Shown one piece after another: positions 1 to 64,000 of a DNA stretch of 64,000 nucleotides. Made by a program: the position numbers and the translations under genes. Every line of letters starts with the position of its first letter. Position 1 is the first letter of the stretch. Origin of the DNA: Hydrogenophaga sp. (GTDB taxonomy: Bacteria; Pseudomonadota; Gammaproteobacteria; Burkholderiales; Burkholderiaceae_C); assembly GCA_018333605.1 (NCBI GenBank), contig JAGXSV010000004.1, positions 1-64,000 on the forward strand, in the 5' to 3' direction. Under the pieces are notes generated by a model that worked only from the letters and a program-made list of their open reading frames with translations, did not search any database and was not told the DNA's origin.

Positions 1-584
1 GGCGCAAGCGCACACGATTGAGCAATTGCGGCAGGCGCAAGCCGTGGTGCTGCCGCTGGATTACGGCTTGAGCATGGAGCAGACCGCGCGTGCGATTGGC
101 CGCTCGGTGCCGTGGACGTGTCGGCTGCGCAACCGATTCCTGGCCGGCGAGATCGTCGGCGACGGCCAGCGCCAGGCGCGCGGCGGGCGCCGACGCCAGA
201 ACATGAGCGTCGAGCAGGAGCGCGAAGTGCTGGCCCCGTTCCTGGATCGGGCACGCACCGGGGGCATCCTGGTGGTCGGCCAGGTCAAGGCCGAACTCGA
301 AGCCCGGTTGGGCCGCACGATGGCGCTGTCTTCGGTCTACAACCTGCTGCACCGGCACGGTTGGCGCAAGCGCGCCCCGGACAAGCGACACCCGCACAGC
401 GACGCACTGGCTCAACAGGAGTGGGAAAAAAACGCCCCGAGCGACTCGCCAAAATCCGCGCCTTCGACAGCCTCGACGCCTCGAGGATCACCTCGAAGTC
501 GCTCTGCGCGACTATGAAAACGACGCGCCATGCATCAAGTCCATCGTCGAATGGCCATGGATTATTGATGCACTATTGAAATAG
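1..584 (+). pseudogene. IS630-family transposase remnant lacking its catalytic core
   Basis: The frame open at the left edge encodes the N-terminal helix-turn-helix region of an IS630-type transposase, with a first helix reading EQTARAIGRSVPWTCRLRNR and then a winged-helix linker ending near QEWEKN. At the A-run around 426-433 the frame changes and reads PERLAKIRAFDSLDA. Near position 480 it changes again and reads LEDHLEVALRDYENDAPC..WPWIIDALLK to a stop at 582-584, which resembles the family's C-terminus. The roughly 170 residues between, which should hold the DDE catalytic triad, are missing. The start lies outside the window. This is an internally deleted, twice frameshifted relic that cannot transpose by itself. 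The C-terminal family match is from memory. Confidence 0.75.
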
Positions 585-1123
585 AAATTGAATGAGGCTG
601 CGGACCCGAGATGCCCTGCATGGGCCGCAGCCAGCTCACGCACACCCGCTCACGGTGCCACACCTGCTATGCCCGGTTCCGCTCGGGTAGCCAGCCCAGT
701 AGGGCCAGGTCTGCAGCCTGAGCGACGAGACCCGCGTTCTGTGCATTCCCCCAGCGGTTGTCCGGTCCGGCGGATGGTGTACTGATGTGCGCCTGGCCCT
801 GAAGCCGGCGGCCGCCTGGGTCCAGTCGAGATGGTGTGTGCACCCACGGGATCAACGGTCATTTCTTGGTTCCGATGTGCGAGAGGAGCCGTGACCGTCG
901 GGTCGCACGGGGGAGCGAGCCGGGCGGGAGAGTCGTTCGTGCAAGCCCAAGCCAAGTGGTTGGTTTTGTGCGCATGCCAGCCATTGCCACTCGGGCACCG
1001 AGGCCTTGCGGTGGTGGTCGGGGCGATATGGGCGTTGGCCCGGTTCCCAGGAGCTTGTATTTGCAGCCTGACCGAGCATGATCCCGTGCCCGATGCACAC
1101 GCGCTGCTGGTCTCGGCGTCGTT
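585..1123. other. No recognisable gene (539 bases)
   Basis: Short open frames exist on both strands here, but none has a convincing ribosome-binding site, a family motif or a credible protein composition. The stretch lies between the transposase relic and the Nudix gene and may be decayed mobile-element DNA. I see no repeat, tRNA or terminator in it. Confidence 0.5.
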
Positions 1124-1678
1124 TCAGGCGATGTCGATCGCGTGAAAACTGAAGTGACCGGTCCGGCGGTCCGCGAAGTAGTGTTCCAGGGTTTCCTTGA
1201 CGGTGCGAAAGGCAATCTCGTCCCAGGGAACGTCGGCTTCTGTGAACAGGCGGGCCTCAATGGTTTCCACGCCGGGGTTGAACTGGTCGCTGAGCAGGCG
1301 GGCCCGGTAGTACATGTGCACCTGGCCCACGCGGGCCACGTTCATGAGCGTGAAAAGCTCCCCCAATTCAAACTGTGCGCCGGCTTCTTCCACCGTTTCG
1401 CGGGCGGCGCCCTGGGCGGTGGTTTCGTTCAGCTCCATGAACCCGGCGGGCAAGGTCCATTTGCCAAAGCGGGGCTCGATGTTGCGCTTGCAGAGCAGCA
1501 CGTATTCACCCGATGCACCCCAGACCGGTACGGTGCCCACCACGTTGAGCGGGTTTTCGTAGTGGATGGTGTGACAAGCGGTGCAAACAGCGCGGGGTTT
1601 GGTATCGCCGTCATCGGGGATGCGGTAGGCGACGGGCGAACCACATTGTCTGCAGTGTTGGATGGGGCTGCGTTGCAT
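1124..1678 (-). CDS. Nudix hydrolase with N-terminal zinc ribbon
   Basis: A 184-residue protein of the Nudix superfamily, which hydrolyses nucleoside diphosphates linked to another moiety. Residues 9-36 form a zinc ribbon: HCRQCG, then VCTACH. The Nudix box (G-x5-E-x7-RE-x2-EE-x-G) is visible as GFMELNETTAQGAARETVEE followed by AG, near residues 79-100. The zinc-ribbon plus Nudix layout is seen in NADH-pyrophosphatase-like and ADP-ribose-type hydrolases, but this protein is shorter than NudC and the exact substrate cannot be read. An open frame continues upstream; I chose the ATG at 1678 because the zinc ribbon starts directly after it and the upstream residues overlap the terminator of the neighbouring gene. 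It lies downstream of, and in the same direction as, the TRAP binding protein but is separated from it by a terminator. Confidence 0.85.
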   Translation of the reverse strand: MQRSPIQHCRQCGSPVAYRIPDDGDTKPRAVCTACHTIHYENPLNVVGTVPVWGASGEYVLLCKRNIEPRFGKWTLPAGFMELNETTAQGAARETVEEAGAQFELGELFTLMNVARVGQVHMYYRARLLSDQFNPGVETIEARLFTEADVPWDEIAFRTVKETLEHYFADRRTGHFSFHAIDIA

Positions 1679-1693
1679 GTGCAAAGTGTATTG

Positions 1694-1724
1694 GGAAATA
1701 AAAAGGGCTCCTTGCGGAGCCCTT
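1694..1724 (-). terminator. Rho-independent terminator of the TRAP binding-protein gene
   Basis: A nine-base stem with a four-base loop (AAGGGCTCC, loop TTGC, GGAGCCCTT on the + strand, 1703-1724). On the minus strand it is followed by a T-rich tract (1694-1704), so it ends transcripts coming from the minus-strand gene at 1777-2838. Confidence 0.8.
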
Positions 1725-1776
1725 GGCGTCACGGTGCGGGTGCGGGGTATTGGCCGCACCGGCGAGCGCAGCTGGG

Positions 1777-2838
1777 TCAGGCCTTTTTCGCCCCTGTGGT
1801 CTTGCCGTGCTTGTCGATCAGGGCCTTGGCAGCGTCCAGCAATTGCTTGCCGTTGAAGCCGCGCTTGTCCATGTCCTGCATCCACTCCACTTCCACCAGG
1901 CGGGCTTTGCGCTTGAATTCCTGCGCTTCGGCGGCCCGAATGGTGTAGATCGTGTTGCCTTGCTTCACCGCCGATTCGCGGCCTGCAGCATCGCCACCCT
2001 GCTGGACTTTGCCCAACCAGGCCGAGGTTTCCATGCCGGAGTTTTTGTCGATGATCGCCTTCAGGTCGGGCGGCAGCGAGGCGTACTTGGCCTTGTTCAT
2101 GGCCATGATGAAGGTGGTGGTGTACAGGGCGCCGCCGGCGGGGTCGAACTCGCTGTGGAACTTGGTCAGCTCGTGCACTTTCACCGATGGCACCACTTCC
2201 CAGGGAATTACGGCGCCGTCGATCACGCCTTTGGACAGTGCGTCGGGAATCTGCGGCAGCGGCATGCCCACGGGCGAGGCGCCCAGGTAAGACAGCATTT
2301 TGGTGATCTGGCGGGTCGGGCCGCGCACCTTGGAGCCGCGCAGGTCTTCAGCGGTTTTGATCTGCTTGTTGCGCATATGGAACACGCCGGGGCCATGCAC
2401 CTGCAGGGCAATCGGCTGGACTTCGCGGAACTCGTCTTTGGCCACGGTTTGCACGTATTCCCAATAGGCTTTGGAGGTGGCCTCGGCGTTGTTCATCATG
2501 AACGGCAGCTCGAACACTTCGATGCGCGGGAAGCGACCGGGCGTGTTGCCGGGCAGGGTCCACACAATGTCCACCACGCCGTCTTTGGCCTGGTCGTACA
2601 GCTGCACCGGCGAGCCACCGAGCTGCATGGCGGGGTAGCCTTCGAACTTGATGCGGCCGCCCGAGTCTTTGGTGACTTTGTCCATCCAGGCCTTGTGCAT
2701 GTTGAGCCACACATTGGACTGTGGCGACATGAAGGTGTGGAACTTGAGCGTGACGCTTTGCTGGGCAAAGCCCACCAAGGCGGGGGCGCCCAGGGCCACG
2801 GCGGCACCGGTTTGGAGCAGGGTTCTGCGCTGGATCAT
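1777..2838 (-). CDS. TRAP transporter substrate-binding protein, DctP family
   Basis: A 353-residue periplasmic solute-binding protein of the DctP type, which delivers carboxylate or other acidic substrates to a DctQM membrane pair. The N-terminus MIQRRTLLQTGAAVALGAPA is a twin-arginine-style signal peptide ending near FAQQ. The mature protein has the family pattern: LKFHTFMSP near its start, a ligand-arginine region in SKVRGPTRQITKML, and VIDGAVIPWEVVPS. The ATG at 2838 is preceded by a good ribosome site (GGAG) and gives the signal peptide directly; an open extension to 2889 is not needed. No dctQ or dctM gene is in the window, so either the membrane subunits lie elsewhere or the gene is an orphan. 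Its position downstream of the damaged catabolic operon suggests it imported that pathway's substrate (inference). Confidence 0.9.
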   Translation of the reverse strand: MIQRRTLLQTGAAVALGAPALVGFAQQSVTLKFHTFMSPQSNVWLNMHKAWMDKVTKDSGGRIKFEGYPAMQLGGSPVQLYDQAKDGVVDIVWTLPGNTPGRFPRIEVFELPFMMNNAEATSKAYWEYVQTVAKDEFREVQPIALQVHGPGVFHMRNKQIKTAEDLRGSKVRGPTRQITKMLSYLGASPVGMPLPQIPDALSKGVIDGAVIPWEVVPSVKVHELTKFHSEFDPAGGALYTTTFIMAMNKAKYASLPPDLKAIIDKNSGMETSAWLGKVQQGGDAAGRESAVKQGNTIYTIRAAEAQEFKRKARLVEVEWMQDMDKRGFNGKQLLDAAKALIDKHGKTTGAKKA

Positions 2839-2998
2839 GAAAATGTTCTCCTGGAGGGCGGGCAAGAAAGGATGCTTGGAAAAGACCACGCAAGGGTACG
2901 GGTTTTTGACGGTCGATCGCTACAGGTCAAACCCGCAAAACCTGGGCTGCATACAGAAATACAAATTCAACCAGATAAAATATATTTCACTAAAAGAA

Positions 2999-3027
2999 AT
3001 TATAGAGAGTGGGTGGATCGGGTAAAC
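2999..3027 (-). promoter_or_regulatory. Candidate sigma-70 promoter for the TRAP binding-protein gene
   Basis: On the minus strand a perfect -10 hexamer TATAAT (2999-3004) lies 16-17 bases downstream of a weak -35 (TTTACC). It sits in a short AT-rich stretch (about 2940-3005) unlike the surrounding GC-rich DNA, some 160 bases upstream of the start codon. Assigned by eye only. Confidence 0.4.
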
Positions 3028-3630
3028 CCGAGGTCATGAGCCACGGTGACGCTGATGGGCGTCAGGCCGTCGACCCCGCCGGTCAGGTTGTCGCCCCGTT
3101 GCGCAGCGCCAACCCCTTCGGACGTGCCGGTATGGATCAGATCGCCGGCCTGCAGTTCCCAGGCTTTGAACAGGTGTTCGATGTTTTTGGCCACGCTCCA
3201 GATGAGTTTGGCCACGTTGCTGCGCTGGCGGTCGACGCCGTTCACCTGCAGCCAGATGGCCGCGTGGTGGATGTCACCGGCCTGCGCAACGGGGCGATGG
3301 GGCCCATGGGCGCGGAGTGGTCGTTGGCCTTGCCGATGCTCCAGGGCGGTCCTGCTCTTTCATGTCAGTTTGTAGGGCGCGGCGGGTCATAGCCAGGCCG
3401 ACGGCGTAGCCGCATATGTGCTGGGCAACGTCTTCGGTGCGGATGTTGCGCCCGTCCAGGCCAAGGGCCACCACCAACTCGATTTCAGGGTGCAGGTTGG
3501 TGGTGGGGCTGGGGTAGGGGATGGTGGCGGTCTGGCCCGCGTCAGCCACCACGAGGGTATCGGGCGGCTTGAGAAAAAAAAACGGTGGTTCGCGCCCGGT
3601 GAAGCCCATCTCTTTGGCGTGTTCTTCTTA

Positions 3631-4567
3631 GAACTTATCCGTAAATAGTAGAACCTGTACCCGATCCGCAGATGCGCGCGGTGTAAGGCGATGTGATGGC
3701 CACCAAAAAACGTGTCGACTCATGGGTTGTGACCGATGACTTCTGGCAGCGTGTCGAGCCACTGATTCCGGTGCGCGAACGAGCCACAGAAAAGGTGTAT
3801 TTACGCAAGCCTGGCGCGGGGCGGCCACCAAAGCCGGCGCGACAGGTGTTTGAGGCGATTGTGTACGTGCTGCGCACGGGCTGCCAATGGAAGGCCTTGC
3901 CCAAAGAGCGCTTCGGCAGCGCCAGTGCCGTACACAAGCGATTTCTCGAATGGGAAAAGGCGGGCTTCTTTGAGGCAATCTGGAAAGCCGGCCTCGCCGA
4001 GTACGACCAGATGCAAGGCATTGCCTGGCGATGGCAGAGCATCGACGGGGCCATGTTCAAAGCACCACTGGCACAAGAAGCCGTCGGACGTAATCCGACG
4101 GATCGGGGGAAAAAAAGGGAGCAAGCGCCATCTCTTGGTGGACGGGCGTGGCGTCCCGTTGTCGATCATCGTGACCGGAGCCAATGAGCACGACGTGACT
4201 CAGATTGAGGCGGTGCTTGAGTCCATCGTGGTCAAGCGCAAAGCGCCGCCACTGAGGCGCAACAACCATCTGTGCGCCGATGCGGGCTATCGAGGCAAAA
4301 AGGCCATGACGGTCATCTTGACTCATGGCTACATTGCGCATGTGGTCGACAGGAGCAAAGAAGCAGAGGAACAACGACGCGACCCCGAGAAGAAAGCTCG
4401 ACGCTGGGTTGTCGAGGTTTGCCACAGTTGGTTCAACCGTTTCCGAAAACTGCTGGTGCGGTATGAAAAACTTGAGCGCAGTTTCCTGGCGCTCAACCAC
4501 CTGGCCGCAGCCATCATCGCCTATCGCAAGGTGCCATTATGCGTAAACATAATTTACGGATAAGTTC
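3631..4567. mobile_element. IS5-family insertion sequence, 937 bp, complete
   Basis: Bounded by perfect 16-bp inverted repeats GAACTTATCCGTAAAT (3631-3646 and, inverted, 4552-4567). It is flanked by a direct TTA triplet (3628-3630 and 4568-4570), consistent with the short 2-4 bp target duplications of IS5 relatives. It carries one transposase reading set on the + strand. Intact ends and a readable transposase suggest a recent insertion. It disrupts the FAH-family gene, which lies on the opposite strand. Confidence 0.92.
3696..4563 (+). CDS. IS5-family transposase, two overlapping frames joined at an A7 slippery run
   Basis: Frame A (3696-4187) carries the N-terminal DNA-binding part and the first catalytic Asp (RWQSIDGAMFKA). 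The second frame, entered near 4117, carries GSKRHLLVDGRGVPLSI, CADAGYRGKKA and the C-terminal WFNRFRKLLVRYEKL region of IS5-group DDE transposases. The frames overlap at GGGGAAAAAAAGGG (A-run 4110-4116). A net +1 (or -2) slip on the A-run would join them as DRGKK-GSKRH, the normal family sequence. Several IS5-group (IS427-like) elements express their transposase in this way, so the split is probably programmed frameshifting or transcript slippage rather than damage; a one-base mutation cannot be excluded. A GTG at 3693 precedes the chosen ATG. Confidence 0.85.
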
Positions 4568-4757
4568 TTAGTTGCGGCCCACGCAGTAAATGCGGTGCAC
4601 GGGGAAGCGCTCGGCGGTGCCCAGTACCGGCACCGACACGACGGGCAGCGGGGTGAAGGTGTAGGAGGTCATGGTCCTAAATGGAGTAGGTAAGAAAGAG
4701 GAAGAGGGCTCGACAGCGCAGTGTGCTTCCTGAGCGCGTGTCTGTACCCAGGATGCC

Positions 4758-4829
4758 GCGGAACTGGTTCCGCAAGGCCGCAGGGCATCGCCCCCTGGGG
4801 GGTGACGCCGCAGGCGGCGCGGTGGGAGC
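4758..4829 (-). repeat. Dispersed GC-rich intergenic repeat, copy 1 (inverted)
   Basis: Read on the minus strand it runs CCGCGCCGCCTGCGGCGTCA, a C-run/G-run hairpin (CCCCCC...GGGGG), then GCGGCCTTGCGGAACCAGTTCC. The same block order occurs at about 29197, 30087 and 54228. It fills the gap between the ferredoxin stop and the start of the FAH-family pseudogene and could form nested hairpins in the transcript. Confidence 0.65.
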
Positions 4830-5153
4830 CTAGTGCTGCGCAGCGGGCAGGCGCACCACCAGGCCGTCCAGGTCGGGGGTGAGCTGGATCTGGCAACACA
4901 GGCGGCTGTCGGGCTCCACCGGGCTGGCGGCAAAGTCGAGCATGTCGGTTTCGTCGGCCACCGGCGGCGGCAGTTGCTTGGCCCACACGGGGTCGACGAT
5001 GACGTGGCAGGTGGCGCAGGTGAGGGTGCCGCCGCAGTCGCCTTCAATGCCGCGGATGTTGGCTTCGGTAGCGGCCTTCATGAGGCTTTGGCCGGGCGCG
5101 GCTTGCAGGTCTTGCACGGTGTGGTCGGCAGAGATGAAGCGGATGTGGATCAT
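4830..5153 (-). CDS. 2Fe-2S ferredoxin
   Basis: A 107-residue plant/adrenodoxin-fold ferredoxin. The cluster cysteines are seen in GDCGGTLTCATCHVIV (C-x5-C-x2-C, residues about 40-48) and RLCCQI (about residue 85); the spacing fits adrenodoxin-type ferredoxins that donate electrons to oxygenases. The ATG at 5153 gives a full-length family member starting MIHIRFISADHTVQ. The gene lies 26 bases downstream of the glutamine-synthetase-like gene in the same direction. No ferredoxin reductase is present nearby, so electrons must come from one encoded elsewhere. By context it probably feeds the Rieske oxygenase encoded upstream (inference). Confidence 0.9.
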   Translation of the reverse strand: MIHIRFISADHTVQDLQAAPGQSLMKAATEANIRGIEGDCGGTLTCATCHVIVDPVWAKQLPPPVADETDMLDFAASPVEPDSRLCCQIQLTPDLDGLVVRLPAAQH

Positions 5154-5179
5154 GGTTGGTCGTGGCGAAAGCGTTGGGT

Positions 5180-6718
5180 TCAGATGCGGGCGAAGTATTC
5201 GCGGCGCTCGAAGTCAGGTTTGTCTTTGGCGTCGGCGTGGCGCTCTATTTCGTGTTGTTTGATGCGGCAGAAATACCGCACGAAGTCTTCGCCCAGGCCG
5301 GCGCGCAGCGCCTCGTCCGCCTGCAGCTCGGCCAGCGCCTCGCCCAGCGAGGTGGGTATTTTCTCGCCGGTTTCGGCGTAAGGCGCTTTGCAGGCTTGTG
5401 GCGGCTGCAGGCGCTGCGCCAGGCCATCGAGTCCGGCGTGTATTTGCGAAGCCATGTACAGGTAAGGGTTGGCGGCGGGCTCGCCCAGGCGGTTTTCAAT
5501 GCGGGTGGCGGCGTCGCCCGCGCCACCCACCACGCGCAGCAGGGCACCCCGGTTGTCTTGCCCCCAGATGACCGATTGCGGTGCCAGCGCGTTGGGCCGA
5601 AAGCGGGCAAAGCCGTTGATGGTGGGGGTGCACAGCGCGGTCATGCCGCGGGCGTGCGCCAGCAGGCCGGCGAGCCAGTGGCTGGCGGCGTCAGACAGGG
5701 TGTGCTGTGCATCGAGCGGTGTGGTGCCGGGCGCGGGGCTGTCGCGCATGCAGGCGTTCTGCCCGTTGGGTGGTTGCGCCAGCGACCGGTGCGGCAAACC
5801 CATCTGCACCAGCGACCGGTGCGGCAAACCCATCTGCACCAGCGACTGGTGCAGGTGCCAGCCGCTGGACATGATGTGTGGAAACGGGGGGCGGCACATG
5901 AAGGTGGCGTGGTAGCCGGCGCGGCGCAGCGCCTGGCGCACGCCGTTGCGAAACAGCACCATCTGGTCGGCGGCGGTGAGGGCGTCGGTGGCGTCAAACA
6001 CCGCTTCCACCTGGCTGGGGCCGAGTTCAATTTCCAGCGATTGCAGTGGCAAGCCCAGGGCCTGTGCGGTGCGCATGACGATGGCCAGCGGCTCGTCGGC
6101 CATGTCGATCATGGCTTCGGCCTGCAGGTTGTAGCCGGGGTGGATCATTTCCACCATGGGTGGCAGGCCGGGCCAGCCGGCCAGTTCGGGGTCGAGCTGT
6201 GGCGATGTGTCCGTGATGCGGTAAATGTGAAACTCCACCTCCAGTCCGGTCTTGAGCCCGTAGCCGGCCTGGGCCAGCCGCGCCAGCGCTTGCTGCAGCA
6301 CGTGGCGCGTGTCCAGCGGCACCGGCGTGCCGTCGGCAAACCAGGGCTGGCAACGCAACCAGCCGGTGTGGGCTTGCCAGGGCAGGGCGGTGAAGCTGGC
6401 GGGGTCGGGCAGCAGCATCAGGTTGGCGGCGCCGGCAAAGCGGGGCAGGTCGGCTGTGCCGCCGGGCTCAAACACTTTCCAGGCGGTGCGGTCGGCGGTG
6501 TCTTTCAGCATCATCGTGCCGACCATGCCCACGCCGGCACGCAGCGCCTGGATGGCGGCGCGGGCCATGAGCGTCTTGCCGCGCAGCATGCCGTGAGCGT
6601 CGCACCATCCCAGGCGCACGCGCTCGATACCGCAGGCTTCAATGCGGCGGGCGGTTTGCAGGCAGGCGGCTTCACGCGCGGCATCGTGCACGCCGCAGCG
6701 CTGGGCGAAGTGGCTCAT
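5180..6718 (-). CDS. Glutamine-synthetase-family ligase (gamma-glutamyl-amide synthetase type)
   Basis: A 512-residue member of the glutamine synthetase superfamily. Visible motifs are KTGLEVEFHIY (catalytic Glu), SLEIELGPSQVEAVFD, the ATP-site signature HIMSSGWHLHQSL, TINGFARFRPN and the region NRGALLRVVGGAGDAATRIE. Its length and sequence are unlike the ammonia-assimilating GlnA. Such paralogues in catabolic operons (for example the gamma-glutamylanilide synthetases of aniline degradation) attach glutamate to an amine; that role is inferred here from the adjacent Rieske oxygenase, ferredoxin and FAH-family genes. The start ATG (6718) overlaps the Rieske stop as ATGA, which fixes it and implies translational coupling. 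An exact 30-base tandem duplication right after the ATP-site signature adds ten residues (SLVQMGLPHR twice). Confidence 0.88.
   Translation of the reverse strand: MSHFAQRCGVHDAAREAACLQTARRIEACGIERVRLGWCDAHGMLRGKTLMARAAIQALRAGVGMVGTMMLKDTADRTAWKVFEPGGTADLPRFAGAANLMLLPDPASFTALPWQAHTGWLRCQPWFADGTPVPLDTRHVLQQALARLAQAGYGLKTGLEVEFHIYRITDTSPQLDPELAGWPGLPPMVEMIHPGYNLQAEAMIDMADEPLAIVMRTAQALGLPLQSLEIELGPSQVEAVFDATDALTAADQMVLFRNGVRQALRRAGYHATFMCRPPFPHIMSSGWHLHQSLVQMGLPHRSLVQMGLPHRSLAQPPNGQNACMRDSPAPGTTPLDAQHTLSDAASHWLAGLLAHARGMTALCTPTINGFARFRPNALAPQSVIWGQDNRGALLRVVGGAGDAATRIENRLGEPAANPYLYMASQIHAGLDGLAQRLQPPQACKAPYAETGEKIPTSLGEALAELQADEALRAGLGEDFVRYFCRIKQHEIERHADAKDKPDFERREYFARI
5781..5840 (-). repeat. 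Exact 30-bp tandem duplication inside the glutamine-synthetase-like gene
   Basis: Two identical 30-base units (5781-5810 and 5811-5840) are followed by a partial third at 5841-5851 that differs by one base. The unit encodes SLVQMGLPHR in frame, so the reading frame is kept. The copies are identical at every base, which points to recent slippage or unequal exchange. Confidence 0.95.
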
Positions 6719-8109
6719 GCCGCGCCCGCCGTGTCGTTGGCCCGGGTTGCTGCTTGCACCGCCGGATTGCGCCAGGGGGCCGCCGCGCGTTTGGCACGCA
6801 CCGCGTCTTGCCACCAGGCTTGCCAGTCTTGCGCCGGGGCAATGCCGTCCACCGTGTCGGGGCCGCTGATCTGGTCGTGCAACTGGGCATCGGCGATGCC
6901 CGGCGGCGTGCCGCCTTGTTCCACCGTGTCCATGGCCTGCAGCAGCAGGCGCCGATGTGCCAGGATCACTTTGTCGGTGGTGCCCAGGTGCTCGCGGGTG
7001 CGGTCCTGTATGGCGCCCATGCTTTCGCAGGCCCACTGGTCGTGCACGTTGATGTCGTCTTCGCCCATGCCCAGGTAGGTGCGGTTGCGCTGTTCTTCGG
7101 CGTTGAAGCCCCAGTGGTTGTGGCGGCCGGACCTGGGCACGTAGTCGGGCAGCGTCACCGTGGCCAGGCGCTGGTTGCGCATGGTGGTTTTGTCCACCGG
7201 GGCGCCGAAGCTGGTGAAGAAGGCGTACCAGTAGTTGTGCGTGTCGTCCACCGGCACGTGCATTTGCGTGATGGTCATGGTTTCCGACAAGGGGATCACA
7301 AAGGTCTGTGGAAACACCGCGTTGGTCACGCGCACATGGGTCAGCGCGTCGGTCATCTTGCGCAGCGCGGTCAGGCGCAGGCCGTAGGGCATGGACTCGA
7401 ACGCAATCTCGGGCTGGCCAAACTCGCGCATCACCTTCGTCATGGGCCAGCGCTCGCCGCCCACCTCGCCTACGCTGGCGCCGCGAAACTGCTTGCCGTA
7501 GCTGTCTTCCAGCGAAGCGTCGTTGAAAAAGCGGTGCAGGTACGAAGCGTGTGCCGGGTCAAGGCCCACTTCCAGCGCCTGCAGCCAGTTGCAGTGCCAC
7601 AGGCCTTTGAAGGCAAAGCTGTGGCTGGCCGGGGCTGCAAAACAGTCGAGCGCGGGAAAAGGCGGCGGCGTGCTGCCCTCGGGGCCGAGCCATGCAAACA
7701 GGGTGCCCGCTTTTTCCAGCAGCGGGTAGCTGCGCTGGCGGATGCGGCTGCACAGCTTGCTGCCTGCGGGCTCGCCCGGTGTCTCGGTGCACTGGCCGCT
7801 CACGTCAAATTTCCAGCCGTGAAACGGGCAACGCAGACCATCGCCCTCGTTGCGGCCGTAGGCCAGGTCGGCGCCGCGGTGCGGGCAGTCGCGGTCGAGC
7901 AGGCCGTAGGTGCCTTCGGCGTTGCGAAACAGCACCAGGTCTTGCCCCAGCACGCGCACGGCTTTGACCGGGCGCACCGCCATGGCCGGGTCCAGCGCGG
8001 GGTCAAATTCGTCGAGCAGGGCCACCGGTTGCCAGTAGTGGCGCAGCAGCGCGCCCCCGGGCGTGCCCGGGTCCACCCTGGTGATGCGTTCGTTCTGTTC
8101 GGCTTTCAT
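6715..8109 (-). CDS. Rieske non-heme iron oxygenase, alpha subunit
   Basis: A 464-residue ring-hydroxylating oxygenase or O-demethylase large subunit. The Rieske cluster motif is clear: CPHRGADLAYG followed by CPFHGWKF (Cys75-x-His77 ... Cys94-x2-His97). The mononuclear iron site is seen as LDPAHASYLHR (D-x2-H-x4-H). The overall shape (N-terminal Rieske domain, no separate beta subunit gene) resembles the phthalate-4,5-dioxygenase/vanillate-demethylase group, which use a reductase or ferredoxin partner. It is the first gene of a minus-strand operon with the glutamine-synthetase-like ligase and ferredoxin and is divergent from the GntR regulator. The substrate cannot be read from sequence; an aromatic amine or ether is a reasonable guess. 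Confidence 0.9.
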   Translation of the reverse strand: MKAEQNERITRVDPGTPGGALLRHYWQPVALLDEFDPALDPAMAVRPVKAVRVLGQDLVLFRNAEGTYGLLDRDCPHRGADLAYGRNEGDGLRCPFHGWKFDVSGQCTETPGEPAGSKLCSRIRQRSYPLLEKAGTLFAWLGPEGSTPPPFPALDCFAAPASHSFAFKGLWHCNWLQALEVGLDPAHASYLHRFFNDASLEDSYGKQFRGASVGEVGGERWPMTKVMREFGQPEIAFESMPYGLRLTALRKMTDALTHVRVTNAVFPQTFVIPLSETMTITQMHVPVDDTHNYWYAFFTSFGAPVDKTTMRNQRLATVTLPDYVPRSGRHNHWGFNAEEQRNRTYLGMGEDDINVHDQWACESMGAIQDRTREHLGTTDKVILAHRRLLLQAMDTVEQGGTPPGIADAQLHDQISGPDTVDGIAPAQDWQAWWQDAVRAKRAAAPWRNPAVQAATRANDTAGAA

Positions 8110-8154
8110 GGCGTCTCCAGCGGCGGTGGTGTGTGCGTGTGGCTTGTCTAAATC

Positions 8155-8181
8155 GTATACCGTTTTGACTTTTCAGTGTAC
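8155..8181. promoter_or_regulatory. Candidate GntR-type operator in the divergent promoter region
   Basis: The 82-base gap between the divergent Rieske and gntR starts holds a perfect palindrome GTATAC (8155-8160) and a near copy GTGTAC (8176-8181), 21 bases (two helical turns) apart. FCD-type GntR regulators often bind GTATAC-like palindromes in their own divergent promoters. Binding is inferred. Confidence 0.5.
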
Positions 8182-8191
8182 AGTTTGCGCC

Positions 8192-8911
8192 ATGAGCCTG
8201 CAAGATACCGTATTGATGCAACTGCGCGGTTGGATCCTGAGCGGTGAGTTCGCGCCAGGACAGCGCTTGGCCGAGCAGCAACTGGCCGAGCGCCTGGGTG
8301 CTTCACGCACCCCGGTGCGCGGTGCGCTGGTCACGCTGGAGCAAGAGGGCCTGGTGGAGGCCAACGACACCGGCAAATACCTGGTGCGCCAGTTCACCGC
8401 CCAAGAGGTGGCCGACGCCATCGCCGTGCGCGGGCATCTGGAAGGCATGGCTGCGCGTCTGGTGGCCGAACACGGCGTGTCGCGCCAGTTGCAGGGCGAG
8501 CTGCAGGCCTGCCTGGACGAGGGCGACCGCCTGTTGTCGCAGAGCCCGCTGACCATCGAAAGCTACGCGGCCTACGCGCTCATGAACGACCGCTTTCATG
8601 CGTTGGTGCTGGATGCCTGCGGCAACCGCGCCCTGCAGCGCGCCGTAACGCTGAACGACAAATTGCCGTTTGCCCCCGCCTCGGCCATGTTGCCCATGCA
8701 GGGCGCGGTGGCGCTGGACCGCGACTGGATGCTCTATGCCCACCGGCAGCACCACATGCTGTTTGACGCGCTCAAGCGCGGCGAAGGCGTGCGCGCGCAG
8801 GCGTTGGCGGCCGAACACACCGAAGTGGCGCAAATGAACATGCGCCTGGCGCTGGAGCGGCGGGCCGAGTCCGAGCAGGTGATGCCCGTGATGCGGCTGG
8901 TGGTGGGCTGA
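8192..8911 (+). CDS. GntR-family regulator, FadR/FCD subgroup
   Basis: A 239-residue transcription factor. Residues 1-70 are a GntR winged helix (LRGWILSGEFAPGQRLAEQQ, then LAERLGASRTPVRGALVTLE). The C-terminal part is an all-helical FCD ligand domain with the usual metal/ligand histidines in DRFHALVLD and YAHRQHHMLFDAL. FCD regulators commonly repress a divergent catabolic operon until the pathway substrate binds, so the likely target is the Rieske-ligase-ferredoxin operon. The ATG at 8192 is chosen because the winged helix begins immediately after it; the upstream extension would run across the intergenic promoter. Confidence 0.9.
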   Translation: MSLQDTVLMQLRGWILSGEFAPGQRLAEQQLAERLGASRTPVRGALVTLEQEGLVEANDTGKYLVRQFTAQEVADAIAVRGHLEGMAARLVAEHGVSRQLQGELQACLDEGDRLLSQSPLTIESYAAYALMNDRFHALVLDACGNRALQRAVTLNDKLPFAPASAMLPMQGAVALDRDWMLYAHRQHHMLFDALKRGEGVRAQALAAEHTEVAQMNMRLALERRAESEQVMPVMRLVVG

Positions 8912-8950
8912 TCTTTTTTTGCTCGGGTCAAGCCGGTGTATCGTGGCGGC

Positions 8951-10510
8951 ATGGAGACACACAAAGACCCCCCAGCCAGCCTCACGCTCAAGCGCGTGGC
9001 CATCGACACCTACCACGAGAACGTGGCCTATCTGCACCGCGACTGCGCGGTGTACCGGGCTGAAGGCTTTCAGGCCCTTTCCAAGGTGGAGATCAGGGCC
9101 AATGGCCAGCGCATTCTGGCCTCGCTCAATGTGGTGGACGACGCCAGCATCGTCGGCTGCAGCGAGCTGGGCGTGTCGGAAGACGCATTTGCCCGGCTGG
9201 GAGTGGCAGACGGGCACCCCGCTCTGGTGTCGCAGGCCGAACCACCCGAATCCATTCCGGCGCTGTTTCGCAAAATCAACGGCGAGCGCCTCACGCGCGA
9301 AGACTTCCAGGCCATCGTGCGCGACATTGCCGAGTTGCGCTATTCCAAGATCGAGCTGACCGCCTTTGTGGTCGCCAGCAACCGCAGCGAGCTGGACCGC
9401 GAAGAGGTGTACTTTTTGTCCGAAGCCATGGTGGCCAGTGGCCGCCGCCTCGACTGGCGCGAGCCACTGGTGGTGGACAAGCATTGCATTGGAGGCATTC
9501 CCGGAAACCGAACGTCAATGCTGGTGGTGCCCATCGTGGCGGCTTACGGGCTGGTGTTTCCCAAAACATCGTCGCGCGCCATCACCTCGCCAGCCGGCAC
9601 CGCCGACACCATGGAAGTGCTGGCCAATGTGGAGCTGCCGTTTGACCAGCTCACCGAAATCGTGCGCGAGCACAAAGGCTGCCTGGCCTGGGGCGGCACG
9701 GCGCACCTGTCTCCGGCGGACGACGTGCTGATCTCGGTCGAGCGCCCGCTGTCCATTGACTCGCCGGGGCAGATGGTGGCGTCGATCTTGTCGAAAAAGA
9801 TCGCCGCAGGCGCCACGCACCTGGTGCTCGACATTCCCATTGGCCCCACCGCCAAGGTGCGTTCCATGCCCGAGGCACAGCGCCTGCGTCGCCTGTTTGA
9901 ATACGTGGCGCAGCGCATGCACCTGTCGCTGGACGTGGTGATCACCGACGGGCGCCAGCCCGTGGGCCGCGGCGTGGGCCCGGTGCTGGAAGCGCGCGAC
10001 GTGATGCAGGTGCTGGAAAACGACCCGCAAGCGCCCGACGACCTGCGCCAGAAGTCGCTGCGGCTGGCCGGGCGCATCATTGAATGCAGCCCCGACGTGC
10101 GCGGTGGCGACGGCTTCAGAATAGCCCGCGACATTCTCGATTCGGGCCGTGCGCTGGCGCAGATGCGCGCCATCATCGCGGCACAGGGTGCGCGGGCTTT
10201 TGACCACCAGCACCTCGCGCTGGGCGCACTCACGTTCGACGTGCGGGCCGCTGAGCCGGGCGTGGTGACCGGCATCGACAACCTGCAAATCGCCCAAATT
10301 GCGCGCCTGGCCGGGGCGCCCAAGGTGAAAGGCTCCGGAGTGGACCTGATGCGCAAACTGGGCGAGCCCGTGGCCGTGGGCGACGTTCTGTACCGCGTGT
10401 ACGCCAGCTACCCCGCCGACCTGGAGTTTGCCCGCCAGGCCAGTTCCCGTACCCATGGCTTCAGCATCGGCAGCGTCGAGCAGGTACCTCATGTTTTTGT
10501 GGAGTTTTGA
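8951..10510 (+). CDS. Thymidine phosphorylase/AMP phosphorylase-like enzyme
   Basis: About 519 residues, in the nucleoside phosphorylase II family, which cleaves nucleosides or nucleotides with phosphate to a base and a sugar phosphate. The family signature is clear: [20 protein letters not shown], then [20 protein letters not shown]. An N-terminal extension of roughly 90 residues makes it longer than DeoA (about 440) and closer to archaeal AMP phosphorylases. The ATG at 8951 is preferred; a GTG at 8936 in the same frame is possible. The stop overlaps the start of the next gene (TGATG), so it is coupled with a PRPP-synthetase-like gene, suggesting a route between nucleotide sugars and PRPP (inference). 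Whether the substrate is thymidine or a nucleoside monophosphate cannot be read. Confidence 0.87.
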
Positions 10511-11463
10511 TGACTGAAACCTTGGCCCGGACACCACCTCCCGCACCAGCCCCCACAGCAGCCGAAGCTGCAGGGTGCCTGCTGTGTTTTGAAGACGAGC
10601 AAGCCCTCGCCCAGGCCGCTGCCAGCGCGACCGGGCTTGCCCTGGCCGTGGTGGTGCGCCACCGCTTCCCCGATGGTGAAGTGCGCCTGCGCCTGCCCGC
10701 CAGCCTGCCACCCCGCGTGGTGGTGTGGCGCGGCCTGCACCAGCCCAACGAAAAGCTGGTGGAGCTGCTGCTGGTGGCACAAACCGCACGCACGCTGGGT
10801 GCCCGGCACCTCACGCTGGTGGCACCCTACCTGGCCTACATGCGGCAAGACATCGCCTTCAATCCCGGCGAAGCCATCAGCCAGCGCGTGGTGGGGGCTT
10901 TTCTGGCCACGTTGTTTGACGCCCTGATCACCGTGGACCCGCACCTGCACCGGGTGTCCACGCTGGAAGAGGCCGTGCCTGTGGCCGATGCGGTGGTGCT
11001 CAGCGGCGCCCCGCTGCTGGCCGACCACATCGCTACCCAGCGCGGCGACGTGGTGTTGATCGGCCCCGACGAAGAAGCCCTGCAATGGGTGGCCGTGGCC
11101 ACCCAGCGCCATGGCTGGGCGCATGCCGTGTGCCGCAAAACCCGGCAAGGCGACCGGCAGGTGGACATTGAACTGCCCGCCCTGCCCGTGGCCGGGCGTG
11201 CCGTGGTGCTCATTGACGATGTGGCCAGCTCGGGCCACACCCTGGCACGCGCGGCTCAGTTGCTGCGTGCGGCCGGCGCTTCATCGGTGGACGTGGCGGT
11301 GACGCACGCCTTGTTTGCACCCGGCGCCGAGCAACTGGTGCGCGATGCGGGCGTGGACACCATCTGGAGCACCGACTGCATTGGGCACACCAGCAATGCG
11401 GTGAGCATCGTTCCGGCGGTGGCGGTTGCGCTGCTGGGCTTGCTTGGCCAGCCTGTCACCTGA
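10510..11463 (+). CDS. Ribose-phosphate pyrophosphokinase (PRPP synthetase)-like protein
   Basis: A 317-residue phosphoribosyltransferase-fold protein. It has the N-terminal FPDGEVRLRLP element of PRPP synthetases, the metal site TVDPHLHR and the PRPP-binding loop VVLIDDVASSGHTLARAA. The ATP-binding loop region is divergent compared with the essential Prs enzyme, so this is probably an accessory paralogue. Its ATG overlaps the stop of the phosphorylase gene by one base. The pairing suggests the phosphorylase's ribose phosphate product is turned into PRPP, or that PRPP feeds a salvage step. Function beyond the fold is inference. Confidence 0.85.
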   Translation: MTETLARTPPPAPAPTAAEAAGCLLCFEDEQALAQAAASATGLALAVVVRHRFPDGEVRLRLPASLPPRVVVWRGLHQPNEKLVELLLVAQTARTLGARHLTLVAPYLAYMRQDIAFNPGEAISQRVVGAFLATLFDALITVDPHLHRVSTLEEAVPVADAVVLSGAPLLADHIATQRGDVVLIGPDEEALQWVAVATQRHGWAHAVCRKTRQGDRQVDIELPALPVAGRAVVLIDDVASSGHTLARAAQLLRAAGASSVDVAVTHALFAPGAEQLVRDAGVDTIWSTDCIGHTSNAVSIVPAVAVALLGLLGQPVT

Positions 11464-11565
11464 TGCCTCTTTCCCTGCTTCCTGTTGATGAAAATCAATA
11501 GGAGTGAACGCGAGCACATGTAAGGTGAATCTCTAAAGGGTTCATTAACGCCTGAGGAGGTCGCC

Positions 11566-12039
11566 ATGCGTGGTTTTGTGGGCTTGGGTATTGCGTTGTC
11601 GGCCAGCGCCGTCTTGACAGCTTGTTATGTGGTGCCCGAACGCTCGCCGGACGGGGCCGTGATTTACCAGCATTACCCCTTGCCGCCGGTGGGTACGGTG
11701 GCGCCACCGGCGGCGGCAGGGCGCGTGGCGCCGGCCACGTTGCCGGTGCGCCTGTATCCGGCCAACGACGTGGCCACCCGCACCGGTGTGGTGACTGGCT
11801 CCGTCACCAACATGATGACCGGCAAGGGTGTTTTCAACGTGTCTTACCAGGGTGAGGTGCTTACCGGAGAGGCCACCCGGGTGTCCAACGAGGAGCGCCG
11901 CGGCGTGGCCAGTGCGTTCAGCCCGCAGGGCCTGTTCATGTCGTGCGAATACCAGATGAACACGCCCTACCAGGGGGCCGGTACCTGCACCTTTTCCAAC
12001 GGCGCGGCCTACCAGATGCACATTGGCGGCACCCAGTAG
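11566..12039 (+). CDS. Hypothetical lipoprotein
   Basis: A 157-residue protein. The N-terminus is a lipoprotein signal peptide with the lipobox LTAC (cleavage before about Cys20), so it should be anchored to the cell envelope. A proline/alanine-rich linker follows and then a small domain containing GVVTGSVTNMMTGKGVFNVSY, LTGEATRVSNEERRGVASAF and CEYQMNTPYQGAGTCTF; two cysteines near the end may form a disulfide. I do not recognise the family. A strong ribosome site (GAGGAGG) lies just before the ATG. It stands alone and is followed by a terminator. Confidence 0.8.
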   Translation: MRGFVGLGIALSASAVLTACYVVPERSPDGAVIYQHYPLPPVGTVAPPAAAGRVAPATLPVRLYPANDVATRTGVVTGSVTNMMTGKGVFNVSYQGEVLTGEATRVSNEERRGVASAFSPQGLFMSCEYQMNTPYQGAGTCTFSNGAAYQMHIGGTQ

Positions 12040-12102
12040 GGCTTGCAGACTGCCCGGCGGTTCCCGCTTGAGCGTTTCGCATTGAGCTTGAGGGTCTTCG
12101 TG

Positions 12103-12126
12103 GCGGGCTTCACGGCCCGCTGTTTT
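12103..12126 (+). terminator. Rho-independent terminator after the lipoprotein gene
   Basis: Six-base-pair GC stem GCGGGC/GCCCGC (12103-12108 with 12115-12120) around a TTCACG loop, followed by TGTTTT. Confidence 0.7.
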
Positions 12127-12276
12127 ATGGCGTGGAGGCAGCCTATGCTTTCTTTCAGCACCCGGCTTGAGCGCACTCAAGTGAGGTCACTGCCCACCCG
12201 GCCAATATGTTTCCATCAGGTGGCGCACGCGCTGGTGAGTTGCCTGTTGTGTTGAGCTTCCCAACTGGAGGGTGTA

Positions 12277-13785
12277 ATGCAAGGGGACCGTGGCGGGCGT
12301 GATTGGGGCAAGGTGCTTGCGGCTGTTCGCTTGAGTGGGCCGCGCAGTGCTGTGGTGGCCGGCGCGTATAGGCCGCCTACTGCGGCGGCTTGGCTGCTGG
12401 CGGTGTGCTTGCTACTGGTGGACTGGGGTGCTCGCGCGGCCACGTCGGCGGAACCTGCCACATCCGTGTCGCCGGTGGTGGTGCTCACCGTGCACGATGC
12501 CATCGGCCCAGCCAGTGCCGACTATGTGGTGCGCGGCCTGCAGCGTGCGCACGAGCAAGGTGCAGCCCTGATCGTGCTGGAGCTCGATACGCCAGGCGGG
12601 CTGGACACCTCCATGCGCCAACTCGTGCAGGCCATTTTGGCCTCGCCCCTGCCGGTGGCGACGTTTGTGAGTCCATCCGGGGCGCGTGCGGCCAGTGCGG
12701 GCACCTACCTGCTGTACGCCAGCCACATAGCGGCCATGGCCCCGGCCACCACGCTGGGTGCCGCCACGCCGGTAGCCATAGGGCTGCCCGGCATGCCCCA
12801 GTCACCCAAAGAAACCCCCCGGCCACTGCCCGGCAGCACGCCCGAGCCAGCCGAATCACCGGCGGACGCCATGACGGCAAAGCAGGTGAACGACGCGGCC
12901 GCCTTTATTCGGGGGCTGGCCGAGCGGCATGGCCGCAATGCGGTGTGGGCGGAGCGAGCGGTGCGCGAGGCCGTGAGCCTGACGGCGGCTGAAGCCCTGC
13001 AGGAGCGTGTGGTGGACGTGGTGGCCCGCGACGTACCCGACCTGTTGGCGCAAATCGATGGGCGCACGGTGCGCACCGTGCAGGGCGAACTGCGCCTGAG
13101 CACCCGGGGTCTGGCCTTTGAGGCGCACCCGCCCGACTGGCGCCACCGCTTGCTGAGCGTGATTGCCAACCCGGGTTTTGCGCTGATTTTGCTGATGGTG
13201 GGCGTGTACGGCCTGATGTTTGAGTTTTCTTCTCCTGGCTTTGGTGTGCCGGGTACCGTGAGTGCCATTTGCCTGCTGCTGGCGCTGTTTGCGTTGCAAC
13301 TGCTGCCGGTGAACTACGCCGCGCTGGCACTGATTCTGCTGGGGTTCGCGCTGCTGGCCGCCGAGCTGCTCACACCTGCTTTTGGTGTGTTGGGCGTGGG
13401 CGGTGTGGTGGCCTTTGTGGCTGGCGGTCTGCTGCTCTTTGACCGCGATGTGCCTGGCATGGGTGTGCCGCTGCCGCTCATTTTTGGCGTCGCTTTGAGT
13501 GCGGCGGCAGCGGTGTTGCTGGGCGGCAGCATGGCACTGCGGGCGCGGCGAGCACCGGTGGTGAGCGGCGCCGAAAACTTGATGGATGCCCAAGGCGAAG
13601 TGCTCGAGGTGGTGCAGGGTCAGGCGTGGGCGCGCGTGCATGGCGAGCGCTGGCAGGTGCGGTCTGACGCACGCCTGCACACCGGCCAGCGTGTGCGTGT
13701 GCTGGCGCTCAAGGGCCTGGTGCTGGACGTGCAGCCGGTGGGTGGCAAGGGCGAAACCGCCCAAACTATGAAGGAAACCCTGTGA
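12277..13785 (+). CDS. NfeD-type membrane serine protease (long form)
   Basis: A 502-residue protein: an uncleaved or signal segment around residues 36-56, a ClpP-like protease domain (about 65-270), a block of membrane helices (about 290-425) and a C-terminal OB-fold NfeD domain (about 440-495). The catalytic Ser (about 140, in [11 protein letters not shown]) and Lys (about 202, in [12 protein letters not shown]) of the 1510-N/NfeD family are both present; [14 protein letters not shown] is the expected oxyanion region. Long NfeD proteins cleave stomatin-like partners and are encoded beside them; here the slipin gene follows with a TGATG overlap. The start at 12277 has a ribosome site (GGAGGG), although it gives an unusual 35-residue lead before the hydrophobic segment. 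Confidence 0.92.
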
Positions 13786-14447
13786 TGTTCTTTGATCTCA
13801 ATCTGGGTCTGGGCGTGTTTTTGCTGCCACTGGCCATTGTGCTGCTGGCCTCGTCGTTTCGCGTGTTGCGCGAATACCAGCGGGGCGTGGTGTTTCAGTT
13901 GGGGCGGTTCTGGAAGGTCAAGGGGCCGGGGCTGGTGATCGTCATTCCCGGGCTGCAGCAAATGGTGCGGGTGGACCTGCGGGTGGTGACCATGGACGTG
14001 GAGCCGCAAGACGTGATCTCGCGCGACAACGTGTCGGTCAAGGTCAACGCGGTGGTGTTCTTTCGCGTGATGGACCCGGCCAAGGCCATCATTCAGGTGG
14101 AAGACTACCTGCAGGCCACCAGCCAGCTGGCCCAGACCACCTTGCGGGTGGTGCTGGGCAAGCACGAGCTGGACGAAATGCTGTCCGAGCGCGAGCGGCT
14201 GAACCTGGATGTGCAGCAGATTCTGGACGCCCAGACCGATGCCTGGGGCATCAAGGTGACCAACGTGGAGATCAAGCACATTGACTTGAATGAGTCGATG
14301 GTGCGCGCCATTGCCCGTCAGGCCGAAGCCGAGCGCGAACGGCGCGCCAAGGTGATCCATGCCGAGGGCGAAAAACAGGCTGCGGTGTCGCTGCTGGAAG
14401 CGGCCCAGATGCTGGCCCGCCAGCCCGAGGCCATGCAACTGCCATGA
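13785..14447 (+). CDS. Stomatin-like protein (slipin), C-terminally truncated by a frameshift
   Basis: A 220-residue SPFH/band-7 membrane protein: an N-terminal hydrophobic anchor (about 5-25), [20 protein letters not shown], the SPFH domain with [17 protein letters not shown], and a coiled-coil tail with [20 protein letters not shown]. Slipins are usually about 250 residues and end with a conserved STIVFPLPMDLL motif. Here the frame stops at MQLP (14445-14447), yet the missing tail is readable in another frame directly downstream. A loss of 13 bases restoring LRYLQTM would explain it. The body and the assembly coiled coil survive, so the short protein may still fold, but it lacks the C-terminal segment that NfeD proteases are known to cut in related pairs. 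It partners the NfeD gene upstream. Confidence 0.88.
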
Positions 14448-14575
14448 CCCAGGTGGCTGGCGACCGAGCTTCCACGATCGTATTTCCGCTGCCGATGGAC
14501 TTGCTCGGTCGGCTGCTGGGCAAGGGCGCTGCGCCCGAGCCGCCGCCGGGCGAACTGAGTGGACCGCGCGGATAA
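14447..14575 (+). pseudogene. Detached C-terminal tail of the slipin gene
   Basis: In the frame shifted relative to the slipin, codons read [20 protein letters not shown] and continue to a TAA at 14573-14575. This is the conserved slipin C-terminus, cut off from the main frame by a small deletion at about 14441. Confidence 0.85.
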
Positions 14576-14617
14576 CCACAGCCAAAATCCCCCGCAACCC
14601 AGACCAAGCCCCAGACC

Positions 14618-16389
<1,772 letters not shown>

Positions 16390-16393
<4 letters not shown>

Positions 16394-17388
16394 CGGACAA
16401 GCTCCACCTCGACCGCGCGCATCTGCACCACCTGGTCCGCGAGATGCTGCGCATCCGCCGCTTCGAAGCCAAGTGCGTCGAGCTCTACCAGGCGCAGAAA
16501 ATCCGGGGGTTCCTGCACCTGTACGACGGCGAGGAGTCGATCGCCGTCGGGGTGATGGACGCGCTGGAGCCGCGCGACGCGGTGCTGGCCACCTACCGCG
16601 AACACGGCCATGCACTCGCGCGTGGGGTGCCCATGGCGCCGCTCATGGCAGAGATGCTGGGCAAGGTCGAAGGCTGCTGTCTCGGGCGCGGTGGGTCCAT
16701 GCACCTTTTTGACGGCACACGCCGTTTTTTCGGTGGCAATGCCATCGTGGGCGGCGGCCTGCCGCTGGCTGTGGGCATTGCCATGGCCGACCAGCGGCTG
16801 CGACCCGGAGCCGTGACGGTGTGCTTCTTTGGCGAGGGCGCGGTGGCCGAGGGCGCCTTTCACGAAAGTATGAACCTGGCCGTGATCTGGAAACTGCCGG
16901 TGTTGTTCGTGTGCGAAAACAACCTCTACGCCATGGGCGTGCCGTTGGCCGATTCGGAGTCGCAGACCGACATTTACCGCAAAGCCGACGCTTACCGCAT
17001 GCCCGCCGCCCAGGTCGACGCGATGGAGCCGGTGCTGATGGCCGCGGCCGCGCGTCGCGCCGTCGAGCATGTGCGAGGCGGGCTCGGCCCGTATTTTCTG
17101 GAATGCCGCACCTACCGCTTCCGTGCGCACTCGATGTTCGACACACAGGCTTACCGCAGCCGCGAGGAAGTGGACGACTGGAAGCACCGGGACCCGATCG
17201 CCCGCCTGCGCGGCTGGATGCGCGACAACCACCTGCTCAGCACCGACGAGTCGGACGCGATGGATGCCGAGATCCAGGCCGAGATTGACGCTGCGGTGGC
17301 TTATGCCGAGGCCGGCACGCTGGAGCCGGTGGACCAACTTGAGCGATTCGTGCTCATGGATTCGGTGGTTCAGGAGTTGGCACCATGA
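16390..17388 (+). CDS. 2-oxo acid dehydrogenase E1 alpha subunit (pyruvate/acetoin type)
   Basis: A 332-residue thiamine-diphosphate-dependent E1 alpha chain. The TPP motif is seen as [19 protein letters not shown] with the paired Asn in [17 protein letters not shown] and [15 protein letters not shown] are typical of PdhA/AcoA. With the beta chain it decarboxylates a 2-oxo acid (or cleaves acetoin) and passes the acyl group to the lipoyl arm of E2. The length and motifs fit pyruvate/acetoin dehydrogenases better than branched-chain BCKDH, but specificity is not certain. ATGA overlaps occur at both ends, with the ligase and with E1 beta. Confidence 0.92.
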
Positions 17389-18377
17389 ACAGCCCCCTGA
17401 TTCGGATGACCTACCGCGAAGCTTGCAGGCTGGCGATTCGCGACGCGCTGCTGGCCGACCCACGCTGTTTTGTGATGGGCGAGGACGTGGGCAAGTACGG
17501 CGGCTGCTACGCCGTCACGAAAGGCCTGCTGGAAGAGTTTGGTCCTCAGCGCATCGTGGACACGCCGCTGGCCGAAGTGGGCTTTGTGGGCGCGGGCGTG
17601 GGCGCTGCGATGGCCGGGTTGCGGCCCATCGTCGAGATCATGACCTGCAACTTCAGCCTGCTGGCGCTGGATCAGATCATGAACAACGCCGCCACCATCC
17701 CGCACATGTCGGGCGGACAGTTCGCCGTGCCGCTGGTGATCCGCATGGCCACCGGCGCCGGTCGCCAGTTGGCGGCGCAGCACTCGCACAGCCTGGAGGG
17801 CTGGTTCGCCCACATCCCCGGGCTCAAGGTGCTGGTGCCCGCCACGGTGGAAGACGCGCGGCACATGCTGGCCGCCGCGCTGGCCGACCCCAACCCGGTG
17901 CTGATTTTTGAACACATCGTGCTCTACAACGCCGAAGGCGAGCTGGACCCGGCGGTCACGGCGGTCGACATCGATCATGCGCGTGTGCGCCGCCCCGGCA
18001 AGCACGTCACCCTGGTGACCTACGGCAACAGCTTGCCCAAGTGCCTGGCCGCGGCGCAGCAGCTGGCGGAAGAGGGTATCGAGGCCGAGGTGATCGACTT
18101 GCGCGTCCTGCGCCCGCTGGACACCGCAACGGTGATCGAGTCGCTCACCCGCACCCACCGCTGCGTGATCGTGGATGAGGGTTGGAAGAGCGGTTCGATT
18201 TCGGCTGAAATCGCGGCCCGGCTCGCTGAGGACGCCCTTTATGAACTGGATGCGCCGGTGCGCCGGGTGTGCGCCCGCGAAGTGCCGGTGCCCTACGCCG
18301 AGCACATGGAGGCCGCCAGCCTGCCGCAGGTGCCCGACATCGTGGCCGCGGTGCACAGCCTGGTGAAAGCGGGGTAG
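17385..18377 (+). CDS. 2-oxo acid dehydrogenase E1 beta subunit
   Basis: A 330-residue transketolase-like beta chain partnering the upstream alpha chain. Family signatures include [73 protein letters not shown] and the C-terminal [18 protein letters not shown]. It starts within the stop of E1 alpha (ATGA) and is followed after five bases by the E2 gene, so stoichiometric translation of the complex is likely. The protein is complete. Confidence 0.92.
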
Positions 18378-18382
18378 TGCGC

Positions 18383-19585
18383 ATGGCCGACTTTCTGATG
18401 CCCGCGCTGGGCGCCGACATGGAGACCGGCACCGTGGTGCAGTGGCTGGTGCAGCCCGGTGCGCGCGTGAAGCCGGGCGATGTGGTGGCGGTGGTCGAGA
18501 CCCACAAAGGCGCCATCGACGTGGAGTGTTTTCTGGACGGCCTGATCGGCGAGCTCGCGCCCATTGGCGAAAGCCTCCCGGTGGGTGCGGTGCTGGCGCG
18601 GGTGAGCGTGACGGGTGAGGCCGCTGCGCCGGCAGCCGCGCCGGCAGCGCCGCCCGTGAAGGCGGCACCTGTCGCGCCACCCGCCGTTGCAGCCCCGGCG
18701 CCCACCCGGCAGGCCGAGCCGCTGACCACGCCCCGGCGCGCCCTGGTCAGTCCCGCCGCGCGCCGACGTGCGCAGGTGCTGGGCTTGAAGCCGGACGCTT
18801 TGCGCGGCACCGGTGCCGATGGTGCGGTCACGCTGGCCGATGTGGAGCGGGCCGCGTTCGCTCCGCAGCCCGGCGTCGCGCCACCCACGGTTGCGCTGCG
18901 CCCAAAGCCCGGCGGCTTCGACGCTGCGCAGATGCGTCAGGCCATCGCGGCGGCCATGGGACGGTCCAAGCGCGAAATACCGCATTACTACCTGGCCGAA
19001 ACCATGGACTTCGCTGCGGCGCAGACCTGGCTCGACGCCTGGAACCGCGACCGCCTGCCGCAGGACCGGCTGCTCAGCGCGGTGCTGCTGCTCAAGGCCA
19101 CGGCGCTCGCGCTGCGCGAGGTGCCGCAGCTCAACGGTTTCTACGAGAGCGGGCAGTTTCGTTCTGGCGATGGCATCCACGTGGGCTGGGCGATCGCGCT
19201 GCGCGGCGGTGGTCTGGTGGCGCCGGCCATCCACCACGCCGACCAGAAAACCCTGCCCGAGCTCATGGTTGCGTTGCGCGATCTGGTGCAGCGCGCGCGG
19301 GCCGGCGGGCTGCGCAGTTCTGAACTCACCGACCCCACCATCACCATCTCCAGCCTCGGCGACCGCGGGGCCGAAAAGGTGTGGGGTGTCATCTACCCGC
19401 CGCAGGTCGCCATCGTCGGCTTCGGGCGCGTGCTGAGCAAACCCTGGGTGGTCGACGGGCAGGTGTTGCCGCGCCCGGTGGTCAGCACCAGCCTGGCGGC
19501 CGACCACCGCGCCAGTGACGGCCACCTGGGCGGCCAGTTGCTGACCACGATCCACCAGACCCTGCAGTCGCCACACAACCTCTGA
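18383..19585 (+). CDS. 2-oxo acid dehydrogenase E2 (dihydrolipoamide acyltransferase)
   Basis: A 400-residue E2 with one lipoyl domain (lipoyl Lys42 in VVETHKGAIDVECF), an Ala/Pro-rich linker (about 80-115), a peripheral-subunit-binding domain (SPAARRRAQVLGLKPDALRG and following, about 118-155) and a catalytic acyltransferase domain ending in LAADHRASDGHLGGQLL, which carries the DHR-x2-DG active-site motif. The start ATG at 18383 directly precedes the lipoyl domain. No E3 (lipoamide dehydrogenase) gene is nearby, so the complex must borrow the cell's general E3. The GDXXXG-like context and single lipoyl domain fit acetoin/branched-chain-like E2s. The next gene is an acyl carrier protein 18 bases downstream. 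Confidence 0.92.
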   Translation: MADFLMPALGADMETGTVVQWLVQPGARVKPGDVVAVVETHKGAIDVECFLDGLIGELAPIGESLPVGAVLARVSVTGEAAAPAAAPAAPPVKAAPVAPPAVAAPAPTRQAEPLTTPRRALVSPAARRRAQVLGLKPDALRGTGADGAVTLADVERAAFAPQPGVAPPTVALRPKPGGFDAAQMRQAIAAAMGRSKREIPHYYLAETMDFAAAQTWLDAWNRDRLPQDRLLSAVLLLKATALALREVPQLNGFYESGQFRSGDGIHVGWAIALRGGGLVAPAIHHADQKTLPELMVALRDLVQRARAGGLRSSELTDPTITISSLGDRGAEKVWGVIYPPQVAIVGFGRVLSKPWVVDGQVLPRPVVSTSLAADHRASDGHLGGQLLTTIHQTLQSPHNL

Positions 19586-19603
19586 CCGCTGGAAGGCCCA
19601 CCC

Positions 19604-19855
19604 ATGAACGCCACCGATATCCGTGCACTGGCCGCGAACGTGCTGGCCGGCATCGCCCCCGAAGCCGACCTTGCCAGTGTGGGCGAGCACGAAGACCTGC
19701 GGGAGGCGCTGGATCTGGATTCCATGGATTTCCTGAATTTCATCATCGGCCTGAGCCAGGGCAGCGGGGTCAATATTCCCGAGAGTGACTATCCGAAGCT
19801 GTTCACTCTGGCCGGCATGCATGGCTACCTGAGCCGGCAAGGCTCCTCAGCCTGA
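19604..19855 (+). CDS. Free-standing acyl carrier protein
   Basis: An 83-residue acidic protein with the phosphopantetheine site DLDSMDFLNFIIGL (Ser40). It is more divergent than housekeeping AcpP, where the motif is DSLDTVE-like, so it is probably a specialised carrier. It follows the E2 gene by 18 bases and has its own ribosome site region. Its position after an E1/E2 operon and opposite an ACP-adenylation-acyltransferase fusion gene suggests that acyl groups made or activated here are loaded on carrier proteins (inference). Confidence 0.85.
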   Translation: MNATDIRALAANVLAGIAPEADLASVGEHEDLREALDLDSMDFLNFIIGLSQGSGVNIPESDYPKLFTLAGMHGYLSRQGSSA

Positions 19856-19893
19856 CCAGGAGCCGCCCAGGTTCGACACTGGTGCCTTGGTGC

Positions 19894-21182
19894 ATGCCTT
19901 GCACGTTCATCGACCCCGCCCTGCCCCTGTTACGCCAGCGTGCCCCCAAACCCGGCGTGCGCAAGCGCGAGGTGTTTGGCTGGGCCATGTAGGACTTCGC
20001 CCACTCGGGCTACACCACCGTTGTGCTGACGGCGGTGTTCAGCGCCTGTTTCGTCGGCGGCATCGCGGGTGGCGAGGCCTGGGCCACGCTGGCCTGGACC
20101 AGCGCGCTGGCGGGTGTCCAGTTTGATCGTGATGCTCACCATGCCCGCTCTGGGCGCCTACGCCGACCGGTGTGCCGCCAGGAAGCGGCTGCTGGTGCTG
20201 AGCACGCTGGGCTGCGTGGTGGGTACCGCCGCGCTGGCCGGTGCCGGGCCGGGCGACGTGGCCTGGGCGCTGGTGGCCATTGCTTTGTCCTGTGTGTTTT
20301 ACAGCTGCGGCGAGTCGCTGATCGCGGCGTTCTTGCCCGAACTGACCCCTGAAGACCGCATGGGCAGCGAGTCGGGCTGGGGCTGGCGCTTCGGCTACTT
20401 CGGCGGCATGCTTACCTTGGGCTTGAGCCTATGGTCGGTGCTGTGGGCGCGAGGGCAGGGCCTGCCCGTTTCGTACTTTGTGCCGGTGACGATGCTGATC
20501 ACCGCTGGCGTTTTCGGGTTTTCAGCGCTGCTGACCTTTGCCTTGCTCAAAGAACATGCCAGTCCCCAAGCCAGACCGGCGGAAGACGCGGGTCTGCGTG
20601 CCTCTTTGGTGCGGCTCGAGTGCACCCGGCATGAAGCGCGTTCCTTTCAGGACCTCAGCGCGCGGCTGGCTTGTTCAGTGGCTTGCCAGGCGGGTATTTC
20701 GGTGGCGATTGCACTGGCAGCCGTCTATGCCCAGCCGGTACCGGGTTTTCAGCAGACCGGGACCATGATGCTGATCGTTCTGGTCAATATTGCGGCGGCA
20801 CTCGGGGCGTTTGCCTGGGGTTATGTGCAAGACCTCATGGGCCACCGGCCCCGGGCTGTGCTGGGTGGCGGCCGTGATCGCTGGCTTGTGCATGGGCAGT
20901 AGCCAGTCGGCGGACCGCGCGCTGTCGGGTGTGCTGGCGCCCGAACGGCGTCGCGCCGCGTTCTTTGACCTGTGGAGCTTTGCGGTGCGCCTGTCGGCCA
21001 TCTTCGGCCCCATGACCTACGGCCTGGTCACCTGGCTGACCCATGGCAACCACCGCCTGGCGATTGCCTCCACCGGCCTGTTCTTTGTGGTCGGTCTGGC
21101 GCTGCGCACCCGGGTCAACGTGCCGCGCGGTCTGGCGGCGGCGGTGTCGGCCAACGGCAAGACCCCATCACAGCCCGGCTGA
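19894..21182 (+). pseudogene. MFS transporter (UMF1/Atg22-like), inactivated by three lesions
   Basis: Conceptual translation from the ATG at 19894 reads KREVFGWAM, then a TAG at 19990-19992 where the family has Tyr (WAMYDFANSGY pattern), then DFAHSGYTTVVLTAVFSACF. An extra G at 20112-20114 shifts the frame; reading resumes as SSLIVMLTMPALGAYADRC and continues through several membrane helices to VQDLMGHRP. An extra C at about 20850-20853 shifts it again; the end reads CWVAAVIAGLCMGSSQSADR and AAFFDLWSFAVRLSAIFGP to the stop at 21180-21182. One nonsense mutation and two single-base insertions in homopolymers make this a young pseudogene. It lies between the ACP gene and the convergent fusion ligase, so it once probably exported or imported that pathway's product. 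Confidence 0.88.
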
Positions 21183-21199
21183 CGAGCACCCCGTTTTGC

Positions 21200-24055
21200 T
21201 CAGACCTCTGTGGTCGCGAGTCTGCGGGCGATCACGCGGTGTGCACGGTCCCGCAGCTGCACGGCTGCGGCAAAGGGTTCCAGTTCCGGCGCCACCTCCA
21301 GCGGGACGCCGATGTGCACCGCCAGCGCCGCCGGGCGTGGCCACCAGCGCCCCGCGCCGAGCAGCTGCCGGGTGCCGCTCAACGCCACGGGGATCACCGG
21401 AACCCCAGCGTTGGCCGCAGCCAGAAAACCACCGAGCCTGAACGGCAGCAGCCCGGGTGTTGCCACAAAGGTGCCCTCGGGAAACACCATCAGCGCCTGG
21501 CCGGCCTGCACCGCGTCGACCATGCGCTGCGCGTCGGCCACGCTGCGCCGCGGGTCGAAACGCTCGACGAAGGCCGCACCGAGGCGCCTGAGGAAAACCC
21601 CGGCCACACGCTGCTGCTCCAGCTCCCGCTTGGCCACGAAAGCCATCGGTCGGTCCAGGGCGGCCACCAGCACCAGTCCGTCCAGGTAGCTCGCGTGGTT
21701 GCTCACCAGCACGAAGCGGGCATCGGCCGGCAGGTGTTCCAGCCCCTGTACGGTGGGCGTTGCGCCAGCCAGGCGCAGCAGCCCGCGCGCGACCCGGTGG
21801 CAGAAGCGCCAGGCCGATGCCTGGTTCGGCAGCAGCACCGTCACCAGCCAGGCAGCGGGCGCCATCAACCAGAACAGCAGGTGGGCGCGGACGCCAAACC
21901 ACCCGTCCGCAAAGCGTTGCAAGCCATGGCGCAACCGAAGCACCAGCGCACCACGGGCCAGCCGCAACCACTGCGCCCGAACGCTGCTGCTCGCCGCGTC
22001 CAGGCCGCCCTGTTCGACCAGCGAGCGGCAGGCCGCCCGCCGCACCTTGCCGCTGGACGTTTTGAGCACGGTGTGCGGCGGGACCAGCAGAATGTCGTCG
22101 GCCGGCTCCCCGATGGCGTCGACCACCGCGCGCGAAACCGCTTCGCGCAGGCTTGCCTTGTCCCGCGCCTCTCGCGGACTCACCTCGGCCAGCACCACGA
22201 GGCGCTCGGTGCCGCTGCTGGCATCGCGCTGACCGAACACCGCCACACAACCCTTGCGCACACCCTTGACCTCACCCACCGCTGCCTCGATTTCTTGCGG
22301 GTACAGGTTGCGGCCTCCACGGATCACGATGTCCTTGACCCGGCCGGTCACAAAGACCTCACCCTCGGCCTGGTAAGCCCGGTCACCTGTGTCCAGCCAC
22401 TGGCCCAGGTCGTCGGTGAACAGGCGCGCCGTGAGTTCTGGCGCGTGCCAGTAGCCAGCGGTCGCCGAGGGTCCGCAAAATTCCAGTCGTCCCTCGATCC
22501 GCTCGGGCAGCGTCTGGCCTGCGTCGTCAACGATGCGGATGCCGTGCCCGGGCAACACCCGCCCGCAGGCCACGAAACGCAGGGCTGAATCTTGCTGGCT
22601 CGGCACCGCACGGCGCTGCGATTCGAAGGTGTCGCGGTCGATGGCGTCGATGCGCGGACCCCGTTCCAGTGGCGGAAACAGCAGGCCCACCGAGGCTTCT
22701 GCCAATCCGTACACCGGTGTCATCGCCGTGGGGCGCAGCCCGCAGGCCGCAAAGCGCTGGCTGAAGCGGGTGACCGTGTCCGGGCTCACCGCCTCGGCGC
22801 CGTTGAAGGCCAGCCGCCAGCGGCTCAGGTCGAGCCCGGCCAGCGCGGCATCGTCGATCCGGTTCAGGCACAGCTCGTAGGCGAAGTTGGGGCCGGCTGA
22901 CAGCGTTCCGCCGTGGTGTGAGATGGCTTCCAGCCAGCGCCTGGGGCGTCCCAGAAAAGCCAGTGGTGACATCACCACCAGCCGGAAGCCCACGGTGAAA
23001 CTGCCCAGCCAGGCGCCGATCAGACCCATGTCGTGGTACAGCGGCAGCCAGCTGACGAACACGTCTTGTGGGGTGGCTTCGATCGCGTTGGCCATGGCAC
23101 GGATGTTGGCCAGCAGGTTGGCGTGTGTGAGCGCCACGCCCTTGGGTTGCCCGGTGCTGCCCGACGTGTACTGGATGAAGGCCACGTCGTCTGCCCGGAC
23201 CGCCACTTGGGCCAGCGTGTGTTCCCGAGCGGCAGCGATCAGGTCCTCGGGCGTGCGCACCGCCCGCAGGCCCGGCACCCGGGCCTGGAGCAGACGCGCC
23301 ACCTTCATCGCTTCGGGCACGCTGATCAGCAAGGCGGCGCGCGCGTTGGTGAGGATGCCGGTGTGGCGGCTCACATGGTCTTCGAGCTGCGACGGGCGCG
23401 CGGGCGGGTAGATCGGCACCGGAATGCCGCCCGCGCGCAGGATGCCCAGGTAGGTGAAAAAGTAGGCCGGCGAAGTCGGCAGCATGATGGCCACCGTCTG
23501 GCCCGGCTCCAGCCCGGCCCGCTGCAAACCGACCGCCAGTGCGGCAGACGATTCGTGCAATTGTCGGTAGCTGATGGCGGTCTCGGTCTGGTCGGCCAGG
23601 TAGACGATCTGCACCTGGTCCGGATGGACCGCCATGTGGGCGTCCAGCACCTCCAGCAGCGTCTGGGCCTGGTCCCAGATGGGCGCAGCGGGGCTTGTTG
23701 AGGCCGCGCTGGGCGAAGCGTCGGGTGCATTCCCGCTCAGGGCCAGCGTTCCGCGCGCTGCGACCGGATCCACGCGCCCACGCTGCCAGGCCCGCCAGAG
23801 ATCGCCCACGGTTTCGGCTTTCTCCAGTGTGTCTTCCGGCAGTGCCACGCCGGTGGCTGACTCGATGCGCAGCAGCAATTCCATGCGCCCCAGGCTGTCA
23901 AAACCCAGATCCCGGTCGAGCGAGCTGCTGGCTTGAATGGCGCCCTGCGGCGTGGTTGCGCCAGTGTGCAGGTCCTGCTGCGTCCGCCGCACCAGGGCAT
24001 GCAGCTGGGCTTCGCCCCACCGGGACGACCTGAGCTTTGCGTCGGTTTCTTCCAT
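21200..24055 (-). CDS. ACP - fatty acyl-AMP ligase - PlsC-type acyltransferase fusion
   Basis: A 951-residue three-domain protein. Residues about 1-95 are a carrier domain with the pantetheine site LGFDSLGRMELLLRIE (Ser54). Residues about 125-690 are an adenylating domain of the fatty-acyl-AMP-ligase type: FIQYTSGSTGQPKGVALTH, WLPLYHDMGLIGAW, TPVYGLAEASVGLLFPP and DTGDRAYQAEGEVFVTGR; the LYHDMGL pattern is typical of FAALs, which pass the acyl group to a carrier instead of CoA. Residues about 770-935 are a PlsC acyltransferase with NHASYLDG (H-x4-D) and MVFPEGTF. So it can in principle activate a fatty acid, load it on its own carrier and transfer it to an acceptor. A hydrophobic stretch (LLFWLMAPAAWLVTVLL) before the PlsC part suggests membrane attachment. 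The ATG at 24055 has an AAGGAG site. Confidence 0.9.
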   Translation of the reverse strand: MEETDAKLRSSRWGEAQLHALVRRTQQDLHTGATTPQGAIQASSSLDRDLGFDSLGRMELLLRIESATGVALPEDTLEKAETVGDLWRAWQRGRVDPVAARGTLALSGNAPDASPSAASTSPAAPIWDQAQTLLEVLDAHMAVHPDQVQIVYLADQTETAISYRQLHESSAALAVGLQRAGLEPGQTVAIMLPTSPAYFFTYLGILRAGGIPVPIYPPARPSQLEDHVSRHTGILTNARAALLISVPEAMKVARLLQARVPGLRAVRTPEDLIAAAREHTLAQVAVRADDVAFIQYTSGSTGQPKGVALTHANLLANIRAMANAIEATPQDVFVSWLPLYHDMGLIGAWLGSFTVGFRLVVMSPLAFLGRPRRWLEAISHHGGTLSAGPNFAYELCLNRIDDAALAGLDLSRWRLAFNGAEAVSPDTVTRFSQRFAACGLRPTAMTPVYGLAEASVGLLFPPLERGPRIDAIDRDTFESQRRAVPSQQDSALRFVACGRVLPGHGIRIVDDAGQTLPERIEGRLEFCGPSATAGYWHAPELTARLFTDDLGQWLDTGDRAYQAEGEVFVTGRVKDIVIRGGRNLYPQEIEAAVGEVKGVRKGCVAVFGQRDASSGTERLVVLAEVSPREARDKASLREAVSRAVVDAIGEPADDILLVPPHTVLKTSSGKVRRAACRSLVEQGGLDAASSSVRAQWLRLARGALVLRLRHGLQRFADGWFGVRAHLLFWLMAPAAWLVTVLLPNQASAWRFCHRVARGLLRLAGATPTVQGLEHLPADARFVLVSNHASYLDGLVLVAALDRPMAFVAKRELEQQRVAGVFLRRLGAAFVERFDPRRSVADAQRMVDAVQAGQALMVFPEGTFVATPGLLPFRLGGFLAAANAGVPVIPVALSGTRQLLGAGRWWPRPAALAVHIGVPLEVAPELEPFAAAVQLRDRAHRVIARRLATTEV

Positions 24056-24173
24056 ATTCTTCTGCTCCTTGGGTGCGGGCTGCATGCTGGTGATAGGTCC
24101 CCACCAAGCAGAAGGGCGCGCCTGGCGATCCATTGTCGTGCAGACCAATGCCGCGCGGTGTACGCTGTGCACC

Positions 24174-24815
24174 ATGAAGCTCTACAACTACTTCCGCTCT
24201 TCGGCCTCGTTTCGCGTGCGCATTGCGTTGGCGCTTAAAGGCCTGCGCTACGAATACGTGCCGGTGCATGTCGCCAAGGGCGAGCACAAGCAGGCTGGCT
24301 ACGCCGACATTGCGGCCGACCAACTGGTGCCTGCGCTGGAGCTGGACGACGGCACGCGGCTGTCGCAATCCATGGCCATCATTGAATACTTGGATGAGAC
24401 CTTCCCAACGCCTGCCCTGGTGCCAGCCGATGCGCTGGGCCGTGCGCGGGTGCGTGCGCTGGCGCAGTCCATCGCCTGCGAGATCCACCCCGTCAACAAC
24501 CTGCGGGTGCTGAAGTACCTGAGCAAAGAGCTGAAGGTGGATGAAGAAGCCAAGAACACCTGGTACCGCCACTGGGTGCGTGCCGGGCTTGAGTCTTTCG
24601 AGCGTCAACTGGCGCAAGGGTCTGCCGGCACCTATTGTTTTGGCGACACGCCCACCCTGGCCGACTGCTGTCTGGTGCCGCAGATATTCAACGGTCAGCG
24701 CTTCAACACCAATTTCAGTGGTCTGCCGCGCACCATGGCCGCGTTTGAAGCCTGCATGGCCTTGCCCGCCTTCCAGCAGGCGCAGCCTTCAGCCTGCCCG
24801 GACGCGGAAGCCTGA
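24174..24815 (+). CDS. maiA: Maleylacetoacetate/maleylpyruvate isomerase (zeta-class GST)
   Basis: A 213-residue zeta-class glutathione transferase. The N-terminal signature KLYNYFRSSASFRVRIALAL contains the SSxSxRVR active-site pattern of MaiA/NagL, which isomerise maleyl to fumaryl intermediates in tyrosine or gentisate breakdown using glutathione. The C-terminal domain has IACEIHPVNNLRVL and CLVPQIFNGQRF. Whether the substrate is maleylacetoacetate or maleylpyruvate is not certain. The hydrolase that would follow in the pathway, the FAH-family gene at 3000-4672, is broken in this genome. It is divergent from the fusion ligase and its stop overlaps the start of the next gene (TGATG). Confidence 0.9.
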   Translation: MKLYNYFRSSASFRVRIALALKGLRYEYVPVHVAKGEHKQAGYADIAADQLVPALELDDGTRLSQSMAIIEYLDETFPTPALVPADALGRARVRALAQSIACEIHPVNNLRVLKYLSKELKVDEEAKNTWYRHWVRAGLESFERQLAQGSAGTYCFGDTPTLADCCLVPQIFNGQRFNTNFSGLPRTMAAFEACMALPAFQQAQPSACPDAEA

Positions 24816-25672
24816 TGGCGTTGCCTTACGACTGGATCGTCCCTGAATGGGATGCGCCGCCTCCGGTGCGGGCCTTGTTCACCAGCCGCTCGGGCGGGGT
24901 GTCGGTTGCGCCGTTTGACAGCTTCAACCTGGGCGACCATGTGTGCGACGAACCCGCAGCCGTGGCTCACAATCGGGCGCAACTCGCCCAGGTCGTGGGC
25001 CAGCGCCCGGTTTTTTTGCAGCAGGTGCACGGCACGGCTGTGGTCGGTTTGCAGTCCGCGACGTCCAGGCCCGACGGGCTCACAGGCGCCCATACCCCCG
25101 ATGGCACCGTGGGCGATGCCTGCCTGAGCACCTTGCGCGGTGTGGCCTGCACGATCATGGTGGCCGACTGTTTACCGGTGTTGTTTGCCCACGCCTCGGG
25201 TACGGTGGTGGCCGCAGCGCACGCGGGCTGGCGGGGGCTGGCAGGGGCGGGTGCACCGGTGGCCGGGCAAGGCGTGCTGGAAACCACCATGGCGGCTTTG
25301 GTGGCGGCTGTTCAGGTTGCCGACCCCGCAGCCACACCTGCAAGCGTGGCCCAGCACACGATGGCCTGGCTGGGTCCTTGCATTGGGCCCGAAGCGTTTG
25401 AAGTCGGCCCCGAGGTGCGCGAAGCATTCGTGGCCCAACAGCCGGCGGCGTACCGGGCTTTTGTGCCCGTCGGCGGTGGCAAGTTTCTGGCCAACCTGCA
25501 GGCGCTGGCGCGCGGGCGCCTGGCTGCAATGGGCGTCACCCGGGTGGCAGGCAATGACGGCACCGCTGCCTGGTGTACGTTCACGCAGCCATCACGGTTC
25601 TTTTCGCACCGCCGCGACGCGGCCCGCCTCGGCAGCACTGGGCGCATGGCCGCCTGCATCTGGTTGGTGTGA
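24815..25672 (+). CDS. pgeF: Peptidoglycan editing factor / multicopper polyphenol oxidase-domain protein (YfiH family)
   Basis: A 285-residue YfiH/PgeF (DUF152) protein. The conserved metal-site segments are LQQVHGTAVV, MVADCLPVLF and AAAHAGWRGLAGA, followed by WLGPCIGPEAFEVG and FFSHRRDAARLGSTGRMA. Members of this family have been described as laccase-like oxidases, adenosine deaminase/phosphorylases and as factors removing misincorporated serine from peptidoglycan precursors; sequence alone does not choose between them. Translation is coupled to maiA through a TGATG overlap. The 3' end overlaps the oppositely oriented small membrane protein gene by about 80 bases. Confidence 0.9.
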   Translation: MALPYDWIVPEWDAPPPVRALFTSRSGGVSVAPFDSFNLGDHVCDEPAAVAHNRAQLAQVVGQRPVFLQQVHGTAVVGLQSATSRPDGLTGAHTPDGTVGDACLSTLRGVACTIMVADCLPVLFAHASGTVVAAAHAGWRGLAGAGAPVAGQGVLETTMAALVAAVQVADPAATPASVAQHTMAWLGPCIGPEAFEVGPEVREAFVAQQPAAYRAFVPVGGGKFLANLQALARGRLAAMGVTRVAGNDGTAAWCTFTQPSRFFSHRRDAARLGSTGRMAACIWLV

Positions 25673-25927
25673 ATGGGCCTGCTCGGCAGCTTGCGCGCTC
25701 AGGCCTTTACCAGCGGCCAGGCTGGCCTGGAGCTCGGCCGCTTCGCGCGCTTTATTGGCCTTGCGTCTTTGCGGTGTGCGCATCAGGTAAACCACCAGTA
25801 CGACTGGCATCAAACCGTAAAGAAAAAAGGTCACAATGGCTCCCAGCACGGTGCCTGTGCTGTTGGCGGCTTCGGCCACCGACATCATGAGCACCACGTA
25901 AATCCAACCAATCACCACCAGATACAC
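25592..25927 (-). CDS. Small inner-membrane protein of unknown function
   Basis: A 111-residue protein with two predicted membrane segments (YLVVIGWIYVVLMMSVAEAA and GAIVTFFLYGLMPVVLVVYL) followed by a basic RRKANKAREAAE stretch and a low-complexity tail rich in Ala, Gln and His. The layout is common for short hypothetical membrane proteins next to phaC in Burkholderiales. Its 3' part overlaps the end of pgeF on the opposite strand; a shorter protein cannot be excluded. It is divergent from phaC. Confidence 0.7.
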   Translation of the reverse strand: MYLVVIGWIYVVLMMSVAEAANSTGTVLGAIVTFFLYGLMPVVLVVYLMRTPQRRKANKAREAAELQASLAAGKGLSAQAAEQAHSHQPDAGGHAPSAAEAGRVAAVRKEP

Positions 25928-26055
25928 AGTGTTCCTTGAAGACCCGGAAAGGTTGTCAGCTTGCTGGAAGCTGTGAAACCGACACTAGGGAAAACCCGGA
26001 TTTTCTTCCCAGACCGGTGAATGATAAGCCTCAGGCAAAACCACAGGAGACAAGT

Positions 26056-27900
26056 ATGACATCAGGCAAATTACCCGATCAGCCCTGGCACGAAGCTGCC
26101 CAGGAGTTTCAAAAGAACCTCGTCGCGCAGTGGACCCAGGCAGTCCAGGCTTTTCCGGGTGCGGCCCAGGCGGGTCCGCAGGGCGGTGCCGATCCCTTCG
26201 CAGTCTTTAAGGCCTTCATGCCGCAAAGCGGGGCGGCCAACCCCTTCGCCATGGCCATGCCCAACATCGGCGCGGGTATGTCGGGTATGGGCGGCATGGG
26301 TGATTTGTTCGCCAAGGCTGCGGGCCAAAAAGTGAGTTTTGACCCAGCCAAGATGCTGGAGATTCAAAAGACCTACCTCACTGAGGTGGCCAGTTTGTGG
26401 AACCGGGGCCTGGACGTCAAGCCCTCGAGCGACCGCCGTTTTTCGGCAGAGGCCTGGTCCAGCAACCCTGTTGCGGCATTTTCTGCAGCAGCCTATCTGC
26501 TCAACGCCCGCACGCTGATGGCCATGGCCGATGCGGTGGAAGGCGACGCCAAGACCAAAACCCGTGTGCGCTTTGCGGTGCAGCAGTGGATCGACGCCAG
26601 TGCACCCAGCAACTTCCTGGCCTTCAATGCCGACGCGCAGAAGAAAGCCATCGAAACCAAGGGCGAGAGCATTGCCAAGGGCGTGGCCAATCTGCTGCAC
26701 GACATGAAGCAGGGCCATGTGTCCATGACGGACGAAAGCGTGTTCGAGGTGGGCAAAAACGTGGCCACCACCGAAGGCGCCGTGGTGTTTGAAAACGAGC
26801 TGTTCCAGCTGATCGAATACAAGCCACTCACCGCCAAGGTGTACGAGCGCCCGTTCCTGCTGGTTCCGCCCTGCATCAACAAGTTCTACATCCTCGACTT
26901 GCAGCCGGCCAACTCGCTGATTCGCTACTGCGTGGAACAGGGCCACCGCACCTTTGTGGTGAGCTGGCGCAACCCCGACGAGTCCCTTGCGCACAAAACT
27001 TGGGATAACTACATTGAAGATGCGGTGATCAAAGCCATTGGCGTTACCCAAGACATCACCGACGCTGAAACCATCAACGCACTGGGCTTCTGCGTGGGGG
27101 GCACCATGCTGAGCAACGCGTTGGCCGTGCTGGCTGCGCGCGGTGAGGAGCCGGTGAATTGCGCCACCTTCCTCACCACGCTGATTGACTTCACCGACAC
27201 CGGCATTCTCGATGTGTTCATCGATGAAAACTTCGTCAAGATGCGCGAGATGCAGTTTGCACAGGGCGGTTTGATGCCCGGCCGCGACCTGGCCACCACC
27301 TTCAGCTTTTTGCGCCCCAACGACCTGGTATGGAACTATGTGGTGGGCAACTACCTGAAAGGCGAGTCCCCACCGCCGTTTGACCTGTTGTACTGGAACT
27401 CCGACGCAACCAACCTGCCCGGCCCGTATTACGCTTGGTACCTGCGCCAGACCTATCTGGAAAACAACCTCGTCAAGCCTGGCAAAACCGAGGTATGCGG
27501 CGAAAAGATCGACTTCCGCCAAGTCAAGATCCCGGTTTACATCTACGGCTCACGAGAAGACCACATCGTGCCGATCGGTGGTGCCTATGCCAGCACCCAG
27601 GTGTTCCCGGGAAAGAAGCGCTTCGTCATGGGTGCGTCCGGCCACATTGCGGGTGTCATCAACCCACCCGCCGCCGGCAAGCGCAGCCACTGGGTGAGCA
27701 ACGCCACCAAGTTCCCGGCCGACGTGAACGAATGGATTGACGGTGCCACCGAGCACAAAGGCAGCTGGTGGACCGACTGGGCCGCCTGGCTCAAGCCACA
27801 GGCGGGCAAGCAAATCGCTGCGCCCAAGACCTACGGCAAAGGCAAGACCTACGCCGCCATCGAGCCGGCGCCAGGGCGCTACGTCAAGGCAAAAGCTTGA
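26056..27900 (+). CDS. phaC: Class I polyhydroxyalkanoate synthase
   Basis: A 614-residue PHA synthase that polymerises (R)-3-hydroxyacyl-CoA into storage polymer at granule surfaces. The alpha/beta-hydrolase domain carries the lipase-like box GFCVGGTML with the catalytic Cys; the Asp and His of the triad are visible in YGSREDHIVPIGGA and MGASGHIAGVINPP. The length and lack of a PhaE neighbour mark it as class I. The N-terminal region is Gly/Met-rich (NPFAMAMPNIGAGMSGMGGM), a variable part of the family. The ATG at 26056 has a GGAGA site; upstream in-frame codons lack support. It is the first gene of a phaC-phaA-phaB cluster that supplies its own monomer from acetyl-CoA. Confidence 0.96.
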   Translation: MTSGKLPDQPWHEAAQEFQKNLVAQWTQAVQAFPGAAQAGPQGGADPFAVFKAFMPQSGAANPFAMAMPNIGAGMSGMGGMGDLFAKAAGQKVSFDPAKMLEIQKTYLTEVASLWNRGLDVKPSSDRRFSAEAWSSNPVAAFSAAAYLLNARTLMAMADAVEGDAKTKTRVRFAVQQWIDASAPSNFLAFNADAQKKAIETKGESIAKGVANLLHDMKQGHVSMTDESVFEVGKNVATTEGAVVFENELFQLIEYKPLTAKVYERPFLLVPPCINKFYILDLQPANSLIRYCVEQGHRTFVVSWRNPDESLAHKTWDNYIEDAVIKAIGVTQDITDAETINALGFCVGGTMLSNALAVLAARGEEPVNCATFLTTLIDFTDTGILDVFIDENFVKMREMQFAQGGLMPGRDLATTFSFLRPNDLVWNYVVGNYLKGESPPPFDLLYWNSDATNLPGPYYAWYLRQTYLENNLVKPGKTEVCGEKIDFRQVKIPVYIYGSREDHIVPIGGAYASTQVFPGKKRFVMGASGHIAGVINPPAAGKRSHWVSNATKFPADVNEWIDGATEHKGSWWTDWAAWLKPQAGKQIAAPKTYGKGKTYAAIEPAPGRYVKAKA

Positions 27901-27944
27901 CGTGACGCCGCTCGGGCTGAGCCTGTCTAGGCCCTGGCCAAGAT

Positions 27945-27979
27945 CCGTTCGAGCCCTTCGACAGGCTCAGGGCGAACGG
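27945..27979. repeat. REP-like palindromic element between phaC and phaA
   Basis: CCGTTCG...CGAACGG outer arms with inner CCCT/AGGG arms around TTCGACAGGCTC, preceded at 27911-27935 by a related GGGCTGAGCCTGTC half. This TTCGACAGGCTCAGGGCGAA type sequence is a common dispersed extragenic palindrome in proteobacteria. It may stabilise or attenuate the transcript between the two genes. Confidence 0.75.
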
Positions 27980-28008
27980 AAAAATTTGCAAACCAACGAG
28001 GAAAAAAT

Positions 28009-29187
28009 ATGGAAGACATCGTCATCGTTTCAGCAGCCCGCACCGCCGTGGGCAAATTCGGCGGCTCGCTCGCCAAGACCGCTGCTGCCGAGTTGGGCAG
28101 CATCGTCATCAAGGAATTGCTGGCACGCACCGGCTTGCCCGTGGACACCGTGGGCGAGGTCATCATGGGCCAGGTGCTGGCCGCTGGCTGTGGCCAGAAT
28201 CCGGCCCGCCAGGCCATGATGAAAGCCGGTGTGGCCAAGGAAACCCCGGCGCTGACCATCAACGCCGTCTGCGGTTCCGGCCTGAAGGCCGTGATGCTCG
28301 CCGCCCAGGCTGTGGCTTGGGGTGACAGCGAGATCGTGATCGCCGGTGGCCAGGAAAACATGAGTGCCAGCCCGCATGTGTTGAACGGTAGCCGCGACGG
28401 CCAGCGCATGGGCGACTGGAAGATGGTCGACACCATGATCGTGGACGGTCTGTGGGATGTGTACAACCAGTACCACATGGGCATCACCGCAGAAAACGTG
28501 GCCAAGGCTCACGGCATCACCCGCGAGATGCAGGACGCCTTGGCCGCTGGCAGCCAGGCGAAAGCCGCCGCCGCGCAGGCCGCCGGCAAGTTCAAGGACG
28601 AGATCGTTGGCGTGAGCATTCCGCAGCGCAAGGGCGACCCGGTGCTGTTCAACAGCGACGAGTTCATCAACGCCAAGACCACCGCTGAAGTGCTGGCTGG
28701 TCTGCGTCCCGCCTTTGACAAGGCCGGCTCGGTGACCGCGGGCAACGCTTCAGGCATCAACGACGGCGCCGCTGCCGTGATGGTCATGACCGCCAAGAAA
28801 GCCGCTGCCCTGGGCCTCACGCCACTGGCGCGCATTGCGTCGTTCGGCACCAGCGGTCTGGACCCCGCCACCATGGGCATGGGCCCGGTGCCCGCGTCGC
28901 AGAAAGCCCTGGCCCGCGCGGGCTGGAAGGCCTCTGACGTGGACCTGTTTGAACTCAACGAAGCCTTTGCCGCTCAGGCCTGCGCCGTCAACAAGGTGCT
29001 GGACATCGATCCGGCCAAGGTCAACGTCAACGGTGGCGCCATCGCCATCGGTCACCCCATCGGTGCGTCTGGTTGCCGCATTCTGGTGACGTTGCTCCAC
29101 GAAATGCAGCGCACCAACGCCAAGAAAGGCCTGGCGGCCTTGTGCATTGGTGGCGGCATGGGCGTTTCGCTGGCGCTGGAGCGCTGA
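28009..29187 (+). CDS. phaA: Acetyl-CoA C-acetyltransferase (beta-ketothiolase)
   Basis: A 392-residue thiolase condensing two acetyl-CoA into acetoacetyl-CoA, the first step of polyhydroxybutyrate synthesis. The acyl-accepting Cys is in TINAVCGSGLKAVMLAAQ, the C-terminal His in NVNGGAIAIGHPIGASG and the second Cys in LAALCIGGGMGVSLALE. The length matches PhaA/AtoB exactly. It sits between phaC and phaB with intergenic repeats on both sides. Confidence 0.96.
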   Translation: MEDIVIVSAARTAVGKFGGSLAKTAAAELGSIVIKELLARTGLPVDTVGEVIMGQVLAAGCGQNPARQAMMKAGVAKETPALTINAVCGSGLKAVMLAAQAVAWGDSEIVIAGGQENMSASPHVLNGSRDGQRMGDWKMVDTMIVDGLWDVYNQYHMGITAENVAKAHGITREMQDALAAGSQAKAAAAQAAGKFKDEIVGVSIPQRKGDPVLFNSDEFINAKTTAEVLAGLRPAFDKAGSVTAGNASGINDGAAAVMVMTAKKAAALGLTPLARIASFGTSGLDPATMGMGPVPASQKALARAGWKASDVDLFELNEAFAAQACAVNKVLDIDPAKVNVNGGAIAIGHPIGASGCRILVTLLHEMQRTNAKKGLAALCIGGGMGVSLALER

Positions 29188-29196
29188 ATTTGAATC

Positions 29197-29270
29197 TCCC
29201 CCGCGCCGCCTGCGGCGTCACCCCCTCAAGGGGGCGCCAGCAGCGGCCCGGCAAAGCCGGTTCCGCGCTG
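29197..29270 (+). repeat. Dispersed GC-rich intergenic repeat, copy 2
   Basis: Reads CCCCGCGCCGCCTGCGGCGT, CCCCCTCAAGGGGG hairpin, GCCAGCAGCGGCCCGGCAAA, GCCGGTTCCGCG. Lies directly after the phaA stop and can fold as two or three consecutive hairpins. It shares block order with the copies at 4758, 30087 and 54228. Confidence 0.8.
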
Positions 29271-29344
29271 GCCTGAGCCGGCGCATCCCTGGCTAACATC
29301 GTTTTTTTAATGCCATTTCGGCACCACCTAGTGGAGCACACAAG

Positions 29345-30082
29345 ATGAGTCAAAAAGTAGCGTACGTCACCGGCGGCATGGGCGGCATTGGTACCGCGAT
29401 CTGCCAGCGCCTTCACACCGAAGGTTTCAAGGTCATCGCGGGATGTGGCCCCACACGAGACCACAAAAAATGGATTGACGAACAAAAAGTACTCGGCTAC
29501 ACGTTCTACGCGTCGGTCGGTAACGTGGGTGACTGGGATTCCACCGTGGAGGCCTTCACCAAGACCAGGGCTGAGCACGGCAGCATCGACGTGCTGGTGA
29601 ACAACGCCGGCATCACCAAAGACCGCATGTTCCTCAAAATGTCCCGCGACGACTGGGATGCCGTGATGAACACCAACCTCGACTCCATGTTCAACGTGAC
29701 CAAGCAGGTCGTGGCCGACATGGTTGAAAAAGGCTGGGGCCGCATCATCAACATCTCGTCGGTGAACGGTGAAAAGGGCCAGGCTGGTCAGACCAACTAC
29801 TCGGCTGCCAAGGCCGGCATGCACGGTTTCTCGATGGCCCTGGCGCAAGAACTGGCCACCAAGGGGGTGACGGTCAATACCGTGAGTCCGGGCTACATTG
29901 GCACCGACATGGTGAATGCCATTCGTCCCGATGTGCTGGAGAAAATCGTGGCCACGGTGCCGGTCAAACGCCTGGGCAAGCCCAGCGAAATCGCGTCCAT
30001 CATCGCCTGGCTGGCGTCAGAGGAAGGTGGCTACGCCACCGGCGCTGATTTCTCGGTCAACGGCGGTTTGCACATGGGGTGA
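29345..30082 (+). CDS. phaB: Acetoacetyl-CoA reductase
   Basis: A 245-residue short-chain dehydrogenase that reduces acetoacetyl-CoA to (R)-3-hydroxybutyryl-CoA with NADPH. It has the cofactor motif YVTGGMGGIGTAICQRL, NNAGITKD, the catalytic Ser in INISSVNGEKGQAGQTNYSA and the Y-x3-K pair in NYSAAKAGMHGF; the VNGEKGQ.GQTNYSAAKAG segment is characteristic of PhaB. It completes the phaCAB pathway. A terminator follows at 30192. Confidence 0.95.
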   Translation: MSQKVAYVTGGMGGIGTAICQRLHTEGFKVIAGCGPTRDHKKWIDEQKVLGYTFYASVGNVGDWDSTVEAFTKTRAEHGSIDVLVNNAGITKDRMFLKMSRDDWDAVMNTNLDSMFNVTKQVVADMVEKGWGRIINISSVNGEKGQAGQTNYSAAKAGMHGFSMALAQELATKGVTVNTVSPGYIGTDMVNAIRPDVLEKIVATVPVKRLGKPSEIASIIAWLASEEGGYATGADFSVNGGLHMG

Positions 30083-30086
30083 CAGG

Positions 30087-30160
30087 CTCCCCCCGCGCCG
30101 CGCCTGCGGTGCGCCCCCAGGAGGGGTGACAGCTGTGGCCCGGCAAAGCCGGTTCCACGA
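30087..30160 (+). repeat. Dispersed GC-rich intergenic repeat, copy 3
   Basis: Directly after the phaB stop: CCCCGCGCCGCGCCTGCGGT, GCGCCCCCAGGAGGGG, then GTGGCCCGGCAAAGCCGGTT. It is the closest relative of copy 2 in the shared GGCCCGGCAAAGCCGGTTCC block. Confidence 0.8.
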
Positions 30161-30191
30161 TGCCTTGGGGTGTCAGACATCGCGCCTTCCC

Positions 30192-30214
30192 AGACCCGCT
30201 TTGGCGGGTCTTTT
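30192..30214 (+). terminator. Rho-independent terminator of the phaCAB operon
   Basis: Perfect eight-base stem AGACCCGC/GCGGGTCT (30192-30199 with 30204-30211) and a TTTT tail. It is immediately followed by the group IIC intron-like 5' end, as expected for that intron class. Confidence 0.85.
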
Positions 30215-30218
30215 GCTG

Positions 30219-30378
30219 GTGCGCGCAGCATGGGCGCACACCTGCGGGTGCAAGTCCCGCTGCGAGTTGGTCACAGTGAGTAAAGTGAAGCGCAACTGCG
30301 TGTGGGAGACCGAGCGTGAGAAGGAAGCGTGGAGCATGAATCGCGAGCCGATGAACAAGAGCCCCACAGAAGAACGTA
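30219..30378 (+). ncRNA. Group IIC intron 5' fragment
   Basis: Starts GTGCGCGCAGCATGGGCGCA, continues with GGGTGCAAGTCCCGC and GAGCGTGAGAAGGAAGCGTG. These match the order of conserved 5' domain I elements I recall for bacterial class C introns (GUGCGCCCGGCAUGGGUGCA, GGGUGAGAGUCCC, GAAGGAAGC). It begins five bases after the T-tract of a transcription terminator, the usual insertion site of this class. The rest of the ribozyme and the reverse transcriptase are absent; the fragment ends where the truncated integrase gene begins. Confidence 0.68.
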
Positions 30379-30734
30379 TGACTGTCGCTGTGCGCAGCCT
30401 TCCAGCTTTCCCACCATTTCTTTGCTACAGCATCGAACGTGTCTTCCACGGCAAGCCGCCGGGCGATCTTTTCGGTCTTGCGTGTGGTCATCGGGTCGGT
30501 ACCCGTGGCAAAGAGTTTTCGGACCTCGTCCACCTTGTCACAGGCCTGTTCAAGTGAGACATCTGGGTAGGACCCAACAGCCATCAGCTTTTCCTCGCCC
30601 TCAAACCGGAACCTCCATCGCCAAAGCTTGGAACCGGCTGGAGTGACCAACAGGTATAACCCCCGGCCATCGGTCAACTTGGCGGGTGTCGGGCTCTGTT
30701 TTGCATTCTGGATCTCGACGTTGGTCAGCGGCAC
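30378..30734 (-). pseudogene. N-terminal fragment of a P4-type tyrosine integrase
   Basis: About 119 codons from a GTG at 30734 (VPLTNVEIQNAKQSPTPAKL) through GRGLYLLVTPAGSKLWRWRF and RRLAVEDTFDAVAKKWWESW to SDSHT, where homology to the intact integrase at 44298-45512 stops. It is clearly a paralogue, not a perfect copy. The core-binding and catalytic domains are missing. The preceding 200 bases also match those upstream of the intact integrase. The downstream neighbour is the intron fragment. Confidence 0.9.
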
Positions 30735-30950
30735 TTTGTGCTCCTGACCGCCTCCGGAAAGTGAAATGCCCCCAGATAGCAAGGCAGATACCGCAAACGA
30801 TACCCCCAAAAAACCTGGGCTGGCAAGAACCGTTACGGGACATCCGGAAACAAAAAAACCCCGGAACACGAGGTAAACCGGGGCTTTCAGGCTGTCTTGC
30901 GAGACGTCTTGAGACGCTCTGGGACTCATTTTGGCGAGGGCGTCGTTCCC
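30735..30950 (-). repeat. Left copy of the integrase-upstream/tRNA-downstream direct repeat (candidate att region)
   Basis: Contains GGCAAGAACCGTTACGGGAC, a CCCCGG...CCGGGG terminator-like hairpin, CTTTCAGGCTGTCTTGCGAG and CTCTGGGACTCATTTTGGCG, all in the order found at 45515-45712. It ends in TTTTGGCGAGGGCG, a degenerate form of the tRNA-Ser 3' end (TTTTGGCGGAGAGGGCG). It marks the far end of the island. Confidence 0.75.
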
Positions 30951-31412
30951 ATCATGGGCTACAGGCCTTATAAAACCTCAGTTTTCTGTGATCTGAGGTT
31001 TGAGGTACCACCAAAAATACCACCAGACCCCCGGTTCTGGGTTTCATTGCCACGTTCGTAGCAGCCCTGGGCACACAGCGCACGGCTGTCCTGAGCAAAG
31101 GGCCTGGCCTTGCGTGAGCTTGTGCCCGGTGACCGGTAGGCACCAGTGTCCTTGATCAGTTGCTGTTCAGAGGCCTTGTCGGCTGCTGGATTCAGAGGCA
31201 AATCCAGCATGTCAAAGTGCTCGAAACGGACCCAGACTGCCTCTATGGATGAGTACAGGATAGGCTGATTGCCGACGATTTCACAAGTTGAGGGCCAGGC
31301 TGTCAATCAGATTGACAACGCCTGCTGAAAGCGTCTGGCAAGGCCGACGTCCGGTGCTCGCTTGGTCATGCAGAATCAAGGCTGCTTGGCGAAAAAAACC
31401 ACCGAGGGAGTT
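30951..31412. other. Island left flank without a convincing gene (462 bases)
   Basis: A minus-strand frame of 112 codons (30968-31306) contains FEHFDMLDLPLNPAADKASE but lacks a clear start signal and family match, so it is not called. A seven-base inverted repeat at 31301-31317 is listed separately. The rest shows nothing recognisable. Confidence 0.5.
31301..31317. promoter_or_regulatory. Candidate operator palindrome upstream of the SbcD-like gene
   Basis: TGTCAAT-CAG-ATTGACA, a perfect 7+7 inverted repeat with a three-base spacer, about 95 bases before the start of the nuclease gene. This is the form of a dimer-binding repressor site. No regulator gene is present in the island, so the binder would be a host protein. 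Confidence 0.5.
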
Positions 31413-32555
31413 ATGGCACTTAGATTGCTGCATTCAGCCGACTGGCAGATCGGTCGGATCTACTCGCAGTTCGAGCCCGACGATGCTGCGGCCTTGTTCG
31501 AGGCCCGCTTTCTCGCCGTCGAGCGATTGGCCACATTGGCCATCGAGCACAGCGTCGATGCCGTTCTCGTCGCCGGCGACGTGTTCGACGCGCAGACGGT
31601 CTCAGACAAGACCATTCGCCGCCTGTTCAACGCCATGCAGGGTTACACGGGGCCTTGGGTTCTCATGCCGGGCAACCACGATGCCGCATTGGCCGAGTCG
31701 GTCTGGACCCGCGCGCACCGCCTGGGTGTCATCCCCTCCAACGTCACCACCTGTCTGGAGCCGCGCGTCCATGTTGTGCAAGACCGCTTTGCGCTGCTGC
31801 CGGCGCCGCTGGTTCAACGTCACACCTATGGCGATCTGACCGAGTGGTTCGACGCAGCGCCAACGACTGAAGGCCTTTTCCGCATCGGACTGGCTCACGG
31901 GTGCGTGCAGGGCGTGCTGCCCGAGGGGGTGGACTCTGCGAACCCGATTGCGGCAGACCGCGCCGCTAAAGCGCGGCTGGACTATCTGGCCCTTGGCGAC
32001 TGGCACGGTTGCCGACGCATGGACGAGCGGACGTGGTACGCCGGCACGCCAGAAACCGACCGTTTCAAAGCCAACGACTCAGGGCAAGCGGTGCTGGTGT
32101 CGATGGAAGGGCCCAGCGCTACACCATCTGTTGAGGTGGTCGGGGTTGGCCGGTACCGTTGGCAGCAACTGGAATCGAACCTGGCCGTCTCCAGCGATGT
32201 GGAGGAAACACTGCGCAAGCTGGAACAGATCGGCGCCGACGATGTGGTGCAACTGCGCTTGTCCGGCGTGTGCGACTTGGTCGGGCAGCGGCAGTTGGAC
32301 AGCGGTGTGGAGGCCGCCCGAGCCCGGTCCAGGGCCATGCTGCTGGATTCACAAGACCTCAGTCTGGAGCCCACACAGGCAGACATGGAGGCCATTCATG
32401 CCGATGGCTACGTCGGTGAGGTGTTGCAACAACTGCGCGCCGAGCAATCGGAGGCGCAGGGCACCATCGCACGCGATGCGCTCTTGATACTGGCCTGGCT
32501 GCTGGATGATCAGGCCAAACCATCGCAGGCCAAGAACCAGGGAGCCGCTCCATGA
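31413..32555 (+). CDS. SbcD/YhaO-like metallophosphoesterase nuclease
   Basis: A 380-residue calcineurin-like phosphoesterase with the nuclease motif series LLHSADWQIGR, LVAGDVFDA, MPGNHDAA and LALGDWHGC, as in SbcD, Mre11 and YhaO. It would cut DNA ends or unusual DNA structures together with an SMC-like ATPase. The ATG at 31413 has a GAGGGAG site; the open frame extends 17 codons further up without support. Its stop overlaps the ATPase start (ATGA), so the two form a complex by analogy. Location inside an integrase-borne island suggests a defence or element-maintenance role and not host repair. Confidence 0.88.
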   Translation: MALRLLHSADWQIGRIYSQFEPDDAAALFEARFLAVERLATLAIEHSVDAVLVAGDVFDAQTVSDKTIRRLFNAMQGYTGPWVLMPGNHDAALAESVWTRAHRLGVIPSNVTTCLEPRVHVVQDRFALLPAPLVQRHTYGDLTEWFDAAPTTEGLFRIGLAHGCVQGVLPEGVDSANPIAADRAAKARLDYLALGDWHGCRRMDERTWYAGTPETDRFKANDSGQAVLVSMEGPSATPSVEVVGVGRYRWQQLESNLAVSSDVEETLRKLEQIGADDVVQLRLSGVCDLVGQRQLDSGVEAARARSRAMLLDSQDLSLEPTQADMEAIHADGYVGEVLQQLRAEQSEAQGTIARDALLILAWLLDDQAKPSQAKNQGAAP

Positions 32556-35194
32556 AGCTGCGAAAACTGCGCATCGAGCATTTCAAACGCTTCCGCGAAC
32601 CCTTGGTGATTGATGGCTTCGCCGACGGGCTCAACCTGTTCGCCGCGCCCAACGAGTCCGGCAAGTCCACCGTGGCCGAAGCCATTCGTGCGGCCTTCTT
32701 TGAGCGGCACCGCTCGGGCAGCGTGGAGCACCTGCGCCCCTGGGGCGATTCTTCTGCCACGCCTATGGTCGATGTGGAGTTCGACATGGGCGAGAAGCGG
32801 TACCACCTCACCAAGGTGTTCTTGGGCAAGAAGCGCTGTGACCTGACCATCGAAGGGCAACCCTCGCTGGACGGTGTCGCTGCTGAAGACCATCTGGCCC
32901 AGTTGCTGGGCTTCAAGTTCCCGGGCAAAGGCGCCAGCGCGCCCGAGCACATGGGCATCCCCGGCCTGCTCTGGATTCGACAAGGTACCTCGCACGAACT
33001 GGCCGACGCCGTGACCTTCGCGGCAGACCACCTGCGGCAGGTGCTGGGCGAGTCGCTGGGTGACCTAACCTCCTCCAGTGGAGACGTCGTGTTGCGGGCC
33101 GTGGAAACCGAGCGCAACGAGCTGCTGACGCCCGCCGCTGGCAACCCCAAAGGCGACTACGCCGCCGCCTTGCAGCGCAAAGCTGAGCTGACGGACGCGC
33201 TGGCCGCGCTCGACCGCGACATCGTGGCCTACCAGGGCAGCGTTGACCGACTCGCCACCCTGCGCCTAGAGCATCAGCGCGACGAGCAGGAACGGCCCTG
33301 GGTTGGCATCCGCGAGCAGCACCGGCTGGCGCAGGCCCGGCTGGAGGCGGCGCAGGGGCTCGAAGCACAACAACAGGCTGAGCAGGCCGCCCTGCAGCAG
33401 TGGCGCGCGCAGACTGCCTCCCACCGTTCGGAACTGGAGGCCTTTGCCCGCGACGATGCGGCCGTGACCACGCGCCAGCAAGCGCAGGAAAAGTGGGCTG
33501 CGGCGGAAGCCACCGCACTAACCGAGGTGCAATCCTGGGAGCGACGGCACAGCGAGGCCCTGGCCGCCGACGCGCAGGCCCGCCAGATGCTGGAGCGAGT
33601 GCGTGTAGCCGCCACGCGCGCCGATACGACCCGCGCCGCAGCCGAACTGGAAACCACGCTCGCGGCCGTGACTGACGCGCTCACCCGTGCGCGCGACGAA
33701 CGCACCCGCTTGGCCCGCCTGCAAGCCGAGGCCGAAGCCCTGGCCATCCCCGCTGCGGACTTGAAGAAGCTCAAGCAGCTGTCAGAGTCGCTGCGCGACG
33801 TGGGTGTGCGCCTGGACGCCGCAGCCACCACGCTGGAATTCGAACTGCTCGAAGGCCAATCGCTGCGCCTGGGCGCCGAAGACCTGAAGGGCCAATCACG
33901 TCGCACGGTGGTGAGCCGCACGGAGATTCAGATCGACGGCGTCGGTCGCATCGCCGTGCAGCCCGGCGGCGCCGACATCCCGGCGCTCACAGCGCAGCGC
34001 GATGACATCTCGGGCGAGCTGAGCACTTTGCTGCAGAGGCTGGCCGTTTCCAATCTGGCCGAAGCCGAAGAGCGCGCACGCCAGGCCACACAGCGTCAGC
34101 ATGAAGCCAAAGCCAGCCAGAAGGTGTTGGAAGCCTTGGCTCCCAAGGGCGTGGACACGCTGGAAGCCGAGCTGGCATCCCGCACCGTGCGCGAGGAAGA
34201 GCTGCGCGCGGCCCTCGCCGCCTTGCCGCAACCGGCGCCGGGTGACGACGATCTGCCGGTCCTGGCCACGGCGCGGGCACAGGCCGAACACACCGCCGCA
34301 GCACTGCAAGCCGCAGCCACCTCGCTCAACCAGGCCCGTGTGGCCGTCGGCAAAGCCCAGAGCGACCACGCCACCGCGAGCCAGGAACTGGCCGCAGCCC
34401 AGGCCACGGTCAATGATGCCCAACGCGCACAGCGTGTCGCCGCCGCGCGGCAGTCGTTGAGCGATGCACTGGCCCAAGAGGCCACGGCCCAGCAGCGTGT
34501 GGAGACCACCACCGCTGAGCTCAAGAGTGTGAATCTGGCCCTGCTGCGACAGGACGTTGATCGCTTCGCGCGCAGCGCACAGCAACTGGAAGAAGGCCAC
34601 GAACGCCGTCGGCAAGACATCATGCGGCTGGAAGTGGATCTCGAAACCAAGGGCGCGCTGGGCCTGGAAGAACAGGGCGCCGAGCGCCAGCGCGAGCTGG
34701 AAGCCGCCACCCGCCGCGCCGGTGAACTGGCCCGCCGCGCCGCCGCGTTGGTCCACCTGCTGGGCCTGTTGCGTGAGAAGCGCTCAGCCCTGGCACGCCG
34801 CCTGCGCGCGCCGCTGCAAAAGCACCTGGACCATTATCTGGGCATCCTGTTCCCGGGCGCGCGCATCGAGGTGGCCGACGACCTCTCGCCCGGCGCCATC
34901 ACCCGCATCGGCCCGCGCGGGCAGGAGAGTGGTGGGTTTGAGGAACTGAGCGTGGGCACACGCGAGCAGATGGGCATCGTGGCGCGGCTGGCGTATGCCG
35001 ACCTGCTGCAGGAAGCCGGCCGGCCGACGCTGCTGATCCTGGACGACGCGCTGGTCAACACCGACGACGACCGGCTGGGACAGATGAAGCGGGTGCTGTA
35101 CGACGCGGCGCAGCGGCATCAGGTGCTGATCTTCACCTGCCATCCGGCGGCTTGGCGGGATTTGGGGGTGGTGGCTCGACCCCTGGAAACTTGA
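32552..35194 (+). CDS. SbcC/YhaN-like SMC-type ATPase
   Basis: An 880-residue ABC-ATPase with split head and long coiled coil. The N-terminal head has the P-loop FAAPNESGKSTV (residues about 31-42). The central 200-720 region is rich in Ala, Glu, Gln and Arg heptads (coiled coil). The C-terminal head has the signature FEELSVGTREQMGIVARLAY and Walker B LLILDDALVNTDDDRL. I see no CxxC zinc hook in the coiled coil, unlike SbcC/Rad50, which favours the YhaN-like group. It overlaps the nuclease gene by four bases. Together they should form an end-processing complex. It is convergent with the AAA gene at 35319. Confidence 0.87.
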   Translation: MKLRKLRIEHFKRFREPLVIDGFADGLNLFAAPNESGKSTVAEAIRAAFFERHRSGSVEHLRPWGDSSATPMVDVEFDMGEKRYHLTKVFLGKKRCDLTIEGQPSLDGVAAEDHLAQLLGFKFPGKGASAPEHMGIPGLLWIRQGTSHELADAVTFAADHLRQVLGESLGDLTSSSGDVVLRAVETERNELLTPAAGNPKGDYAAALQRKAELTDALAALDRDIVAYQGSVDRLATLRLEHQRDEQERPWVGIREQHRLAQARLEAAQGLEAQQQAEQAALQQWRAQTASHRSELEAFARDDAAVTTRQQAQEKWAAAEATALTEVQSWERRHSEALAADAQARQMLERVRVAATRADTTRAAAELETTLAAVTDALTRARDERTRLARLQAEAEALAIPAADLKKLKQLSESLRDVGVRLDAAATTLEFELLEGQSLRLGAEDLKGQSRRTVVSRTEIQIDGVGRIAVQPGGADIPALTAQRDDISGELSTLLQRLAVSNLAEAEERARQATQRQHEAKASQKVLEALAPKGVDTLEAELASRTVREEELRAALAALPQPAPGDDDLPVLATARAQAEHTAAALQAAATSLNQARVAVGKAQSDHATASQELAAAQATVNDAQRAQRVAAARQSLSDALAQEATAQQRVETTTAELKSVNLALLRQDVDRFARSAQQLEEGHERRRQDIMRLEVDLETKGALGLEEQGAERQRELEAATRRAGELARRAAALVHLLGLLREKRSALARRLRAPLQKHLDHYLGILFPGARIEVADDLSPGAITRIGPRGQESGGFEELSVGTREQMGIVARLAYADLLQEAGRPTLLILDDALVNTDDDRLGQMKRVLYDAAQRHQVLIFTCHPAAWRDLGVVARPLET

Positions 35195-35318
35195 GCGCAT
35201 GTGCTCGAAAAAGGCGGGGCCTTGTGTATTCCTCAGCATAGATGATGAATATGCCGGCCTCTTTAGTGGTGAATAGATTTACCCAAATTCGAGGGGCAAG
35301 TCATATCTACTTGGTGCT

Positions 35319-37481
35319 TTAAAGGCCACTCACCTCTGTGTATAAACTTATCAGGTGATCAACCGTTAAATCAAGAATCGGCTCGTACATGAATGAGTTT
35401 AGGTGAATATTTGAGCTTACTGTGATGCTGACTTTTTCCAGTGTACGCAATGCAGAGGAAGTTGGATCCAATTTCGAGAACTCTTTCATTAGTGCGCCAA
35501 ACTGACTCTTGGAGTTACACCAGTAGCCTGGGTCATTCTTTAGAATTCTAATTCTTTGAATTAAAAATTCTTCTGATTTCATGCGAATAGCCATAGAAAG
35601 CAGAACTTTGTCTTCCAAGTTCAAGCCTGAGCGATCTTCCTCGATTGATATTTCGAGAGCCTGCTCTTCCAGCACTTGTTTTATTGACCTGTCATCACCC
35701 GGATGGTTCGTTTCAAAAATTTCGTTGTAGATATCTAGGTAGTCTTTTACAGTGATCTCGCTCGTGTCCTGCTTCAAATGAAGCAGGCTGGTCAAGCGAA
35801 GGTAGTGCTGGTTTTCTTCGCCTTTTGTGTACTCAATAAGATTCCTGGTGAATGGAATGGTTGCGCACATTGCGCGCGGATCTATATGGATTTTTTTCTT
35901 TAGAATGCCGATAAAGTAGTTGCTTATTCCGTCTGCGATCGACAGTGAAATGCCGTCGATCTGGCGATTTGCCATTAAGCATCTTTTACGGTGAACGAAA
36001 TTATTGGCAAGAGTTCTAAAGAAATCGAAATTGTGCGTCAGGATAATTTGATAGAACCTTGGGCTGTTATCCAAATCTTCTAGATATTGAACAATGGCGT
36101 GCTTGTTTTTGTAGTCAAACGAATCAGCCACATCATCGATGATAAACAGGGTTTCATCTGTTGATTGTGATCTGGATTTGGTTTCAAAAATAAAGTTCAA
36201 TAGATATAGCGCGCGTTTCTCGCCTTGACTCAAGGTTTTCATCTCAGACCGAGACCATTCGACAGTATCTTCGCCGTCTCTGAAGGTAAACTTCAGTCTT
36301 GCTTTTTCCTTTCCAAGTGCGGCTTGGGTCTGATTGAATATGGACAAGGTAAAAGGCATATCCACGAAACGATCATTAAACAGATCGACGGCTTCGGTCC
36401 ATCTGGGAGCAGCTTGGGCTGCTTGAGCTTCTATCGCATTGATCTCGTCTTTGGTTTGTTCGTGCAACTCCAGGTAATAGGTCGCGTCTGAGTTGCCTTG
36501 AATGTACTGAGACCAAAGACATCTTCGAAAGCCATCCTGATTTTCAGGTCTCAGTTTCTCAAGGAGTCTGTCAATCTGGTCTGATGTCAATTTTTCGAGT
36601 AGCTCTGTCAGTTCTTGTGTCTGAGCGTTTTTTGCTAGTCCAGTTCTTATTTTCTTTAGATGTTCATCGCTGTCTATGGTTGCATGGATTTTGTTGAGCA
36701 GCACTTCAAGTTCGGTTTTCCCAATGGCTGACTTACTCCCACGCATTTGCACCAGATGTCCTCCAGCGAAGAACCCCTGTCTATCCAGCGTTGAAAACGA
36801 TGCTTCTGCCTTGGCGGGATTAAATACACCTTTTGAGTATATTGTCCCTTCTTGGTTGAATAGCTCTTGATAGCGTGCATTAAACTCCTTGGCGCTGGCA
36901 ATGAACTCGGCGCTTTTTAGTACCTCCTGCGCTTTTGGGTCGAATAGCGTACTGTAATTTAATTCGATGAAATCCTCCTCGATTGCACCCTCTTTCAACA
37001 TTGCAATGCAGCTTGAGAAATCATTGATTCCAGCATCTTCAATCAGCTTCTTTTCTATGTCTTTTTTTGCTACACCGGATTTCTTTTGCAGAGAATTAAT
37101 TAATTTTGTTTTTTGTTTATCAAGATCAATCAATAAAGAGTCGTAGCGAGCTTTGTGTTCTGGATTGACAAGAATATTCGTGATCGCAGGACTATCCTCT
37201 TGTATGTCAATATCCGATTTGAGGACGTAGATTCTATCGCTTGAAATTGGATTCCCATCAATCAATACTTGACAGGTGGATGGCCTGTTGTATCGCTCTT
37301 CTTCTGGGGTTCTTCCTTGGGCCAGCTTCTCAAATGTCCTTGTGAAGGAGGTTTTCATAAGCCCATTTGGCGCGTATATTGCGAACGTCTTGTTGCCTGG
37401 CATCGCATTTCCAAATTCGAACTCATGCGATAGAGATCGAATGCCATAACAATTGGTGAAGCTAATTTCTATTTTATTCAT
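35319..37481 (-). CDS. AAA/ABC-type ATPase with unusual P-loop, AT-rich, probably defence-related
   Basis: A 720-residue protein of the RecF/PrrC-like ABC-ATPase kind. The P-loop reads FAIYAPNGLMKTSFTRTF (residues about 33-50), with Met replacing the Gly before the catalytic Lys (NGLMKTS in place of NGxGKS). The signature LSQGEKRALYLLNFIFE and Walker B ETLFIIDDVADSFDYKNK, followed by the switch segment IILTHNFDFFRT, are normal. The region between is helical and charged; the last 200 residues have no motif I know. Base composition is visibly AT-rich, unlike both neighbours, so the gene was acquired separately. ATPases of this kind often act as sensors in abortive-infection systems; the effector, if any, would be in its own C-terminal part or in the adjacent nuclease. 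Function unproven. Confidence 0.8.
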   Translation of the reverse strand: MNKIEISFTNCYGIRSLSHEFEFGNAMPGNKTFAIYAPNGLMKTSFTRTFEKLAQGRTPEEERYNRPSTCQVLIDGNPISSDRIYVLKSDIDIQEDSPAITNILVNPEHKARYDSLLIDLDKQKTKLINSLQKKSGVAKKDIEKKLIEDAGINDFSSCIAMLKEGAIEEDFIELNYSTLFDPKAQEVLKSAEFIASAKEFNARYQELFNQEGTIYSKGVFNPAKAEASFSTLDRQGFFAGGHLVQMRGSKSAIGKTELEVLLNKIHATIDSDEHLKKIRTGLAKNAQTQELTELLEKLTSDQIDRLLEKLRPENQDGFRRCLWSQYIQGNSDATYYLELHEQTKDEINAIEAQAAQAAPRWTEAVDLFNDRFVDMPFTLSIFNQTQAALGKEKARLKFTFRDGEDTVEWSRSEMKTLSQGEKRALYLLNFIFETKSRSQSTDETLFIIDDVADSFDYKNKHAIVQYLEDLDNSPRFYQIILTHNFDFFRTLANNFVHRKRCLMANRQIDGISLSIADGISNYFIGILKKKIHIDPRAMCATIPFTRNLIEYTKGEENQHYLRLTSLLHLKQDTSEITVKDYLDIYNEIFETNHPGDDRSIKQVLEEQALEISIEEDRSGLNLEDKVLLSMAIRMKSEEFLIQRIRILKNDPGYWCNSKSQFGALMKEFSKLDPTSSALRTLEKVSITVSSNIHLNSFMYEPILDLTVDHLISLYTEVSGL

Positions 37482-37541
37482 ATCTGTCCCTGTATTGTGT
37501 TTGAGCGATCTATTGTAATGGGATTGACTAGGGTTCCTTAT

Positions 37542-40500
37542 CTATGCACTTGCCGCCAACAGTGCTGATTCCAACCGACCCCTGCTCGCCGCCCTGAGCT
37601 TCAGCAGCCCAATCTCGCGCGCCATGCCGACGAGGGCCTCTTCTCCTGTCATTCCCTTGCCGAGAACCCACTGCGCCAGCGACACCAACTCCGGCTCGCA
37701 GATTTCTTCGACGCCGCGCACGTTGTCCTCATCTGAGGGCCAGCGGAAAGCGAACTCGGCCAGAGTGTCGACTCCTCGCGGCCAATAGAACGTGCCGCCA
37801 GCTTCCTCTGTCGCATCAAACAAGCGCCGCGCGATCTGCTCCACCCGTTCCTGAATCCGACTTCCCGTGCGCTGGAAGCCATGTGCCCGTGCGATGCGCC
37901 GCGCCAGCACCGCATCCAGCACCGGCCCTTCGTGTTGCACGACCCACTCCACCATCGGCTGCAACACCGTGTCATAGCTGGTCTCGTAGAACAGGTCGGC
38001 AGAGATGGCGCCGGGTGGCACCGCGTCGGTGGGCTGCGATGCTTGGAAGCGGCGATCCCTTTGGGTGTCGGCTCTCCCAGTGACGGGTATTGACGGCGTG
38101 GGTGCCGCCCGGGCGTAGACCGCTTCGGCAGGCTCGTCCGCTTCTTCATGGGCATCGCCGGCCAATGGTGGCAGACCTGCTGTCGCACGCGCGATGGCTG
38201 CATCGGCCTCGTTGATCGCCTGAAGACTGGGAGTTGCTTCGTCGTCGTTCGGTGCGGAGTCCGCTTCTTCGGGCGGAGCCTCGGCTTCGGCGGCTTGGCG
38301 TTCCCGGTCCTTTTCGAGCAACGCTGTTAGCGCGCCATGCACGCGTTCCAGCGTACCGCCCGGGTTCACCCACCAGTCGGTGGACCAGATGCGCACGATC
38401 TCCCAGCCCAGGCCTCGCAGCACCTGCTCACGAAGTTTGTCCCGGTCGCGCGCGGTGGCCGATCGGTGGTAGGTGGCACCGTCGCATTCCACCCCCGCGA
38501 GATACCTGCCCGCGAAGTCAGGGTGCACCACGCCCAGGTCCAGGCGGAATGACGATGCGCCGATCTGGGTGTGCACCTGCCAGCCTTTGCGACCCAGCGC
38601 TGCGGCCACCCCGGCTTCGAAAGGGCTCTCGAAGTCGCCCTGGCTGCCATGGTGTGCTTCGGCCAGAGCGCGTGGCCCGAATTCTGCAAACTCCAGGAAG
38701 TGTTTCAGGTCGCGCACGCCGGTGGCCTTGGTGCGCGACAGGTCCATCTGTTCGCCACGCAGGCTCGAGAACACACGCAGTTCGTGCCGGGCGCGCGTCA
38801 CGGCCACGTTCAGGCGCCGCTCGCCGCCGTCGCGGTTCAACGGGCCGAAGTTCATCGACACGGCACCGGCCATGTCCGGCCCGTAGGTGATCGAGAAATA
38901 CATGATGTCGCGCTCGTCACCCTGCACGCTCTCCAGGTTCTTCACGAACACCGGTTCCAGCTCCATTTCAGAGAAATAAGGTTCCAAGCCGGGGTCTTTG
39001 CGGCGCTCATCGTCAAGCAAGTCTTCGATCAGTCCTTGCTGCTCCGAGTTGAAGGTCACCACGCCGATGGTCAGGCCCGATTCCCGAAAGCCCGGGCGCT
39101 TGAGCCGGCTCACCAGATCGGCTACCAGAGCCTGGGCCTCGGGTTGGTTGATGCGGGGGCCGCCCTTTTCGTAGCGCCCCTTCACCGGGTGGAAGCTGAC
39201 GGCCCGGTCGTCGGTGACGGGCGACGGGAAGGTGACGAGGCCACCCCCGTAGTAGCGGTGGTTGCTGAAGGCGATCAGGCTTTCGTGGCGCGAGCGGTAG
39301 TGCCACGACAGGTTGCGCGTGGGCAGGCTGGCACCCAGGCATTCGTCGAGGATGCTCTCCAGGTCGCCTTCCACGACGTCGTCGTCACCGTCGGTGCTGT
39401 CGCTGCGGCCGAAGAAGTTGGTGGGGGGCAGTTGTTTCGGGTCGCCCACCATCACCACCTGTTTGCCACGGGCCATGGCACCGATGGCGTCCCACACCGG
39501 GATTTGCGAGGCCTCGTCGAACACCACCAGGTCGAAGTTGCTGGCCTCGGCCGAAAGGTACTGCGCGATCGACAGCGGGCTCATCAACAGGCACGGGGTC
39601 AGTCGCAACACCACCGACGGAATCTCTTGCAGCAGTTGACGCAGCGGTTTGTGCTGCTTCTTCTTGGTGATCTCGTGGCGCAGGATGCCCCACTCGCTGT
39701 TGCGCTGGATGCTGTCGGTCGCCGGCAGGCTGGCGCACAGCTTGGCCCGGATCCACTCGCGGGAGACCTTGGTGAACTCGTCATCCAGGGCGCGGAACTC
39801 TTTGATGCGAAGTTCGTGCTCTGCTGAGACAAACCGCTTGAGCACCTCGTCCTCGTCCACCGCTTCGGCCAGCCACCAGCGGGCGTAGTTCACCTCGAAT
39901 GCGGTGGGCACTTGCGCAGGGGTCAGGCCACCCGCCTCGATGGCGTTCACCAGTGTGGTCAGATTCGCATTGCGTGCGTCGGCCTGTGCGTGGCGCCAGG
40001 CGCACCACGCGTGCAGTCCTTGGTGACCGCCCTCCAACCGCGCTGCCGCTTCCGCCAAGTCGGATGGCGCAAGGTCGGCGAATGCGCGGCGCACGTTTTC
40101 TGGTTGAGCGGCGGTGTGGCAAAACTGGTCCATTGCCGCGTTGATCTCTACCAACTGCGCCAGCACCTGGTGACAGGCCTGGCCGATCGAGGCCGTGTCG
40201 CTCAGTTCCGCGCGGCGGGTGCCCAGCACCTTATGCAGGCTTCGCCGTGCTTGCGCAATCGAAGAGGACTCCAGCCCGAGGCCCGACAGGCCAGCCTTCA
40301 GAGAAGCGTGGAACTTCAGCGCGCGCTCAACGCCATCGCGGTCGGTATCCAGTGCATTCCAGACACCTGGGCATTCGGCAGCCAGGCCGCTCATGGACAG
40401 CAGCCGGGTTTCGACCGAGCCGCGCGTCTGCAAGAGCGCATGCTGTTGCTGCAAGGCGGGTCCGCATCGCCCTTCGGCCACATCCGGGTGCTGTGTTTGT

Positions 40501-43500
40501 AGCATGCCCCTCTGCTGCAGGACCAGGCTTTCGCGTTCAAACGCGAGCGCGGCCCGCAGCATCGCGCTGTCGGTGTCGTGACCTCGCCAAAGTCCTTGGC
40601 TGGCTTCAGCAAGCGATGCGCACTCGGCCAGGTGGTGATCCAGGTCGCACAGGGCTTTCAGGCCTTGGGCCTCGCGGGTCCAGCGTTCACCACAATAGCC
40701 TTCGGTGGCGGCCTCCAGACCGTCCAGGGAAAAGGGTTTGTGCATCCGCGCGGCGTGCAGTGCGGCGTTGGCCTTCAAGGCGCTGCGGGCGTGATCGGTT
40801 CGGGTCTTGACCCCCGACCACAAGCCTTCGGCGGCGGCGCCGGGGTTCAGTTGCTGGACCTCTTCGCGCAGGCTCTTGATGCGTACGAGCGCGGACAGAT
40901 CGTCGGCGACGCGTGGTTCCCCGGTGCCTTCGATGACGGCCTCCAGCGCACCACGCACCTTGCGCTTGCCCAACCACGACATGGGCCAGAACGACTTGTT
41001 GGCCTTGGCCCAATCGCGCTGAAGTTGCGCCACATTGAGCTGACCCACGCCAGCACCGTATTTGACGGAGAGGCTTGCGCGCAGTTGGCCCATCTCTTCG
41101 ATCCACTGCACCCCGCGCTCGATCTCGTCGCTGGCGGCAGGGGGCCATGGCGTTCTGAGTTCCGTGTGCAGGCGGCGGCGCTTGTCGAGCAGGTCGAGCG
41201 CCTGGGCCAGGCGGGTCTGCAGCTCGGTCGGCCACGGGGCGGACATCTTCGAAGAGAGCACAGCGTATTGACCGAGCAGGTCGTTGCCGGCCTTCAGCGC
41301 CGCACACACGGTATCGCTGTCCGGCAGCGCGCAGAAGCTCCAGCCATGGGTCGATGCCTGCGGTAAGACCTTGGCGAGCACACCGATGGCGGACCGGGTC
41401 TGCCGGTGCAGCGCCGGCCATTCCATGCCGAGCAATCGCTCCAGGCCCTGCGCAGCAGCCAGGAAGCCGTGGCTGGTGGTTCGCAGCGTTTGAGCAGACC
41501 TGACCATTTCCTGCTGCCACTTCGCGGACCAATCGGTGACGTGCACGGGCACCAGCGCGCCAGTCAACAGCTGGTCACGACCGACCGCTGCCGCGTTGGC
41601 CTGCAAGCGGCCCGCAAGATCGCGCAGCGCGGTCAGGGCAGCTTCGTCGTGCGCCCGGGGAGAGGTCCAGCTGAATCGCAGGTCCGGCAGCGCATGGCCG
41701 CCGACGACGCACCCGATGGCCTTAAAGATCGTCCACCCGTTGATATGGCGGTGGTGTAGGCGTTCAACATAGGTAGACAGTTGCTCGCGCACTTGACCCA
41801 GTTGCCGGGCCTTGGCTTCCCAGGTGGCTGCGTCCACTTCACCTTTGGACTCCCAGGATTTTTGGAGCTGGCTCAACACGTCGAGCTTGCGACTCTTGTT
41901 TGAATGCAATTCGAGGCAGAACTCCCCCAGCCCCACCTCGCGCAGGCGGCGGAAGACGACATCCAGCGCAGCGATCTTTTCGGCCACGAAAAGCACGCGC
42001 TTGTTTTCAGCCAGGCACTGTGCGATCAGGTTGGCAATGGTCTGGCTCTTGCCGGTGCCAGGCGGACCGATCAACACGAAGTCTTTGCCTCTGGCTGCGG
42101 CCATGACGGCTGACAGCTGGGACGAGTCTGCGGGGAGTGGGCTGAATACCTGCTGTGGCGGGTAATCGGCGTCCAACCTACGGGTCTCGGGGAAGGGCGT
42201 TGTGGATGGGTAGGGTTCGCGCGGCGTGTCGATCAGGTGCGCCACCACCGGGGACTTGCGCAAGTCGTCTGTGCGATCTGACAAGTCCTTCCACATCAGG
42301 TACTTGGCAAAGGAGAACATCGACAACACGACGTCTTCGCTGACCTCCCAGCCCCGGATGTCTTTGATGGCGCTGCGAACGCGCTTCCAGATGCCCGCGA
42401 TGTCCAGACCGGACTCATCACGCGGCAGGTCGCCAGCGGCAATGCCCAACTCCAGTTGGAAGTCCTGCCGAAGCATCTCGACCAGCGTCGGATTGAACCG
42501 CGCCTCATCTTCATGCTCTTGTAGCGTGAACCCCGACCGTGCGCTTTTGCGGTTCAGCGTGATCGGCAGCAGGATCAAAGGCGCTTTGACCCGAGAGTCA
42601 GGCTTGTCAGGACGGGTCCAGATCAGGAAACCGAGCGCGATGAAGAGTGTGTTGGAGCCGCCTTCTTGCATCGCGTTGCGGGCACCTCGATATAGATCAA
42701 CCAGGCGTCCTTCCAGTTCTTGATCTTCCAGCCGGATGAAGACCTCACGGCGCTTCAGGGCGTCTTTTGCATGCGCTTTGCGAAGGTCCTCCAGGCTTCT
42801 GGCTTCATGCAGTTGCTGGCTTCGAGGGTCTTGGCCCTGCATCAATGCAGGGCTGGGCAGGAGCTTGATCGTTTGCCCTTCTGCCAGGGTGTCTTCCAGC
42901 GCTGGCGCCGCCACGTCCAGCAGCAACGCCTTCTTCCCCTGCTTGAAGTTCAGCAGTGTGTTTCTTAGCGACAGATCGAGCAGTTTGCGTTGCCACCGGG
43001 CCAGTCTGTCTTTGGGATCGAGTTCAGATGTCGGCGTATCGGTGATGGCCTCGTCGGGGAGGTCCGGGGCATCCTCAATGCCGATCGTTCCCTCCGGTTC
43101 CACCTCGACTGGTACAGTCTCTGCGACAGCGTGCGCCTGAGCCAGCGGCTTGATCCGCGACATGCGCGCGCGCTTCACGTCGATGACCAGTTCAAACTTG
43201 TCTTCTTCCTCCTCCGACAACTGACGGTTTGCGTTGGCGATGGCCTGGCTGAAACTCACAGCTTGGCCCTGTGCCGCGAGGGTTGTTTCGAAGACCAGCA
43301 TCTCCTGCAGCTTCAAGCGCTTTCTCACCGCGGTGATGTCATCGACCACAGAGGTAGAGAACTCCTCTTCCCGAAGCCACACACCGACAAATGCGTGACC
43401 ACGGGTGAATACCAGCAAGGGGTTGAGGTGTGCCTGCTCCAGGCACGCAGCGAACAGCAGCGCAAGATCAAGGCATGTGGCCAAGCCGCCGTCGAGTACC

Positions 43501-44201
43501 TGTGAAGGACTGCGAACCTTCTGCCCTGTGTGTTCGAAACTGGCGGGTGGCAGTGCGTAGTTGAGCTTGCGCTGGAGCACAGCAGCCCAAATACCAGACG
43601 CCAACTCCCATGCCCGTTTTGAGCCATGGGCATAGCCGTCGATCGAACCGGACTTTCCACCCGTCTGCAACGCCAAAGCGGCACCCTTGAGCAGACGGTC
43701 GATAGCCTGGTCGTTCGGCTGAACGAATGCCGCAACCATTTCTGGCAGATGACCGATGCCGCCCCATTGATTGCGAGCCAGCAGTTCTACGGTGGAATCG
43801 TTCTTTGCGAGGACTTCGTCCGATTGCTTGCGACTGCGCAATTCGAAATGCAGCGAAGCTGATTCAGCTTCCGTCAAGCGCGAAAGAAGGGCACCATCCA
43901 ACTGCACGTCGAGATCACGCAGGTGATAGCTCTCGCCTGCTCCCACCGACTCGACGTTCCAGACGCGAGGCTTTACGAACGGTGGTTCGGAAATCAGTTC
44001 AACGGTCAGCTCGTTGATCGGAGACGAGGTCTCATTGACGATCACCAGTTCGTGCAACGCGGGCACCGCGTTCTGGAACGCTGCGAGATTCAGCTTCTTC
44101 GCAGCACTGACCTGCAATCGAACTGTGGGCGGTGGCACTTCTGCAACAACAGAATTTTCAGGCGTACCTGCCTCTGTCGATTGACCTGACTCCCTTGTCA
44201 T
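37542..44201 (-). CDS. Giant DUF4011-helicase-Vsr-like nuclease protein (predicted anti-phage, Hhe-like)
   Basis: A 2219-residue multidomain protein. In order: an N-terminal beta-rich region with a transglutaminase-like pair (ATCLDLALLFAACL about 245, TRGHAFVGVWL about 270); a DUF4011 segment (RLARWQRKLLDLSLRNTLLN, about 400); a superfamily 1 helicase with Walker A LIGPPGTGKSQTIANLI (about 712), Walker B VVFDEASQIPVWDAIG (about 1560), VMVGDPKQLPPTNFF and NVAVTRARHELRVFSS (about 1797); a Vsr/DUF559-like nuclease (SPFEAGVAAALGRKGWQV, LAGVECDGATYHRS, LGWEIVRIWSTDWW, about 1855-1950); and a C-terminal DUF3320-type wHTH region. As I recall, DUF4011-helicase-Vsr proteins were reported as single-gene phage defence under the name Hhe. 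The ATG at 44201 has an AAGGAG site. Confidence 0.88.
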   Translation of the reverse strand: MTRESGQSTEAGTPENSVVAEVPPPTVRLQVSAAKKLNLAAFQNAVPALHELVIVNETSSPINELTVELISEPPFVKPRVWNVESVGAGESYHLRDLDVQLDGALLSRLTEAESASLHFELRSRKQSDEVLAKNDSTVELLARNQWGGIGHLPEMVAAFVQPNDQAIDRLLKGAALALQTGGKSGSIDGYAHGSKRAWELASGIWAAVLQRKLNYALPPASFEHTGQKVRSPSQVLDGGLATCLDLALLFAACLEQAHLNPLLVFTRGHAFVGVWLREEEFSTSVVDDITAVRKRLKLQEMLVFETTLAAQGQAVSFSQAIANANRQLSEEEEDKFELVIDVKRARMSRIKPLAQAHAVAETVPVEVEPEGTIGIEDAPDLPDEAITDTPTSELDPKDRLARWQRKLLDLSLRNTLLNFKQGKKALLLDVAAPALEDTLAEGQTIKLLPSPALMQGQDPRSQQLHEARSLEDLRKAHAKDALKRREVFIRLEDQELEGRLVDLYRGARNAMQEGGSNTLFIALGFLIWTRPDKPDSRVKAPLILLPITLNRKSARSGFTLQEHEDEARFNPTLVEMLRQDFQLELGIAAGDLPRDESGLDIAGIWKRVRSAIKDIRGWEVSEDVVLSMFSFAKYLMWKDLSDRTDDLRKSPVVAHLIDTPREPYPSTTPFPETRRLDADYPPQQVFSPLPADSSQLSAVMAAARGKDFVLIGPPGTGKSQTIANLIAQCLAENKRVLFVAEKIAALDVVFRRLREVGLGEFCLELHSNKSRKLDVLSQLQKSWESKGEVDAATWEAKARQLGQVREQLSTYVERLHHRHINGWTIFKAIGCVVGGHALPDLRFSWTSPRAHDEAALTALRDLAGRLQANAAAVGRDQLLTGALVPVHVTDWSAKWQQEMVRSAQTLRTTSHGFLAAAQGLERLLGMEWPALHRQTRSAIGVLAKVLPQASTHGWSFCALPDSDTVCAALKAGNDLLGQYAVLSSKMSAPWPTELQTRLAQALDLLDKRRRLHTELRTPWPPAASDEIERGVQWIEEMGQLRASLSVKYGAGVGQLNVAQLQRDWAKANKSFWPMSWLGKRKVRGALEAVIEGTGEPRVADDLSALVRIKSLREEVQQLNPGAAAEGLWSGVKTRTDHARSALKANAALHAARMHKPFSLDGLEAATEGYCGERWTREAQGLKALCDLDHHLAECASLAEASQGLWRGHDTDSAMLRAALAFERESLVLQQRGMLQTQHPDVAEGRCGPALQQQHALLQTRGSVETRLLSMSGLAAECPGVWNALDTDRDGVERALKFHASLKAGLSGLGLESSSIAQARRSLHKVLGTRRAELSDTASIGQACHQVLAQLVEINAAMDQFCHTAAQPENVRRAFADLAPSDLAEAAARLEGGHQGLHAWCAWRHAQADARNANLTTLVNAIEAGGLTPAQVPTAFEVNYARWWLAEAVDEDEVLKRFVSAEHELRIKEFRALDDEFTKVSREWIRAKLCASLPATDSIQRNSEWGILRHEITKKKQHKPLRQLLQEIPSVVLRLTPCLLMSPLSIAQYLSAEASNFDLVVFDEASQIPVWDAIGAMARGKQVVMVGDPKQLPPTNFFGRSDSTDGDDDVVEGDLESILDECLGASLPTRNLSWHYRSRHESLIAFSNHRYYGGGLVTFPSPVTDDRAVSFHPVKGRYEKGGPRINQPEAQALVADLVSRLKRPGFRESGLTIGVVTFNSEQQGLIEDLLDDERRKDPGLEPYFSEMELEPVFVKNLESVQGDERDIMYFSITYGPDMAGAVSMNFGPLNRDGGERRLNVAVTRARHELRVFSSLRGEQMDLSRTKATGVRDLKHFLEFAEFGPRALAEAHHGSQGDFESPFEAGVAAALGRKGWQVHTQIGASSFRLDLGVVHPDFAGRYLAGVECDGATYHRSATARDRDKLREQVLRGLGWEIVRIWSTDWWVNPGGTLERVHGALTALLEKDRERQAAEAEAPPEEADSAPNDDEATPSLQAINEADAAIARATAGLPPLAGDAHEEADEPAEAVYARAAPTPSIPVTGRADTQRDRRFQASQPTDAVPPGAISADLFYETSYDTVLQPMVEWVVQHEGPVLDAVLARRIARAHGFQRTGSRIQERVEQIARRLFDATEEAGGTFYWPRGVDTLAEFAFRWPSDEDNVRGVEEICEPELVSLAQWVLGKGMTGEEALVGMAREIGLLKLRAASRGRLESALLAASA

Positions 44202-44297
44202 GCACGTTCTCCTTTTCGGCCCTATTGTGGCGCGCGAAGAACGTTGTAACAAATTTTGTCGAGGCGTTGGCCCGATACCTTCCCGACGAGCACGCTG

Positions 44298-45512
44298 CTA
44301 AGCCCGTTTACCCCTGAATGGCACCACATTGCCAGCCACGCAGGCATCCAGGTAGTTGCTCCAGGCCTGCATCATCTGGGCTCGCGGCTGCAGGTACATC
44401 GCGTGGTTGTACGAAGCGCTGACCTGGTTGCGTTCCTGGTGCGCCAGTTGTAGTTCGATGTGCTCATGTGGCCAGCCCTGTTCGTGCAGCAGCGTAGAGG
44501 CGATGCCCCGGAAGCCGTGACCTGTCATGCGGCCCGCATAGCCCATGCGACCTAGCGCGCCCAGGATGGTGTTGTTGCTCATCGACCTCTGATGGTCACG
44601 CTCGCCGGGGAAGAGTAGGGGGCTGTGACCGGTCAGGGTGTGTAGGCTTCGAAGCAGGGTCACCGCCTGTGTGGATAGGGGCACCACGTGCGGCGTCTTC
44701 ATCTTCATGCGTGACGCCGGTATGTCCCAGCGTCCACCGTCGAGGTCAAATTCTTCCCATCTCGCGCCGATCAGCTCGCTGGTTCGCACAAAGGTCATGG
44801 CCATCAGCTTGATAGCCACGCGGGTGACAGTGCTGCCGTTGTAGACCTCGATCTTGCGCAGCAGCTCGGGCAGTTCCTTGCTGTCCAGCCGCGCGTAATT
44901 TTCCTTTTTGCGCGAGGCGAGTACGTCGCTGGGGCGTATCTCCACGGCCGGGTTGCGTTTCGCCAGTCCATGGGCGATGGCGTAGCGAAAGATCTGGGAG
45001 CAGGTCTGCAACGAGCGTTTGGCGATGTCGAGGGCGCCACGTTTTTCGATGGCCTTCATCATCGCGACCAACTCGGGAGCCTCGATTTCTGCCACAGGGC
45101 GCAATCCAATGGCCGGAAAGACATCCGCCTCCAGGCGGCGCCACACATAGACCGTGTGGCTGTCGCTGCGTGCGGCTTTCCAGCTTTCCCACCATTTTTT
45201 TGCTACGGCCGCGAATGTGTCTTCGACAGCCAGACGGCGGGCGATCTTCTCGGACTTGCGGGCCGCCATCGGGTCGGAGCCCGCTGCGAGCTGCTTGCGG
45301 GCCTCGTCCACCTTGTCCCTGGCCTGGGCGAGTGACACGTCTGGGTAGGCGCCGACAGCCATCAGTTTCTCTTTCCCCAGAAAACGGTACTTCCAGCGCC
45401 AGAGCTTGGAACCTGTCGGGGTGATCAGCAGGTACAGGCCCCTGCCGTCAGCCATCTTGATGGGTGATGGGCCGGGTTTTGCCTTCAGGACTTCGGTGTT
45501 GGTCAGCGCCAT
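44298..45512 (-). CDS. P4-type tyrosine integrase of the island
   Basis: A 404-residue site-specific recombinase. The N-terminal DUF4102-type arm-binding domain reads GRGLYLLITPTGSKLWRWKY; the SAM-like core-binding part follows (VWRRLEADVFPAIGLRPVAE). The catalytic domain shows the first Arg in MTFVRTSELIGARWEEFDLD, the H-x-x-R box in MTGHGFRGIASTLLHEQGW and the Tyr region QVSASYNHAMYL. Such integrases insert elements into the 3' end of tRNA genes, and this one starts about 200 bases inside the tRNA-Ser 3' end. The start ATG (45512) aligns with the fragmentary second integrase. All catalytic segments are present, so excision may still be possible. Confidence 0.95.
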   Translation of the reverse strand: MALTNTEVLKAKPGPSPIKMADGRGLYLLITPTGSKLWRWKYRFLGKEKLMAVGAYPDVSLAQARDKVDEARKQLAAGSDPMAARKSEKIARRLAVEDTFAAVAKKWWESWKAARSDSHTVYVWRRLEADVFPAIGLRPVAEIEAPELVAMMKAIEKRGALDIAKRSLQTCSQIFRYAIAHGLAKRNPAVEIRPSDVLASRKKENYARLDSKELPELLRKIEVYNGSTVTRVAIKLMAMTFVRTSELIGARWEEFDLDGGRWDIPASRMKMKTPHVVPLSTQAVTLLRSLHTLTGHSPLLFPGERDHQRSMSNNTILGALGRMGYAGRMTGHGFRGIASTLLHEQGWPHEHIELQLAHQERNQVSASYNHAMYLQPRAQMMQAWSNYLDACVAGNVVPFRGKRA

Positions 45513-45798
<286 letters not shown>

Positions 45799-45877
45799 AG
45801 ACAGCCTTATATTATATCAGTCGAAGCGGCGGTTTTTTTGGGGTCTCAACCTGCGAGATACCCGAAAATGGGAATTT

Positions 45878-46264
45878 TCAGTGCACGGGGGGCCCGTCGA
45901 CTGTCTTCTGCCACGCGTGCTGCCGGAGCACGTCCAGCGGAACATGCTTCAGTGCCTTTTCATGGGTGCTGTTCAGAACCACAGGCGGTGCCACGCCTGC
46001 CTGAAGGGCTTCGAGCCAGCGCAGCACACACAGACACCAGCGGTCGCCGGGCTTTAGTCCGGCAAACCGCCATTCTGGTCTGGGCGTCATCAGGTCGTTG
46101 CCTCGGCTGAGCGAGTGATCCAGAAAGGCCTGGGTTACACGGGCGCACACCACATGCGTGCCCAAGTCGCTTTCGTCGGTGCGGCAGCAGCCGTCGCGAA
46201 AATACCCGGTCAGGGGGTCGTACGAGCAGGGCTGCAGCTCTTCACCCAAAACATTGCGGCTCAT
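45878..46264 (-). CDS. DUF2237 family protein
   Basis: A 128-residue cytosolic protein of the DUF2237 family. Characteristic segments are NVLGEELQPCSYDPLTGYFR, DGCCRTDESDLGTHVVCARV, the conserved SRGNDLMTPRPEWRFAGLKPG stretch and DRWCLCVLRWLEALQAGVAP. Four to five conserved cysteines (DGCC, VVC, WCLC) suggest metal or redox chemistry, but no activity is established that I know of. It lies between the tRNA-Ser gene and the SPFH gene, outside the island, 20 bases downstream of the SPFH stop, and may be cotranscribed with it. Confidence 0.9.
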   Translation of the reverse strand: MSRNVLGEELQPCSYDPLTGYFRDGCCRTDESDLGTHVVCARVTQAFLDHSLSRGNDLMTPRPEWRFAGLKPGDRWCLCVLRWLEALQAGVAPPVVLNSTHEKALKHVPLDVLRQHAWQKTVDGPPVH

Positions 46265-46284
46265 GGTGCTTGGACGTGATCGCT

Positions 46285-47199
46285 TCAGGTGGCCTTGCCG
46301 GTGCCGATCATCTTCATGGCTGAGGTGATCAGTGCAGAAACTTCGGTCATGTTGCTGGGCACGATGAGCGTGGTGTTGGAGTCCGCAGCCACTTTGCCGT
46401 ATGCGTCCACGGCGCGTTCAGCCACTTTGAGTTGTACGGCCATCTCGCCGCCGGGTTGGCGAATGGCGGCCGCTACCCGCTCAATGGCCAGGGCGGTGGC
46501 GTTGGCCACCTCGGTGATGGCGGCGGCTTCGCCCTGGGCGTTGTTGATGGCGGCCTGCTTCTCTCCTTCAGAGCGGGCAATGAAGGCTTCGCGTTCGCCG
46601 GTGGCGATGTTGATCTGTTCCTGGCGTCGGCCTTCGGAGGCTGCAATCAGCGCACGTTTCTCTCGCTCGGCGGTGATTTGGGCCTGCATGGCGAGCAGGA
46701 TTTCTTTGGGAGGGGTGAGATCTTTGATTTCGTAGCGAAGCACCTTCACGCCCCAGTTCAAAGCAGCTTCGTCGATCGCGTTAACCACTTGAGAGTTGAT
46801 GATGGCACGCTCTTCAAAAGTCTTGTCGAGTTCAAGCTTGCCAATGACCGAACGCAACGAGGTTTGTGCCAGTTGCGTAACCGCCATGATGTAGTTGGAC
46901 GAACCGTAGCTGGCCCGCATGGGGTCGGTCACCTGGAAGTACAGAATACCGTCCACCTGCAGTTGGGTGTTGTCGCGCGTGATGCAAACCTGGCTGGGAA
47001 CGTCCAGCGGGATTTCCTTCAGGCTGTGCTTGTATGCCACCCGATCGATAAAGGGCACGAGGAAATTGAGCCCTGGTGCCAGCGAGCCATGGTACTTGCC
47101 CAGGCGCTCAATCACCCACGAGTTTTGCTGGGGCACGACCTTGATGGATCGGGTGATGAAGATCGCGGCAATAACAAACAGGAGGATGGCAATTTCCAT
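46285..47199 (-). CDS. SPFH-domain membrane protein (QmcA/stomatin-like)
   Basis: A 304-residue protein: N-terminal membrane anchor (AILLFVIAAIFITRSIKVVP), SPFH domain (QQNSWVIERLGKYHGSLAPG, then DPMRASYGSSNYIMAVTQLA) and a long coiled coil (AQITAEREKRALIAASEGRR) ending in a C-terminal IVPSNMTEVSALITSA segment. This is the QmcA (YbbK)-type protein found with a short NfeD partner, here the gene 81 bases upstream. These pairs organise membrane microdomains. Unlike the slipin at 13785-14447 this protein is full length. Confidence 0.93.
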   Translation of the reverse strand: MEIAILLFVIAAIFITRSIKVVPQQNSWVIERLGKYHGSLAPGLNFLVPFIDRVAYKHSLKEIPLDVPSQVCITRDNTQLQVDGILYFQVTDPMRASYGSSNYIMAVTQLAQTSLRSVIGKLELDKTFEERAIINSQVVNAIDEAALNWGVKVLRYEIKDLTPPKEILLAMQAQITAEREKRALIAASEGRRQEQINIATGEREAFIARSEGEKQAAINNAQGEAAAITEVANATALAIERVAAAIRQPGGEMAVQLKVAERAVDAYGKVAADSNTTLIVPSNMTEVSALITSAMKMIGTGKAT

Positions 47200-47280
47200 G
47201 GCGTGCGGTTTCTTTTTGGAGGTTGAAAGAAGGGCAGGGTAGCCGAGTTTCGTGTCTGGTGGCGGTTGCAGCGCTGGGAA

Positions 47281-47706
47281 TCAGACTTTTTCGACCACCA
47301 GACGGTTCCCCTGCAGTTCGACGACGCGGTGAGCGCCGGGCTCCCTTGCGTGGCCAGGGCGCTGGACCACGCTCCACTGAGCACCACGGTATTTCACGCT
47401 GGCCGTGCCATCGGGCAACCATTCGTCCACCAGAATGATTTCACCCACATCCAGGTTGACGCTGCGCAGGGCGCGCACCGATGGGTCTGCCGGGGTTCGC
47501 TTTTTACGGATGTACCAGCCGACGACAGCGGCTGAGCCCACCAAGGCCGCGCAGACCAGCTGCAATGCAGTGCCGGCACCGGCGTGGGCAGCCAGAGCGG
47601 CGGCTGCCATGCCCACAGCCAGCATCAACAGATAAAACGTGCCCGTGAAAAGCTCCAGGGCAATGGCCGAGCCGGCCAGCAGCCACCAAAGCGTTGAATC
47701 TGACAT
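47281..47706 (-). CDS. Short NfeD-family membrane protein (YbbJ-like)
   Basis: A 141-residue protein with two or three N-terminal membrane helices (TLWWLLAGSAIALELFTGTF, then LMLAVGMAAAALAAHAGAG and LVCAALVGSAAVVGWYI) and a C-terminal OB-fold NfeD domain (VNLDVGEIILVDEWLPDGTA, VKYRGAQWSV). It has no protease domain, so it belongs to the short NfeD type that pairs with QmcA. It is followed by the SPFH gene in the same direction. Confidence 0.9.
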   Translation of the reverse strand: MSDSTLWWLLAGSAIALELFTGTFYLLMLAVGMAAAALAAHAGAGTALQLVCAALVGSAAVVGWYIRKKRTPADPSVRALRSVNLDVGEIILVDEWLPDGTASVKYRGAQWSVVQRPGHAREPGAHRVVELQGNRLVVEKV

Positions 47707-47928
47707 AAATACTCCTGCTTACGGAAAGAGAATAAGTGGCCGCTACCCGAACATACCCCGGGTGGAATGTCAGGCTTGCGCCACATTCTGCGACAAAACC
47801 CATGTGGGATCGGGTGCACGGTCTCGATTTCCGTACACTTCGCGGCTGCTTTGCCGCTTTTGGCTGCTTTGTGTTTCTGATTGACCTTTTTTCTTACCCG
47901 AGTGCCCCTAGCAAGGCTGGAGATTGCC

Positions 47929-50211
47929 ATGAAATTTCGCTTCCCTATCGTGATCATTGACGAGGATTTCCGCTCAGAAAACACGTCGGGTCTGGGCATT
48001 CGGGCATTGGCCCAGGCCATTGAAACAGAGGGTTTTGAGGTGGTGGGCGTGACCAGTTACGGTGACCTTTCCCAGTTTGCCCAACAGCAGTCCCGCGCCA
48101 GCGCGTTCATTTTGTCGATCGATGACGAAGAGTTCAGCCACGGCCCCGATCTGGATCCGGTGGTGCTGAACTTGCGCAAGTTCATTCAAGAGGTGCGCTG
48201 GAAAAACGCTGATGTACCGATCTACATCTACGGCGAGACCAAGACCAGCCGGCATTTACCCAACGACATTTTGCGCGAGCTGCACGGCTTCATCCACATG
48301 TTTGAGGACACGCCCGAGTTTGTGGCGCGCCACATCATCCGTGAAGCCAAGAGTTACCTGGAAGGCATTCAGCCGCCATTCTTCAAGGCGCTGCTGGACT
48401 ACGCCGAAGATGGCTCGTATTCCTGGCACTGCCCGGGCCACTCGGGTGGTGTGGCGTTTCTGAAGAGCCCGGTGGGTCAGATGTTCCACCAGTTCTTCGG
48501 CGAGAACATGCTGCGCGCCGACGTTTGCAACGCGGTGGAAGAGCTGGGCCAGCTGCTGGACCACAACGGCGCCATTGGCGCGAGCGAGCGCAACGCCGCG
48601 CGCATCTTCAACGCTGACCACTGCTTCTTTGTCACCAACGGCACCAGCACCAGCAACAAGATGGTCTGGCACCATACGGTGGCGCCGGGCGATGTGGTGG
48701 TGGTGGACCGCAACTGCCACAAGTCCATCCTGCACAGCATCATCATGACGGGCGCGATCCCCGTCTTCTTGAAGCCCACGCGCAACCACTACGGCATCAT
48801 CGGCCCGATCCCGCAGAGCGAGTTCGAGATCGACTCCATCAAGGCCAAGATCCGCGCCAACCCGCTGCTGGCCGGTGTGGACCCCGACACGGTCAAGCCC
48901 CGCGTGCTCACGCTCACGCAGTCCACCTACGACGGCGTGCTCTACAACACCGAAGCCATCAAGCAGATGCTCGACGGCTACGTGGCCAACCTGCACTTTG
49001 ACGAAGCCTGGCTGCCCCACGCGGCCTTTCACCCGTTCTACGGCAACTTCCACGCCATGGGCAAAAAGCGGGTGCGTCCGAAGGAGTCGGTGGTGTACGC
49101 CACGCAGTCCATCCACAAACTGCTCGCCGGCATCAGCCAGGCCAGCCATGTGCTGGTGCAAGACTCACAAAACGTGAAGCTCGACCGCCACCTTTTCAAC
49201 GAGGCGTACCTGATGCACACCAGCACCAGCCCGCAGTACGCCATCATCGCCAGCTGCGATGTGGCTGCCGCCATGATGGAGCCTCCCGGCGGTCGCGCCT
49301 TGGTGGAGGAAAGCATCATGGAAGCGCTGAACTTCCGCCGCGCCATGCGCAAGGTTGAAGCCGAGTTCGGCCAGGACGACTGGTGGTTTCAGGTGTGGGG
49401 CCCGGAGACCCAGGAAGAAGAGGGGATGGGCGAGGCCAGCGACTGGGTGCTCAACCGCAAGCCCGACTGGCAACCCACCGACAACGACTGGCATGGCTTT
49501 GGCGATATGGCGCCAGGCTTCAACATGCTGGACCCGATCAAGGCCACCATCGTCACCCCAGGCCTGAATCTGGACGGGCAGTTTGCACAGACCGGCATTC
49601 CGGCTTCCATCGTGACCAAATTTCTCGCCGAGCATGGTGTGGTCGTTGAAAAAACAGGCCTCTACAGTTTCTTCATCCTGTTCACCATCGGCATCACCAA
49701 GGGCCGCTGGAACACGTTGCTGACCGCCTTGCAGCAATTCAAGGACGACTACGCCAAGAACCAGCCCATGTGGCGCATCCTGCCGGAGTTCTGCCAAAAA
49801 TACCCGCGTTACGAGCAAATGGGTCTGCGCGATTTGTGTCAGCACGTGCACACGCTGTACGCGAAGTACGATATTGCGCGGCTCACGACCGAGATGTACC
49901 TGAGCGACCTGACGCCCGCCATGAAGCCAACCGATGCGTTTGCGCATATTGCACAGCGCACTACCGAGCGGGTGCCGATTGACGAGCTGGAAGGTCGCAT
50001 CACCACCAGCCTGGTCACGCCTTACCCGCCGGGTATTCCGTTGTTGATCCCCGGCGAGGTGTTCAACAAGAAAATCGTGGACTACCTCAGGTTCGCTCGC
50101 GAATTCAACGCCCAGTGTCCCGGCTTCGAGACCGACATCCACGGCCTGGTCGAGGTGAAGGACGAAGATGGCCGCAAGCGTTACTTTGCCGATTGCGTCA
50201 AAGCGGGGTAA
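47929..50211 (+). CDS. Large biodegradative-type Orn/Lys/Arg decarboxylase
   Basis: A 760-residue PLP-dependent fold-I decarboxylase of the inducible lysine/ornithine/arginine type. There is an N-terminal response-regulator-like wing (MKFRFPIVIIDEDF, about 1-130), the PLP domain with SWHCPGHSGGVAFLKSPVG, VTNGTSTSNKMVWHH, LHFDEAWLPHAAFHPFYGNF and the Schiff-base Lys in VVYATQSIHKLLAGISQASH, and a C-terminal domain (VTPYPPGIPLLIPGE). The product would be a polyamine or cadaverine, consuming a proton. The substrate cannot be fixed from motifs. The ATG at 47929 begins the wing domain; upstream codons have no ribosome site. Confidence 0.93.
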   Translation: MKFRFPIVIIDEDFRSENTSGLGIRALAQAIETEGFEVVGVTSYGDLSQFAQQQSRASAFILSIDDEEFSHGPDLDPVVLNLRKFIQEVRWKNADVPIYIYGETKTSRHLPNDILRELHGFIHMFEDTPEFVARHIIREAKSYLEGIQPPFFKALLDYAEDGSYSWHCPGHSGGVAFLKSPVGQMFHQFFGENMLRADVCNAVEELGQLLDHNGAIGASERNAARIFNADHCFFVTNGTSTSNKMVWHHTVAPGDVVVVDRNCHKSILHSIIMTGAIPVFLKPTRNHYGIIGPIPQSEFEIDSIKAKIRANPLLAGVDPDTVKPRVLTLTQSTYDGVLYNTEAIKQMLDGYVANLHFDEAWLPHAAFHPFYGNFHAMGKKRVRPKESVVYATQSIHKLLAGISQASHVLVQDSQNVKLDRHLFNEAYLMHTSTSPQYAIIASCDVAAAMMEPPGGRALVEESIMEALNFRRAMRKVEAEFGQDDWWFQVWGPETQEEEGMGEASDWVLNRKPDWQPTDNDWHGFGDMAPGFNMLDPIKATIVTPGLNLDGQFAQTGIPASIVTKFLAEHGVVVEKTGLYSFFILFTIGITKGRWNTLLTALQQFKDDYAKNQPMWRILPEFCQKYPRYEQMGLRDLCQHVHTLYAKYDIARLTTEMYLSDLTPAMKPTDAFAHIAQRTTERVPIDELEGRITTSLVTPYPPGIPLLIPGEVFNKKIVDYLRFAREFNAQCPGFETDIHGLVEVKDEDGRKRYFADCVKAG

Positions 50212-50247
50212 CCTGTCAGATTCTTACCTGTACTGAAAGGAGCATGG

Positions 50248-50463
50248 ATGTTTCCAGAATACCGCGAACTGATCACCCAACTCAAGGGCCACGACCACCA
50301 CTTCACCCGTCTGTTTGACAAGCACAACGCAATGGATCAGACCATCAAGAACATGGAGGCTGGCATTGAAGCTGGTTCACGGTTTCAGATTGAGCAGTTG
50401 AAGAAGGAAAAGCTGCTGCTCAAAGACGAGCTGTATGAGATCTTGCGTAAAGCGAGCGCCTGA
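50248..50463 (+). CDS. DUF465 (YdcH-like) small protein
   Basis: A 71-residue charged helical protein (MFPEYRELITQLKGHDHHFT ... EQLKKEKLLLKDELYEIL), typical of the YdcH/DUF465 family of short coiled-coil proteins. The role is unknown. It has a GAAAGGAG ribosome site and follows the decarboxylase by 36 bases; a terminator lies just downstream, so both probably share one transcript. Confidence 0.9.
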   Translation: MFPEYRELITQLKGHDHHFTRLFDKHNAMDQTIKNMEAGIEAGSRFQIEQLKKEKLLLKDELYEILRKASA

Positions 50464-50486
50464 CCCCGGTTGACGTGCGGCCAAGG

Positions 50487-50526
50487 CCCCTGAAGTGCCC
50501 CGCCAGTGGCTTCAGGGGTTTTTTTG
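50487..50526 (+). terminator. Strong rho-independent terminator
   Basis: CCCCTGAAG...CTTCAGGGG stem (nine base pairs, 14-base loop) followed by seven T residues, 24 bases after the DUF465 stop. Confidence 0.92.
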
Positions 50527-50561
50527 CGTCCTCAAACCCGGTGGGTCATGGCGGTCAAGCG

Positions 50562-51539
50562 TCAAGGCTGGCGGGGTGTTGAGGTGATGTCGGGTGTGAG
50601 CGCGTTCATGTCATCCCGCACGCGAACGAAGCTGGCAAAACGGGGTAGGCCGCTGGCGTACAGACCTCGAAAACGGTAGGTCACCCAGGACCCCACTGCC
50701 GGTGGGTTGTGGCGCTGCGCATCGGTCAAGCCAGAACCCAGCCGAAACTGACGGCCATCGGGTGTTTGTACCTGCAGCGAACCCAGGCTGTTGGCGTATT
50801 TCCCTTGCCCGGGCAGGTGGCCGGTCACACGCGCTTCCGCGTCCTCGTGGGTCTTGACTTTGAGCAAGTCGTCGCTGCGTACCGCGCGGTAAAGCGCGTC
50901 GCCACGGTGCAGCATCAGTCCCTCTCCGCCGTCGCGCACCATGCGGTCCAGGCGTTTCATCAGCTCGGCGTGGGTGCTGACTTGTTCCTGTTGCACCGCT
51001 TGCACCCAAGGCTGGGCCACCTGGCCCACCAGTTGCTGGTAGCCACTGATGCGTTGGGTGAAAGTGCCGGTGTGCGCAGGCAGGTCAAACACCATAAAGC
51101 GGATGGCACGCCAGCTCTCGTTGTCGGGTGTCTGCTGGCGCACGGTGGACAGCGCTTGTTCAAACCGGCCCCGACCCGCCCACAGCTCGCCGTCCATGGC
51201 CACCGTTGGCCACCCGGCGGTGAACCAGCTGGGTGCCTGCACGGGCTGACCACCGCGGGTCAGCAAGCGCTGGCCGTCCCAGTAGCCGCGCAATCCGTCG
51301 TATTTTTCGCTCACCCAGTAGGCTTCGAGCGGTATGCCCAGCCGGTACACACCCGACAACATGAGCGCAGGCGGCGGAGTGGGGTTGGCCCAGCTCAAGG
51401 CTGCAGGCCAAACCAGCGCCAGGGCAAGCCCGGCGACGCACAACAGGCGCAAGCCCTTGCAGCTTCGTTGTGGCCTCGTTGAAGCGGCCTTTGCCGCAAC
51501 ATGGTGTGCAGCCAAGATGAGTTTCAGGGCTGCGTTCAA
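50562..51539 (-). CDS. Periplasmic ATP-dependent DNA ligase (LigE type)
   Basis: A 325-residue minimal DNA ligase. The nucleotidyltransferase motif I is WVSEKYDGLRGYWDG with catalytic Lys79; further motifs are AMDGELWAGRGRFE, FMVFDLPAHTG, GGEGLMLHRGDALYR and LLKVKTHEDAEARVTG. A hydrophobic signal segment (LRLLCVAGLALALVWPAALS) precedes the enzyme, which suggests export to the periplasm, as described for LigE-type ligases thought to repair incoming or extracellular DNA. The first 30 residues before the signal are unusually long; a later start is possible. It is encoded immediately downstream of fabI in the same direction. Confidence 0.9.
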   Translation of the reverse strand: MNAALKLILAAHHVAAKAASTRPQRSCKGLRLLCVAGLALALVWPAALSWANPTPPPALMLSGVYRLGIPLEAYWVSEKYDGLRGYWDGQRLLTRGGQPVQAPSWFTAGWPTVAMDGELWAGRGRFEQALSTVRQQTPDNESWRAIRFMVFDLPAHTGTFTQRISGYQQLVGQVAQPWVQAVQQEQVSTHAELMKRLDRMVRDGGEGLMLHRGDALYRAVRSDDLLKVKTHEDAEARVTGHLPGQGKYANSLGSLQVQTPDGRQFRLGSGLTDAQRHNPPAVGSWVTYRFRGLYASGLPRFASFVRVRDDMNALTPDITSTPRQP

Positions 51540-51547
51540 TGTGGGAA

Positions 51548-52345
51548 TCAGGCCACCGCGTCGCTGTCGCGGCTTACGCCCGCGGTGTGGCTGAAACCAC
51601 CGTCCACATAGGTGATTTCTGCCGTGACGCCGCCCGCCAGATCGGACATCAGAAAAGCGGCCACGTTGCCCACGTCTTCAATGGTCACGTTGCGTCGCAG
51701 CGGTGACGCACTGGCCACCATGCCCAGCAGCTTGCCAAAGTCTTTGATACCACTGGCGGCCAGGGTCTTGATGGGGCCGGCGCTGATGCCGTTGACGCGC
51801 ATACCCTTCGGGCCGAGTGACTCAGCCAGGTAACGCACCGACGCTTCCAGACTGGCTTTGGCCAGGCCCATGGTGTTGTAGTTGGGCACCGTGCGCAAAG
51901 CGCCCAGGTACGTCAGGGTCAGCAGGGCCGACTTGTTGTTCAGCATCGGCAGCGCAGCCTTGGCCATGGCCGGAAAACTGTAAGCGCTGATGTCGTGCGC
52001 AATGCGAAAGCTCTCGCGCGAGAGGCCATCCAGAAAATCCCCGGCAATGGCTTCCCGCGGCGCAAAGCCGATGCTGTGTACAAAGCCGTCAAATTGGGGC
52101 CAGACCAGCGACAGGTCAGCGAACATTGTTTCGATCTGTTCGTCAGAACCCACGTCGCAGTCAAAGATCAGTTTCGAATCGAAGTCGGCAGCGAATTCGG
52201 TGATGCGGTCTTTGAAACGCTCACCCACATAGCTGAACGCCAGTTCGGCGCCCTGCTGGTGGCAGGCCTTGGCGATGCCATAGGCGATCGAGCGGTTGGA
52301 CAGTACGCCCGTGATCAGCAATTTTTTGCCTGCGAGAAAACCCAT
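51548..52345 (-). CDS. fabI: Enoyl-[acyl-carrier-protein] reductase (NADH)
   Basis: A 265-residue divergent short-chain dehydrogenase catalysing the last step of each fatty acid elongation cycle. It has [20 protein letters not shown] (cofactor site), the [17 protein letters not shown] segment, the catalytic pair in [20 protein letters not shown] and [18 protein letters not shown]. All are typical of FabI, the triclosan target. The gene is divergent from yejA with a 38-base gap and is followed by ligE. Confidence 0.95.
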
Positions 52346-52383
52346 TGTTCAATCTCCAAAGAAAATTCCAGCAGAATTGTCGC

Positions 52384-54225
52384 ATGCGCATCACCCGCCA
52401 CTTCCTCCGCTCCCGGACCACCTTGGCGGTCGTTGCGTGGCTGACCATGGTATGCCCCGCGGCATGGGCCGCACACGGCTACGCGCTGTGGGGCGACCTG
52501 AAGTACCCGGCCGGGTTCCCCCACTTTGAATATGTGAACCCTGCCGCGCCCAAAGGCGGCGCCCTGAAGCTGGTGAGCAACCTGCGGGTATCCACCTTCG
52601 ACAAGTACAACCCGTTTACCCTGCGGGGCAGCGCGCCGGCCTACCTGTCCAACCTGATGTTTGATACCTTGCTGGTGGGCGCGCTGGACGAAACCGGTGC
52701 CGGGTACGGTTTGCTGGCCGAAGACGTGTCGGCGGCACCAGACGGCTTGTCGGTCACGTTCCGACTGCGCAGCGCTGCGCGCTTTCACAACGGCGAACCG
52801 GTATTGGCCGCAGACGTGAAACACAGTTTCGACACGCTCATGGGGCCCCACACCTCGCCCGCTTTCAAAACCATTCTGGAAGACGTGGCCGGAGTGGATG
52901 TGCTCGACGAGCGCACGGTGCGTTACCGTTTCAAAAAGCCCAACCGCGAACTGCCCCTGACGGTGGGCGGTCTGCCGGTGTTCAGCCGGGCCTGGGGCAA
53001 TGCCATTGACCCCAAAACGGGCCAGCGCAAATCCTTTGACCAGGTCGTGATGGAGCCACCCATTGGCAGCGGACCATACAAAATCGGCCCGGTGCGGTTT
53101 GGCAAAGACATCACCTATGTGCGCGATCCGGCCTACTGGGCGCGCGACCTGCCCGTGCGCCGAGGCAGTGCCAATTTCGACCGGATCCTGGTCAAGATCT
53201 ACAAAGACAACACCGCCAAGCTGGAGGCGCTGAAGGCGGGCGAGTTTGACTTGATGCGTTTCTTTTCGGCCGGTGACTGGGCGCGCCGCGTCAACGGCAA
53301 ACGGTTTGACACCGGTGAACTCGTGAAGGCCGAGCTCAAGCACCGCCTGCCCACGGGTTTTCAAAGTTATGTGCTGAACACGCGCCGTGCGCCGCTGACC
53401 GATGTTCGCGTGCGCGAGGCGCTGGGTCTGGCCATGGACTACGAGTGGATGAACCGCCAGATGTTTTACAACGCCTACCAGCGTGTGCAGGGCCTGTTTG
53501 GCAACACCGACTGCTCACCCACAGGCACGCCCGGCGCCGACGAATTGGCGCTGCTGGAACCCTGGCGTGGTCAACTGCCACCAGCCGCTTTTGGCCCCAT
53601 GCTGGTGCCGCCCCGTACCGACGGCGACAGCTCGCTGCGCGCCAACCTGCGTCGGGCGCAAGCCTTGTTGCGCGAGGCCGGCTGGACGGTGCAGGGCGGT
53701 CAGCTGCGCAATGCCCGGGGAGAGGTGATGGTGCTGGAGTACCTGGACAGCAACGAAACCGGCGCGCGCGTGGTGACGCCCTGGGCGCGCAACCTGGAGA
53801 AGCTGGGCATCGAACTCAAGTTCCGTCCGGTCGACTTTGCGCTGTACCAGCAGCGCTTGCGCACGTTTGATTTCGACATCATCTCGATTGCCTACGGCGG
53901 CACCCACAACCCAGGCGCAGAATACGCCGATCTGTTTGGCAGCCAGGCGGCCAAAACGGAAGACTCAGGCAACTTTGCCGGTGTGGCCAGCCCAGCGGTG
54001 GACGCCTTGATTGCCCGCATGTCGAATGCGCCATCGAAGCCCGATTTTTTGGCCGCCTGCCGGGCGCTGGATCGCGTGATCAGCCACAGCCATTACCTGG
54101 TGCCGCAATGGTCGTCCACCACCCATCGCATGGTTTACAACGCTTGGCGGCTCGCCCGGCCGGCCGAGATGCCGCCCTACGCCGCCGGAGAAACCTGGGC
54201 CATCGACACCTGGTGGGCACGGTGA
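52384..54225 (+). CDS. yejA: ABC peptide importer, periplasmic binding protein (YejA type)
   Basis: A 613-residue extracellular solute-binding protein, family 5. Signal peptide: a basic start (MRITRHFLRSRT), a hydrophobic core and PAAWAAHGYALWGD, cleaved near AWA. Family features are YPAGFPHFEYVNPAAPKGG near the mature start, SDRTLRFHLR-like VTFRLRSAARFHNGEPVLAA and PPIGSGPYKIG. YejA-type proteins bind oligopeptides including microcin C. The start ATG (52384) is internal to a longer open frame that would overlap fabI. It heads yejABEF. Confidence 0.92.
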   Translation: MRITRHFLRSRTTLAVVAWLTMVCPAAWAAHGYALWGDLKYPAGFPHFEYVNPAAPKGGALKLVSNLRVSTFDKYNPFTLRGSAPAYLSNLMFDTLLVGALDETGAGYGLLAEDVSAAPDGLSVTFRLRSAARFHNGEPVLAADVKHSFDTLMGPHTSPAFKTILEDVAGVDVLDERTVRYRFKKPNRELPLTVGGLPVFSRAWGNAIDPKTGQRKSFDQVVMEPPIGSGPYKIGPVRFGKDITYVRDPAYWARDLPVRRGSANFDRILVKIYKDNTAKLEALKAGEFDLMRFFSAGDWARRVNGKRFDTGELVKAELKHRLPTGFQSYVLNTRRAPLTDVRVREALGLAMDYEWMNRQMFYNAYQRVQGLFGNTDCSPTGTPGADELALLEPWRGQLPPAAFGPMLVPPRTDGDSSLRANLRRAQALLREAGWTVQGGQLRNARGEVMVLEYLDSNETGARVVTPWARNLEKLGIELKFRPVDFALYQQRLRTFDFDIISIAYGGTHNPGAEYADLFGSQAAKTEDSGNFAGVASPAVDALIARMSNAPSKPDFLAACRALDRVISHSHYLVPQWSSTTHRMVYNAWRLARPAEMPPYAAGETWAIDTWWAR

Positions 54226-54227
54226 TG

Positions 54228-54300
54228 ATCAACCTTGCGCCGCGCTTCGCGCGCCACCCACACAAGGGGGCCGCGCCAGCAGCCCAGCCTTGTTGGTTCC
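54228..54300 (+). repeat. Dispersed GC-rich intergenic repeat, copy 4 (divergent)
   Basis: AACCTTGCGCCGCGCTTCGC, ACACAAGGGGG, CCGCGCCAGCAGCCCAGCCT and TTGTTGGTTCC preserve the block order of the other copies with more changes. It fills half of the 148-base gap between yejA and yejB. Confidence 0.65.
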
Positions 54301-54373
54301 TCGGCTTAACCGGTGGACATGACGCGCTGCGCGCGCATCTGGGTTCAAGCCCTGTATCGGTTACAACCTGATC

Positions 54374-55399
54374 ATGTGGCTCTACATTCTCAAACGCCTC
54401 TTGTTGATGATCCCAACGCTGTTCGGGGTTTTGCTGCTCACGTTTGTGGTGATCCAGTTTGTGCCCGGTGGCCCGGTCGAACAGTACCTGGCCGAAGCGC
54501 GAACCGGGCAGGGCGGTTCGGCCGAAGGCGGGTCGGTCTATCGGGGCGCCCAAGGCGTTGACCCGCAGCGGCTGGAGCAGATCAAGGCTCTGTATGGCTT
54601 TGACAAACCAGCGCACGAGCGTTTTTTCCAGATGGTCGGCCAGTTTGCGAGGTTGGACCTGGGCACCAGTTTTTTTCAAAACAAGGCGGTGTCCGAGCTG
54701 ATTGTGGAGAAGCTGCCCGTGTCCATCAGCCTGGGCTTGTGGACCTTTTTCATCAGTTACCTGGTGGCCGTGCCGCTGGGCGTGGCCAAGGCGGTGCGAG
54801 CGGGTTCGCGGTTTGACCTGGTTACCACCCTGCTGGTGCTGATCGGCTACGCCATTCCCGGTTTTGTGCTGGGCGTGGCCTTGCTGGTGATTTTTGGTGG
54901 CCAGTTGCAGTGGTTTCCGCTGCGCGGGCTGACATCCTCCAACTGGGAAGAGCTCAGCTGGGCGGCTCGCATCGTGGACTACCTGTGGCACATCACCCTG
55001 CCCATCACCGCCATGGTGCTGGGCAGTTTTGCCGTCACCACCATGCTGACCAAAAACGCCTTTCTGGAAGAGATTCGCAAGCAGTACGTGATGACGGCGC
55101 GGGCCAAAGGCTTGAGCGAGCGCCAGGTGCTGTGGAAACACATTTTTCGCAATGCACTCATTCCCATCGTCACTGGCTTTCCCAGTGCGTTTATCGGTGC
55201 TTTTTTTGCGGGTTCGCTGCTGATCGAAACCCTGTTTTCGCTCGACGGGCTGGGCCTGCTGAGCTTTGAAAGCGTCATACGGCGCGACTACCCCGTGGTG
55301 CTGGGCACGCTATTTCTGTTCACCATGATCGGGCTGGTGACGAAACTGATCTCCGACCTCTGCTATGTTTGGGTCGACCCCCGGGTGAAGTTCGACTGA
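54374..55399 (+). CDS. yejB: ABC peptide importer permease (YejB type)
   Basis: A 341-residue inner-membrane permease. It begins YILKRLLLMIPTLFGVLLLT and contains FFQMVGQFARLDLGTSFFQN, several membrane helices and the ATPase-docking EAA loop RKQYVMTARAKGLSERQVLW. The insert of charged residues after the first helix (EARTGQGGSAEGGSVYRGAQ) is typical of YejB over DppB. It pairs with YejE; the stop overlaps the yejE start (TGATG). Confidence 0.94.
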   Translation: MWLYILKRLLLMIPTLFGVLLLTFVVIQFVPGGPVEQYLAEARTGQGGSAEGGSVYRGAQGVDPQRLEQIKALYGFDKPAHERFFQMVGQFARLDLGTSFFQNKAVSELIVEKLPVSISLGLWTFFISYLVAVPLGVAKAVRAGSRFDLVTTLLVLIGYAIPGFVLGVALLVIFGGQLQWFPLRGLTSSNWEELSWAARIVDYLWHITLPITAMVLGSFAVTTMLTKNAFLEEIRKQYVMTARAKGLSERQVLWKHIFRNALIPIVTGFPSAFIGAFFAGSLLIETLFSLDGLGLLSFESVIRRDYPVVLGTLFLFTMIGLVTKLISDLCYVWVDPRVKFD

Positions 55400-56436
55400 T
55401 GGCCCCGACACGTTCTGCATCGCCTTCTCGCCGCGCCTGGCAGCGCTTCAAGCGCAACCGCCTGGGCTATTGGAGCCTGTTGATTTTCTGCGTGCTGGTG
55501 GCCGCCAGCCTGTTTGCCGAGTTGCTGTCCAACGACCGACCGCTCGTGGTGCACTACGAGGGAAAGGCCTACTTTCCCATCGTTCAGGACTACCCGGAAA
55601 CCACGTTTGGTGGTGATTTTGAAACCGCCACCGACTACCTGGACCCTTACATCCGGGAACAAATCACCCGAGGCGACAACTGGGCCTTGTACGCACCCAA
55701 CCCCTATGGCCCCAAGACGCTCAATTACTTCGCCAAAGAGCCCAACCCATCAGCGCCCACAAGTGACAACTGGCTGGGCACCGACGACCGGGGCCGCGAC
55801 CTGCTGGCGCAGCTGATCTATGGTTTTCGCGTCAGCGTGCTGTTTGCCCTGGCGCTCACCTTCATTGGGGTGCTGCTGGGTGTGGTCACCGGCGCCATCC
55901 AGGGGTTTTTTGGCGGCAAGACAGACCTGGCCTTCCAGCGGTTCATTGAAATCTGGGGCTCCATGCCCGAGCTGTACCTGCTCATCATTTTTTCTGCTGT
56001 GTTTGCGCCCAGCATCAGCTTGCTGCTGATTTTGCTCAGTCTGTTTGGTTGGATGGGCCTGAGCGATTACGTGCGTGCCGAATTTTTGCGCAACCGACAA
56101 CTCGACTACGTGCGCGCAGCGCGGGCCATGGGCCTGTCCAACTGGCAGATCATCTGGCGCCATGTGCTGCCCAACAGCCTCACGCCGGTGGTCACCTTTC
56201 TGCCGTTTCGCATGAGCGCTGCCATTTTGGCGCTCACATCGCTGGACTTTCTGGGTTTGGGCGTGCCGCCGGGCACGCCGTCGCTGGGTGAGCTCCTGAG
56301 CCAGGGCAAAAACAACATCGACGCCTGGTGGATTTCGATGTCCACCTTTGCCGTCCTGGTGGTCACGCTGCTGTTGCTCACCTTCATGGGCGACGCGCTG
56401 CGCGATGCACTGGACCCTCGAAAGGCCGACAAATGA
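55399..56436 (+). CDS. yejE: ABC peptide importer permease (YejE type)
   Basis: A 345-residue permease beginning with a basic RRAWQRFKRNRLGYWSLLIF. It has the YejE-specific periplasmic insert (YPETTFGGDFETATDYLDPY), the DDRGRDLLAQLIYGFRVSVL motif and the EAA loop NRQLDYVRAARAMGLSNWQI. It forms a heterodimeric channel with YejB and is coupled at both ends by overlapping codons (TGATG and ATGA). Confidence 0.94.
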   Translation: MAPTRSASPSRRAWQRFKRNRLGYWSLLIFCVLVAASLFAELLSNDRPLVVHYEGKAYFPIVQDYPETTFGGDFETATDYLDPYIREQITRGDNWALYAPNPYGPKTLNYFAKEPNPSAPTSDNWLGTDDRGRDLLAQLIYGFRVSVLFALALTFIGVLLGVVTGAIQGFFGGKTDLAFQRFIEIWGSMPELYLLIIFSAVFAPSISLLLILLSLFGWMGLSDYVRAEFLRNRQLDYVRAARAMGLSNWQIIWRHVLPNSLTPVVTFLPFRMSAAILALTSLDFLGLGVPPGTPSLGELLSQGKNNIDAWWISMSTFAVLVVTLLLLTFMGDALRDALDPRKADK

Positions 56437-58061
56437 GCGCTCCCACAAGCACGACAGCCCAGGCACCGCTATTGCAGGTCCGCGGCTTGAACGTGTCCTT
56501 CGGCGGGCAAACCGTGGTTCGCAACATCGACTTTTCCATTGCTGCGGGTGAAAAGCTGGCCTTGGTCGGCGAGTCCGGGTCAGGCAAAACGGTGTCTGCG
56601 CTTTCTCTGCTGCGACTGGTGCACAACGCGCAAGTCGGCGGCTCGGCCCTGTTGCAGGGGCGCGACCTGCTGCAGATGAGCGAACACCAGTTGCGCGGCG
56701 TGCGCGGTGACGAGGTGGCCATCATCTTCCAGGAACCCATGACGGCGCTCAACCCGCTCTACACCGTGGGCGACCAGATCGGTGAGGTGCTGCAACTCAA
56801 AAAGGGCTTCACACCGCGCCAGGCACTGGCCGGCACGGTGGAACTGCTGGCCTCCACCGGCATTGCAGAGCCAGCACGCCGCGCGGGCGCTTACCCGCAC
56901 CAACTCAGCGGCGGCCAGCGCCAACGCGCCATGATCGCCATGGCGCTGGCGAGCCAACCCAAACTGCTGCTGGCCGACGAGCCCACCACGGCGCTCGACG
57001 TGAGTCTGCGCGGCCAGATGCTGGATCTGCTGGCCGACTTGCAACGCCAGCACGGCATGGCCGTGCTGCTGATCACGCACGACTTGAACCTGGTCCGGCG
57101 CTTTGCCGATCGCGTGGCGGTGATGGAGCGCGGCATGCTGGTGGAGCAGGGCGCGGTGGCCGCCGTGTTTGCGGCGCCGCAACACCCCTATACCCAGATG
57201 TTGCTGGCCAGCAAGCCTGAGCGGGATGTGGTGGAAGCCGCTGCCGCCTCCGTCGCGCCGCCGGTGCTGCAGGCCAGGCAGATGCGGGTGAGCTATGCCG
57301 TGCCGTTGTCCGGGCTGAAAGGCTGGTTCAAAAAGGGCGCCTATGTGGCCGTGCAAGGCGCTGACCTGGACCTGGCGCCCGGTCAAACGCTGGGCGTCAT
57401 GGGTGAGTCTGGCTCAGGCAAATCGACGCTGGCGCTGGCAGCACTGGGTCTGCTGCCGCACCAGGGCAGCCTGCAAGTCACCGGTACCGACTGGACCGAG
57501 GCCCAGCGAAATGGGCAGAGCCGGGCGCTGCGCCAGCGCATTCAGGTCGTGTTTCAGGACCCGTTCTCTTCCCTCTCGCCCCGCATGACCATCGAACAGA
57601 TCGTGGGCGAAGGCCTTCTGGTTCACGAGCCGAATCTGCGGCAAGAGCAGCGGCGCCAGCGCGTGGTGGCCGCACTGGCCGAAGTGGGTCTGGTACAAGA
57701 CCCCAGCCAGGCCGGCGACTGGTTGCAGCGCTATCCACACGAGTTTTCAGGCGGGCAGCGGCAACGCCTGGCCATTGCCCGCGCGCTCATCGTGGGTCCG
57801 CAGGTGCTGGTGCTGGACGAGCCCACCAGCGCGTTGGACGTGACGGTGCAAAAACAGGTGCTCGCCCTGCTGCAGCGACTGCAGCGCGAGCGCGGGCTGA
57901 GTTATTTGCTGATCACGCATGACGTGGACGTGATCCGCGCCATGGCGCACGATGTGCTTGTCATGAAAGATGGGCATGTGGTGGAGTACGGCGCGGTGCA
58001 GCAGGTGCTTGAGCGGCCTGCCCATCCCTACACACGCACGCTGGTGCAGGCGGCTGCTTGA
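56433..58061 (+). CDS. yejF: ABC peptide importer ATPase with two nucleotide-binding domains (YejF type)
   Basis: A 542-residue fused ATPase. First domain: Walker A LVGESGSGKTVSALSLL, signature YPHQLSGGQRQRAMIAMAL, Walker B LLLADEPTTALDV. Second domain: Walker A VMGESGSGKSTLALAAL, signature YPHEFSGGQRQRLAIARAL, Walker B VLVLDEPTSALDV. All key residues are intact in both halves. It powers the YejBE channel. The start overlaps the yejE stop (ATGA). Confidence 0.95.
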   Translation: MSAPTSTTAQAPLLQVRGLNVSFGGQTVVRNIDFSIAAGEKLALVGESGSGKTVSALSLLRLVHNAQVGGSALLQGRDLLQMSEHQLRGVRGDEVAIIFQEPMTALNPLYTVGDQIGEVLQLKKGFTPRQALAGTVELLASTGIAEPARRAGAYPHQLSGGQRQRAMIAMALASQPKLLLADEPTTALDVSLRGQMLDLLADLQRQHGMAVLLITHDLNLVRRFADRVAVMERGMLVEQGAVAAVFAAPQHPYTQMLLASKPERDVVEAAAASVAPPVLQARQMRVSYAVPLSGLKGWFKKGAYVAVQGADLDLAPGQTLGVMGESGSGKSTLALAALGLLPHQGSLQVTGTDWTEAQRNGQSRALRQRIQVVFQDPFSSLSPRMTIEQIVGEGLLVHEPNLRQEQRRQRVVAALAEVGLVQDPSQAGDWLQRYPHEFSGGQRQRLAIARALIVGPQVLVLDEPTSALDVTVQKQVLALLQRLQRERGLSYLLITHDVDVIRAMAHDVLVMKDGHVVEYGAVQQVLERPAHPYTRTLVQAAA

Positions 58062-58239
58062 ACTGCCGGGTGCACGCGCTGGCGTCCACCCGTTTCGGTC
58101 CACGTTGCTGTTGCACGCATTCACGCGTTGCCTCGCATCAGCAAGGGCTGTGCCGGCGTCGCGGCATACTTGACTTTTATCAACCCCCAGCCTGCGCCGA
58201 ACCACTATAAAAGCGGGTTCCGCCTGGCCGCCGTGCCCC

Positions 58240-59052
58240 ATGGAAATTCGAATGAACGACCACCCCACTTCTGCGCCCAACATGCCCGTCCCCGTTTCCC
58301 TGCGCTCGCCCTTGCGCTGGCTGGCGCTGGGTTGGGCCGATCTGCGCCGCAACCCTGCGCCGGGGCTGTGGCACGGCATGTTGCTGGCTGGCGGAGGCTG
58401 GTTGCTGTTGTGGGGCGCGCGCGACCAGTTCTGGCTGTTGGCTGGCGCCTTCTCTGGCTTTTTGATCGTAGCGCCCATCCTGGCCACCGGCCTCTACCAC
58501 GTGAGCCGGGCGTGCAACAGCGGGCGTTGCGTGGGCATGCCCGAAGTGATCGCCCTCTGGCGCTCGGGCGACGGTCGCCTCGTTCGCTTCGGTTTGTTGC
58601 TGGGGCTTGCCGGCACCGGCTGGGTGCTCACCTCGGCGGGTTTGATCACCCTGTGGTCGCCCGAGCCCATCCACAAACCCATCGATTTCCTGCGCCATGT
58701 GGTGCTGGTGCGCGAAATCGGCCTCTTTGAGGTCTGGTTGCTGCTGGGCGCCTTGCTGGCGGCCCCGGTGTTTGCATCCAGCGTCGTAGCCATCCCCATG
58801 CTGGTTGATACCTCCGTACCCATCAGCATGGCGGTTACCGAGAGTTGGCGCGCCGTGGCCAACCACCCTGCACCCATGGCATTTTGGGCCGTGTTGATCG
58901 GGCTGCTGGTGGGTCTGGGCATGTTCACCGCGCTGCTCGGCCTGGTTGTGGTCATTCCCCTCATTGCCCATGCCAGTTGGCACGCCTACTGCGACCTCAC
59001 GCAGAGGCCCGTTTCTCTGCCTGGCGGCATTGAGTCGACAGGTGGAGGCTGA
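58240..59052 (+). CDS. DUF2189-like integral membrane protein
   Basis: A 270-residue protein with about six membrane helices (GMLLAGGGWLLLWGA, LLAGAFSGFLIVAPILATGL, LLLGLAGTGWVLTSAGLITL, LLGALLAAPVFASSVVAIPM, FWAVLIGLLVGLGMFTALLG). LRWLALGWADLRRNPAPGLW and VAIPMLVDTSVPISMAVTES fit the DUF2189 family, whose function is unknown. A second ATG (58252) is an equally possible start. The DUF2788 gene follows after three bases and is probably cotranscribed. Confidence 0.8.
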   Translation: MEIRMNDHPTSAPNMPVPVSLRSPLRWLALGWADLRRNPAPGLWHGMLLAGGGWLLLWGARDQFWLLAGAFSGFLIVAPILATGLYHVSRACNSGRCVGMPEVIALWRSGDGRLVRFGLLLGLAGTGWVLTSAGLITLWSPEPIHKPIDFLRHVVLVREIGLFEVWLLLGALLAAPVFASSVVAIPMLVDTSVPISMAVTESWRAVANHPAPMAFWAVLIGLLVGLGMFTALLGLVVVIPLIAHASWHAYCDLTQRPVSLPGGIESTGGG

Positions 59053-59055
59053 ATC

Positions 59056-59277
59056 ATGGAAGCAACCCTGTTTGGCTACACGGAAGGACAGATTGCCCAA
59101 TTCGGCCTCACCTTTGGTGTGGGTGCCTTTATTTTGTACATGTTGTTCATCGTCTTGAATCTGGCGCTGGAATCCAAAGCTGGCAAGTTCGGCACCTTCA
59201 TTTTGTTTTTGGTGCTCTCGTTTGGCATGTTGGGATTCATGGCCAAGAACATCATTCAGTGGTTTTTGGGAATCTGA
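59056..59277 (+). CDS. DUF2788 small membrane protein
   Basis: A 73-residue protein with two membrane helices (QFGLTFGVGAFILYMLFIVL and FGTFILFLVLSFGMLGFMAK), matching the short DUF2788 family of Betaproteobacteria. Function unknown. It sits three bases after the DUF2189-like gene. Confidence 0.87.
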   Translation: MEATLFGYTEGQIAQFGLTFGVGAFILYMLFIVLNLALESKAGKFGTFILFLVLSFGMLGFMAKNIIQWFLGI

Positions 59278-59410
59278 TCGGTTAACGCGGCCTTGCGTTC
59301 GATTGCCCCTTCGGTTCGCATCACGCGATCCGAGGTATGCAGCGGTTCATGTTGCGCTGCTGCGTCCCGGAGGGTGCCGGGCAAGGCGCTGTGTTTGAAC
59401 GCCTTGAATC

Positions 59411-59440
59411 TTGCAAGCAGCCCCTTTACGGGGTTATAAT
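59411..59440 (+). promoter_or_regulatory. Sigma-70 promoter of rimP-nusA-infB
   Basis: TTGCAA (59411-59416), 18-base spacer, perfect TATAAT (59435-59440). It gives a leader of about 90 bases before rimP. Confidence 0.8.
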
Positions 59441-59455
59441 GCGAGCTTCACGACC

Positions 59456-59488
59456 AAATGGGCGGGTTACTACCGGCCCATTTTTTTT
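59456..59488 (+). terminator. Terminator-like leader hairpin ahead of rimP (possible attenuator)
   Basis: AAATGGGC ... GCCCATTT stem with an inner GGT/ACC pairing, followed by eight T residues at 59481-59488. It stands between the promoter and the rimP start, so a transcript must read through an intrinsic terminator to reach the operon. Confidence 0.7.
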
Positions 59489-59539
59489 GGCCGAACGCTT
59501 TTACCCCCGCGCAAACCCTTAGGGCAGACACCATACACA

Positions 59540-60130
59540 ATGGCCTGGCAAGAAATCGTAGAACAAACCGTCACCGGACTGGGTTTTGACCTGGTGGAGC
59601 TTGATCGCTCTAGCGGTGGTTTATTGCGTGTGACCATCGACTGGCCATGGCAGCCGCCTCAAGCTGGCGAAGAGCCTCTGCCCGAGCGCTTTGTGACCGT
59701 TGAGGATTGTGAAAAAATCACACGCCAGTTGCAGTATTTGCTGGAGGTGGAGGGGCTTGAGTACCGCCGCCTTGAGGTGGGCTCGCCGGGTATTGATCGT
59801 CCGCTGAGGCATGAAATCGACTATGTGCGGTTCGAGGGTCATGTGGTGGACCTCGTCTTGAAGGCGCCGATTGGTGTTACGGCTTCCGATGTCTCGGCCA
59901 ATCGGAAAAAATTTCGCGGCACGCTTGAGCGTGCTGAAGACGGTGTGCAGTGGCAGGTGGTCTGGAGTGATGCGCCGGAGGTAAAGCCTGGGGTGCGCGT
60001 GAGCAAGAGGCGCGTACCGCCGCCGTTGCAGGCACTGGTTTTCACGCTGGAAGATGTCCAGCAGGCGCGACTGGCCCCTATTGTGAGTTTCAAGGGGCGG
60101 CGGGCTCCGGGCGTTGCTGATGCCGATTGA
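59540..60130 (+). CDS. rimP: Ribosome maturation factor RimP
   Basis: A 196-residue factor for 30S subunit assembly. It has WQEIVEQTVTGLGFDLVELD, the conserved EDCEKITRQLQYLLEVE (linked to RimP's CxxxSR-type helix) and EVGSPGIDRPLRHEIDYVRF. The C-terminal SH3-like domain continues to the end. First gene of the classic rimP-nusA-infB operon. Confidence 0.94.
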   Translation: MAWQEIVEQTVTGLGFDLVELDRSSGGLLRVTIDWPWQPPQAGEEPLPERFVTVEDCEKITRQLQYLLEVEGLEYRRLEVGSPGIDRPLRHEIDYVRFEGHVVDLVLKAPIGVTASDVSANRKKFRGTLERAEDGVQWQVVWSDAPEVKPGVRVSKRRVPPPLQALVFTLEDVQQARLAPIVSFKGRRAPGVADAD

Positions 60131-60211
60131 CTTGTGCGCTGCGCGCAAACGAATGCGAATGCGAATAATTGTGTTGATTCTGAAAAAGATATCCGGAAAG
60201 GTGGGCGAGTA

Positions 60212-61711
60212 ATGAACCGCGAAATGTTGATGCTGATTGATGCCATCTCCCGCGAGAAGAACGTCGAACGCGACGTGGTGCTTGGTGCGGTGGAGTTGGC
60301 GCTGGCCTCGGCCACCAAGAAACTTTATAAGGGCGATGTGGACATCCGGGTTGCCATGAACCCCGACGATGGCTCATATGAGACCTTTCGCCGCTGGCTT
60401 GTGGTGCCCGATGAAGCAGGCCTGCAAAATCCCGAGGCTGAGGAGTTGCTCTCCGATGCGCGCGACGAGATTGCTGATATTGAAGAGGGCGACTTCATTG
60501 AAAAGCCGGTGGAAAGCGTGCCAATCGGTCGCATTGGTGCAATGGCTGCCAAGCAGGTGATCTTGCAAAAAATCCGGGATGCTGAGCGCGAGATGCTGTT
60601 GAACGACTTCATGTCGCGTGGCGACAGGATTTTTGTCGGCACCGTCAAGCGCATGGACAAGGGCGATCTCATTGTCGAGAGTGGCCGTGTGGAGGGTCGC
60701 CTGCGTCGCAGCGAAATGATCCCGAAGGAAAACTTCCGCACCGGCGACCGCGTGCGCGCCATGATCATGGAGGTGGACCTGACGCTGCGCGGCGCCCCCA
60801 TTTTGTTGTCGCGTTCCGCGCCTGAATTCATGATTGAGTTGTTCCGCCTGGAAGTGCCCGAAATTGAGCAGGGTCTGCTGGAGATCAAGACCTGCGCCCG
60901 CGACCCTGGTTCACGTGCCAAGATTGCCGTTCACACCCTGGACAAGCGCATTGACCCGATTGGCACCTGTGTGGGTGTCCGCGGTTCACGCGTGAACGGT
61001 GTCACCAACGAGCTCGCTGGCGAGCGCGTTGACATTGTGCTGTGGAGCGAAGATCCGGCCCAGTTCGTCATCGGTGCTTTGGCCCCTGCCAATGTCCAGT
61101 CCATCGTGGTGGACGAAGAGCGCCACGCCATGGACGTGGTGGTGGACGAGGAAAACCTGGCGATTGCCATTGGCCGTGGCGGTCAGAACGTGCGGCTGGC
61201 ATCGGAGTTGACCGGCTGGCGCATCAATATCATGACCGCCGACGAGTCGGCACAAAAGCAGGCCGAAGAGGCCGACGGCATTCGCAAGATTTTCATGGCC
61301 AAGCTGGACGTGGATCAAGAAATTGCAGACATCCTGATCGAGGAAGGTTTCACCAGCCTCGAAGAAGTGGCGTACGTCCCCATCCAGGAAATGCTTGAAA
61401 TTGAATCGTTCGATGAGGACACCGTCAATGAGCTCCGCACCCGTGCCAAGGATGTCTTGCTCACCATGGAACTCGCCCGGGAAGAAAGCGTTGAAGAGGT
61501 TTCACAAGACCTGCGTGATCTCGACGGCGTGACCTTGGAGCTGGTAGCCAAACTGGCCGACGGCGGGATTCACACCCGCGACGAGTTGGCCGACCTGGCC
61601 ACCGACGAGTTGACCGACATCACCGGACAAACGCCTGAAGAGGCTACCGCGCTGATCATGCTGGCCCGCGCTCACTGGTTCGCCAGTGACGAAGCGCAAC
61701 CCACGACCTGA
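60212..61711 (+). CDS. nusA: Transcription termination/antitermination factor NusA
   Basis: A 499-residue RNA-polymerase-associated factor. In order: N-terminal RNAP-binding domain ([20 protein letters not shown]), S1 domain ([20 protein letters not shown]), KH1 and KH2 ([60 protein letters not shown]) and two C-terminal acidic helix-hairpin repeats. Complete. The ATG at 60212 follows a GGAAAGG-containing leader. Confidence 0.96.
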
Positions 61712-61742
61712 CCAGCGGAGGCCCCAGCGGAGAAAAGAACCT

Positions 61743-64000
61743 ATGACCAGTACCACCGTCGCCGAATTGGCTGCCGAGCTCAACAAACCCACCTCCCTTT
61801 TGCTGGAGCAACTCTCCGCATCCGGGGTGCCCAAGACATCTGGAGCCGATCCGCTATCAGAAGCCGACAAACAAATGCTGCTGGGCCACCTCAAGGCCAG
61901 CCATGGCACGGCCAGTGCCGAGCGCAAAAAGATCACCTTGGTGAAGAAGTCCACCTCGGAGATCAAGCAGGCTGACGCCACCGGGCGCGCGCGCACCATT
62001 CAGGTGGAAGTTCGCAAAAAGCGCACCTTCATCAAGCGCGACGACGAAGTTGTGGTGCCTGAGGTTGCCGCAGACCAGGTCGAAGCGGTGGAACCCGTTT
62101 TCGTGGTGGACACGGCTGAGCTGGCCCGGCGCGAGGAAGATGCCCGCCGACAGGCTGAGTTGCTGCGTCGCCAGGAAGAAGAATTGGCGCAAAAACGGCG
62201 CGATCGCGAAGCGGAAGAAAGCCGTCGAGCTGAAGCTGAAGCAGCCCGTGCAGCAGCTGAAGCTGCACAGGCGGCTGCCGCTGCCGAGGCTGCTGCGGTG
62301 GCCAGGGCTGCAGCCGTTACCGAAGCGCCGAGCGCCCCTACCGAGGAAACGCTGGCCGCCGACGCTGCCAAGCGCGCTCAGGTCAAAACGGACACGCTTG
62401 AGCGCGAGTCCGCCGCACGTGTGCTGGCCGACAAGAACGCCGAAGTGAAGCGCGCCGAAGAACTGCGTGCGCAAGATCTCGTCGAGCGCCGCCGCAAAGC
62501 CGAGGCTGAAGCTGCGAACATCCGCGCCATGATGGCGGCTCCCGCCAAGACCATGGTGGCCAAGAAGCCAGAGCCAACACCAGATCCCAAAGCCGGCATC
62601 AAAGGGACGCTGCACAAGCCGGCTGGAACGCCCGTCAAGCCAGTCGCCGTTGCTGGCACCACAGCAGCGCCGGGTGCGGCAGGCAAGAAGGAAGTCAAGT
62701 CTGAAAACCTGTCTTCCACCTGGAAAGACGACGCTGCCAAGAAGAAGGAAATCAAGACCCGTGGCGACACCAGCGCCGGTCGTTCCAACTGGCGCGGAGG
62801 CCCCCGTGGTGGTGGAGGCGGTCGCCGCGGGGACCGTGATTCGCGCGGCGATCACGGCCAGGGCAATTTTGTGGCACCGACCGAAGTTAAGGTCATCGAA
62901 GTGCATGTGCCCGAGACCATCACGGTCGCGGAACTGGCGCACAAGATGAGCTTGAAGTCGTCCGAGGTCATCAAGCAACTGATGAAGCTGGGTCAGATGG
63001 TCACCATCAACCAGCCGCTGGACCAAGACACCGCCATGATCGTGGTGGAGGAACTGGGCCACAAGGCGGTGGTCGCCGCGCTGGACGATCCGGAAGCCTT
63101 CACCGATGATGACTCGACCCAGCAGCAAGCTGAACTGCTGCCGCGTGCGCCTGTTGTGACCGTCATGGGTCACGTTGACCACGGCAAGACTTCCTTGCTG
63201 GACTATATTCGTCGAGCCAAGGTCGCTGCCGGGGAAGCTGGCGGTATCACGCAGCACATTGGCGCTTACCACGTCGAAACGCCGCGCGGCATGGTCTCGT
63301 TCCTGGACACACCCGGTCACGAGGCGTTTACGGCCATGCGTGCCCGCGGTGCACAGGCTACCGACATCGTTATCCTCGTCTGCGCAGCCGACGACGGTGT
63401 GATGCCGCAGACCAGGGAAGCCATCAAACACGCCAAGGCGGCGGGCGTCCCGATCGTGGTCGCGCTGACCAAGATCGACAAGCCGGGAATCAACCTGGAG
63501 AAAGTTCGCTCCGAGCTCGTGGCCGAAGAAGTTGTGCCCGAAGAGTTCGGTGGCGACGTGCCCTTCGTGGGCGTGTCGGCCAAGACGGGTGCGGGCATCG
63601 ACGCTCTGCTGGAGCAGGTGTTGCTGCAGGCGGAGGTACTGGAACTCAAGGCGCCTGTGGAGGCCATGGCCAAGGGCCTGGTGATTGAAGCGCGTCTGGA
63701 CAAAGGACGTGGCTCGGTGGCCACCGTGCTGGTGCAGAGCGGTACGCTCAAGACCGGTGACGTGGTGCTGGTGGGTCAGACCTCGGGCCGGGTGCGCGCC
63801 ATGTTGGACGAAAACGGCAAGCCCATCAAATCTGCAGGTCCTTCGATCCCGGTGGAGATCCAGGGTCTGTCGGAAGTGCCACAGGCCGGTGACGACTTCA
63901 TGGTGATGACCGACGAGCGCCGCGCTCGCGAAATCGCCACCTACCGTGCAGGCAAGTTCCGCAACACCAAGCTGGCTCGCCAACAGGCCGCCAAGCTGGA
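61743..64000 (+). CDS. infB: Translation initiation factor IF-2 (3' end outside window)
   Basis: The first 752 codons of IF-2. The N-terminal IF2-N domain reads [20 protein letters not shown]; a long Ala/Glu/Arg-rich coiled linker follows (about 115-280), a Gly/Arg patch ([20 protein letters not shown]), a second IF2-N-like motif ([20 protein letters not shown]) and the GTPase with G1 [17 protein letters not shown]2 [14 protein letters not shown]3 [17 protein letters not shown] and G4 [10 protein letters not shown]. It has the long-linker architecture usual in Proteobacteria. The frame is open to the last base. Confidence 0.96.

Follow-up and report, generated by a model that had tools for sequence, protein, structure and literature searches.

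The window, a 64,000-nucleotide stretch of a Hydrogenophaga sp. contig (JAGXSV010000004.1), carries an integrated element of ~14.8 kb at about 30,943–45,722, which is flanked by direct repeats and consists of a P4-type integrase adjoining tRNA-Ser(GGA) and a cargo of three different predicted anti-virus modules (Table 1). The sequence-only reading had described a compact island of DNA-acting NTPases and nucleases behind such an integrase, and this description stands: all five ORFs are present, open and intact, and there are no transfer genes among them. It had placed the island between the start of the SbcD-like gene and the start of the giant gene; the island does lie there, but the element is larger, since the integrase and both end repeats belong to it. 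A second integrase, which is broken and has an arm domain only (ORF 30,057–30,929, minus strand), has its 5' end inside the left repeat. The GC content of the PDC-S46 gene is 42%, versus 62–68% in the other four element genes. With its integrase adjoining a tRNA gene, the element resembles P4-like phage satellites; however, satellite replication and capsid-hijacking genes are absent from its five genes.

Table 1. Features of the integrated element and its target site (positions in the window)
Feature	Position	Strand	Basis or remark
Left end repeat (att-like)	30702..30942	+	~240 bp gapped direct repeat with 45480-45722
SbcD/Mre11-like metallophosphoesterase, variant motifs DWQ and GDWH	31413..32555	+	Pfam Metallophos 8.6e-10; Foldseek; motifs
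SbcC/Rad50-like ATPase without zinc hook	32552..35194	+	AAA_23 1.7e-8; motifs
PDC-S46, Met-P-loop Rad50/SMC-type ATPase, helical C-terminal part	35319..37481	-	PADLOC, predicted model, Foldseek
ProA, 2219 aa	37542..44201	-	NCBIfam NF058533, Pfam, motifs
P4-type tyrosine integrase	44298..45512	-	Arm-DNA-bind_3, Phage_int_M, Phage_integrase
Right end repeat (att-like), extends into tRNA 3' end	45480..45722	+	gapped direct repeat
tRNA-Ser(GGA), integration target	45709..45798	-	ARAGORN, Rfam RF00005

The giant protein starts at an ATG (the listed ORF begins upstream at a TTG) and comprises an N-terminal part with conserved Cys, His and Asp, DUF4011, a split SF1 helicase, an MTES_1575 (Vsr-like) nuclease and DUF3320. 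It matches NF058533 ("anti-phage protein ProA") with 2301 bits against a cut-off of 1500, over positions 1–1901 of the 1903 in the profile and with nothing decisive differing, and it matches PADLOC PDC-S37 with 1232 bits. Walker A, the nuclease acidic motifs and the sites that we take to be helicase motifs II, III, V and VI are intact in all 11 aligned sequences. The earlier suggestion that this protein has a reported single-gene phage-defence architecture holds insofar as it belongs to a named anti-phage family, but its class is ProA: Hhe (NF042953), with which it has the helicase–nuclease region in common, was rejected as its name at 827.7 bits against a cut-off of 2000. Hhe, a DUF4011–helicase–Vsr single-gene system, reportedly originates from Gao et al. 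2020. A literature search for a description of ProA returned none.

The middle module matches the PADLOC family PDC-S46 over its full length (residues 1–719, E 5.5e-224), a label that denotes a phage defence candidate only. The methionine that had been noticed in its P-loop (APNGLMKTS) is genuine, being invariant in 14 of 14 aligned sequences, a set that includes our own and in which two look identical. Its predicted structure (pLDDT 78) matches SMC/Rad50 heads in Foldseek, and no sequence relatives were found in the PDB. Relatives adjoin type III R-M genes, an AAA ATPase or an integrase, and are present in 9 IMG/VR contigs.

The remaining two genes, which overlap by 4 bp, resemble SbcCD/Mre11–Rad50 in their adjacency, in the Mre11-type fold of the first product (Foldseek best matches, Mre11/SbcD structures) and in the Rad50-type ATPase motifs of the second. 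The SbcD-like protein, whose ATG start agrees with the starts of homologues, differs from SbcCD in having DWQ and GDWH in place of DxH and GHxH, and scores 49.2 bits, below the TIGR00619 cut-off of 77.65. Its metal site, with ligand roles that we assume for these residues, retains D, D, N, H and H, while one His is replaced by Gln and another by Asp. In a 23-row alignment of the SbcC-like protein, Walker A, the signature and Walker B are conserved and the H-loop His is present in every row except one (L034); the zinc-hook CxxC, a further difference from SbcCD, occurs in 0 of the 23 rows, our own sequence included. Both 23-row alignments contain the Acidovorax defluvii genes twice (L046, L073) and two near copies (L028, L029), whose SbcD rows lack the N-terminus as an artefact of the gene caller. 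The pair has no model of its own in PADLOC 2.0.

The modules were then sought in relatives, with genes taken from a codon-score caller trained on window genes and from plain ORFs; L055, L059 and L061, which lay on the same contigs as other loci or were a partial copy, were dropped before counting. Among 197 relatives, our own genome included, a strong SbcC match (at least 300 bits, reached by 10 of the 13 that pass E 0.001) occurs in 10, ProA over its cut-off in 13, and both in 3. In the two non-window genomes with both, the genes lie ~49 kb apart or on separate contigs; in a fragmented genome (G074) two short contigs carry a partial SbcC and a ProA match that falls below the cut-off, two others (G101, G051) have ProA without SbcDC, and one locus (L047) has SbcDC at the same tRNA without ProA or integrase. 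None of the three modules was seen at 36 further copies of this tRNA site within the genus, hand-picked from matches in 66 other genomes and including the short L124 (1.6 kb), L135 (8.6 kb) and L130 (10.2 kb), with matches of at least 60 aa shown; a full-length integrase (at least 83%) is present at 8 of the 36, and the neighbouring genes vary. The sole recurrence of adjacent SbcDC and ProA is an orthologous island in A. defluvii, which has another middle module. The distribution comes close to random association, and the proposal of a new cooperating combination with recurrent co-occurrence of its modules was not borne out.

The A. defluvii island lies at the same tRNA site and has SbcDC, ProA and the integrase (91% identical) in common with the window; DUF4297–HerA occupies the position held here by PDC-S46, and AbiEi is found in the A. 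defluvii island only. HerA–DUF4297 is reported to be a two-gene defence system (PMC11291478). Neither gene is among the five of the window island, and our own genome (62% complete) has no HerA of this type at E 1e-60. The title of the A. defluvii record reads UNVERIFIED_CONTAM, yet the record's flanks match the chromosome of the window in order. By NG86, which is rough near 1, dS between the two genomes is 0.76 for the integrase and 0.74–0.91 for five host genes, 0.42 for ProA and 0.14–0.17 for SbcDC. These unlike values point to piecemeal exchange of cargo behind a resident integrase. Values are high at the 5' end of the integrase (1.52 for codons 1–100) and midway along ProA (0.79–1.04), which could reflect exchange with divergent donors. 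The dN/dS values of 0.09–0.18 and the absence of internal stops indicate that SbcD, SbcC, ProA and the integrase are genes under purifying selection and not chance ORFs; these are four of the five genes, PDC-S46 having no A. defluvii counterpart.

We consider, with a probability of roughly 0.7, that the element is a defence island which lies in the chromosome, carries an integrase and occupies a tRNA-Ser hotspot, and whose three separately acquired modules are predicted to hit phage DNA in different ways. As such islands go it appears ordinary and frequently reshuffled, and independent modules within one island are supported over one cooperating system. The earlier statement that the other two modules are no part of the giant-protein system holds. 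ProA most likely works on its own: as its domains and family name suggest, the DUF4011/SF1 helicase motor would load on or move along foreign DNA, which the MTES_1575 nuclease would then cut. PDC-S46 is most likely an ATP-driven sensor of the Rad50/SMC type, with its helical C-terminal part as putative effector. For the SbcDC-like pair, the likeliest role is that of an ATP-gated nuclease of the Mre11–Rad50 type acting on DNA ends and hairpins, which would serve repair and possibly attack free phage DNA ends. Some partnership among modules may exist, given that SbcDC and ProA stand together in two islands and that DUF4297–HerA lies beside SbcDC in four genomes.

For the SbcDC-like pair, it is plausible, though we would not bet on it, that a plain DNA-repair nuclease with Mre11–Rad50-type activity has hitch-hiked on the island with no defence role. 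In favour, 0 of 66 same-genus genomes have an SbcD over the TIGR00619 cut-off (14 have a match below it, among them the genome of the window), SbcC occurs as if resident in 7 genomes of one genus (g64) and 3 of another (g355), counts that come without per-genus totals, and in Ottowia and a Comamonadaceae MAG the pair stands in a common housekeeping context beside HI0933; IMG/VR yielded no confirmed SbcC relative. However, SbcDC is patchy in Acidovorax and lies within mobile contexts, and near other copies are GajA (L052), PDC-M21A (L048), PDC-S06 with SoFic (L026) and a mads_3-like ATPase (L051).

Enrichment of SbcDC near defence genes was considered and cannot be claimed, since the PADLOC matches are tabulated by family and not by locus, with 25 families listed on each side. 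Around 13 SbcDC loci, the 126 neighbouring proteins match 54 families at 1e-15 (among the 25 listed, GajA, GajB, mads_3, PDC-M21A, PDC-S01, PDC-S02, PDC-M66A and AriA models), and 148 control proteins from 12 stretches beside the tRNA-Ser site, which omit 10 proteins of L147, match 35 (among the 25 listed, RT, AbiQ, Cas1, homing endonuclease, DEDDh, mads_3 and PDC-S48 models). PDC-S01 resembles a repeated insertion sequence, with 23 matches in one genome.

We regard it as unlikely that the pair is an accessory which trims or degrades ends cut by a partner nuclease (DUF4297–HerA or ProA), the whole forming one extended system. Such a role is suggested by same-strand runs of genes ordered SbcD–SbcC–DUF4297–HerA, which occur on a Burkholderia aenigmatica plasmid (a 35-bp gap, then a 4-bp overlap) and in two genomes with loci that nearly duplicate one another (G039, G047). 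Also in favour, all four genes occur in A. defluvii, where DUF4297 (27% identity) and HerA (43%) are distant and on the opposite strand to SbcDC, which suggests a separate pairing. Across 399 genomes of the order, a set that excludes the four with SbcDC beside DUF4297–HerA, SbcC (21) and HerA of this type (6) coincide in none at E 1e-60. The SbcDC pair adjoins in 1 of 4 inspected plasmid records, from 8 with that DUF4297 (in another, an ATPase tagged double-strand break repair lies nearby, unpaired), and 3 of 5 inspected SbcDC plasmid loci (Variovorax, Ideonella, Rhizobium) have no adjoining gene named as defence. The lack of DUF4297–HerA in the window also argues against this role.

A further, tentative idea, in our estimate doubtful, is that the hookless SbcDC with Gln/Asp-substituted ligands is a mobile anti-phage module which would attack the ends of phage DNA and could be combined with various partners; these would be DUF4297–HerA (in one gene run), Gabija, PDC-S06/SoFic and ProA. 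If true, an ancient repair complex would have turned into an exchangeable part of defence islands. That all modules together form one new composite defence system is highly improbable: the compact layout and the joint retention of SbcDC and ProA in two islands fit it, but the middle module is swapped in A. defluvii, divergence is unlike from module to module, and the modules are missing from the 36 hotspot sites and found apart elsewhere.

The reading that we favour, a defence island of separately acquired modules, makes this locus a well-resolved case of defence-island change, in which the integrase has diverged like host genes while the cargo modules are of clearly different ages. The orthologous islands differ one-for-one, PDC-S46 in one standing against DUF4297–HerA in the other, and the variant Mre11–Rad50-like pair stands out as a little-studied, concrete candidate for functional study.

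The island lies between two direct end repeats adjoining tRNA-Ser(GGA) and carries five genes: an SbcD-like and an SbcC-like gene (together, SbcDC), PDC-S46 (a PADLOC candidate), ProA (a 2,219-aa DUF4011-helicase-nuclease protein) and a P4-type integrase. On the chromosome outside it, phaC lies to the left together with a thiolase and an SDR gene; to the right are an SPFH gene and an Orn/Lys/Arg decarboxylase. The genome assembly is 2.74 Mb in size and 62% complete, and its nearest named relatives suggest that it is an Acidovorax. Beside the left repeat, a second P4-type integrase frame is preserved in its 5' part only, with just the arm domain, and is probably a relic of an earlier tandem element at this tRNA.

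Coordinates of the features discussed (window positions)
Feature	Position	Remark
Second P4-type integrase frame	30057-30929	beside the left repeat
Left end repeat	30702-30942	direct repeat with 45480-45722
Stretch unmatched in the A. defluvii island	35175-37606	
ProA	37542-44201	mosaic between two islands
Right end repeat	45480-45722	direct repeat with 30702-30942
tRNA-Ser(GGA)	45709-45798	adjoins the island

The giant protein comprises the Pfam domains DUF4011, AAA_11/AAA_12 helicase parts, MTES_1575 nuclease and DUF3320, and it matches the NCBIfam family "anti-phage protein ProA" well above the cut-off, which bears out the sequence-only reading that had matched it to a reported single-gene phage-defence architecture. 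Hhe was rejected as its identity (828 bits vs a cut-off of 2000). The helicase and nuclease motifs checked are conserved across 11 aligned sequences, as is an N-terminal Cys...His...Asp set, which we take to resemble a transglutaminase-like triad and which has no supporting family match. Plasmid records hold 329 with a ProA-related protein at E 1e-50, 12 of them spanning at least 80% of the query. In one relative (locus L041 of genome G101, 3608-16076), a ProA with 88% identity to that of the window follows a 2,022-aa alpha-2-macroglobulin gene, without SbcDC. Frames of ~800-860 aa (L027:1-2520, with matches in genomes G102, G096 and G122) match ProA over its N-terminal ~240 residues, where the Cys-His-Asp set lies, and leave its helicase unmatched; these residues may constitute a separate domain family.

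The Met-P-loop ATPase matches PDC-S46 over its full length, and its P-loop methionine is a family trait rather than a defect, because all 14 aligned sequences have it. The best Foldseek matches of its AlphaFold2 model (mean pLDDT 78, pTM 0.47) are SMC/Rad50-type heads, with low query TM-scores (0.17-0.27 among the 50 matches listed), and the model has an additional helical C-terminal part. The GC content of the gene is 42% vs 62-68% in the other four island genes. Matches occur in 13 of 398 phylum-wide genomes at E 0.001, five of them strong (own included); the other four strong matches lie by a type III restriction-modification locus, by an AAA_15/AAA_21 ATPase, by an integrase with T6SS-type genes, and on a short contig. 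Relatives also appear in nine IMG/VR contigs and one unannotated phage record.

For the SbcD model (pLDDT 77), Foldseek ranks Mre11/SbcD structures highest (E 1e-12, query TM ~0.46). Whereas SbcD of SbcCD has DxH in its first motif and GHxH as its last, the window-type protein has DWQ (20 of 21 covering rows) or DLQ (1 of 21) and GDWH (23 of 23), and alignment with E. coli SbcD locates the changes at the DxH and GHxH positions. No CxxC hook was found in SbcC in any of 23 aligned rows. With these motifs altered and the hook missing, standard SbcCD was rejected; the pair is therefore a divergent Mre11-Rad50-like pair. The PADLOC scan gave no match for SbcD and weak ATPase-head matches for SbcC (best GajA, 2.9e-7). 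None of 66 same-genus genomes has an SbcD above the TIGR00619 cut-off; below it, four carry another SbcD-like frame of ~440 aa (53-60 bits) and one a 55-residue piece (72.5 bits).

Near other SbcDC copies we observed a GajA (L052), PDC-M21A (L048, located by coordinates), PDC-S06 with SoFic (L026), a mads_3-like ATPase (L051) and, on a Sphingomonas sp. NY01 plasmid (L186), ATP-dependent endonuclease and DEAD/DEAH helicase genes. Control stretches likewise gave matches in the defence-family scan, and some copies lie amid metabolic or housekeeping genes. SbcDC is a candidate for a defence role.

Acidovorax defluvii (L046, L072, L073; a record titled UNVERIFIED_CONTAM) carries the island at the same tRNA site, with 94-96% identity in SbcDC, 90% in ProA and 91% in the integrase, HerA and DUF4297 in place of PDC-S46, and AbiEi near its left end. 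In another Acidovorax MAG (L047), on a contig that begins just upstream of SbcD, SbcDC lies ~420 bp 3' of the same tRNA, with neither ProA nor integrase in between. Between the window and A. defluvii, dS is 0.74-0.91 for five host genes, 0.76 for the integrase (bootstrap 5-95%, 0.66-0.95), 0.42 for ProA (0.39-0.47), 0.17 for SbcD (0.13-0.23) and 0.14 for SbcC (0.12-0.17), and dN/dS is below 0.2 in nine of nine genes tested. From these module-specific values, we conclude that integrase divergence kept pace with the host and that the exchange of SbcDC and of the first part of ProA is recent. By 200-codon windows, dS in ProA is 0.01-0.09 in codons 1-500 and 0.79-1.04 in codons 901-1400; the gene is a mosaic between the two islands, reaching ~1.0 mid-gene.

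The tRNA-Ser/SPFH stretch was matched in all 67 same-genus genomes (own included), a few by short matches only. Eight of 36 fetched sites hold a near-full-length integrase (at least 83% identity) and two a partial one; none of the 36 shows SbcD, SbcC, PDC-S46 or ProA within the sequence fetched. The three modules together, put forward from sequence as the window's best candidate for a new defence combination, are not a recurrent system in the genomes searched. Ten proteins encoded in or near the islands of five integrase-bearing stretches were scanned; among them are a VirB4-type ATPase, a LysE transporter, two nitronate monooxygenases and a DEAD-box helicase that is modestly similar to several defence helicases. 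At L154:7903-11594, a DEAD-box helicase and a 345-aa partner lie near the same integrase at tRNA-Ser and may be an uncharacterised defence pair.

Strong SbcC matches (300 bits or more) occur in 10 of 197 relatives, ProA above cut-off in 13 and both in 3, the window's genome included. Without it, two co-occurrences were observed vs ~0.6 expected, both in one genus; in one case ~49 kb separates the genes and in the other they are on separate contigs. In G074, SbcC and ProA fragments each lie on their own short contig. On a Burkholderia aenigmatica plasmid, SbcD-SbcC-DUF4297-HerA lie in one run on a single strand, as they do beside a TnsD-like gene in two same-genus genomes; SbcC and HerA of this type were together in none of 399 genomes of the order. 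Variovorax sp. SRS16 has AbiEi with DUF4297-HerA, and Paraburkholderia sabiae DUF4297, a DUF87 protein and a DUF3320 protein, both without SbcDC. DUF4297-HerA is described as a two-component system in PMC11291478, where a term count gave zero mentions of SbcC or Mre11. DUF4011 is treated in PMC10250203; term searches of PMC13092281 and PMC9122126 returned no DUF4011, and that of PMC13092281 no ProA. No description of the SbcDC-DUF4297-HerA run was found in the open-licence papers searched. Because SbcDC, ProA and DUF4297-HerA are found together and apart across genomes, the modules combine freely. The island is real and mobile and belongs to a known kind of defence island; its cargo comprises a named system, a listed candidate and a variant repair-type pair.
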